Below, piece after piece: positions 1 through 32,729 of a stretch of DNA of 32,729 nucleotides. The position numbers and the translations under genes are program-made. Source of the stretch: Pseudomonadota bacterium (GTDB taxonomy: Bacteria; Pseudomonadota; Alphaproteobacteria; Micropepsales; Micropepsaceae); NCBI GenBank assembly GCA_021804785.1, contig JAJZGY010000026.1:1-32729 (forward strand), read 5' to 3'. Positions within the stretch are counted from its first letter, which is position 1; every line of letters starts with the position of its first letter. A model generated the notes under the pieces. It was not told the origin of the DNA, ran no database searches, and saw only the letters and a program-made list of their open reading frames with translations.

Positions 1-324
1 GTGGACGATCTTTTCAGTGGTCCATGGAGAAAAAATCACAACCATATGTTCATCAATCAGACTGGCCCCTTGGCAAGCACCAGCTACGGACATGAAGGTG
101 ATAACTTCACGGGGCGCACTTGGAACCTGCACTTTAAAGAAATATTCACGCAGACACATTCTATGCACTACTGTCGGTGCGCTCGGAACGGCAGCCACTA
201 TTGGGGGCGCTTCGATCCCGTTCTCACCAAGGCCGCACAAGAATTTCGGGGTAGGCGCGCTTTTCGCGGTCCGCCCTTGTCCAGGGGAGAGACGTGGATC
301 GGTAAACGCGGCCATAATAGCCAT
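1..324 (-). CDS. Unidentified open frame running off the left edge (5' part only)
   Basis: From an ATG at 324 the minus strand stays open for 108 codons to the window edge, so any stop lies outside. The translation mixes hydrophobic and charged stretches (for example CLREYFFKVQVPSAPREV near residues 57-74) and has no signal peptide or family motif I recognise. The frame is also open upstream of 324, with another ATG at 363, and no good ribosome binding site precedes either start, so the start is uncertain. It would lie on the same strand as the desaturase further right. A chance open frame is quite possible. Confidence 0.3.
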   Translation of the reverse strand, partial: MAIMAAFTDPRLSPGQGRTAKSAPTPKFLCGLGENGIEAPPIVAAVPSAPTVVHRMCLREYFFKVQVPSAPREVITFMSVAGACQGASLIDEHMVVIFSPWTTEKIVH

Positions 325-782
325 CTCTGACAGATGACGTGAATGCGATATGCACGATATCATTCGTGCTAAACACACCGGTTTTGTCGAAGAGAACGTT
401 GGCAAGTATGCGCTTGATCCATCTCCGCGAAGACGCCGGAGCATCACACACTTCGCCAGCTCCCGAAGATCACGATAGACAACTCCACGGCGACAACCGG
501 ACCTGTTCTCACCCGCTCTGCGGCGAGCGTGGGCGCGCCCTGAGCCGAAGTTTGGGGCCGTTCAGCTTACACGAACCTGCCGTCACCCCATTGTATGTCA
601 AACACCATTTCCGGCACGAGCACGACGCACACAAATCTCGTCCCACGACGCACTGCATGGCAGACCCTCGGCCTCAGCACAGAGCTCTCGAACATTTTCC
701 TCAGCGCGAAGAACCCGGAGTTCATGTCGTATCTGAACGGTTGACGGAAGCGCAATGCGTCGTCCAAAGCGAACTAGCGGTT
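325..782. other. Stretch without a supportable gene
   Basis: Short open frames exist on both strands but none has a ribosome binding site, family motif or coding-like composition. It lies downstream of the desaturase stop. I see no T-tract terminator, tRNA or repeat. It may hold gene remnants that cannot be recognised by eye. Confidence 0.4.
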
Positions 783-1841
783 TCATGCCGTGAATTCCTT
801 GTGATGCTTCGTGTTTCGTATCATTCCGTCAAGCCCGGGCGCACTTGCTACATCGCGGAATCGCACCAGGCGACCCGCACCCTCATCCCACAAAGTCAGA
901 TTTCCAGCCCCCAAGGCGCTCCTTAGCGTCAGCGGCCTTTCCGGTCGCAAATGCGCATTCTGACGATCGCAAGCCATGAGCCGATAATTGGGTATGCGCT
1001 GCGAGAGGTGATGAAGGTGATGAAATCCGATATTGCCGGTCATCCAGTGCAGGACTGGCGCCAATGCAAGATAGGATGTTCCGTTCAGCGAGGCATCGGC
1101 GAAATTCCACTCGCTGCGGCGCCGCCATAGGGCGCCTTCAAATCTATGCTGGACCGAAAATAGCCAGACGCCGATAATCGCCGTTATCGTCACAATTGGA
1201 AATTGCACAAGAAGCACGGCCTTAAAGCTAAGCATAAGGCCAATAGCTAATATGGCGATGGTGATTGAAAGATTCGTCAACCACACCGACCTCCGCTCTC
1301 GCTTCCACGTCCTTGGCGTATCGAATGGAAAGCGATAGAGCAACAGGAACACCAATGGAGGAATAACCAAATTCGCGAGTAAGGGGTGGCGCGGCAGGCG
1401 GTACAAGAACCGGCGCCAAGGCGAAAGCGCACGATATTCGTCGACTGTCAGGCACGTCGAATAGATGTCCGCACCCGATTCACGCCTGTCGAGATTATTC
1501 CAATTGGCATGGTGCCCGGCATGCTGTCGGCGCCAATTCTGATAGGGCACGAGAGTCAGAACACCGCATATTCGCCCGACAATGTCATTAGCGCGGCGCG
1601 ACGTGAAAAAGGCGCCGTGGCCGCAATCGTGTTGAACGATGAATACACGAACGAGCAACACGCTGGCGGGAAGCGAAAGCCCCAATGTTAGCCAATATGA
1701 TATTCTCAGGGACCAGTACATCAGCACGAGCGTGCCGATATAAAGGCCTATTGAGGTAACGAGTTGTAGGACGCCCAGCCAGTTGTTCGGCTTTTCGAAT
1801 GGCGTAATGTACCCGCGCAATTGCGCTCTCGCTTCGTACAT
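783..1841 (-). CDS. Membrane fatty acid desaturase
   Basis: Integral-membrane di-iron desaturase that introduces a double bond into fatty acyl chains of lipids, using O2 and reducing equivalents. The 352-aa protein has all three histidine boxes: HDCGH at 71-75, HAGHH at 107-111 and HHLHH at 274-278. Hydrophobic spans lie around residues 25-65, 85-100, 150-170 and 185-230. The box spacing and length fit the omega-6/delta-12 acyl-lipid group. The ATG at 1841 has an AAGG about 8 nt upstream. It lies 72 bp downstream of the rmf-like gene on the same strand, so it may be read through from that operon, although a hairpin sits in the gap. Which double bond it makes cannot be read from sequence; a carotenoid ketolase/hydroxylase-like substrate is a weaker alternative. 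Confidence 0.85.
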   Translation of the reverse strand: MYEARAQLRGYITPFEKPNNWLGVLQLVTSIGLYIGTLVLMYWSLRISYWLTLGLSLPASVLLVRVFIVQHDCGHGAFFTSRRANDIVGRICGVLTLVPYQNWRRQHAGHHANWNNLDRRESGADIYSTCLTVDEYRALSPWRRFLYRLPRHPLLANLVIPPLVFLLLYRFPFDTPRTWKRERRSVWLTNLSITIAILAIGLMLSFKAVLLVQFPIVTITAIIGVWLFSVQHRFEGALWRRRSEWNFADASLNGTSYLALAPVLHWMTGNIGFHHLHHLSQRIPNYRLMACDRQNAHLRPERPLTLRSALGAGNLTLWDEGAGRLVRFRDVASAPGLDGMIRNTKHHKEFTA

Positions 1842-1874
1842 ATATCAGCCTTGTACTGGATCTCCCCGACATCG

Positions 1875-1897
1875 AAGCAGCAGATCTTAGGCTGCTT
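1875..1897 (-). repeat. Hairpin between the rmf-like gene and desaturase, flanked by a direct repeat
   Basis: AAGCAGC at 1875-1881 and GCTGCTT at 1891-1897 form a perfect 7-bp stem with a 9-nt loop, just after the rmf-like stop. The 11-mer CATCGAAGCAG occurs at 1870-1880 and again at 1899-1909. No T-run follows on the minus strand, so this is more likely a processing or attenuation element than a full terminator. Function is inferred only. Confidence 0.35.
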
Positions 1898-1913
1898 GCA
1901 TCGAAGCAGATCC

Positions 1914-2117
1914 TTATTTCGGGACGGTACGCGACACCTTGAAGGCACTGCAAAAACCGGTAACCCAGCGGGCTCTCTCGGGATCTTTACGATAAGGGCT
2001 CAAAGCCCCGACATTCACCTCATCAACGTCGTCAGGATCGTAAGCCGCGTTGGCACGCGCGGCATTCCAACCCTCGGCCTGAATACGGCTGAGCCGATAG
2101 GATTGCCTCATGGTCAT
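1914..2117 (-). CDS. rmf: Ribosome modulation factor-like protein
   Basis: Small basic protein of 67 aa resembling ribosome modulation factor, which promotes ribosome hibernation (70S to 100S dimers) in stationary phase. The match is the RMF-type core: an EGWNAARAN segment at about 14-22, then SPYRKDPERARWVTGF at about 40-55, corresponding to the G..AG...PY......R..W..G pattern of the family. The start chosen is the ATG at 2117, whose last two bases overlap the arsC-like stop in an ATGA junction, the usual mark of translational coupling. The frame stays open further upstream into arsC, but that extension would be entirely inside arsC. The gene symbol is by family resemblance; whether it dimerises ribosomes is not shown. 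Confidence 0.7.
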   Translation of the reverse strand: MTMRQSYRLSRIQAEGWNAARANAAYDPDDVDEVNVGALSPYRKDPERARWVTGFCSAFKVSRTVPK

Positions 2118-2494
2118 GGACTTGGCGATGTCTGTTGAAGCATGGATACAACGCGGGCACTCGGACGGCAAAGTTGCGCGGTGATGCTTGCACCATCCTC
2201 AAGAACAACGATTGGACGGTTCATCAGAACAGGATTATCAGCCAGGGCATCAAGCAATTCATCTTCCGTTACGTCTTGTTCGTCCAGCCCAAGTTCTCGG
2301 AAAAGCGGCTCCTTGCGACGCACCACGTCTCGCGCCGTAATGTCCATTTTCGCAATAAGTGCCACGATCTGTGACCGGGACAAAGGTGTCTTCAGATATT
2401 CGACAATGCACGGCTCGTAACCAAGTTTGCGGATTTTGGCGAGTGCGTTGCATGACGTGCCGCAATCAGAATTGTGATAGATTGTAATCTGCAT
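2114..2494 (-). CDS. arsC: ArsC/Spx-family thioredoxin-fold reductase (arsenate reductase-like)
   Basis: 126-aa glutaredoxin-coupled arsenate reductase fold. The N-terminal strand leads into the active-site loop NSDCGTSCNAL (residues 8-18) with catalytic Cys11. Canonical ArsC has CGTSR at this place, so the Arg is replaced by a second Cys (Cys15), giving a CxxxC pair. Arg residues in VVRRKEPL (about 57-64) and NRPIVV (about 92-97) correspond to the substrate-stabilising arginines. An AGGAGG box lies about 8 nt before the ATG at 2494. No arsR, arsB or acr3 is adjacent; its partners are a hypothetical protein (11 bp upstream) and the overlapping rmf-like gene. A stress-related redox role is therefore as likely as arsenate detoxification. 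Confidence 0.8.
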   Translation of the reverse strand: MQITIYHNSDCGTSCNALAKIRKLGYEPCIVEYLKTPLSRSQIVALIAKMDITARDVVRRKEPLFRELGLDEQDVTEDELLDALADNPVLMNRPIVVLEDGASITAQLCRPSARVVSMLQQTSPSP

Positions 2495-2505
2495 GAAGCT
2501 GCCTC

Positions 2506-2844
2506 CTAAAAGCGATTTCGTAAGGGATTGCGCATGTCGCGCGCCCTTGAGCGTCGCGCTTTGCGTGAGTCAATGGAAAACGGCACGGCGGGATTTAGTT
2601 GAGCCGCATCCCGCATAAGCGCGTCCTGGAGCTGTTCCGGACTGGTCGGAAAATATTCGGTCTGGCTCGAGTTCATGATGACGATAGCAGTCTGGACCCG
2701 TCTCCAGGCGGGAGACAAAACCGTATCAAGGCTTTCTTCTTCGGTTTCCACGGTATAGGTGCCAGGGCACTGCTCAGCATCCATCCCATCAAGAATGAAG
2801 GGGTGCGCGAAAACGACCTCCGTTCTCGATGTGCGCGTCGACAT
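2506..2844 (-). CDS. Conserved small hypothetical protein, first gene of the arsC-rmf operon
   Basis: 112-aa soluble protein. The N-terminal half (VVFAHPFILDGMDAEQCPG, then TYTVETEEES) resembles a family of short uncharacterised alphaproteobacterial proteins that pair an FxHPFxLxG(x)D start with a G-T-Y-x-V-E-T-E-E-E segment and a following R-R-V hydrophobic strand. I know no function for it. The C-terminus is basic (RKARRSRARDMRNPLRNRF). I chose the ATG at 2844 because a GAAAGGG lies about 11 nt upstream; the in-frame ATG at 2862 has no such site. It is followed after 11 bp by arsC and appears to lead a three-gene unit. Confidence 0.65.
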   Translation of the reverse strand: MSTRTSRTEVVFAHPFILDGMDAEQCPGTYTVETEEESLDTVLSPAWRRVQTAIVIMNSSQTEYFPTSPEQLQDALMRDAAQLNPAVPFSIDSRKARRSRARDMRNPLRNRF

Positions 2845-3343
2845 GGCGTCCGGCCCTTTCATGTTTGCTGTTATTCACCGGCACAGTCCCTGACCGCCGG
2901 CGGCGAAGCTGACACGGCACTTGCCGCTTCACTCCACCGCCGGGGTCTCCCGGCAGGGCTCGCCCAAATCGCGCAAAGCCACGGCGCGCTTTCGCACGCC
3001 GGCTACGCGAGGACGCTCGTGCGCCACCGGGGATCACAGGGTCAGTTATGGGCCGTGGAACTACATATGGGGATTGCTACTCGCTGTTTCAATCCCCGAC
3101 GCGTATGACTTGTTGTACGCTCGAGATTTCTAGCAGGTGCCGAATTCCGTTACCCTTGCCGTAATCCACCAGCTCGTATGACCGTTGAGGCTTTCTGCCC
3201 ATATCCTAAGGTTAGATGACCGCCACTAATTAGATGGATGCAGTTATTCAAATGAGCCTATGCTGCAGGAGCATTGCGCCACCAAACGAACCGCTTCTGA
3301 TCTTGGAGTTCGTGTGATGCAGTAGCTCAAAGGAAACACGCAT
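2845..3343. other. Divergent intergenic region upstream of the arsC operon and the 57-aa gene
   Basis: No supportable gene. Open frames here (for example on plus 2599-3108) overlap the real minus gene and lack motifs. It must hold the promoters of the minus operon starting at 2844 and the plus gene at 3344. An inverted pair ACGAAC (3286-3291) and GTTCGT (3308-3313) sits just before the plus gene, but I cannot assign a clear -35/-10 pair. Confidence 0.4.
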
Positions 3344-3517
3344 ATGACAGATGACAAGAGTGACGCACGCTCGACCACAAAAGCAACAGACGCCGAAGAG
3401 ATGGAGAGATATGGCATCGTTCTGATTCCGGTCGACTATTTTCACTTTGGAAATTTCCGCTACACAAGCTTGAAGGACGCGGTCGCCCAAGCAAAACGCG
3501 GAACACCGGCCGGATAA
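3344..3517 (+). CDS. Conserved 57-aa small protein
   Basis: ATG at 3344 with AAAGGA about 8 nt upstream, ending in TAA at 3515-3517. The N-terminal 20 residues are polar and acidic. The rest reads ERYGIVLIPVDYFHFGNFRY (21-40), then TSLKDAVAQAKR. This R-Y-G-I-x-x-x-P-V-D-Y-F-H core with a following Y-T-x-L-x-D-A-V-A-Q-A-K helix resembles small uncharacterised proteins I associate with alphaproteobacteria. No function is known to me. The good ribosome site and family-like core make it more credible than the longer minus-strand frame opposite. Confidence 0.65.
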   Translation: MTDDKSDARSTTKATDAEEMERYGIVLIPVDYFHFGNFRYTSLKDAVAQAKRGTPAG

Positions 3518-3699
3518 AGCATTCCAGCGGCTCTTACGGGCGGCGTATAAGACCCGGCTTATGAGATACAGGTCGAGCGAACCGGAATCCCTTGTCCCGA
3601 AATACGATCGACACCGATCAAATATGTCGAGGCACTTGGGTCAACTCGAAAACGGAGGGGGCGCCAATGCCCCCAACCGTTCCGATTAATGGCAATGAT

Positions 3700-3903
3700 T
3701 TATGCCGCGTGAAGATTGGCGGCTTTCGAGCCCTTCGCATCCGCCTGGATATCAAACGAAATACGCTGGCCTTCCGCTAAGCTTCGCATTCCGGCAGCTT
3801 CAACCGCAGACGCATGGACGAACACGTCCTTGCCGCCGTCTTCCGGCGCGATAAAACCGAAGCCCTTAGATGAATTGAAGAATTTTACTGTTCCGATAGC
3901 CAT
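3700..3903 (-). CDS. cspA: Cold-shock protein, CspA family
   Basis: 67-aa single cold-shock domain that binds single-stranded nucleic acid and acts as an RNA chaperone in the cytoplasm. RNP-1 is KGFGFI (about 13-18) and RNP-2 is VFVHAS (about 27-32); the length equals the family norm. An AAGGA lies about 8 nt before the ATG. The symbol is by family, because bacteria carry several csp paralogs and cold induction cannot be inferred. A 7-bp hairpin lies in the presumed leader just upstream. Flanking stretches have no confident genes, so it is probably monocistronic. Confidence 0.93.
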
Positions 3904-3927
3904 GATGGTTCCTTATGCATCGGGTTA

Positions 3928-3949
3928 CGCCCAGATACTTACCTGGGCG
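3928..3949 (-). promoter_or_regulatory. 5' UTR hairpin upstream of the cold-shock gene
   Basis: CGCCCAG at 3928-3934 and CTGGGCG at 3943-3949 form a perfect 7-bp stem with an 8-nt loop, about 24 nt upstream of the cspA start and outside its ribosome binding site. It could affect leader stability or temperature-dependent translation, as structured leaders do in other csp genes. That role is inference. Confidence 0.4.
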
Positions 3950-4724
3950 GCGCAAACGAAAACATCAGTGTTCGGAAGTTAGGCTGTTTTAGCCGGGCGC
4001 GCGCAAAGCGGGTCGGATCGAACAGAGCGCTTCATCTGACGGGACGCCTTGCTTGTCATATATGCGCCTTTGTTGGCCCAACTACAAGGGCCGCGACGCA
4101 CATTGCGGGAACTTACGCGCTAATTGCCACCAGGCCGCCAAATGAGCGGCTGTCACGCTTAATAGGTGCACATGGCCAGCCGTACCGTCTGCCGTGTTCA
4201 GACCTATCAGACTGGAAAGCGCAATCATCTCACACCCGAATGCCCGATCACGTGCAAGTCTGCCGAGCCACATGCCGCGCTGCTGCGCGGCTCGCACGAA
4301 CAAAGTCGATGATGTCGCGCTATCCGCTTCTTAAAACCAGGAACTGGATGATTATGACAAGCAACAGATCATCCTGTTTATAGTCGGCCGATAGCCGCGA
4401 CTGCTTGAGAAGCAGCGTTGGTGTATGCAGAGGAGTCTGGCGGGGACAGCATTGCAGTCAACGCCTTTGCCTCGGGCGTACCCGGAACGCATTCCAGAGG
4501 CCCGAATTCCACGCAACGCCCGGGAACGTGAAAATTGGAATATTGATAGGTGATTTCCGTGTCACGTACATGGCCTGCCAGTTGTCCACCCCAAGACTGC
4601 TCTCCACGCATTCGACGGTGCCACGATCGGCATCGTCTGCGAAGCGGGCCCGCAAGTGCGGCATTATCTCCAGGCTTTCCGCGGAAAGATGGCCGCCTCT
4701 CAAGGTGCAGATAAGGGCCAGTTG
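3950..4724. other. Gene-poor stretch between cspA and the TetR gene
   Basis: No confident gene. Two weak minus-strand candidates lie here: a 73-codon frame at 4082-4303 without ribosome site or recognised domain, and overlapping frames at 4378-4703 listed separately. I see no IS ends, tRNA or terminator. Confidence 0.35.
4378..4703 (-). pseudogene. Possible frameshifted small gene
   Basis: Two overlapping minus-strand frames each look coding-like over a different half. The first, from an ATG at 4703, reads plausibly through SSLGVDNWQAMYVTRKSP and IPIFTFPG, then loses coherence. The second continues sensibly with CVEFGPLECVPGTPEAKALT to a stop at 4378. A single frameshift near 4510-4530 would join them into about 105 residues. 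I recognise no family. It may be a decayed gene, a sequencing error, or coincidence. Confidence 0.2.
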
Positions 4725-5375
4725 TCAGCCTGTCACCAGGATTGCCGCGAGCGCGCCGGCGATGCTTTCAATCGTGCGTTCGCTTTTCCACATTGGGTGA
4801 TCGCGGGACGCATCTGCAAGTTCTCTTTCGCGCGCGGCGATAATGCCAGCCATTGCCCCGCCCATCAGCACAAGCCTCCGGTTGACCTGTCGGGACGGGA
4901 TATCGGCCAGTAGCGTTCTGATATGGTTTTGACAACGCAGGTAGCCCGAGTTCCAACGGCCCTCCAGCGCGTCCATGAAAAGTGGATAGTTCGTCAGCTG
5001 CAGCATCACGATGAAGCGATTGTAGCAATCACTCCATGGCGGGTTTGACGGTAGAAGCGAAGAGCGTACCAGCACGGCCGTGATCTCATCCAGCGCAGTC
5101 GGACCGCCATGTGCTTCTATTTCGTTCAGCATCCGGTTGCGCAACTCATCGATCAACTTGGCGCCATGCACCACGACCGCACGGACGAGCGCTTCCTTCG
5201 ACCCGAAGTGATACCCCACCGTCGCGTGGTTCTTTTGTCCCGCCGCTTCTGCAATTTGACGCAAGGTCACCCCGTCGACACCGCGTTCCGCGAATAATGC
5301 AACGGCCACGGCTTTAAGATTTTCGGCGGCCTCGGGACCGCTATCCGTATCATCAAATGGCATGTCGATATTCAT
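4725..5375 (-). CDS. TetR-family transcriptional regulator, divergent to the kinase-ACAD operon
   Basis: 216-aa TetR regulator. The N-terminal helix-turn-helix includes RGVDGVTLRQIAEAAGQKN (about 31-49) and the recognition helix end YHFGSKEALV (about 55-64). The C-terminal ligand domain is helical and typical in length. I chose the ATG at 5375: it gives a normal TetR length, while the longer frame to 5507 would run through the divergent promoter and into the kinase gene. Its ribosome site is weak. Divergence from an acyl-CoA operon, with two inverted repeats between, suggests it represses that operon and itself and is released by a pathway acyl-CoA or acid; this is inference. Confidence 0.88.
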   Translation of the reverse strand: MNIDMPFDDTDSGPEAAENLKAVAVALFAERGVDGVTLRQIAEAAGQKNHATVGYHFGSKEALVRAVVVHGAKLIDELRNRMLNEIEAHGGPTALDEITAVLVRSSLLPSNPPWSDCYNRFIVMLQLTNYPLFMDALEGRWNSGYLRCQNHIRTLLADIPSRQVNRRLVLMGGAMAGIIAARERELADASRDHPMWKSERTIESIAGALAAILVTG

Positions 5376-5378
5376 AGC

Positions 5379-5398
5379 TTGACCGGCTTTCAGGTCAA
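5379..5398. promoter_or_regulatory. Inverted repeat TTGACC-N8-GGTCAA in the TetR/kinase intergenic region
   Basis: TTGACC at 5379-5384 and GGTCAA at 5393-5398 are perfect 6-bp arms with an 8-nt spacer, a few bases from the TetR start. TTGACC, followed after 17 nt by CATTAT (5402-5407), could also be a weak -35/-10 pair for the plus operon. A regulator here would block both directions. Operator function is inferred. Confidence 0.4.
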
Positions 5399-5403
5399 AT
5401 GCA

Positions 5404-5419
5404 TTATCCATTTGGATAA
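5404..5419. promoter_or_regulatory. Candidate TetR operator TTATCCA-TT-TGGATAA
   Basis: Perfect 7-bp arms separated by 2 nt, midway between the TetR start (5375) and the kinase start (5438). Its size and near-palindromic form suit a TetR dimer. It overlaps the proposed -10 element of the plus-strand operon, so binding would block polymerase. It is the best operator candidate in the window. Confidence 0.55.
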
Positions 5420-5437
5420 ATCTGGGAGAGCGCAGCC

Positions 5438-6466
5438 TTGGAGACAGGCGTTGATCTGGCAGCGCTCGCAACATGGATGGACCAGCGGGGCCTTGGCTCC
5501 GGCCCACTGGAGCGCGTCCAGCGCCTGGCTGGTGGGACGCAAAACATCCTGCTGCGCTTTACTCGCTCAGGCAGAGACTATGTCCTGCGTCACCCGCCAT
5601 CGCATCTACGGAGCAACTCCAACGAAACGATGCGCCGCGAAGCCCGAGTCCTTGCGGCGCTGGCGGGCAGCGACGTACCTCATCCGGCCCTGATTGCCGC
5701 CTGCCCTGATCCGAGCGTGTTAGGCGCTGCATTCTACCTGATGGAACCCATTGAAGGTTTCAACGCGAGCCAGGGTTTGCCGGCACTTCATGCTGGAGAT
5801 GCCGCCATGCGGCATCGAATGGGATTGGCGATGATCGACGCCATCGCCGCGCTCAGCCAGGTAAATTATCGTGCCGTCGGGCTAGAAGACTTCGGCAAAC
5901 TGGACAATTGGCTGGAAAGACAAGTTGGCCGCTGGGCAGCGCACCTGGAGAGCTATAACGATATGCCAGGTTGGACCGGCCCGCATTCAATTCCCGGCGT
6001 CGCGCGGGTGGCGAGTTGGCTTAACGATCATCGCCCCAAACAGCTGCAGCCTGGCATCATCCATGGCGATTTCCATTTCGCCAACGTCCTGTTCCGCCAC
6101 GACAGCGGCGATCTTGCAGCTGTCGTCGACTGGGAACTGTGCACGCTAGGGGATCCTCTGCTTGATCTCGGCTGGCTGGTCGCAACCTGGCCAGAGAAGG
6201 ATACACCGCACCCCACCGATGTTGCGATCACACCATGGGACGGTTTTGCCACGCCTGACGAGCTCGTGGCCCGATATGCCGCCCAGACCGGGCGTGACCT
6301 GGCCCACCTCGACTGGTTCGCAGTCCTGGCCTGCTACAAGCTCGGTATTATCCTCGAAGGCTCCCACGCGCGCGCTTGCGCCGGCAAGGCTCCGAAGGAA
6401 GTCGGCGATCGTCTGCATGCCCATACCATCCACTTGTTTGAACGCGCGCTGCGGCGCATAGACTGA
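5438..6466 (+). CDS. APH-type acyl-CoA kinase, LvaA/ACAD10-11 kinase-like
   Basis: 342-aa aminoglycoside-phosphotransferase-fold kinase. The catalytic loop is HGDFHFANVLF (209-219) with Asp211 as presumed base and Asn216 as a metal ligand; VVDWE (229-233) supplies the second metal ligand Asp231. The N-lobe has the GGTQNILLRF nucleotide segment (32-41). This subtype, next to an ACAD10/11-type dehydrogenase, is the bacterial counterpart of the kinase domain of mammalian ACAD10/ACAD11 and of LvaA. Those phosphorylate the hydroxyl of 4-hydroxyacyl-CoA rather than drugs. The start is TTG at 5438 with GGGAGAG about 8 nt upstream. It leads a four-gene operon, with 8 bp to the SDR. Antibiotic resistance is unlikely from context. 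The exact acyl substrate is unknown. Confidence 0.82.
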   Translation: METGVDLAALATWMDQRGLGSGPLERVQRLAGGTQNILLRFTRSGRDYVLRHPPSHLRSNSNETMRREARVLAALAGSDVPHPALIAACPDPSVLGAAFYLMEPIEGFNASQGLPALHAGDAAMRHRMGLAMIDAIAALSQVNYRAVGLEDFGKLDNWLERQVGRWAAHLESYNDMPGWTGPHSIPGVARVASWLNDHRPKQLQPGIIHGDFHFANVLFRHDSGDLAAVVDWELCTLGDPLLDLGWLVATWPEKDTPHPTDVAITPWDGFATPDELVARYAAQTGRDLAHLDWFAVLACYKLGIILEGSHARACAGKAPKEVGDRLHAHTIHLFERALRRID

Positions 6467-6474
6467 TAATCATC

Positions 6475-7212
6475 ATGCGCGACGACACGGACTTCAGTAG
6501 CAAGAGAGTTCTAGTGGTTGGTGGCTCGAGTGGAATCGGCAATGGCATCGCCCACGGCTTTCGCGAGCGCGGGGCGGAGGTCCATGTCTGGGGTACGCGC
6601 GCAGATCGTGCAGATTACGAGCCAGCCGAGGGATCGAACCTGTCGGGCCTCGGCTACACCTGTGTGGACGTAAGTGATCCTGACGCGATCGACCGCGCGC
6701 CCCTACCCTTCGGCCGACTTGATGTTCTCGTGCTTTGCCAGGGCATAGTGGTCTATGGGCGCGGCGAATTCGAGCGGACCGGCTGGGACCGGGTTATGGC
6801 TGTCAATCTCGACAGCCTGATGCACTGTGCCCGCAAGTTCAAGTTTCAATTACTCAAAACACACGGCAGCGTGATTGTCGTCAGCTCGGTTTCCGGTCTC
6901 AAGGCTAATATCGGTAATCCCGCCTACGCTGCCTCAAAGGCTGGCGCGATCAGCCTGACAAAGACGTTGGCACAGGCTTGGGCTCCAGAAGGTCTTCGCG
7001 TCAACGGCCTCGCACCGGGATTGGTCGATACCAAGCTGACCAAGGTCACCACCCAAAATCCGGACCGCGTCGCCGGAGCTCTTAGGAATATCCCACAGCG
7101 CCGCTTGGGATTGCCTGCAGACATGGCCGGAGCGGCTATCTTCCTCGCTTCTCCGCTCGCATCCTACATCACCGGCCATACACTGATTGTCGACGGCGGG
7201 CTCTCACTCTGA
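6475..7212 (+). CDS. Short-chain dehydrogenase/reductase (operon member, LvaD-like role proposed)
   Basis: 245-aa classical SDR with a Rossmann fold using NAD(P)H. The nucleotide loop is GGSSGIG (16-22); the active site is Asn111, Ser138, Tyr151 and Lys155 (YAASK), and PG at 181-182 precedes the substrate loop. The usual NNAG structural motif is replaced by LCQG (87-90). It starts 8 bp after the kinase stop and ends 13 bp before the dehydrogenase, so it is surely co-transcribed. By analogy with LvaD of the levulinate pathway it could interconvert a 4-oxo and a 4-hydroxyacyl-CoA, but a later 3-hydroxyacyl-CoA step is equally compatible with the sequence. Confidence 0.85.
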   Translation: MRDDTDFSSKRVLVVGGSSGIGNGIAHGFRERGAEVHVWGTRADRADYEPAEGSNLSGLGYTCVDVSDPDAIDRAPLPFGRLDVLVLCQGIVVYGRGEFERTGWDRVMAVNLDSLMHCARKFKFQLLKTHGSVIVVSSVSGLKANIGNPAYAASKAGAISLTKTLAQAWAPEGLRVNGLAPGLVDTKLTKVTTQNPDRVAGALRNIPQRRLGLPADMAGAAIFLASPLASYITGHTLIVDGGLSL

Positions 7213-7225
7213 AAGGTAACACCAG

Positions 7226-8452
7226 ATGGAATTCGAACACAGTGACAAGGTAAAAGGCCTGCTAGCTGCAGTGGAAGCCTTCATGGACGAACACGTCTAT
7301 CCCAATGAGCAATCCTACAACGATTGGGTGAACAATCCGGGTAATCTTTGGCAAGAATGGCCCAAAATGGAGGACCTCAAGGACAAGGCTCGCGCCAAAG
7401 GCTTGTGGAATTTGTTCCTACCTCATGAATATGGGAAGTTTTCCCCAGGCCTGACCAACCTGGAATATGCGCCGCTGGCCGAGATTATGGGGCGGGTGCC
7501 GTTCGCGAGCCAAATCTTCAACTGCTCAGCTCCTGATACCGGTAACATGGAAGTTCTCGCCAAGTATGGCAGCCCGGAGCAGCAAGAACGTTGGCTGAAG
7601 CCCCTGCTCGACGGGAAAATCCGTTCGGCATACGTTATGACCGAGCCACAAGTTGCCTCTTCGGATGCGACCAACCTCGAACTGTCCATCACGCCGCATG
7701 GCGATCACTATGTTCTCAACGGTCGCAAATGGTGGATTTCAAACGCTATGCATCCACGTTGCAAGATCTGGATCGTGATGGGCAAGACCGATTTCAACGC
7801 GGCCCGCCACGCGCAGCACTCACAGATCCTGGTCGAACCCAATACGCCGGGCATCACGATCGTGCGCCATCTCACGGTGTTTGGTTCGCACAACTCGCCC
7901 GGTGGAGAGAGCGAGTTGCGCTTCGAGAACGTCCGCGTGCCCAAGGAAAATATGATTCTTGGACCTGGCCGCGGATTCGAAATAGCGCAGGGCCGTCTTG
8001 GACCGGGCCGGATTCACCACTGCATGCGCTCGATCGGGCAAGCCCAGCGGGCACTCGAAATCATGGCTCGCAGGGCAGACAGTCGAGTCGCCTTCGGCAA
8101 GAAGCTGGCCGACCAGTCTTCGATACGACAGGATGTGGCGAAGAGCTTCTGCGAGGTGGAAATGGCGCGCCTGCTAACACTCAAGGCTGCGGATGCGATG
8201 GACCGCTACGGCAACAAGGCCGCAAAGGATCTTATCGCCGCAATCAAAGTCGTTGCCCCGCGCATGGCACAGACCGTATGCGACCGAGCGATCCAGGTTC
8301 ATGGCGGCATGGGCGTATCCGACGACACCCCGATCGCACGTTTCTTCACGCTAAACCGCTTCGTGCGCATAGCCGACGGTCCAGACGAGGTTCACATGAG
8401 CCAGCTTGGCAAACAGAAGATCAGGGAATACGTGGCGTCAAACCGACCTTGA
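7226..8452 (+). CDS. Acyl-CoA dehydrogenase, ACAD10/11 (LvaC-like) type
   Basis: 408-aa flavoprotein of the acyl-CoA dehydrogenase superfamily. Visible landmarks are [15 protein letters not shown] (136-150) at the flavin site, WWISNAMHP (169-177), the RVAFGKKL helix (287-294), [13 protein letters not shown] (357-369), and [10 protein letters not shown] (381-390). In the last motif Asp384 stands where ordinary acyl-CoA dehydrogenases carry the catalytic Glu. This ending and the partner kinase place it with ACAD10/ACAD11 and LvaC, where the enzyme removes the 4-phosphate from 4-phosphoacyl-CoA and yields an unsaturated or rearranged acyl-CoA. It starts 13 bp after the SDR. Simple alpha,beta-dehydrogenation cannot be excluded. 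Confidence 0.87.
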
Positions 8453-8477
8453 CGGCGAAGTCAACAGGAGAACAGAC

Positions 8478-10025
8478 ATGAGCTGGATCAAGAGCGGCAA
8501 CCGCACAGTGACCGTCGCAGAATTCGAGCAGCGTGCCCGCCGTGCCGCGAGTGTGCTGCAGGACTTCGGCCTCGAGAAAGGCGATGGTGTGGCGCTTTAT
8601 CTGCGCAACGACCTTGCCTATTTTGAAGCGGTATTTGGTGCGGGAATGCTCGGCATCTACCCGGTACCAGTGAATTGGCATTACACCCCTGATGAGGCGA
8701 ATTATCTACTCATCGACAGCGGGGTGAAGCTGTTGCTCATCCACGCCGACCTGATGCCTCCGATCGCGTCAGCAGTGCCCAAGGGACTGCCAGTGGTAGT
8801 GGTCGATACACCTGATGAGGTGCGGACGGCCTATGATCTTGACGCCGTAGCGTTAGCGTCAGACCTGCCACGATGGCAGGCGTTGCTTGACAGAGCCATG
8901 CCCTATTCTGGTACCCCCGAAGCGCCTCCCAGTTCGGTGATCTATACCTCAGGTACCACCGGTCGACCCAAGGGGGTCAAACGTTCCGCATTCACGGCTG
9001 CGCAGACAGAGGCCGTCAATTTTATGCTTGGCTGGTCCTACGGCTATTCTGACGTGCTGGAGGGAAAGCGCGAGCCCTCGACCATTACCACCGCGGTGAT
9101 TGGTCCGGTCTACCATTCGGCACCCAATGCCCACTCTGCCTTTTCGATCCGCCTGGGTGTCAATGTGGTGATCGAACCACGCTTCGATGCCGAAGGATTG
9201 CTTGCGCTCATCGAACGCGAGCGGATCACGCACCTCAACATGGTGCCGATCATGTTCAACCGCCTGCTGCGTCTTCCGGACAAGATCAAACACAGATACG
9301 ACCTTTCCAGCCTGGAATTCGTCACCCACGCTGCTGCACCTTGTCCACCACCGGTCAAGCGAGCGATGATCGAATGGTGGGGGCCGGTGATCTGGGAGTA
9401 TTATGGCTCCACCGAGATGGGCAACGTCACCTGCCTGTCGAGTGAGGAGTGGCTGGCGCATCCTGGCTCGGTCGGCAAGGTCATGCCCGGCATCACCTTG
9501 CGCGTGGTTGACGAAGCAGGCAACGACGTCGCGCCAGGCGAAGTTGGCGAAGTGATTGGCAAGGGCCGCCACGGTGCCGACTTTACCTATCAGAATTCGC
9601 CTGAAAAGCGCGCCTCAATGGAAAAGTACGGGCTTATCACTCCCGGCGACGTTGGCTATTTTGACGCTGATGGCTTTCTTTATCTGTGCGATCGGAAAAA
9701 TGACATGGTGATCTCAGGTGGGGCCAATATCTACCCGGCCGAGATTGAAGCCGAGCTTCATAAATTACCGGGCGTAGCCGACTGCGCTGTGTTTGGCATT
9801 CCCGACGAAGAATTTGGCGAAAGTGTAATGGCCGTCGTCCAGCCTATGCCCGGTGTGACCCTACGCGCAGACGACCTGCGCGCGGACCTACGCCGGACGC
9901 TCACCGCATATAAGGTGCCGCGGCGGATCGAGTTCGCAGAGAGCCTACCGCGTGAGGACTCGGGCAAGATCTTCAAGCGTAAACTGCGTGAGCCTTTCTG
10001 GGCAGGACGCGACCGCGTGATCTGA
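8478..10025 (+). CDS. Acyl-CoA synthetase (AMP-forming), last gene of the kinase-ACAD operon
   Basis: 515-aa ANL-superfamily ligase that activates a carboxylic acid through an acyl-AMP to acyl-CoA. Motifs: P-loop YTSGTTGRPKG (156-166), YYGSTE (308-313), the GDVGYFDADG segment (390-399), DRKNDM hinge (405-410), and catalytic Lys497 in SGKIFK. I chose the ATG at 8478, which has an AGGAG about 8 nt upstream; the in-frame ATG at 8406 would overlap the dehydrogenase. It is somewhat short at the N-terminus compared with fatty acyl-CoA synthetases, beginning almost at the substrate domain. In the lva model it is the LvaE-like entry enzyme; the substrate is not readable by eye. Confidence 0.9.
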   Translation: MSWIKSGNRTVTVAEFEQRARRAASVLQDFGLEKGDGVALYLRNDLAYFEAVFGAGMLGIYPVPVNWHYTPDEANYLLIDSGVKLLLIHADLMPPIASAVPKGLPVVVVDTPDEVRTAYDLDAVALASDLPRWQALLDRAMPYSGTPEAPPSSVIYTSGTTGRPKGVKRSAFTAAQTEAVNFMLGWSYGYSDVLEGKREPSTITTAVIGPVYHSAPNAHSAFSIRLGVNVVIEPRFDAEGLLALIERERITHLNMVPIMFNRLLRLPDKIKHRYDLSSLEFVTHAAAPCPPPVKRAMIEWWGPVIWEYYGSTEMGNVTCLSSEEWLAHPGSVGKVMPGITLRVVDEAGNDVAPGEVGEVIGKGRHGADFTYQNSPEKRASMEKYGLITPGDVGYFDADGFLYLCDRKNDMVISGGANIYPAEIEAELHKLPGVADCAVFGIPDEEFGESVMAVVQPMPGVTLRADDLRADLRRTLTAYKVPRRIEFAESLPREDSGKIFKRKLREPFWAGRDRVI

Positions 10026-10105
10026 AAGTCATGAGCGAGCGTGTGCTTCCTGGGCGCAGGACATCTCGTAAGCGGCGATGGTCATTTTTGCATTCCGGTG
10101 ATTGA

Positions 10106-11794
10106 TCACCCGAGAACACCGCGCCCGGGTGCTGACCGACCGATAGGGTCAATCAGCACGCCTGGGTTGAGAATTGCGCCCGGATCAAGGACCGCCTTGG
10201 CTGCCGCGAGGGCTTGGCGGAAGAGGGGAGATGATTGCCTCTCGTAGCCACTGCGATGGTCACGACCAACAGCGTGATGGTGGGTAACAGTACCGCCAAG
10301 CCCTACCACAATCTCATTGGTCGCCAGCTTGATCTGCCGCCACTTCGCAAGGGACGAGTATAGATCACCGGTTGTGGTACCAAGAGCAGAGTAGGAAAAA
10401 TAGGGCGCGGGTCCATCCGGATAAATATGTGTGAAGCGGCAAGAAACGACCGCATCATGACCGCATATTTCGCGAATAACAGTCTGTGTTCTCTCACGCA
10501 CGCCATCATAGAGGGTTTCGAAGCGATCCCACGTAATCGCGGTCTCGAAGGTGTCAGTGATGACGCCGAGCGCGACCAAAAGATCACGATAATACGGCAT
10601 GCGGATGAAGGCGTTTCGCCACTGTCCGGCCGCACCCTGCCGATGCTCTCCTGCCCGGTTGCCTGGTGCAAGGGATCTCGCCACAGCTTCACTGTCGTAG
10701 GTCCCTTGGTGATCTGCCACCAGTTCAAGCCCACGCTCCATCCAGGCGTTGAGTGGATGATCCGCGGATTCAAATCCGAGCACCAGTATCGCCTTTGTGC
10801 CATCTCCAACATGGTTGTTACGCGCTTCAACCGGGTCAAGAAGACGACAATTCGTTGGGAAGAGGCCCGATTGAGACAGTGCCCGCACTGCGGCAACGGC
10901 AGCGGACATGCTCGGGAAGCTGATCGACGCAGAGGCCTGATGCATTGGCCTGTCCTGCAGCCGCATCCAGGCCTCAGTGATAATCCCTAGCGTGCCCTCA
11001 GAGCCAATCATCATGCGGTCAGGTGACGGTCCGGCGCCGGAACCGGGGAGCCGCCGCGTTTCGAGGATGCCCGCGGGAGTAACCGAGCGAGTTGCCTCAA
11101 CAAAATCATCGATGTGTGTATAGAGCGATGCGTAATGCCCGCCGCTACGGGTGGCAATCCAGCCACCCAATGTCGACAGCTGCAGGCTCTGAGGGAAGTG
11201 CCGCAAGGTCAAAGCGTGGGGCTTCAACTGGGACTCAAGCTCTGGCCCGAGCGCCCCTGCCTGAATGCGTGCCGCGCGACTGCTCCGATCGATCTCCAGC
11301 ACTTTCCAGAGATATTGCAGATCAACGGACACCACCCCAGCATAGCCGTCGCCTACCGCAGGCTCGACACCCCCGCACACACTCGAGCCTCCGCCAAACG
11401 GGATCACCGCAACGTTAGCACCGGATGCCCACTCAAGGATGGCAGCAACATCCTCTTCGGACTTGGGAAACGCCACCCAATCGGGTGGACTGGAAACCGC
11501 GCGCATAAACATGCGCACGATATCGGCGAAAGATTTTCCTAGACTGTGCACCAGGCGATCATAGGGCGTCGCGGACATCATCGGTGCAAGGGCAGCTGGC
11601 ACGGCGATACGAGGCGGTGGCAGTTCGAAATCGCGAATCTGGGGTACGGAAACTTCCACCGGGGCAGCTCCGCCAAGTCGCCGCGCCGAACCCTGCACCC
11701 TGGCGATTTCCTCTGCAGTTAGATCTTCGTCAGCATAACCCCAGCCATAGAACCGAAGCTTGCCCCGGCGTGAAAATGTTGCTGTCTCGCTCAT
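10106..11794 (-). CDS. FAD-binding oxidase/dehydrogenase, alkyl-DHAP synthase-like
   Basis: 562-aa VAO/PCMH-type flavoprotein related to alkyldihydroxyacetonephosphate synthase and to 2-hydroxyacid dehydrogenases. FAD-binding segments are IPFGGGSSVCGG (131-142), LSTLGGWIATRSGG (206-219) and IGSEGTLGI (263-271). A YFSYS element (465-469) and a triple-His motif HHHAVGRDH (505-513) match AGPS-type active sites, and LDPGAILNPG closes the fold. The ATG at 11794 has GGAAG a few bases upstream and gives the usual length. It converges on the CoA-synthetase gene and lies 90 bp downstream of a TetR gene on the same strand. Ether-lipid synthesis needs a partner acyltransferase, which is absent, so oxidation of a hydroxy acid in the catabolic island is more likely (inference). 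Confidence 0.82.
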   Translation of the reverse strand: MSETATFSRRGKLRFYGWGYADEDLTAEEIARVQGSARRLGGAAPVEVSVPQIRDFELPPPRIAVPAALAPMMSATPYDRLVHSLGKSFADIVRMFMRAVSSPPDWVAFPKSEEDVAAILEWASGANVAVIPFGGGSSVCGGVEPAVGDGYAGVVSVDLQYLWKVLEIDRSSRAARIQAGALGPELESQLKPHALTLRHFPQSLQLSTLGGWIATRSGGHYASLYTHIDDFVEATRSVTPAGILETRRLPGSGAGPSPDRMMIGSEGTLGIITEAWMRLQDRPMHQASASISFPSMSAAVAAVRALSQSGLFPTNCRLLDPVEARNNHVGDGTKAILVLGFESADHPLNAWMERGLELVADHQGTYDSEAVARSLAPGNRAGEHRQGAAGQWRNAFIRMPYYRDLLVALGVITDTFETAITWDRFETLYDGVRERTQTVIREICGHDAVVSCRFTHIYPDGPAPYFSYSALGTTTGDLYSSLAKWRQIKLATNEIVVGLGGTVTHHHAVGRDHRSGYERQSSPLFRQALAAAKAVLDPGAILNPGVLIDPIGRSAPGRGVLG

Positions 11795-11884
11795 GGCTTC
11801 CAATCTCGTGCCCGACCCGGCGCAGAGCCTGACCCCATGGGCCCGGTTCGGCAAGCCGGAACGAGAATCTTAGAGCGGCATTTT

Positions 11885-12556
11885 CTAGCTGCGCCGCCCA
11901 TCTTTCCCGGGCACCGGTACCGGTGTGCCATTGCGGGCTAGGGTTTGCCGCAGGCTGTCCATCACCGCAGCCAGCAGCGGCTCGAATGAAGTCTCCGGAT
12001 CCACGAGCCGCTGGGTTGAAATCCCGATCTGAAGGCTGCCGATCAGGGTTGCGACGGCATCTATATCTACTTCCCCGCGAATACTTCCTCCGGCTTGGCC
12101 CTTCTGGATCAGATGTGCCAGCACCGCCTTTACACGCTCGTGTTCTCCGGCGAAGGCGGAACGCAAATCCGTATCATCGGCAACCGACGCGGCCAGCAGC
12201 TTGAAATAGGTCTGCAGGCGCTCATTGTGGAACGCCTCCCGCAAATAAAGATCCGTCCAGGACAAGATGGCCTCCAGCCCGGGCAGCGTTTCGATGCCAC
12301 GGGCTGCAATCATCTCCTGCATTTCGCCATGCAGCCGTTCGATCATCGCGTCGATGAGCCCGCGCTTGGACCCGAACCGCTGGGTGACGAGTCCTCGGCT
12401 GTAGCCAGACTTCTCGCCAATGGCCTCAAAGGTAAGTGCGCCGACGCCGCTCTCCGCGACGATGGCAATCGCTGCATCTACGAGCGCCCGCTCCGACTGC
12501 CTCCGGCGCTCATTCTGGGTCAGCCCGGTCGAGCCGGGAGGAGCTTGCGAATCCAC
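11885..12556 (-). CDS. TetR-family transcriptional regulator upstream of the FAD oxidase
   Basis: 223-aa TetR regulator. The helix-turn-helix spans roughly residues 18-64, with GVGALTFEAIGEKSGYSR and the recognition helix ending RFGSKRGLID. The C-terminal domain is helical. I chose the GTG at 12556 with CGGAG about 9 nt upstream, because it gives a standard length; the longer frame to 12682 has no ribosome site and would add an atypical Pro/Arg-rich leader. It is probably co-transcribed with the FAD oxidase 90 bp downstream. No clear palindromic operator is visible upstream. Its target is inferred only from position. Confidence 0.86.
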   Translation of the reverse strand: MDSQAPPGSTGLTQNERRRQSERALVDAAIAIVAESGVGALTFEAIGEKSGYSRGLVTQRFGSKRGLIDAMIERLHGEMQEMIAARGIETLPGLEAILSWTDLYLREAFHNERLQTYFKLLAASVADDTDLRSAFAGEHERVKAVLAHLIQKGQAGGSIRGEVDIDAVATLIGSLQIGISTQRLVDPETSFEPLLAAVMDSLRQTLARNGTPVPVPGKDGRRS

Positions 12557-12685
12557 TACTGAACACTCCGCTGAAGGACAGATGAGCGGCCTCAACAATC
12601 TCCCGAGATCAGGACCGCGTACCAGGCTTGGTGAAAATGGTATATCGCCTCTCAGTCTATCGTCGGCGGGAACTGCCAGCAAAGG
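12557..12685. other. Upstream region of the TetR gene
   Basis: No gene supported. The long plus-strand frame at 12420-13058 crosses the TetR gene antisense and looks like random Arg/Pro/Ser-rich sequence. The TetR promoter should be here but no -35/-10 pair stands out. Confidence 0.35.
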
Positions 12686-12754
12686 GCACGGGCCTGAAGC
12701 CCTTCAGGGCAGGCGACGTGGCGGACCGCAACCGGTCCGCTCCGTCCCCCGTGC
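12686..12754. ncRNA. Candidate structured RNA element (three-way junction)
   Basis: Three perfect stems fit into 69 nt. P1 pairs GCACGGG (12686-12692) with CCCGTGC (12748-12754). P2 pairs CCTGAA (12693-12698) with TTCAGG (12703-12708) around a GCCC loop, directly stacked on P1. P3 pairs GCGGACCG (12721-12728) with CGGTCCGC (12733-12740) around a CAAC loop, and can gain one G-T pair at 12720/12741. The region has no credible gene on either strand. The fold would form from either strand, so orientation is unknown. I could not match it to a named family; high GC content makes chance folding a real alternative. Confidence 0.35.
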
Positions 12755-13051
12755 GCGGCTGTCAGGCCGGGCCACACCTGATCCTGGGGGCAAAATCCTA
12801 CCGGCTCCAAAAGGCACGCTAGCCAGGGGACAAAGGCGACTGCAGTGGAAAACCTGTTTGCGGAGGAGCGCAGGGCCACCCCCATATGGGACGCCGGCCG
12901 CGTCCAGCCACTGTCCCCGTCCGCTAGATTGTCCGCTGGCCGATCCCGTCAGACTCAGTCTTCTTCAGCGCAGGAACCGACATGGCGGCAACACAGAATA
13001 CCAACGTCCACTTTGCACCCCCACAGATAGACAATCCGCGCTCAGGGTCCT
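12755..13051. other. GC-rich gene-free stretch next to the candidate RNA
   Basis: No supportable gene. It contains AGCCAGGGGAC at about 12821, which resembles part of a B12-box, a small TGCG-GAGGAG-CGCA hairpin near 12860, and the palindrome CCCATATGGG near 12880. None of these completes a known riboswitch. It ends at the stop of the ThDP enzyme gene. Both neighbouring genes are on the minus strand. Confidence 0.35.
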
Positions 13052-14755
13052 TCAGTAACCAGCATCGCCGTACCACGAGGCAAACTCATCAAACCCGGGC
13101 ACCTCTGTCGCATTGGCACGGGCATCAATCGCGACCTGAACAACGGCTGGGCGGCCACTTGCCAATGCCCTTTTAATCGCCGGTGCGACATCTTCAGCAC
13201 GATCGACGTACTCGCCGTAGGCACCAAACCCCTCAGCAATACGATCAAGACGAAGCTGCTCTCCCCAATGGGCTTCGGTCTCAGGTGACTGCGGACCAAA
13301 AACTGTCTTGTACACCGTAACTTCCAGGCCGAAGGCGTAGTCACAGCCGACAATGCAGACAATCGGAAGCTCTTTGCGCACTGCAGTTTCAAGCTCGGAA
13401 ATATGAAACAGGAAGGACGAATCGCCGGTGATCAGCACCACGCGGCGGTTGTCGCCAACAGCCAACTGCGCCCCGATCGCGTGTGGCAGACCAGTACCAA
13501 GATGACCAAAGTTTTGGCACCAGAGCACGTCGCGCGGCGCGATCTGACCATAAGCCCCAGTGAAGATGCTAACAGCCCCTCCATCGCGCACAATGACTGC
13601 ATCCTCAGGAAGCTCCCGCGTTGCCTCCACAACAAAGCGCGCGGGATGCACAGGTGTCGAGGTCTTCGGCACTGCTGCCAGCATCTGGGCCTTGAGCGCA
13701 GCAGACTCCTCCCCCCATGCCTCAAGCTGCCCAACGGCCTCATGCCCTCGGGGCCCAAGTGCCGCGACAAGCTGTGGGGTTACATCGCGCAAATCGCCTA
13801 CAAGTGGCACATCAATGGCACGATTGACCCCAATCGCCAGAGGATCTCGCTCGATGTAGATCCATTTGCGATCGGTCTTGCCTTTGGCCCAATGCCGCCC
13901 GACCCCGTAGTGCAGCGGTTCACCGATCTCTGTTCCAATCGCTATCACAAGATCTGCTGCCGCCACAATTTGCGTGCCAACAGGGGAGGCGTAGGGAAAT
14001 GTCTTTTGCTCGAGACCCGGCAGTACTGCAGCTCCGCCCGGGGTCTGGAGGATTGGGCAATTGAGCGCGCGTGCAAGTTCGGCCACCATGGCGTGGGCAC
14101 GCGACACAAAAACGCCCTGTCCGACGAGAAGAACAGGCAATTCTGCTTCTTTGATCAGCCGTACCGCATCGGCGATCCGCCCTGGATCAGCGGCCTGATG
14201 CGTCAAACGATATCTTTCCGGCGGCGCAACTGGCGGAAGCTCAAGCTGGGCCTGCCCCATGTTCATGGGGTATTCGATATAAACGGGCCCTGGAGTTCCG
14301 CTCAGCGCCCGGCGAAAGGCTTCATGGACGATTTCGTCGGTCTGCTCGGCGTACTCGATCACGCCAACATATTTCATCGCCGCTTCGAAGTACGCAGGCT
14401 GGGGCGTATACTGAAAGCGACCGCGCCGAACCCGCTGATCATAAAGGCGCGGTCGCTGGCCGGCGATGAAGAGGGTCGGAACGTTCTCCTTCGCTGCGCA
14501 AATCGCAGCAGCGGCAAGATTGGCAACACCTGGTCCCTGATTCCCAACGATCACGCCCGGCCGGCCGGTCATGCGCCACAGTCCGTCCGCCATGAAGGCT
14601 CCAGCCTGCTCGTGATGTGGTGCAATCACGCGCCAGCCGCGCGCTTCGGCGGCAATAAACATCGCTACAAAACTTGGATCCGGAATGCCAAAGAGCGTTT
14701 TGATTCCCTCAGCTTCCATCAACTCGAGCAAGCGGTCGTGCACATAGATGGCCAA
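13052..14755 (-). CDS. ThDP-dependent enzyme of the acetolactate synthase/2-hydroxyacyl-CoA lyase superfamily
   Basis: 567-aa three-domain thiamine diphosphate enzyme. The Pyr domain has the ylid-activating Glu49 in APHHEQAGAFMADG (45-58), and the central domain follows from about 190. The PP domain has GDSSFLFHISELETAVR (444-460) but ends its cofactor motif in VGCDYAFG (469-476), where the family normally has NN. It therefore carries Cys471-Asp472 in place of the usual Asn pair. The superfamily makes or breaks C-C bonds next to a carbonyl or decarboxylates 2-oxoacids. No AHAS regulatory subunit is nearby, and the operon is acyl-CoA catabolic, so biosynthetic AHAS is unlikely. It is the last gene of the six-gene operon, 28 bp after the ferredoxin. 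Confidence 0.88.
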   Translation of the reverse strand: MAIYVHDRLLELMEAEGIKTLFGIPDPSFVAMFIAAEARGWRVIAPHHEQAGAFMADGLWRMTGRPGVIVGNQGPGVANLAAAAICAAKENVPTLFIAGQRPRLYDQRVRRGRFQYTPQPAYFEAAMKYVGVIEYAEQTDEIVHEAFRRALSGTPGPVYIEYPMNMGQAQLELPPVAPPERYRLTHQAADPGRIADAVRLIKEAELPVLLVGQGVFVSRAHAMVAELARALNCPILQTPGGAAVLPGLEQKTFPYASPVGTQIVAAADLVIAIGTEIGEPLHYGVGRHWAKGKTDRKWIYIERDPLAIGVNRAIDVPLVGDLRDVTPQLVAALGPRGHEAVGQLEAWGEESAALKAQMLAAVPKTSTPVHPARFVVEATRELPEDAVIVRDGGAVSIFTGAYGQIAPRDVLWCQNFGHLGTGLPHAIGAQLAVGDNRRVVLITGDSSFLFHISELETAVRKELPIVCIVGCDYAFGLEVTVYKTVFGPQSPETEAHWGEQLRLDRIAEGFGAYGEYVDRAEDVAPAIKRALASGRPAVVQVAIDARANATEVPGFDEFASWYGDAGY

Positions 14756-14783
14756 GTCAGGATCCCCTCAATGCGTGTGAAAC

Positions 14784-15125
14784 TCAGAATTTGCGCGGAA
14801 ACATGAACTCGCTGATTTGCTTCTGCTCATAGAACCCGGCGAAGTCGTAGGGCTCTGTGGCCATGATGCCCTGACTGGCGCACACAGCATAACAGTTGTT
14901 GCAACTCATACAGCCGTTTGCATCGCCTTTAAGGCGCGCTTTGAGATTCTCCTTCGGCCCAAAAAGCTCAAGGATATTGGCTGGACAGACGACAACACAT
15001 AACTTGCAGCCATCGCATTTGTCGAGATCAATGGTTACCCGATGATAAATCGCTTCGCACGGATCATCCCAGATAGGAAGATGGTCTGGCGGGACGGACG
15101 CTTTTCTCACAGTTGCGTCGCTCAT
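14784..15125 (-). CDS. 2x[4Fe-4S] ferredoxin-like protein
   Basis: 113-aa electron carrier with two cluster-binding sets: Cys37, 40, 43, 47 (CDGCKLCVVVCP) and Cys72, 75, 78, 82 (CMSCNNCYAVCA). The sets are separated by about 25 residues, and both flanks extend beyond the ferredoxin core. The ATG at 15125 has an AGGAGA about 8 nt upstream; the frame open to 15170 is inside the nitroreductase gene. It sits between the nitroreductase (11 bp) and the ThDP enzyme (28 bp), so it probably shuttles electrons to or from one of them. It resembles small iron-sulfur subunits of 2-oxoacid:ferredoxin oxidoreductases, but no other such subunit is present. Confidence 0.9.
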   Translation of the reverse strand: MSDATVRKASVPPDHLPIWDDPCEAIYHRVTIDLDKCDGCKLCVVVCPANILELFGPKENLKARLKGDANGCMSCNNCYAVCASQGIMATEPYDFAGFYEQKQISEFMFPRKF

Positions 15126-15136
15126 GGCATTGTCTC

Positions 15137-15952
15137 CTAATACAGAATCTCTTTGTTCCCATCTTCCCACCAGACAATCTGGTGGGTCTGCCGGGAGATT
15201 GCCTGCTGTGTGGGATTTCCGATCGGATAGCCGACGGAAATCGCTTCGGCGATTTCGAATGGCGCCTGCACGCCAAGCTTTTCAACCAGAGCGGGATTGC
15301 TGCTCAGCAATTTGGAAAACCCGATCCAGCACGTACCCAGTCCCAGGCTCTGCGCGGCAAGCACAATGTTGGTTCCAACAACGCCTATATCGACTTCCGG
15401 AACACCAACGCCGCGCTTATCCATCAGGATCAGGATTACAGTTGGCGCCCTGTGGAACACGGCAAAACGTCCATTTGCGATCGATTTGATCGCTGTCATG
15501 GGAACAGGGTGAAATGAATTGGGGTTGTCACGATTAAGCTTTTGCGTGTTTTCCATAATTGCAGCACGCTGCTCGCTACCCGGCGGATAGTTTGTGTAAT
15601 CAATGGTAGCGGTCATATTTTTGCATACCGCGACACAGTACTGCTCCATCTCCGCAATCATGGCTTTGTCCCGTATGACGACAAATGACCAAGGTTGATT
15701 GTTTCCCTGTGACGGCGCGAAGCGACCCATCTCAAGGATACGGCGGATCATGTGGGCAGGGACTTGTCTTCCCTTGAACTTGCGGATGCTACGGCGGGTG
15801 AGGATGGCGTGTTCCACGTCGTTCCACTCCGCTCCGGGCTCTATATCCTGAATGGCTGTGCGACGGCGCGCTTTGCGACTTTCTTTGGCAGCGGCCGCGT
15901 CCAGTTCGCATTCTAATTCTTCGAGGTCGTGATTACTCACAATGTCGTCCAT
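15137..15952 (-). CDS. Nitroreductase-fold flavoprotein
   Basis: 271-aa FMN protein of the nitroreductase superfamily. Landmarks are RRSIRKFKGRQVP (53-65), the FMN-binding segment APSQGNNQPW (79-88), and GTNIVLAAQSLGLGTCWIG (193-211). A charged N-terminal extension of about 45 residues (DLEELECELDAAAAKESRKARR) precedes the fold and could be a partner-binding helix. I chose the ATG at 15952 with CGGAG about 9 nt upstream; the longer frame overlaps the ligase gene. Members reduce nitro groups, quinones or enones, or act as dehalogenases. The adjacent ferredoxin suggests a ferredoxin-linked reduction, perhaps of a pathway intermediate. Position is fourth of six. Confidence 0.87.
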   Translation of the reverse strand: MDDIVSNHDLEELECELDAAAAKESRKARRRTAIQDIEPGAEWNDVEHAILTRRSIRKFKGRQVPAHMIRRILEMGRFAPSQGNNQPWSFVVIRDKAMIAEMEQYCVAVCKNMTATIDYTNYPPGSEQRAAIMENTQKLNRDNPNSFHPVPMTAIKSIANGRFAVFHRAPTVILILMDKRGVGVPEVDIGVVGTNIVLAAQSLGLGTCWIGFSKLLSSNPALVEKLGVQAPFEIAEAISVGYPIGNPTQQAISRQTHQIVWWEDGNKEILY

Positions 15953-15983
15953 AATTTCACTCCGCTTGTTGCTGCCAGGCCAT

Positions 15984-17675
15984 CTACGTCCGCACCTTTT
16001 GACGCTGTGCCTGTGCGAGCACGTCCGGTGGTGCCATGTTGCCTGAGCGGAACTCTGCGGGAGCAATGCGTTCCGACCGAGTACCACGCCAGGCATAGAC
16101 TTCAGCCCCTTCGGTACACAGCGCCTCAACTAGGAAGCGGTCCTGCGGCTTCTCCGATGCGGTCTTGGGGATTTCGGTCACGACCTGCAGGTAGGTCGGC
16201 ACGAAGTTGGGCTCCAGCTTTGAACGACAGTGAGCGAAGATCGCTTCGGGCTCAAAGCCGTCGCGGCTGGGTACAACAGCGGCAACGACATCACGCTCTC
16301 CTGGCGCTCCGTTGGCCGACGGGATGCCGTAGACGTACGCATCGTCGACCCTCGGATGTTCGGCGAGGACACCCTCTACAAAGCCTGGACTAATGAAGTC
16401 CCCGTTGTGACGGATCCCACCACCCTTCCGATAATCGAAGAAGAGCCAGCCGTCCGCGTCACGATGACAGATATCACCGCTGCGCAACCACCCCCCCAGG
16501 GTCTTTTTTTGCGATGCCGAGGGGTTGTTGAAGTAATTGACCGACGCCGCTTCACCGGTCACGGCCCGGCTGATCAGCTCACCCTGCACGTGGGGAGGAC
16601 ACTCATTACCATCCTCATCCACAATCTTTATTTCAAGATTTGGCGGAGGCTTTCCAAAGCTTCCCACCGGACCAAGGCCTATTGGCTTGAATGCCATGCC
16701 CCCTTCGATTGCACCATAGGCTTCAAGAATTTTGAGATTGAAGCGATTCTCGAAGCTTTCCCATATAGCAAATGGCATTCCCGAACTGAGCACGAAGCGG
16801 ACCGGATTGTCGGCATCATTGTCCCTCAGCGGCTCGCTATAAATCGCCGTAGCCATACCACCCAGCAGATTAAAGAAGGTGCAGCCATATTCGCGGGTGA
16901 TATCCCAGAGCCGGGACTTAGTGAATTTACGGCTGAATACGGCACGCTGACCGAGACGGAGCGCTGAGGCCAGCGTCATGAGCTGGGCGTTGCCATGGGT
17001 AAGCGATAGACCCGTATAGGGCCGTTCATCTGCACCAATTCCGAGCATGGAACAAAGCAAGGTGGCGGCGCCATACCGCGAATTGGGAAAGACAACGCCC
17101 TTGGGATCGCCCGTGGTCCCCGAGGTGTAAATGATTTGCAGCGGATCTTCAGCATTACGCAGGCGCAGATCGACAGAGGATTCTGGTCGTTCGAGCATCT
17201 CGCGCAGATCTGTTGCCTTTGCCTCACCTGCCCTCAAATCCGTTTCACCGCTCTGTAGCAGCCAGATCCACTCCAAGGCAGGCACCTGGGATCGAATCTC
17301 CTCAACCTGGGCAATCGAGTAATCGGCGCACACTATCCCACGGCAGCCGGAATTGTTGAGAGTATAGGCCAGCTTGTTGCCCCGGGTGCGTGGGTCGATC
17401 GGCACAAACACCAAGCCACTCAGCGACGCGGCAATCATGAGCTCTATGAATTCGGGATGATTGCGGATCAGGATCCCGAAGCGGTCGCCATAATTCATGC
17501 CGCGACCAATCAGACCCGCGGCCAGCCGGTTTGCGTTGCTCCACAATTGTGCGTAAGTACGGATCTCGTCCTCGCGTTCACCTCCACCTTCGAAGGTGAC
17601 GACATCCAGGTCGGGCATCGTCTCAGCGCGTGCCGCTATCAGGTCTGCCAGGATCATTTCATTGAGTGCGCGCAT
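15984..17675 (-). CDS. Acyl-CoA ligase (AMP-forming) of the six-gene operon
   Basis: 563-aa ANL-superfamily ligase. The P-loop is YTSGTTGDPKG (183-193); the A5 motif is YGAIEGG (320-326), lacking the usual Thr of YGxTE; GDICHRDADGW (400-410) follows. The A10 region is TASEKPQ with candidate Lys509. About 50 extra C-terminal residues follow the A10 region. The ATG at 17675 is preceded by a strong AGGGGGGG run and lies 8 bp after the thiolase stop. It is distinct from the ligase in the plus-strand operon, implying a second acid or a second CoA-activation step. It resembles the crotonobetaine/carnitine-CoA ligase-like group, with low certainty about substrate. Confidence 0.88.
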   Translation of the reverse strand: MRALNEMILADLIAARAETMPDLDVVTFEGGGEREDEIRTYAQLWSNANRLAAGLIGRGMNYGDRFGILIRNHPEFIELMIAASLSGLVFVPIDPRTRGNKLAYTLNNSGCRGIVCADYSIAQVEEIRSQVPALEWIWLLQSGETDLRAGEAKATDLREMLERPESSVDLRLRNAEDPLQIIYTSGTTGDPKGVVFPNSRYGAATLLCSMLGIGADERPYTGLSLTHGNAQLMTLASALRLGQRAVFSRKFTKSRLWDITREYGCTFFNLLGGMATAIYSEPLRDNDADNPVRFVLSSGMPFAIWESFENRFNLKILEAYGAIEGGMAFKPIGLGPVGSFGKPPPNLEIKIVDEDGNECPPHVQGELISRAVTGEAASVNYFNNPSASQKKTLGGWLRSGDICHRDADGWLFFDYRKGGGIRHNGDFISPGFVEGVLAEHPRVDDAYVYGIPSANGAPGERDVVAAVVPSRDGFEPEAIFAHCRSKLEPNFVPTYLQVVTEIPKTASEKPQDRFLVEALCTEGAEVYAWRGTRSERIAPAEFRSGNMAPPDVLAQAQRQKVRT

Positions 17676-17683
17676 GTCCCCCC

Positions 17684-18919
17684 CTAAGCCTGGGTCAAGA
17701 TCGTGACACACTGGGCGGCTGCGTCGGTACCGATATTGCCACCACCATTGTGACAAAGACCGACCTTGGCACCGACAACCTGGCGGGCCCCGGAACGGCC
17801 CTGAAGCTGCTCGGTGATTTCAACGATCTGGGCGATGCCCGTTGCACCGATGGGATGGCCCTTGCGCAAAAGACCACCGGAGGTGGAGACGGGGATGCGA
17901 CCACCGAGCTTGGTATCGCCGTTAGCTATGAGGCGCGCGCCCTCACCCTTGCCACATAGGCCGATCGACTCATAGGCCATCAGCTCAGCGGGCGCCGATG
18001 CATCATGCAGCTCGACGAGACTGAGATCCTCAGGTCCTAGGCCGGCTTGCTCGTAAGCATCACGGGCACAGACCTCTGACAGGCCTTCCGCCCCGGCTTC
18101 ATGATCCCAGCCCGAGCGCAGCACACTTGCCGCCACCCGTACCGGCCGCTTCAGGCCAAGCTCCCGCATCTTGCGTTCGCTGACAATAATGGCAGCGGCT
18201 GCACCATCTCCAATTGGGGAACACATCGGCCGCGTCAGGGGTTCGGCGATCGTGGGCGATCCCAGAACCTCGTCTTCGGTCATCGCCTCACGAAATTGGG
18301 CACGCGGGTTAAGAGATCCGTGGAATGAATTCTTGGCCGAGATCATGGCGAAATGCCTGGCTGTAGTCCCATAGCGCGCCATATGGCTTCGGGCAGCGGC
18401 GGCATAAATGTCCATGAACATCGAACGGTTCTTGCCAGCGCTCTTGGATGCCTCACTCGCACCGCTTGCGGCTGCCGATTTCTGGAGACCATCAAGGATG
18501 GCTTGCAGGTTTTCGACGTCGACTGCACCCATGAAGGCACCAAAGACTTTTGCCTTGTCCTCGAAATACATTTTCTCGAATCCAGCGGCGAGCACGACGT
18601 CGTAAAGCCCTGCCGTCACCATGGCGCAGGCCTGGTTGAACGCTGTCGATGCACTTGCACAGGCATTTTCGACGTTCACGACGGGAATGGATCCGATACC
18701 GATACCGCGCAGAACGACTTCCCCGCGTATGCATTCCTGTCCGGAGAGTACGCCGGCAGCGGCGTTGGACATCCATGCAGCCTGGATGTCTGACTTTTCG
18801 ATCCCGGCATCGGTGATCGCGCTCAGGACTGCCTCACCACCAATCGACTTGAGGCCACGATCCATCATGCGGCCGAAGGCAGTCATGCCAACTCCCGCGA
18901 CATAGGCGTTCATTTTCAT
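17684..18919 (-). CDS. Thiolase, SCP2/lipid-transfer type
   Basis: 411-aa thiolase-fold enzyme of the SCP-x/lipid-transfer group, which cleaves 3-oxoacyl-CoA with bulky or branched chains or acts as an aldolase-like partner. The nucleophile is Cys87 in ENACASAS (84-91). His305 is in LHDASAP, His355 in KGHPIGATG (353-361), and Cys389 in LCHNGGG (388-394), so the full thiolase set is present. ATG at 18919 has GGGAGGG about 8 nt upstream. It is second in the operon, 33 bp after the dehydrogenase. No separate DUF35 OB-fold partner gene is seen, so true thiolase activity is favoured over the retro-aldolase partner role. Confidence 0.9.
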   Translation of the reverse strand: MKMNAYVAGVGMTAFGRMMDRGLKSIGGEAVLSAITDAGIEKSDIQAAWMSNAAAGVLSGQECIRGEVVLRGIGIGSIPVVNVENACASASTAFNQACAMVTAGLYDVVLAAGFEKMYFEDKAKVFGAFMGAVDVENLQAILDGLQKSAAASGASEASKSAGKNRSMFMDIYAAAARSHMARYGTTARHFAMISAKNSFHGSLNPRAQFREAMTEDEVLGSPTIAEPLTRPMCSPIGDGAAAAIIVSERKMRELGLKRPVRVAASVLRSGWDHEAGAEGLSEVCARDAYEQAGLGPEDLSLVELHDASAPAELMAYESIGLCGKGEGARLIANGDTKLGGRIPVSTSGGLLRKGHPIGATGIAQIVEITEQLQGRSGARQVVGAKVGLCHNGGGNIGTDAAAQCVTILTQA

Positions 18920-18952
18920 CTTTCACCCTCCCTTGGGGCAGTTTGGCGTTTT

Positions 18953-20158
18953 CTAAAAGCGGGCCGCTGCCACCATGCCCAGAACTTCGTTGCAGCCGTC
19001 TTCGATCATGGAAATGCGCGCATCACGGAAGATTTTCTCGATCGGACAATCACGGGAGATACCGGCGCCACCAAAGATCTGCAGTGCATCACTAGCGACA
19101 TCGAATGCCACCTGGGTGGAAGTGACTTTGGATGCGATGGCCATCTCCAGGACAGGCACCTCGCGTGTCATGTTGATGCGGATAACACGGTGATTTAGAG
19201 CCCGTGCGGCCTCAACCTTCTGGAACATCTTGAAAAGACGTGACTTGACGCTTTGATGGGCGAAGATCGTGACCTCACCCTGAACGCGGGTCTTGGCGTA
19301 GTCGATAGCAAGTTCGAGTGCCGCGCGCGCGCACCCGACGAACGTCGTTCCCATGCCTCCGTTGGCTAGGCAGAGGATCCGGTCAGCGGTCGCGCGATAG
19401 AGCTCGGGCGGTATCACCATTGAGTCCATTGGCACTTTGAGACCGTCAAAGAAGATCTCACCCTGATTGAGTGCGCGCTGACCGATCTTGTCGGTCGGTT
19501 TACCCTTTTTTACTCCGTCCTCGTTGAGCGGGACGACAAAGACCCCATTGCCCATGTGTCCGTCGCCCATATCAACCGCGCAGAACAGCGCGGCAGCCTC
19601 TGCGATCGTGCCGTTGGAAACCCAGGCAGACTTTTGACCGGAGATGACCCAGCCGTTACCGTCACGCCGCGCCAGGCAGTTGGGCCTTCCCGCACGTCCA
19701 TTGGGATGGCCGATGGTGCCTTCAAAGTTGATCATGTCGGAGCCGTGGTCTGGCTCCGTTATCGCCCAGCAGCCCAAAGTGCCGATGGGAAAGCGCTCGA
19801 TCAGTGCCCGATTGCCGGACATTTGCGCCATCATCGACGGAAAATTGGAGACACCGAGGCTGATTGCGAGCCCGGCGTCGCCCCAGCCCATCTCTTCGCC
19901 GACGATACAGCGCATCCGCGCCTGGTCACGCAGCGGAAACTCAGAGTCTTGCTCAAAGATTCCAAGACCAAGCTCGCGATATTGCCTGAAAACGTCCCAG
20001 AGAATGGAATCCCGGGCGATGACATCCCCAGCCGGCAGCTTATCGAGCTTTTGGCCCGCCGGTCGCAGGACATCCCGCGCGAAGCGATGAGCCGTGTCCC
20101 ACGCCGCTTTTTCAAGCTCTGTAAGTTCGGGATCCAGATCCATTGCGGGTACGGTCAT
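18953..20158 (-). CDS. Acyl-CoA dehydrogenase, first gene of the six-gene operon
   Basis: 401-aa flavoprotein oxidising acyl-CoA to 2,3-enoyl-CoA and passing electrons to ETF. Visible landmarks are AITEPDHGSD (132-141), VSNGTIAEAAALFCAVD (180-196), QIFGGAGISRDCP (360-372) and IEDGCNEVLG (385-394). In the last motif Glu386 occupies the catalytic-base place of the common YEGT motif. The segment DGLKVP is also typical. The ATG at 20158 has AGGAG about 7 nt upstream; the in-frame ATG at 20194 lacks one. It is clearly different from the ACAD10/11-type enzyme at 7226-8452. The promoter region upstream carries repeated TGACAT motifs. Confidence 0.92.
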   Translation of the reverse strand: MTVPAMDLDPELTELEKAAWDTAHRFARDVLRPAGQKLDKLPAGDVIARDSILWDVFRQYRELGLGIFEQDSEFPLRDQARMRCIVGEEMGWGDAGLAISLGVSNFPSMMAQMSGNRALIERFPIGTLGCWAITEPDHGSDMINFEGTIGHPNGRAGRPNCLARRDGNGWVISGQKSAWVSNGTIAEAAALFCAVDMGDGHMGNGVFVVPLNEDGVKKGKPTDKIGQRALNQGEIFFDGLKVPMDSMVIPPELYRATADRILCLANGGMGTTFVGCARAALELAIDYAKTRVQGEVTIFAHQSVKSRLFKMFQKVEAARALNHRVIRINMTREVPVLEMAIASKVTSTQVAFDVASDALQIFGGAGISRDCPIEKIFRDARISMIEDGCNEVLGMVAAARF

Positions 20159-20219
20159 TGCGCGCTCCTGCCCCTTGACCCCTGACATAGGCACGCCGCC
20201 TGGCCAGGATCAGTTGTAC

Positions 20220-20232
20220 TGACATTTTGTCA
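20220..20232. promoter_or_regulatory. Candidate operator TGACATTTTGTCA
   Basis: Perfect 5-bp arms with a TTT centre, 62 bp upstream of the first gene of the six-gene operon. Form and position fit a dimeric repressor or activator site. Binding is inferred. Confidence 0.45.
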
Positions 20233-20493
20233 TATGCTGGGTCTGGGTCAGCGGGAGCGCTTTGCGGTAGATCAAATATGAAACCGATTTGACATTTGGG
20301 CGTTCGCACCGGGGATTGATGGCCTGGGCTACGCCCGCCGCCACCTGGCCGGGCCTGGTCGCGGCGAGAGGTGCTTTGGCGGATGCATTCCTCGGAAAAA
20401 CCGGCACGCAAGCGGCTTTTGCCCGGTATCAGCTGCCCGGTTCCGAACCCTTCAGCAATGGGAGCCCTTCAAGGCGCAAACTCTGACAAGCAG

Positions 20494-20521
20494 TTGTTAA
20501 GGTTGCGATTGATAGTATACT
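20494..20521 (+). promoter_or_regulatory. Candidate sigma70-type promoter for the histidine kinase
   Basis: TTGTTA (20494-20499), 16-nt spacer, TATACT (20516-20521). The -10 matches the consensus at five of six bases and the -35 at four of six. A TGACAAGC half-site at 20484-20491 abuts the -35. It would give a leader of roughly 105 nt before the kinase start. Confidence 0.4.
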
Positions 20522-20591
20522 TTAAGTTGTTACGCCCTCAGGGTCGCAGCTCTGCCGACGCTTTTTTGCGCGTTCCCGCGCTGGTTGCATG

Positions 20592-20618
20592 GGCTTGTCA
20601 GCGCAACTTTGACAAGCC
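20592..20618. promoter_or_regulatory. 9-bp inverted repeat GGCTTGTCA-N9-TGACAAGCC before the kinase start
   Basis: Both 9-bp arms match perfectly and the repeat ends 14 nt before the start codon at 20633. It could be an operator within the transcribed leader, or an RNA hairpin covering the translation start region. TGACAAGC recurs at 20484-20491, which favours a protein-binding site. Confidence 0.5.
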
Positions 20619-20632
20619 TGCACGCGTTATGA

Positions 20633-22549
20633 ATGGACTGCAACATGGCTGGAGACTTGACTGACATCCCGGCCGGACTGCCAGACGGTGTCTTGGCGTC
20701 GGCGCGATTCATTCTCGAAAACACGCTGGATTGCGTCGCCATGGTAGACCCCACCTGGCGGTTCACCTATCTCAACAAGCGGGCGAGGCGGATTCTCGCT
20801 GGTGAAAGGGATCTCGTAGGCCAAGTGTTCTGGGACGTCTTTCCCCAGGCGGTTGAGCACAAACTTGGCGAGACCTTTCGCCAGACCATGGCTGACGGAA
20901 CCGCCCGCGAGGTGGAAGCCTACTACGCCCCTATGGATCAATGGTTCGCCTGCCGTACCATTCGGACATCCGAGGGTCTAATCACCTTCTTCCGCGTCAC
21001 AACTGTGGATCGAGAGCGGGACACTGCGCTCAGAACCTCGGAAGCACGTCTGCAGTCGATTTTCAGCAACGTCAACCTCGGCGTTGCGATTCTCAATGGC
21101 AATGGCGTTATCCTCGACGCAAACCGCGCCGCTGAGCACATACTGGGCATCAGCCGCCATCAATTGTGTGGCATGTCGGTCGATAGCCCAGACTGGCATG
21201 CCGTCGATGCCAATGGCAGGGACATCGTGGGAACTGACTTCCCTGCCATGAGGGCACTTCGCGCAGGATACGTGGTTCGCCAGTTTGTGATGGGCGTCTT
21301 TAACCCTGAGCGTGCGCAGAGGCGCTGGCTTTCCGTAGATGCGTGTCCCATTCACGTGCTTCCGGATGCCTCGCCTTCCCATGTCTACGTCATCCTGTCC
21401 GACATTACGGAACGGCTGGAGGAAGAGCGAGAGCTCAAGCTCAGTCGACTATTCATGGCGATGGCCCAGAAGGTTACATCCATCGGCAGTGCGGCGATCG
21501 ATTTTCGAACCGGAAAATGGACCTGGTCGGAGGAGACCTGTCGCATTTATGGAGTCGATCCGCACACTTTCGTGCCCAGCGCCGCCTCGCTCTCTGCTCT
21601 CGTACATCCCGACGACCGGGAAATGCTGCTTTCCGCTCCCGATCTCGCAAGGACCGGCATCACCCCACCGCCGATCGAATATCGCATTCGCCACACGGAC
21701 GGACAGGAACGCTTGGTGCGGCGCGAGGCAGGCTTGATTCATGACGATGACCATCAGGTCATCGGGATTGTGGGAACAGTTCAGGACGTTACCGAGATCC
21801 GCGCCAAAGAGCGGGAAAAAGAGCTTCTCCAGATACAGCTGAATCACGCCCAGCGCCTGGACGCGCTTGGAAAATTTGCTGGCGGTATTGCCCATGATCT
21901 CAACAATACGCTCGTACCAGTACTCGCGCTTTCCGAAGTAATCGCCAATTCGCTTTCTCCCGACGACGAACGCCTGCAGCTCATAGGCATGATAAGGGGT
22001 GCGGCAGAAAGAGCGCGTGATCTGCTTGGGCAGGTATTGACTTTTACACACCGGTCCCCGCCCAACCGGCAACACATTCACCTTGAGGAGTTTTTGCGCT
22101 CTGCAATGGGGCTCTTTCGTGCAAGTATTCCCACCTCCGTCGAACTCACGGAGCACACAACGTCCCTTCCGGCAGTGTACGCCGACCCATCCCAATTACA
22201 TCAAGTTCTGATGAATCTGGTTACAAATGCCGCCCACGCCATAGGGACACAGCCAGGTCAGATCAAGATCATCCTCGATCGGGGTTCCATGACCAGAACC
22301 ACAGCCGGCACTGAGAACACCGAACCGTGTGCAATCATTTCGGTTACGGACACTGGCTGCGGAATGACTGAAGAAGTACATGCGCGGATATTCGAGCCAT
22401 TCTTTACAACGAAGCCTCCCGGCTCGGGAACCGGCCTCGGTCTTTCCGTCGTGCACGGCATTGTCACAGCACATGGGGGGACAGTTACCGCAACGAGCAC
22501 ACCAGGCGCGGGCTCGCGCTTTGATATACACCTGCCCTTCGCCGAATAG
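20633..22549 (+). CDS. Soluble sensor histidine kinase with three PAS domains
   Basis: 638-aa kinase. Three PAS-type sensor domains occupy about 22-125, 137-262 and 285-390; the third has the PAC-like ending VGTVQDVTEI (380-389). A coiled linker leads to the dimerisation domain with phospho-acceptor His421 in FAGGIAHDLNNTL (415-427). The ATP domain has N-box LMNLVTNAAHAI (526-537), G1 VTDTGCGM (571-578), F-box FEPFFTTK and G2 GSGTGLGL (597-604). There is no transmembrane segment or receiver domain, so it senses a cytoplasmic cue. No response regulator is encoded nearby. The start at 20633 has no good ribosome site; the ATG at 20645 is an alternative. It is divergent from the six-gene operon and may control it. 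Confidence 0.92.
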   Translation: MDCNMAGDLTDIPAGLPDGVLASARFILENTLDCVAMVDPTWRFTYLNKRARRILAGERDLVGQVFWDVFPQAVEHKLGETFRQTMADGTAREVEAYYAPMDQWFACRTIRTSEGLITFFRVTTVDRERDTALRTSEARLQSIFSNVNLGVAILNGNGVILDANRAAEHILGISRHQLCGMSVDSPDWHAVDANGRDIVGTDFPAMRALRAGYVVRQFVMGVFNPERAQRRWLSVDACPIHVLPDASPSHVYVILSDITERLEEERELKLSRLFMAMAQKVTSIGSAAIDFRTGKWTWSEETCRIYGVDPHTFVPSAASLSALVHPDDREMLLSAPDLARTGITPPPIEYRIRHTDGQERLVRREAGLIHDDDHQVIGIVGTVQDVTEIRAKEREKELLQIQLNHAQRLDALGKFAGGIAHDLNNTLVPVLALSEVIANSLSPDDERLQLIGMIRGAAERARDLLGQVLTFTHRSPPNRQHIHLEEFLRSAMGLFRASIPTSVELTEHTTSLPAVYADPSQLHQVLMNLVTNAAHAIGTQPGQIKIILDRGSMTRTTAGTENTEPCAIISVTDTGCGMTEEVHARIFEPFFTTKPPGSGTGLGLSVVHGIVTAHGGTVTATSTPGAGSRFDIHLPFAE

Positions 22550-22564
22550 TGAGCATATGCCGCC

Positions 22565-22795
22565 TTAATTCTTGCGAACAGGCCAGACTCCACGCTGCGT
22601 GGCCATAACAAATGTTATCGGCATCTCATGCTCTTCGAGCGCGCCGTTTCCCGACAAAGTCTCAAGGCATGGCATTTTCTGATCTGCCCGTTGCTCGGAT
22701 TTTCTAATAGTTTCCAGGCCAAGTGATGCCACGCCCCCGCCTGTTTCATGGGCTATGCGCGCCGACGACGCGTCCATTTGAACGCGTTGGCTCAT
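22565..22795 (-). CDS. Small unknown open frame, doubtful
   Basis: 76-codon frame with no recognised domain and no ribosome site before its ATG. The composition is polar with a few Cys and Met. Synonymous-site GC is lower than in the neighbours. It may be a real orphan or chance. It is convergent to the histidine kinase gene. Confidence 0.25.
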   Translation of the reverse strand: MSQRVQMDASSARIAHETGGGVASLGLETIRKSEQRADQKMPCLETLSGNGALEEHEMPITFVMATQRGVWPVRKN

Positions 22796-23030
22796 GCCGG
22801 ATGCCCGCTATCAGGCACATTCCTCGCGGATGGGCCACCTTGAAGAATGCGTGCTACCTGTTGTAAATCTGCCTGGCGCACCCCACAATAAACGCTGACC
22901 ACTAATCGGTGCGCAGTTACCCGCTATTGGTCCGCTGTGCGCGGACATATAGGGGACAAATGCGTGCCTTGTGATCGCACTAGACACAACCAGCTACGAA
23001 ATCCATCTGCCAAGCCATGTTAGTGACCGA
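22796..23030. other. Intergenic region upstream of the L,D-transpeptidase
   Basis: No gene supported. The transpeptidase frame stays open upstream to a GTG at 22971, but the segment before 23031 lacks signal-peptide character, so I treat it as leader. The transpeptidase promoter should lie here; no clear pair of boxes is seen. Confidence 0.35.
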
Positions 23031-23648
23031 ATGACTGAACCGTTTTCGCGCCGCGCATTTCTGAGCGGGGTAAGCTTGTCCCTGGTGGCAGCTGGCGTCA
23101 GGGCTAACACTCTCCACGGCCCTCAGCCTAGCGGCATAAATCCGCAGTTGCTTGCTCGGGCACAGGCGGCGATGCGCAGACAATCTCCTCATCTGCGCGC
23201 GACAGATCGAATGGCCGTTGTTGATTTTACTCTGCCATCAAAGAGCCCGCGCATGTACTTGGTCGACCTGCAGAGGCAAGCAGTGCACAGTGTTCTGGTC
23301 GCACATGGACTGGGTTCAGATCCCCATTATACAGGCTGGCTGATACGCTTCTCCAACACTCCAGGGTCCCTTGCAACCTCCGCGGGCGGCTACGTAACCG
23401 GTCCCGCCTATACTGGCGAACACGGCCACTCACTGCGTCTACAGGGACTGGATAGGACAAACTCGAACGCAGAGGACCGGGACATCGTGATCCATTCTGC
23501 CTGGTACGTGAGCCAGGAAAGAGCTCTGTCCACGGGCAAGATTGGTCGCAGTGACGGTTGCTTTGCGGTTGCGCAGACTTCCTTGGAGCAGGTTCTGGAT
23601 CACCTCGGAACCGGACGTTTCCTCTATGCGGAAAAGCTGGCGACCTGA
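23031..23648 (+). CDS. Tat-exported murein L,D-transpeptidase (YkuD-related)
   Basis: 205-aa periplasmic enzyme of the murein L,D-transpeptidase catalytic domain family, which forms 3-3 cross-links or related bonds in peptidoglycan. The start at 23031 puts a twin-arginine signal at the N-terminus: SRRAFLSG (6-13), then a hydrophobic stretch to about residue 26. The catalytic region has His155 in VIHSAWY (153-159) and nucleophile Cys177 in IGRSDGCFAV (171-180), matching the H...S-x-G-C pattern. Tat export is unusual for YkuD enzymes in general but I recall it in related alphaproteobacterial proteins. It appears monocistronic. Confidence 0.85.
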   Translation: MTEPFSRRAFLSGVSLSLVAAGVRANTLHGPQPSGINPQLLARAQAAMRRQSPHLRATDRMAVVDFTLPSKSPRMYLVDLQRQAVHSVLVAHGLGSDPHYTGWLIRFSNTPGSLATSAGGYVTGPAYTGEHGHSLRLQGLDRTNSNAEDRDIVIHSAWYVSQERALSTGKIGRSDGCFAVAQTSLEQVLDHLGTGRFLYAEKLAT

Positions 23649-23655
23649 GCAGTCC

Positions 23656-23698
23656 GGCGGAGACGAGTGCAGCGAACGACAAGCTGTCCATCTCCGCC
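23656..23698. repeat. Inverted repeat between convergent genes
   Basis: GGCGGAGA (23656-23663) and TCTCCGCC (23691-23698) are perfect 8-bp arms separated by 27 nt, between the stops of the transpeptidase and the SDR. There is no T-run, so a role as a bidirectional terminator is only a possibility. Confidence 0.3.
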
Positions 23699-23725
23699 CG
23701 CAACTTCCAACTAATGTAACCGGGA

Positions 23726-24475
23726 TCAGCCTCGCCCGACGTAGGGCATGGCAGTGGCCATGATCGTCATGAACAGAACGTTAGCATCAAGAGGCAGCGT
23801 CGCCATGTGCACGACTGCGGCCGCCGCATGTTCTACATCCATCACCGGCTCAGGTGCGGTTCTGCCATCTGCCTGCAACACACCATGCACCATACGGGCG
23901 GTCATCGAGGTCTGGGCATTTCCAATGTCGATTTGCCCGCAGGCGATGTTATGCGCTCGCCCTTCCAACGCCGTAGAGCGGGTTAATCCGGTCATCGCAT
24001 GCTTGCTAATTGTATATGGAGCAGAGAACGGTCGCGGGGTATGCGCCGAGATTGATCCATTATTGATGATGCGCCCGCCCTTGGGGTCCTGAGCCTTCAT
24101 GAGGCGAATGGCTTCCTGGGTACATAAAAACGCCCCCGTAACATTGGTCGCAATCGCCCGTTCCCATTGTCCGAACGGGACGTCCTCTATGGGGGCGGGC
24201 ATGGTACCAGTTCCAGCATTGTTGAAGAGGACATCGAGACGTCCAAATTGCTTATGCACAGCCGCAAAGAGCGCTTTGACCTGTTCTGGATTACCCACAT
24301 CCGCAGGATAGGCTATTGCCTCGGCACCGCGCGCGCGACAGGCAATGGCGCATTCCTCAAGTGGCTCGGGTCGCCTTCCAGTCAAAACCACTTTCGCCTT
24401 GCACTCCGCGAATGCGAGCGCAGTGGCACGGCCGATTCCGGAGCCAGACCCCGTAACCAGAACGACCTGTTCCAT
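23726..24475 (-). CDS. Short-chain dehydrogenase/reductase
   Basis: 249-aa classical SDR. Nucleotide loop TGSGSGIG (8-15), NNAG (85-88), Asn111, Ser141 in NNGSIS, and YTISK (154-158) with Tyr154 and Lys158 complete the active site. The substrate loop has [11 protein letters not shown] (179-189) in place of the common PGxxxT sequence. The ATG at 24475 has GGGAAGG about 8 nt upstream. It stands alone, convergent with the transpeptidase and divergent from the DauA-like gene. The substrate is unknown. It is not closely similar to the SDR of the kinase-ACAD operon. Confidence 0.88.
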
Positions 24476-24875
24476 TTTCTACCTTCCCGAGTAGGTATGC
24501 ATTTGATGGTTCGATTCCACTGTGCAGCCAGCCCGATGCGGAAGCAAGCTGTACCAATTCCGTATCAACCGGGGTCTGGCGAAGTCAGGTACCTGGCTTC
24601 ACCCACACGCCCACGCTCTTCAAGTCGCCCGCCCGATGATCAATAGTTTGGCCCAACGAGATGTCTTTCCCCAGCAGCGGAAAGCTGGATTAGAGCTTAT
24701 GGCTAACAGAGGTCCTGGCCTGGTCGGACGCGAAGCTTTGTCTCATCACGTGCCCGACAAGCCCATGTCATATTAGACCGGGAGCGGTATAGGCTTGGCC
24801 GTAGATCTCGCCTAGGTTCCCAACAGGCTTTAGGGAGCCGTTGGGTCTGACATTGCTTGCGCAAATGGGTGGTAC
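24476..24875. other. Divergent intergenic region between the SDR and DauA-like genes
   Basis: No gene supported. It should hold both promoters. A short inverted repeat TACCT (24480-24484) / AGGTA (24493-24497) overlaps the ribosome binding site of the SDR and could hide it in a hairpin. GGTTCGATTCC near 24508 looks like a tRNA T-loop but no tRNA arms surround it. Confidence 0.35.
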
Positions 24876-26009
24876 ATGTCTGAACAATTTGATGTCATCA
24901 TAATAGGGGCAGGCATAGCCGGCGCATCACTGGCCGCCAACCTTGCCAATACCCATCGGGTGATCGTTCTAGAGCGCGAGGAATTTGCTGGCTTTCATTC
25001 TACAGGAAGGTCGGCAGCTCAGTTCTCCGAAATCTACGGTAACAGCACAGTGAGAGCGCTGACGCGGGCCAGCCGGCACTTTTTCTATACGCCTCCTGAA
25101 GGCTTTTCTGATTCTCCATTGGTGCTTCCGCGAGGCTCTCTCTTCATCGCCCGGCAGGACCAACTTCCTCAGCTTTCCGAGTTCGCGGCCCAGAATGACG
25201 TCGGAGACTGCGTGCGCGCAGTAAGCGCAAGCGAGGCGCTGCAAATGTGTCCAATCCTGCGCCCAGACTATGTTGCTGCAGCGGTGCTCGAGGGGGCGGC
25301 CGCCGACATGGATGTGAATGCGCTGCATCAGGGCTATCTTCGTCAGCTCCGTCAGGAAGGAGGCCACATATGGCTGAACGCCGAAGTCCTTGAGCTCTCT
25401 CACAACAACGGGGCTTGGCAGGTGGGTACACCAAACGGATCATTTCAGGCACCAGTTGTTGTCAATGCAGCGGGTGCCTGGGCAGACCAGATCGCAATCA
25501 GGGCGGGCGCCCGCCCGCTTAAAATCCAGCCCTGCAGGCGCACCGCCGTCTTGGTGGACCCGCCACCGGGTATTGCGACGGCCAGCTTTCCATTGGTCAT
25601 CGATATCGACGAGACGTTCTACTTCAAGCCTGATGCTGGACTGCTGTTTCTCACTCCCGCGGACGAGAGCCCGGTCGAACCGTGCGACGTTCAGCCTGAA
25701 GAGATTGACGTTGCCATTGCAATTGACCGCGTAGAGCAAGCTACGACCTTGCGGATTTCTCGCGTTCGCAAACGTTGGGCCGGCCTGCGCTCCTTTGCGC
25801 CGGACCGGTCCCCCGTTATCGGGTTCGACCCGCGTCTTTCCGGATTTTTCTGGCTCGCCGGCCAGGGAGGATATGGAATTCAGACTGCTCCGACTGCCGG
25901 GGCTCTGGCTGCAGCGCTGATTCGCCAGGATCTGCCTGTTGAACTTCGCAATCTGCCTATCGATGAGCTTTCACCCGGACGCAAAGCACTGACAGCTGCG
26001 ACCACATAG
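24876..26009 (+). CDS. FAD-dependent amino-acid dehydrogenase, DauA-like
   Basis: 377-aa flavoenzyme resembling, along most of its length as I recall that sequence, the D-arginine dehydrogenase DauA of Pseudomonas, which oxidises D-amino acids to 2-oxoacids. The FAD loop is GAGIAGAS (11-18); HSTGRSAA (41-48), ADMDVNALHQGYLRQL, VVNAAGAWAD, ETFYFKPDAG, RWAGLRSFAPDRSPV and GQGGYGIQT follow. Tyr54, the Arg in PCRRTA, the Tyr in ETFYF and the Arg in GLRSF correspond to the substrate backbone-binding residues of DauA. Two side-chain pocket positions differ: Gln49 for His48 and Ser88 for Glu87. Loss of that Glu argues against a cationic substrate such as D-Arg. No downstream D-amino-acid gene is adjacent. 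Confidence 0.85.
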   Translation: MSEQFDVIIIGAGIAGASLAANLANTHRVIVLEREEFAGFHSTGRSAAQFSEIYGNSTVRALTRASRHFFYTPPEGFSDSPLVLPRGSLFIARQDQLPQLSEFAAQNDVGDCVRAVSASEALQMCPILRPDYVAAAVLEGAAADMDVNALHQGYLRQLRQEGGHIWLNAEVLELSHNNGAWQVGTPNGSFQAPVVVNAAGAWADQIAIRAGARPLKIQPCRRTAVLVDPPPGIATASFPLVIDIDETFYFKPDAGLLFLTPADESPVEPCDVQPEEIDVAIAIDRVEQATTLRISRVRKRWAGLRSFAPDRSPVIGFDPRLSGFFWLAGQGGYGIQTAPTAGALAAALIRQDLPVELRNLPIDELSPGRKALTAATT

Positions 26010-26026
26010 GGGATGGAATTACCAGG

Positions 26027-28381
26027 TCAAAGCGGAGCACTGATTTTATCGTTCGCGACCACTGCAATCCCGTAGTCCCGACCCTCCCAGCGCTGCTGCT
26101 CTGGCCAAAAAAAGGTGAAGTCAACGCGCCCGCCCGCGCCAAGCTCCGAGATATCTAACTCCGCAACAAACACGCCAAGTCCGTTTTTGTCCGTCTCCGT
26201 ATCTTTAACCTTCTGCCAGCCGTTGACGCCCCAATGCACCCGCGCCTTGCTGCGCAACGCGATGTAAAGTCGCTGACCGCAAAGGAGCCTGGCGGGTTGA
26301 TGATTGGGACCCCAAATCACGAAATCCACCAAAGGTCGCTTTCCGCCGTAGCGGGCCCAGGTCGCGCTCGGCCGGTCAACCGGCGCTCCACTGGCGCGGC
26401 TGTAGCACAGTTTTAAAAATTCACTGTGCGCCCACACCAGTGGCATCGCCGAACCGCTTGGTCGACCAGACTCAAGCCCATAGGCGCTGATGGGTGCACT
26501 ATCCCACACTTGTTCCGGCAAAAGGCCGAGTGGACTTGCCATTTTTTTCATCGCAAGCAGATAAGGCTCGACATCTTCCCCACACAGCAGGGCGTAGTGT
26601 CCGCGCTCGCCCACGAGCAAAGGCCAGCCGCGCCCAAGGCCGGTACCATCAAAGGCCCGACCATCCTCGTGCTCGCCATAGCCGTCGTCATTGTATCGGT
26701 GCCAAACTGGCCCGCTCGGCGTTTCCGTCTTCAGAAGCGCATCAACCACCTTCAGCGAATCTATAATAAAGGGGTCATCTGCACGGCGCAGGCCGTAGCG
26801 CACAAGCTGTAGAAAATCGGTAGAGACCTGTGCGCTGGCCGGCAGATCCGGATCGTGAGCACGATTTTTGATGGCGACGGAATCAGTCGGCGCGCGCCTG
26901 TGGGTTTGTGGATCCAGCGGCACCGTCCGCATGAAATAGCCGTCGGTACCAAGTCTGCGGGCTAGTTCAGAGCCTCTCACGAAAGCCCAACCCTCGATCT
27001 GTGCGTTCCAGTAATCAGCAAGCCTCAGTGCGAATTCCCGGTCTGTCGGCTCAAGGAATTGACTCCCCTCAACCAAAGCGGCGATGCTGACAGCCAACGT
27101 GAAGGTATTGATACCAGCATCTTCCTCCCAGCGATCCTGATGCGTAGCTGGTCCATGACGGGCTATAAAGCCAAGCGCTCGTATGATCATGTCCTGAACC
27201 GGAATGTTGTGCAGCTTTCCATGATCATGGAGCTGAGCGGCCAGCAGCACAGGAAACGCAACCTCGTCCAGCTGAACGCCGGTCCAGAATGCGGTACCAC
27301 CCAGCCACTGGTTCTGAAACCAGTGGCCGTCTTCCTGTTGTGTAGCGATGAGATAGCGCAGGGTGTCACGGGCATTGTGGTAGGCGCCCAGTGCGACAAG
27401 GCCACCTGCCGTTTCAACCAGATCACGCGACCAGATCAGATGATAACCACCCCTGCTCTGGCTGGCATCGCCCCAAGGTACCGAAAGGCTCGCCACAGCA
27501 GCCCCACGATAGGTATGGTCTTCGTGGATTTTGAGTACAGACGCAGAAACGGCGAACATGTCTTGCAGTCCGGGCACAAGTTGGGGTGGGGTTATTCCAT
27601 CATGCCATTCCTGCCAAGCCGCGACCTGTGACGACCACTCTGCGTCGAAGTCGTCCATCAGGGCAGAAACCGCCAGTGTCGCCGCCGCCTGACGGCTGGT
27701 CGCAAAACCCAGCGCCAGCCGGCCTTCCCGCTGCAACTCGCCGATCAGCGCGACACAACCCGGACCGGCATGTTCGTACGCCCAACTCATACGTCCGTTG
27801 CGATGGAAATCCTGCCAGCCATCGCTGATGCCAAAGCCTCCTGCTGAGCCACGCAGGATGGCGTCACTCCCATGTATGTCCGCACCGCAGAGGGAGAGCG
27901 CAAATGGGCCCTGGTCCGCCCACAACACGGTGCGCGCGCCGTGGCGTTCAACTGACGCCCGATTACCCTCGGCATCACCACCTAGACGGGGCGCCAGGAG
28001 GGCGTAGGGGCGTAGCTGAGGATCCCCGTCCAGGCTATAGCGCAGCATGATCACGTCGCGCCTCTGGGAAGGGCAAATCTCCATTCGGAACACAAAGCGC
28101 GGGTGGCGGTGCTCCACGGAGAGCGCAGGAACACCTGGCGCAGCCAGATGTACCGAATAATTATGCAGCCGGCGCAGTTCGACCCAAAAGCCTTGATCAT
28201 CGGCAATGATAAAGCCGAGATCACGGATTTGCGGGATATCGATGCGTGGATGGTAGACCTCCGTCAGTATGCCTTCACAAAGCGTGAACCAGATCCGCGA
28301 TGATCCGAGGCTCGTCCCAACCATGTCCTTGCGCGCCGGCGCCCAGGTAGGTTTCGGATCAGAACTGAGGGGAGCATCCAT
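26027..28381 (-). CDS. GH15 glucoamylase/glucodextranase-like hydrolase
   Basis: 784-aa inverting alpha-glucosidase family protein that releases glucose from alpha-glucans. The N-terminal beta-sandwich domain typical of bacterial glucoamylases covers about 10-265 (VGTSLGSSRIWF, then EVYHPRID). The (alpha/alpha)6 barrel follows from about 270 to 665, with HLIWSRDLVETAGG (314-327), the general acid region RWEEDAGIN (417-425) and the base Glu623 in LPEQVWD. A C-terminal domain (about 680-784) has beta-strand character. There is no signal peptide, so it likely works in the cytoplasm, for example on storage glucan. The ATG at 28381 has AGGAG about 8 nt upstream. It converges with the DauA-like gene, 17 bp apart. 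Confidence 0.92.
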   Translation of the reverse strand: MDAPLSSDPKPTWAPARKDMVGTSLGSSRIWFTLCEGILTEVYHPRIDIPQIRDLGFIIADDQGFWVELRRLHNYSVHLAAPGVPALSVEHRHPRFVFRMEICPSQRRDVIMLRYSLDGDPQLRPYALLAPRLGGDAEGNRASVERHGARTVLWADQGPFALSLCGADIHGSDAILRGSAGGFGISDGWQDFHRNGRMSWAYEHAGPGCVALIGELQREGRLALGFATSRQAAATLAVSALMDDFDAEWSSQVAAWQEWHDGITPPQLVPGLQDMFAVSASVLKIHEDHTYRGAAVASLSVPWGDASQSRGGYHLIWSRDLVETAGGLVALGAYHNARDTLRYLIATQQEDGHWFQNQWLGGTAFWTGVQLDEVAFPVLLAAQLHDHGKLHNIPVQDMIIRALGFIARHGPATHQDRWEEDAGINTFTLAVSIAALVEGSQFLEPTDREFALRLADYWNAQIEGWAFVRGSELARRLGTDGYFMRTVPLDPQTHRRAPTDSVAIKNRAHDPDLPASAQVSTDFLQLVRYGLRRADDPFIIDSLKVVDALLKTETPSGPVWHRYNDDGYGEHEDGRAFDGTGLGRGWPLLVGERGHYALLCGEDVEPYLLAMKKMASPLGLLPEQVWDSAPISAYGLESGRPSGSAMPLVWAHSEFLKLCYSRASGAPVDRPSATWARYGGKRPLVDFVIWGPNHQPARLLCGQRLYIALRSKARVHWGVNGWQKVKDTETDKNGLGVFVAELDISELGAGGRVDFTFFWPEQQRWEGRDYGIAVVANDKISAPL

Positions 28382-29126
28382 GATGTCGTCTCCTGCGCCG
28401 GGCGCTCTCGGCTAATGTTTACCACGAGCCGACCCGTGAACCCGTCCAGGTCCATTGCGCCGGCGGCGTACACCACAAAATGGCCGGACGCTACCTGCCC
28501 CCGGGCGCCAAGCCCTTTGCGGAGGAACAGAGTGTGGCCGGTTCCGGACGTCCCCGATACTGAAACCATTTTCAGCCCCCGGATAGAAACTCCTCAGGGC
28601 AGCTTCGGACGCAGGATATCGCTGTTGCCATGTTCGATACGCAAAACCTTGCCCTGAGCCAGCAGATTCCCCTTTGACCCGTTTACGGCATGGACCTCGA
28701 CGGCCTCCGCCTCCGACCCTAAGGCGGCCAAAGCTGGGGGACGGCCTGACGTCCGATATTTGTTAGGCCCTCCATGCGTTCACAAAGTCGAGATCGCATC
28801 TGCGGTCCAATGCGGCCAGGGCACAGGATTTCAATGACGTGTCCCCCGGATACACCCGAGGTTGCCAAGGCCGGTCAGGAGCAGCTCTCAAATGCAAAAA
28901 AGCCTTGCAAATCTAGGCGTTCCCACATCAGCGGAGCCATAGCGCCGTTCGCCACACGGGAGCAAAATCGCCCTTGGCCTCCCTGCCCGCTCGCACTGTA
29001 GACAGCGCCAGCAAGGCAAGGGCGGTGGAATATAAGGTGTTCAAGGTACGCTTTGCCTCCGGTTCGCGGATTGCACGATTGCGCAAGGCGCGCTTACCCT
29101 CGCGGCCGCTCACTTTGGGGGTACCG
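28382..29126. other. Long divergent intergenic region with two coding-like minus-strand fragments
   Basis: No complete gene is supported. On the minus strand, about 58 open codons ending at a TGA at 28594-28596 read AVEVHAVNGSKGNLLAQGKV and onward with GC-rich third positions. A second frame starts at an ATG at 28569 and overlaps the 5' end of the glucoamylase gene. Neither matches a family I know; they may be remnants of a gene upstream of the glucoamylase. The promoter of the Asp-box gene should lie near 29000-29110. Confidence 0.3.
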
Positions 29127-32100
29127 ATGAAGTTTGGACGATTAGCTCTTTTCGCTGCAGCTGTGACACTGGCAGCCGGCATGGCACCTAACAATAAAGT
29201 TACAGCAGGTGCTGCCACGCACGGCGCGAAACACGCAGGTGTAAAGGCCATGACCTATGGCACTGCGGACCTCAGCCACCACACCGGCAAGCTCGCCTTC
29301 CACTTCTTCGGCCCCATTCATGGTAACCGCGTCGCTTCGATCGCCGGCGTGCCAGGCAATTATACGACCTATTACGCCGGTGCTGCTGCCGGCGGCTTGT
29401 GGAAATCGGATGACGGCGGCAACGCCTGGAAGCCAATCTTTGAACGGCCGGGCGCAGCGGCGATCGGCGCCATCGCCGTTGATCCCTCCAAGCCCTCAAC
29501 TGTGTGGGTGGGAACCGGCGAGCCCTGGGCCATCCGCAACATCGATATCGGCGGCAACGGCGTCTACAAGACCGAGGACGGTGGCAAGACCTGGCACCAT
29601 ATGGGTCTCACTCAGACCGGCCGTATCGCTCGCATCATCGTCGATCCTTCTGACTCGAACACTGTCTTCGTCTGTGCCGAAGGCCATTTGACCAGCAAAG
29701 ATCAGCAGCGCGGTGTGTTTGTCACCCATAATGGCGGCAAAACATGGACGCGTTCCCTTTTCGTCAATTCTCATACAGGCTGCTCGGGCTTGTCGATGGA
29801 CGCCCATGACCCCAACACATTGGTGGCAGGGACGTGGCAGGTTGTCATGCATACCTGGGCAGAACTCAGCGGCGGCCCCGGTAGTGGTGTGTTCATCACG
29901 CACAATGGCGGCAAGACCTGGAAGCGTATAGTGGGTCACGGCCTGCCGTCTTCGCCAGTTGGCAAAATCGATGTAGGGATCGCCCCCTCCAATCCGAAAC
30001 GCATGTACGCCCTCATTGAGGCGCCCGGACAAGGATCCATGTGGCGCTCCGACGACGGTGGCGTAGACTGGCAACGGGTCAGTTGGGATCGAACGCTGAT
30101 CGGTAGAGCGGGTTACTACATCCGCCTTGCGATCTCTCCCCGCAACGACAACAAGGTGTACGTTGCAAACAGCAGCTTCCTCGTCTCAAAGGATGGTGGA
30201 AAGACCTGGCACGAAATGCATGTCGGCGGCGACAATCACGACATCTGGATTGATCCCAAAGACGCCGCCCATATGGCCGAAACCAATGATGGCGGTTTTG
30301 CCATCACCACAACGGAAGGCAAAGGTTGGCACAGCGTTTCGCTGCCAATTGGCGAGATGTATCATGTCGCCGTCGACGATCAGATCCCCTATTACATCTA
30401 CACCAACATGCAGGATGACTCGACGATGCGCGGCCCGGTGGACCCCATCGGGGGTACTGCCTGGGGCATCGGAGCGCAGCAAGGCTGGGACTACGGCATG
30501 GGAGGCTGTGAAAGCGGCTTTACCGTTCCCGACGTGGTTAATCCCAACATCGTTTGGGCTACCTGCTACGGCGACGAAGTAACGCGCTGGAACGCCAAAA
30601 CCCACGAGGCGCGTTCGGTGAGCCCATGGTTCCACACTCTTGATTCTGCTCCCAACCAGACGAAGTATCGTTGCCACTGGACGCCGCCCCTGGCGATTGA
30701 TCCCTTCAATCACAACATCGTCTATTACGGTTGCCAGGTCCTCTTCGAAACCAGGGATGGTGGCCAAAGCTGGCGCAAGATCAGTCCGGACCTGTCGACC
30801 CATAACCCCAAATATGTGGTGTCATCGGGCGGGCTGATTGGCGACAATCTGGGCCAGTTCTATGGCGAAGTGATCTTCGCCATAGCACCTTCAACCTTGC
30901 AGAAGGGGCTCATCTGGGTGGGCACCAATGACGGTAAGGTCTGGTACACGCCAGATCGTGGCGGTCACTGGACCGACGTTACCAGAAACATCGGCATGAA
31001 GCCGTGGGGCACTATTACCAGCATACAGCCCTCATTCTTCCATCCTGGCACCGCTTATGTATCGGTTGACTATCACCTTAGCGGTAATCGCAAACCCTAT
31101 ATCTATAAGACGACGGACTTCGGAAAGCATTGGGCGAAGATCTCCAATGGCCTGCCGCAGACCGGTAACCTCGACTATGTGCATAACATCTCGGAGGATC
31201 CGAATTGTGCCGGACTGCTGTTCGCAGGAACAGGTGAAGGCCTCTATTACTCGCTTGATCATGGTGCACACTGGACGCATCTGGACCAGGGGTTGCCGCC
31301 TTCACCGGTCACCTGGACAGTGGTGCAAAAGCGCTTCCATGACCTTGTGGTATCCACCTGGGGCCGTGGCATCTATGTTCTTCCGGATATTTCCGCACTC
31401 GAGCAGATGGCAAAGGCACAGACGGACAGTGACATCAGGCTGTTCGCCCCGCTTCAGGCCTATCGCCTCCTGCGTCATCCCAAGGCTTATATCGACTTCA
31501 ATCTCAAGTCTGCGCCCCAAAAGGAGGTCGAACTTCAGATCGTTGACGCGAAGGGCAATGTCATCCGCACCATGTACCGGATCGCGCATCCCGGCATCAA
31601 TCGCGTCACCTGGGACATGCGTTACGATCACCTGACGCCAGTGGTATTGCAGACGATCCCGCCTGAGGACCCCAATATCTGGAATGAAACGCGGTTCAAG
31701 GGCCGCCGTGCTCGCCCCGTGACCCATTGGGGAATGCCTGACATCGTCGCAGGTCCTCTTGCGGTACCGGGCACGTACACGGTGCGCCTGACAGTGAACG
31801 GCAAGACTCTGTCGGCGCCGCTGCAGATCCTGCACGATCCCAACAGCGAGACCAATCAGGCTGGAATGGATGCCACTCTCGCTCTGCAGCTGCGCATCGC
31901 GCATGACGTCCATCAGGTAGCCGACATGGTCAATCTGACGGAAGAGATGCGCGTGCCTCTGCAGAAACTGGAGAAAAAATATGCTGGCAATGCCAAGATG
32001 AAGAGCGAACTGCTGAGCATGGACAAGAAGATCCAGGACGTGGAATACAAGTTGTTTTCGCGCTACCTCGCACCCAGTGACGACAAGTATTATCAGTCGG

Positions 32101-32402
32101 CCTTCAAAGTTTATTACAACCTGCTGTGGCTGAATGGTGAAATCGGAACTGGCGCGGGTGACGTTGCTGGTGGTGTAGATTTCGGTCCTACCGACACCGA
32201 ACCCAAGCTCCTATCCATCATCGAAGCCCAGCTTGCCTCAGGAGCCGCTGACTTCAAGAACCTCGTCACAAAGGAGGTTCCTGGATTCAACCAGACGCTT
32301 GCAGGCCAGGGTATTGCCCCTTTGCCCACGAAGCTGCAGCCGGTGCCGGATCTGCTGTCGCTCTATCCGCCGCGGGAACTGGAAGAGGCCTACGCGAACT
32401 GA
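29127..32402 (+). CDS. Secreted Asp-box/sortilin-like beta-propeller protein
   Basis: 1091-aa exported protein related to the VPS10/sortilin and WD40/YVTN/BNR-repeat glycosyl-hydrolase-like group common in soil bacteria. The start at 29127 gives a signal peptide (MKFGRLALFAAAVTLAAGMA); the longer frame from 28974 would bury it. I count ten Asp-box-like turns, for example SDDGGNAW (94-101), TEDGGKTW (149-156), THNGGKTW twice, SDDGGVDW, SKDGGKTW and TRDGGQSW, with weaker TPDRGGHW, TTDFGKHW and SLDHGAHW, enough for a long propeller or two. A C-terminal region has an Ig-like segment (PGTYTVRLTVNGKTL) and a helical tail. No catalytic residues can be assigned. A strong terminator follows. Confidence 0.88.
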   Translation: MKFGRLALFAAAVTLAAGMAPNNKVTAGAATHGAKHAGVKAMTYGTADLSHHTGKLAFHFFGPIHGNRVASIAGVPGNYTTYYAGAAAGGLWKSDDGGNAWKPIFERPGAAAIGAIAVDPSKPSTVWVGTGEPWAIRNIDIGGNGVYKTEDGGKTWHHMGLTQTGRIARIIVDPSDSNTVFVCAEGHLTSKDQQRGVFVTHNGGKTWTRSLFVNSHTGCSGLSMDAHDPNTLVAGTWQVVMHTWAELSGGPGSGVFITHNGGKTWKRIVGHGLPSSPVGKIDVGIAPSNPKRMYALIEAPGQGSMWRSDDGGVDWQRVSWDRTLIGRAGYYIRLAISPRNDNKVYVANSSFLVSKDGGKTWHEMHVGGDNHDIWIDPKDAAHMAETNDGGFAITTTEGKGWHSVSLPIGEMYHVAVDDQIPYYIYTNMQDDSTMRGPVDPIGGTAWGIGAQQGWDYGMGGCESGFTVPDVVNPNIVWATCYGDEVTRWNAKTHEARSVSPWFHTLDSAPNQTKYRCHWTPPLAIDPFNHNIVYYGCQVLFETRDGGQSWRKISPDLSTHNPKYVVSSGGLIGDNLGQFYGEVIFAIAPSTLQKGLIWVGTNDGKVWYTPDRGGHWTDVTRNIGMKPWGTITSIQPSFFHPGTAYVSVDYHLSGNRKPYIYKTTDFGKHWAKISNGLPQTGNLDYVHNISEDPNCAGLLFAGTGEGLYYSLDHGAHWTHLDQGLPPSPVTWTVVQKRFHDLVVSTWGRGIYVLPDISALEQMAKAQTDSDIRLFAPLQAYRLLRHPKAYIDFNLKSAPQKEVELQIVDAKGNVIRTMYRIAHPGINRVTWDMRYDHLTPVVLQTIPPEDPNIWNETRFKGRRARPVTHWGMPDIVAGPLAVPGTYTVRLTVNGKTLSAPLQILHDPNSETNQAGMDATLALQLRIAHDVHQVADMVNLTEEMRVPLQKLEKKYAGNAKMKSELLSMDKKIQDVEYKLFSRYLAPSDDKYYQSAFKVYYNLLWLNGEIGTGAGDVAGGVDFGPTDTEPKLLSIIEAQLASGAADFKNLVTKEVPGFNQTLAGQGIAPLPTKLQPVPDLLSLYPPRELEEAYAN

Positions 32403-32420
32403 TCAAGGCCTGAAGTAACT

Positions 32421-32460
32421 GAAGGGACGTGTAAGCAGTCATCAGCTTGCACGTCCTTTC
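32421..32460 (+). terminator. Rho-independent terminator after the Asp-box gene
   Basis: A 16-bp stem pairs 32421-32436 with 32445-32460, with an 8-nt loop and two G-T wobbles, and runs into CCTTTCTTTG. It lies 19 bp after the stop codon. It is the clearest terminator in the window. Confidence 0.85.
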
Positions 32461-32588
32461 TTTGTCCGCAGGTTAAGGCCCCATCGAGGAAGCTTCACCA
32501 AACGATCGAGATTTGACCTGGATCAGCTCATCCCCTGGGCAATCCGCATAGGACAAAGTGGCAACAAGACTGGAGCTCTACCAAGCAA

Positions 32589-32729
32589 ATGCCGGCCTCC
32601 ATGTCCCGTGGGTTTTACGCCCGGCTCATCACCGCCTGCATCCTCGTCCTCGCATCTGCCTCACCCCTGTTCGCCGCCAACAGCCAGACATCGCTCCGGT
32701 CCCAGCTGGAGCGTGCGATCGACCGGCAA
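32589..32729 (+). CDS. Start of an exported protein, cut by the right edge
   Basis: Forty-seven codons remain open to the window edge. The N-terminus is a classical signal peptide: MPASMSRGFYARL, a hydrophobic core ITACILVLASASPLF, then AAN with a likely signal peptidase I cut after FAA. The mature part begins NSQTSLRSQLERAIDRQ and looks helical. A second ATG at 32601 is an alternative start. GGAG lies a little far upstream (about 13 nt). The family cannot be assigned from this fragment. It lies beyond the terminator, so it has its own promoter. Confidence 0.65.
   Translation, partial: MPASMSRGFYARLITACILVLASASPLFAANSQTSLRSQLERAIDRQ

Follow-up and report, generated by a model that had tools for sequence, protein, structure and literature searches.

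The four-gene operon examined in this work, located in a 32,729-nucleotide contig stretch (hereafter, the window) from an alphaproteobacterium of the family Micropepsaceae, is likely a TetR-controlled catabolic operon that, judging by sequence comparison, would bring a C4-oxygenated carboxylic acid into β-oxidation via phosphorylation and phosphate removal. 4-Hydroxy acids fit ordinary β-oxidation poorly, and a phosphate bypass has already been demonstrated for levulinate in bacteria and for ACAD10/11 in mammals (2024-2025). In the predicted pathway, the ligase would convert the acid to an acyl-CoA, the SDR would bring the C4 oxygen to a hydroxyl by reducing a 4-oxoacyl-CoA, the kinase, a member of a group denoted here clade C, would phosphorylate the 4-hydroxyl with ATP, and the ACAD10/11-clade enzyme would expel the phosphate through FAD-assisted internal redox, leaving a 2-enoyl-CoA for β-oxidation. 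We infer the order of the steps, the direction of the SDR reaction and the substrate, which is probably not, or not only, levulinate; γ-lactone-derived or branched 4-hydroxy acids would be candidates.

The kinase, SDR, ACAD and CoA ligase genes (Table 1) all lie on the same strand, each in frame from start to stop, and are separated by 8 bp (kinase/SDR), 13 bp (SDR/ACAD) and 25 bp (ACAD/ligase), in agreement with the original prediction of a four-gene operon with gaps of 8-25 bp; the motifs quoted there, HGDFHFAN, VVDWE and a 10-residue ACAD motif, were all found. The kinase starts at TTG 5438, preceded by GGGAGA, and the ligase at ATG 8478 rather than at TTG 8406 of a longer ORF. The respective Pfam scores are 138.6 bits (PF01636), 173 bits (PF13561), 134 bits (PF00441) and 223 bits (PF00501). 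A kinase, an SDR, an ACAD and a ligase, the last 78-89% identical to that of the window, also occur together in five other loci (L011, L012, L013, L022 and L037), so the arrangement is neither a matter of chance nor an assembly artefact. GC-frame gene calls in GC-rich loci often favoured antisense ORFs, and the later counts were therefore based on similarity of all ORFs to known proteins.

Table 1. Features of the operon and its upstream region (positions in the window)
Feature	Position	Strand	Basis
APH-fold kinase of clade C, predicted 4-hydroxyacyl-CoA kinase	5438..6466	+	PF01636, tree, insertion, model
SDR, predicted 4-oxoacyl-CoA reductase or 4-hydroxy oxidoreductase	6475..7212	+	PF13561; role by analogy with LvaD
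ACAD10/11-clade ACAD, predicted 4-phosphoacyl-CoA phosphate-eliminating enzyme	7226..8452	+	identity, five residues, tree
AMP-forming acyl-CoA synthetase (PRK12406 subfamily), predicted CoA-thioester maker	8478..10025	+	NF009071
Divergent TetR-family regulator	4725..5375	-	PF00440; same place in sister loci
Palindrome TTATCCATTTGGATAA, probable TetR operator	5404..5419	.	conserved in sister loci

The TetR regulator (45 bits to PF00440; probable start ATG 5375, the ORF extending to 5507) is encoded in the same position in all seven sister loci (L009-L013, L022 and L037), with 50-89% identity, and TTATCCAnnTGGATAA is present in the TetR/kinase gap of the window and of each of these loci. With up to one mismatch allowed, the 16-bp palindrome is found at a single place in the 3.29-Mb assembly and a control pattern at none; a match with two mismatches lies at 15417-15432. 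It is probably the operator of the divergent TetR, which would bind to it. In a Sulfitobacter locus (L091), a divergent TetR 47% identical was found, but no such palindrome.

The best match of the ACAD in PDB is human ACAD11 (426 bits, compared with 143 for the highest-scoring ACAD that does not belong to the ACAD11/4hr3 group), to which it is 51.6% identical over 395 amino acids. The kinase, ACAD and SDR trees were built by quick searches, with SH-aLRT support only and no bootstrap, after the removal of rows more than 85-88% identical (kinases, from 139 to 98; SDRs, from 70 to 55); in the 66-row ACAD tree, the enzyme falls within an ACAD10/11 clade of 29 rows that includes human ACAD11 (98% SH-aLRT), which bears out its earlier description as ACAD10/11-type. 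In the alignment, all five mouse ACAD11 residues, R626, R631, H634, R637 and D753, are present. As described in the mouse ACAD11 study (PMC12440821), R626, H634 and R637 form the phosphate clamp, R631 is the acyl-CoA residue and D753 is catalytic, and a phospho-intermediate accumulates when R626, H634 or R637 is lost. The stretch ADGPDEVH and one 12-residue stretch are also the same as in ACAD11; the Asp at the D753 position reads Asn in the 8v3v chain. Because the five phosphoacyl-CoA-binding and catalytic residues are kept, phosphorylation by the kinase followed by phosphate elimination appears to be the best reading, and the original proposal that the kinase and the ACAD process a 4-hydroxyacyl-CoA via phosphate, with a co-operonic SDR and ligase, is supported.

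The clamp is missing in 9 of the 11 other ACADs examined in the same genome, and in the second ACAD of the window. Clamp ACADs are not alone in having an Asp aligned at the base position: the ACADs of two loci of this genome (L058 and L065) and the second ACAD of the window have one too. Another contig of the genome, C91 (L067), encodes an ACAD (1407-2729) that is 58% identical to that of the window and has an intact clamp, and a kinase (4422-5513) that, unlike the kinase of the window, belongs to the ACAD11/3dxp clade and lies on the opposite strand to its ACAD, with another gene between them; these two might function as a pair.

By sequence, the kinase is a separate, third lineage that belongs neither to the LvaA clade nor to the ACAD11-kinase clade. 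In the tree of 98 kinases, it is found in its own clade C (44 rows, 98% SH-aLRT), the LvaA group (18 rows, 99%) does not include it, and it is outside the 33-row clade (99%) shared by the ACAD11 kinase and 3dxp; the kinases 9o56, L107, L108 and L005 form long branches, the placement of which is not firm. The phylogeny suggested in the original prediction as a check thus favoured it for the ACAD and went against it for the kinase. The clade-C kinases carry an insertion of 6-7 residues adjoining the CoA-contacting RQV, which is missing from all 35 rows labelled B in the kinase alignment, where the letters were set by the best BLAST query, so that the B list includes L107 and L108, unplaced in the tree and both without the insertion. 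The active site is conserved (HGD, DWE, the helix-C Arg-Glu and RQ(V)), including the Arg that matches R176, a residue of RQV reported to touch CoA in the ACAD11 model (PMC12440821). The AlphaFold2 model of the kinase (pLDDT 93.4) has 3dxp as its nearest solved fold among the matches listed (Z 30.8); the ACAD11 structures 8v3u and 8v3v are not among the best 50 fold matches listed, which is uninformative on the fold. The likeness to mammalian ACAD10/ACAD11 (8v3u, 8v3v and 2wbi) concerns the ACAD half (which falls in the same clade, is 52% identical to human ACAD11 and keeps all five residues), whereas the mammalian ACAD11 kinase belongs to another clade, is 27% identical to that of the window (mouse) and lacks the insertion; furthermore, kinase and ACAD are fused in mammals but are separate ORFs in the window, with the SDR between them. 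No description of the clade-C kinases as a distinct class was found in the literature searched.

An ACAD with the clamp is encoded within 3 kb of the kinase in 26 of the 57 clade-C loci (18 of 44 from genomes and 8 of 13 from plasmids or relatives); some of these loci may not count as independent, as L033 and L050 look alike. The nearby ACADs represent three or four ACAD lineages, and the kinase and ACAD halves therefore seem to be interchangeable. For the other 31 clade-C kinases, which include all 12 from Nocardia, the available sequence shows no clamp-type ACAD up to 3 kb away, some of the contigs ending early. In 11 such genomes, the clamp is intact in 8 of the 12 best ACAD places; within these 12, the ACADs of L103-L105 lack H634 and R637, and that of L108 lacks H634.

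The SDR belongs to a clade of 17 rows (100% SH-aLRT) that is apart from LvaD in the tree of 55 SDRs, and 23 of the 57 clade-C loci encode an SDR at least 50% identical no more than 1.5 kb from the kinase. A dedication of this SDR to clade-C kinases is rejected, given that an independent search found it mostly without the kinase: among 96 genomes of the family, the subfamily occupies at least 16 places in 15 genomes, 3 of which adjoin a clade-C kinase (lower bounds, with 28 candidates scored in many genomes; a search at order level covered these 96 genomes again). The ligase reaches 719.5 bits with the NCBIfam model PRK12406 (NF009071; cut-off 701), and in many relatives, including L009, it is swapped for one of 34-40% identity or was not found.

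Several alternative interpretations have to be weighed. The operon could be a genuine levulinate (lva) operon whose genes stand in a different order, which has levulinate as its natural substrate and either dispenses with LvaB or receives it in trans. The Pseudomonas lva operon (LvaABCDE) indeed comprises the same four enzyme classes with the same predicted chemistry, and the HCMR motif of the window ACAD is also found in LvaC of lva-type operons. However, the kinase, ACAD and SDR each belong to another clade than LvaA, LvaC and LvaD (the LvaC rows of lva-type operons, with L036, form a separate group of 5 rows, 100%), compared with an lva-type operon the kinase is 25% identical, the SDR 33%, the ACAD 34% and the ligase 29% (28.6% to its LvaE), the gene order differs, and the regulator is a TetR rather than the sigma54-type LvaR. 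Descent from a levulinate operon is rejected on the basis of the trees and these identities. The original prediction, which suggested that this may be a streamlined system, was right that the locus, unlike LvaABCDE, has no lvaB, but two genes of the LvaB family (DUF6285) are present elsewhere in the genome, on contigs C150 and C8, which might suit action in trans, although each adjoins a kinase of the LvaA clade rather than that of the window. No DUF6285 match was found in the 59 loci compared, 57 of them with a clade-C kinase, and all 17 tree rows from DUF6285 loci belong to the LvaA clade; these rows were gathered via DUF6285, so a constant presence of DUF6285 in that clade does not follow, and L005, a member of it, comes from no DUF6285 locus. 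Since DUF6285 was seen only beside LvaA-clade kinases, there is no sign that LvaB was lost here, and the idea of a streamlined levulinate system finds no support, the kinase being outside the LvaA clade, the SDR apart from LvaD and the ligase distant from LvaE. For comparison, an lva cluster without lvaB is described in P. citronellolis, where, in the accessible part of the report, only the ligase was tested and LvaE variants are known to differ among themselves (PMC6692424), and B. pseudomallei orthologues substituted for ACAD10 domains in vitro, with LvaB never mentioned in the accessible part of that study (PMC11342911). Altogether, we regard a genuine levulinate operon as improbable.

The input might instead be a γ-lactone, lactol or diol, with the SDR oxidising or accessory rather than a 4-oxo reductase, an interpretation that shares the chemistry of, and overlaps with, the preferred one. 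Genes for a zinc ADH lie downstream in 6 of the 7 sister loci of the window's group, in a second group of loci 5 of 7 have a PQQ alcohol dehydrogenase immediately after the ligase, a lactonase-like PF04909 amidohydrolase occurs in 4 of the 7 sister loci of the first group, and members of the SDR subfamily are found apart from the kinase as well, with a paralogue 79% identical on contig C38 of the same genome adjoining a zinc alcohol dehydrogenase. The ADH and lactonase-like genes of the sister loci hint at γ-lactones or 1,4-oxygenated acids. Nevertheless, neither such an ADH nor the amidohydrolase was found in the window, the amidohydrolase, at 89.6 bits, stays far below the lactonase cut-off of 400, and LvaD, which is the corresponding SDR in the lva pathway, reportedly reduces levulinyl-CoA (PMC6692424), which makes this variant somewhat unlikely. 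It is quite doubtful that the kinase acts on a hydroxyl outside acyl-CoA, such as that of a steroid or terpenoid alcohol, while the ACAD serves another step. The 25-hydroxy steroid kinase (25-HSK) of Sterolibacterium (9fsg, 9ft5), for which we know of no ACAD partner, shares the APH fold and is the second-best solved fold to the kinase model among the matches listed (Z 26.3, 22% identity), and clade-C kinases on plasmids are found in large clusters with TonB receptors, carboxylases, a P450 and several ACADs. The 25-HSK enzyme phosphorylates an alcohol with ATP en route to dehydration (PMC8449060). Its substrate is, however, a free tertiary steroid alcohol, and by sequence the kinase scores only 37 bits to 25-HSK, versus 150 to 9o56, 145 to 3dxp and 93 to the ACAD11 kinase; the RQV with its CoA-touching Arg and the clamp in neighbouring ACADs also argue against a free alcohol. 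Finally, an aminoglycoside-resistance kinase placed by chance beside β-oxidation genes, as membership in PF01636 and a match to NF033068 might suggest, is extremely improbable, with 32.9 bits against the APH(3') cut-off of 205 and with the kinase recurring next to ACADs and SDRs at many loci.

Within the preferred reading of a phosphorylation-elimination operon, it is conceivable, and we propose it tentatively, that clade C constitutes a third class of 4-hydroxyacyl-CoA kinases, in which the inserted loop, next to the helix that contacts CoA, would fit other acyl groups and the phosphoacyl-CoA would be passed freely to any clamp ACAD of the three or four lineages. Such acyl groups could be those of 4-hydroxy acids that are branched, cyclic or derived from lactones, with terpenoid-like or furan-like compounds as their source. 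The plasmid hosts gave no clue to the substrate: no literature match was found for pJE1 with Sphingomonas, and the matches listed for JS3065/Sphingobium were judged off-topic by title. The operon suggests that there is a third kinase lineage, recognisable by a structural mark of its own, and that kinase and ACAD lineages have exchanged partners; the same genome also encodes a kinase and an ACAD of the ACAD10/11-like type. If the proposed third class is real, phosphorylation and elimination would be a general bacterial means of C4-oxygen removal, extending beyond levulinate. The operon offers a clear route to new substrates for phosphate-bypass chemistry, and its compact regulator and palindrome could report them.

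The four genes that the original prediction had joined into one operon with gaps of 8-25 bp are indeed arranged in this way on the forward strand, the gaps being 8, 13 and 25 bp. The CoA ligase scored above the curated cut-off of NCBIfam PRK12406 (719.5 vs 701 bits), and the kinase fell far under the cut-offs of all four named NCBIfam families that it matched (best, 32.9 vs 205 bits). The closest named relatives of the kinase, 78-84% identical, come from Novosphingobium, Sphingorhabdus, Sphingomonadaceae and one 'Proteobacteria' MAG. The own genome is a 3.3 Mb assembly of 171 contigs that is 96% complete. The FAD oxidase (90%) and TetR (88%) of the run downstream of the operon also adjoin the module in L037, one of the seven sister loci (L009-L013, L022 and L037).

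Genes of the operon and neighboring features of the window
Feature	Position	Strand	Remarks
TetR gene	4725 to about 5375		Divergent from operon
Kinase	5438-6466	+	TTG start; APH family (Pfam/NCBIfam)
SDR	6475-7212	+	Pfam/NCBIfam family match
Acyl-CoA dehydrogenase (ACAD)	7226-8452	+	Pfam/NCBIfam family match
CoA ligase	8478-10025	+	AMP-binding synthetase (Pfam/NCBIfam)
Downstream run	10106-20194	-	FAD-linked oxidase, TetR, TPP enzyme, nitroreductase, CoA ligase, thiolase and ACAD genes
Second ACAD	18953-20194		No clamp, yet Asp aligned at the base position

Among solved structures, the ACAD of the operon matched human ACAD11 (426 bits; 51.6% identity over 395 residues), mouse ACAD11 (420 bits) and the homologue 4hr3 (417 bits) best, with the next ACAD at 143 bits. 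In mouse ACAD11, the 4-phosphate is clamped by R626, H634 and R637, the acyl-CoA is oriented by R631, and D753 serves as the base; substitution of any of the clamp residues R626, H634 and R637 by Ala or Leu was the most disruptive and led to build-up of the phospho-intermediate (PMC12440821). All five residues are kept in the aligned window ACAD, within an identical 12-residue stretch and ADGPDEVH. In the ACAD tree (66 rows), the window enzyme lies inside the ACAD10/11 clade (29 rows, SH-aLRT 98), and LvaC of the Pseudomonas lva-type operons, classed as such by the order of their genes and by a divergent gene some 650 residues long rather than by strain names, forms a separate clade of 5 rows that includes Mycobacterium L036 (SH-aLRT 100). 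The tree and the best structural match thus bear out the assignment of the dehydrogenase to the ACAD10/11 type; membership in the Lva lineages is not supported, the ACAD being outside the LvaC clade and the kinase outside both the LvaA and the ACAD11 groups. LvaC of one lva-type operon (L097, 7810-8982) is 33% identical to human ACAD11, at odds with the 62% and 56% identities of LvaC to ACAD10 and ACAD11 given in PMC11342911.

The own genome has 27 ACAD matches, of which 12 were inspected. Three of these combine a complete clamp with Asp: the window enzyme and those on contigs C91 (58%) and C64 (38%). In the remaining nine the clamp is missing, and the base position holds Asp in two cases (L058, L065), Glu in another four and Ala in one, and falls outside the alignment in two. 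Since Asp also occupies the base position in clamp-less ACADs, the clamp rather than this Asp is the informative feature. On one branch of the ACAD10/11 clade, three ACADs (L103, L104 and L105, from genomes G005, G009 and G130) keep the catalytic Asp and have FQYAM[SMT] where others have HHCMR, so that H634 and R637 are gone; these proteins may catalyze a different reaction.

The kinase shares 31-33% identity with 9o56 and 3dxp, 27% with the kinase of mouse ACAD11 and 25% with the LvaA of one lva-type operon. The kinase tree (98 rows) contains group A (LvaA, further kinases of DUF6285 loci and L005 of the own genome; 18 rows, SH-aLRT 99), group B (ACAD11 and 3dxp together with the kinase of own contig C91 and the majority of the sphingomonad paralogues; 33 rows, SH-aLRT 99) and group C with the window kinase (44 rows, SH-aLRT 98), 9o56, L107 and L108 being loosely placed. 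Members of group C come from Sphingomonadales, Pseudomonas, Caulobacteraceae, Rhodobacterales and Burkholderiales plasmids, Myxococcota, Acidimicrobiia, Nocardia and Mycobacterium. The RQ(V) and SIPG-like motifs are separated by 27-28 residues in 44/44 group C rows, by 20-21 residues in 35 B-labelled rows and 9o56, and by 18-24 in the 18 A rows. Because R176 of ACAD11, the Arg of RQV, lies in a long region that contacts CoA in a model and that often decides substrate choice in the family (PMC12440821), the group C insertion just after RQV is a plausible sign of a different substrate. An AlphaFold2 model built from 34 group C sequences (mean pLDDT 93.4) is closest to the solved fold of 3dxp (Z 30.8, rmsd 2.7, 317 aligned), followed by a 25-hydroxy steroid kinase (Z 26.3, rmsd 3.6, 325 aligned). 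The group C kinase is a sporadic trait, encoded by 8 of the 96 family genomes and seen on plasmids as well. In the literature covered on LvaA/B/C, ACAD10/11 and 4-hydroxyacyl-CoA kinases, which excludes most subscription journals, no description of this lineage was found.

Gene neighborhoods were compared at 57 group C loci (44 genome loci and 13 others), which are partly non-independent (L033 resembles L050, and 12 are from Nocardia); L093 and L148, where no kinase of at least 50% identity was found, were excluded. The kinase has a clamp-type ACAD within 3 kb in 26 loci (18/44 and 8/13) and an SDR with 50% identity or more nearby in 23 (16/44 and 7/13). These ACADs belong to three tree clades, or four if L046/L147 are counted separately: the ACAD10/11 type (the window, pJE1, Sulfitobacter, pBB1 and others), the GGGRIHHAMR type (Pseudomonas, Caulobacter, Massilia, Variovorax and G144), the L046/L147 type (Mycolicibacterium and Rhodococcus) and the LvaC type, seen only in Mycobacterium L036, where the ORFs of the two enzymes share 4 bp. 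The ACAD of L027 has the variant HHAQR and is convergent to the kinase. Group C kinases also adjoin ACADs just 32-37% identical to that of the window. One kinase lineage beside divergent ACADs is what would be expected if phosphoacyl-CoA were handed between independent enzymes. Counting against this reading, 31 of the 57 kinases have no clamp-type ACAD within 3 kb in the available sequence. In 11 genomes of this kind the best ACAD elsewhere is 48-61% identical; among 12 places inspected there, the clamp is intact in eight (8 genomes), three read RLGPGRFQYAM and lack both H634 and R637, and in L108 a Tyr replaces H634. On plasmid pNIN3 of Sphingobium sp. JS3065 (L093, 9001-10918), an ACAD of the ACAD10/11 type and an SDR of the subfamily seen in the window adjoin an annotated phosphotransferase of 393 bp on the opposite strand, apparently a remnant.

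The missing LvaB (DUF6285) had been read as a possible sign of streamlining. Several lva-type operons have the order kinase, DUF6285, ACAD, SDR, ligase (L096, L097; L101 is similar). No DUF6285 was found in the 59 loci compared for the window kinase, L093 and L148 included. A P. citronellolis cluster was published without lvaB, only its ligase being assayed (PMC6692424), and B. pseudomallei orthologues substituted for the ACAD10 domains in vitro, LvaB being nowhere mentioned (PMC11342911). The lack of LvaB is therefore not new and is no evidence for streamlining. The two DUF6285 genes of the own genome, on contigs C150 (L071) and C8 (L069), each adjoin a group A, LvaA-clade kinase. The C8 pair also adjoins an ACAD that has Glu as its base and lacks the clamp, and so the DUF6285-associated kinases may take part in other reactions.

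Among the sister loci, a zinc alcohol dehydrogenase is found downstream in 6/7 (the contig of L010 ends early) and a PF04909 amidohydrolase in 4/7 (L009, L011, L012, L022). In the second sphingomonad group, a PQQ alcohol dehydrogenase lies directly 3' of the ligase in 5/7 loci (L018, L023, L028, L030, L032), none being found in L024 at the threshold used and the L031 sequence being cut. PF04909 also occurs in L016, and annotated amidohydrolases lie near the kinase in pJE1 and in Caulobacter, Massilia and Rhodococcus ZPP plasmids; the PF04909 protein scanned (that of L011) had a sugar lactonase as its sole NCBIfam match, far under the cut-off (89.6 vs 400 bits). A route running from alcohol oxidation through lactone opening, CoA activation and phosphorylation to elimination would make sense for compounds such as gamma-lactones or other 1,4-oxygenated molecules. 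The window contains no zinc or PQQ alcohol dehydrogenase and no amidohydrolase. On own contig C38 (L155, 6596-8459), an SDR paralogue (79% identical) adjoins a zinc alcohol dehydrogenase 82% identical to that of L013, and the SDR subfamily occupies 16 places in 15 of 96 family genomes, with a group C kinase alongside in just three; the claim of a dedicated 4-oxo reductase is thereby weakened. By cluster membership, with Pfam run on L032, a CofG/CofH-like radical SAM gene lies upstream in L018, L023, L024, L031 and L032, four of which also have an F420-dependent NADP oxidoreductase gene.

In the gap between the TetR and kinase genes, the window and 7/7 sister loci that share this divergent TetR carry TTATCCAnnTGGATAA. 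With up to one mismatch, the own assembly (96% complete) has a single copy; with up to two, the window has two matches where 0.05 would be expected, the additional one lying at 15417. The sequence was not found in the Sulfitobacter locus, whose TetR is 47% identical. Its conservation in the sister loci and single occurrence in the assembly point to a local repressor of the operon, with TTATCCAnnTGGATAA as the probable operator.

The operon is thus a well-supported candidate for a phosphorylate-and-eliminate route on 4-hydroxyacyl-CoAs. We consider the predicted chemistry likely, and the whole pathway as proposed somewhat less so. What is new in the operon is an ACAD10/11-clade dehydrogenase together with a kinase of a third lineage, its own TetR and a probable operator.
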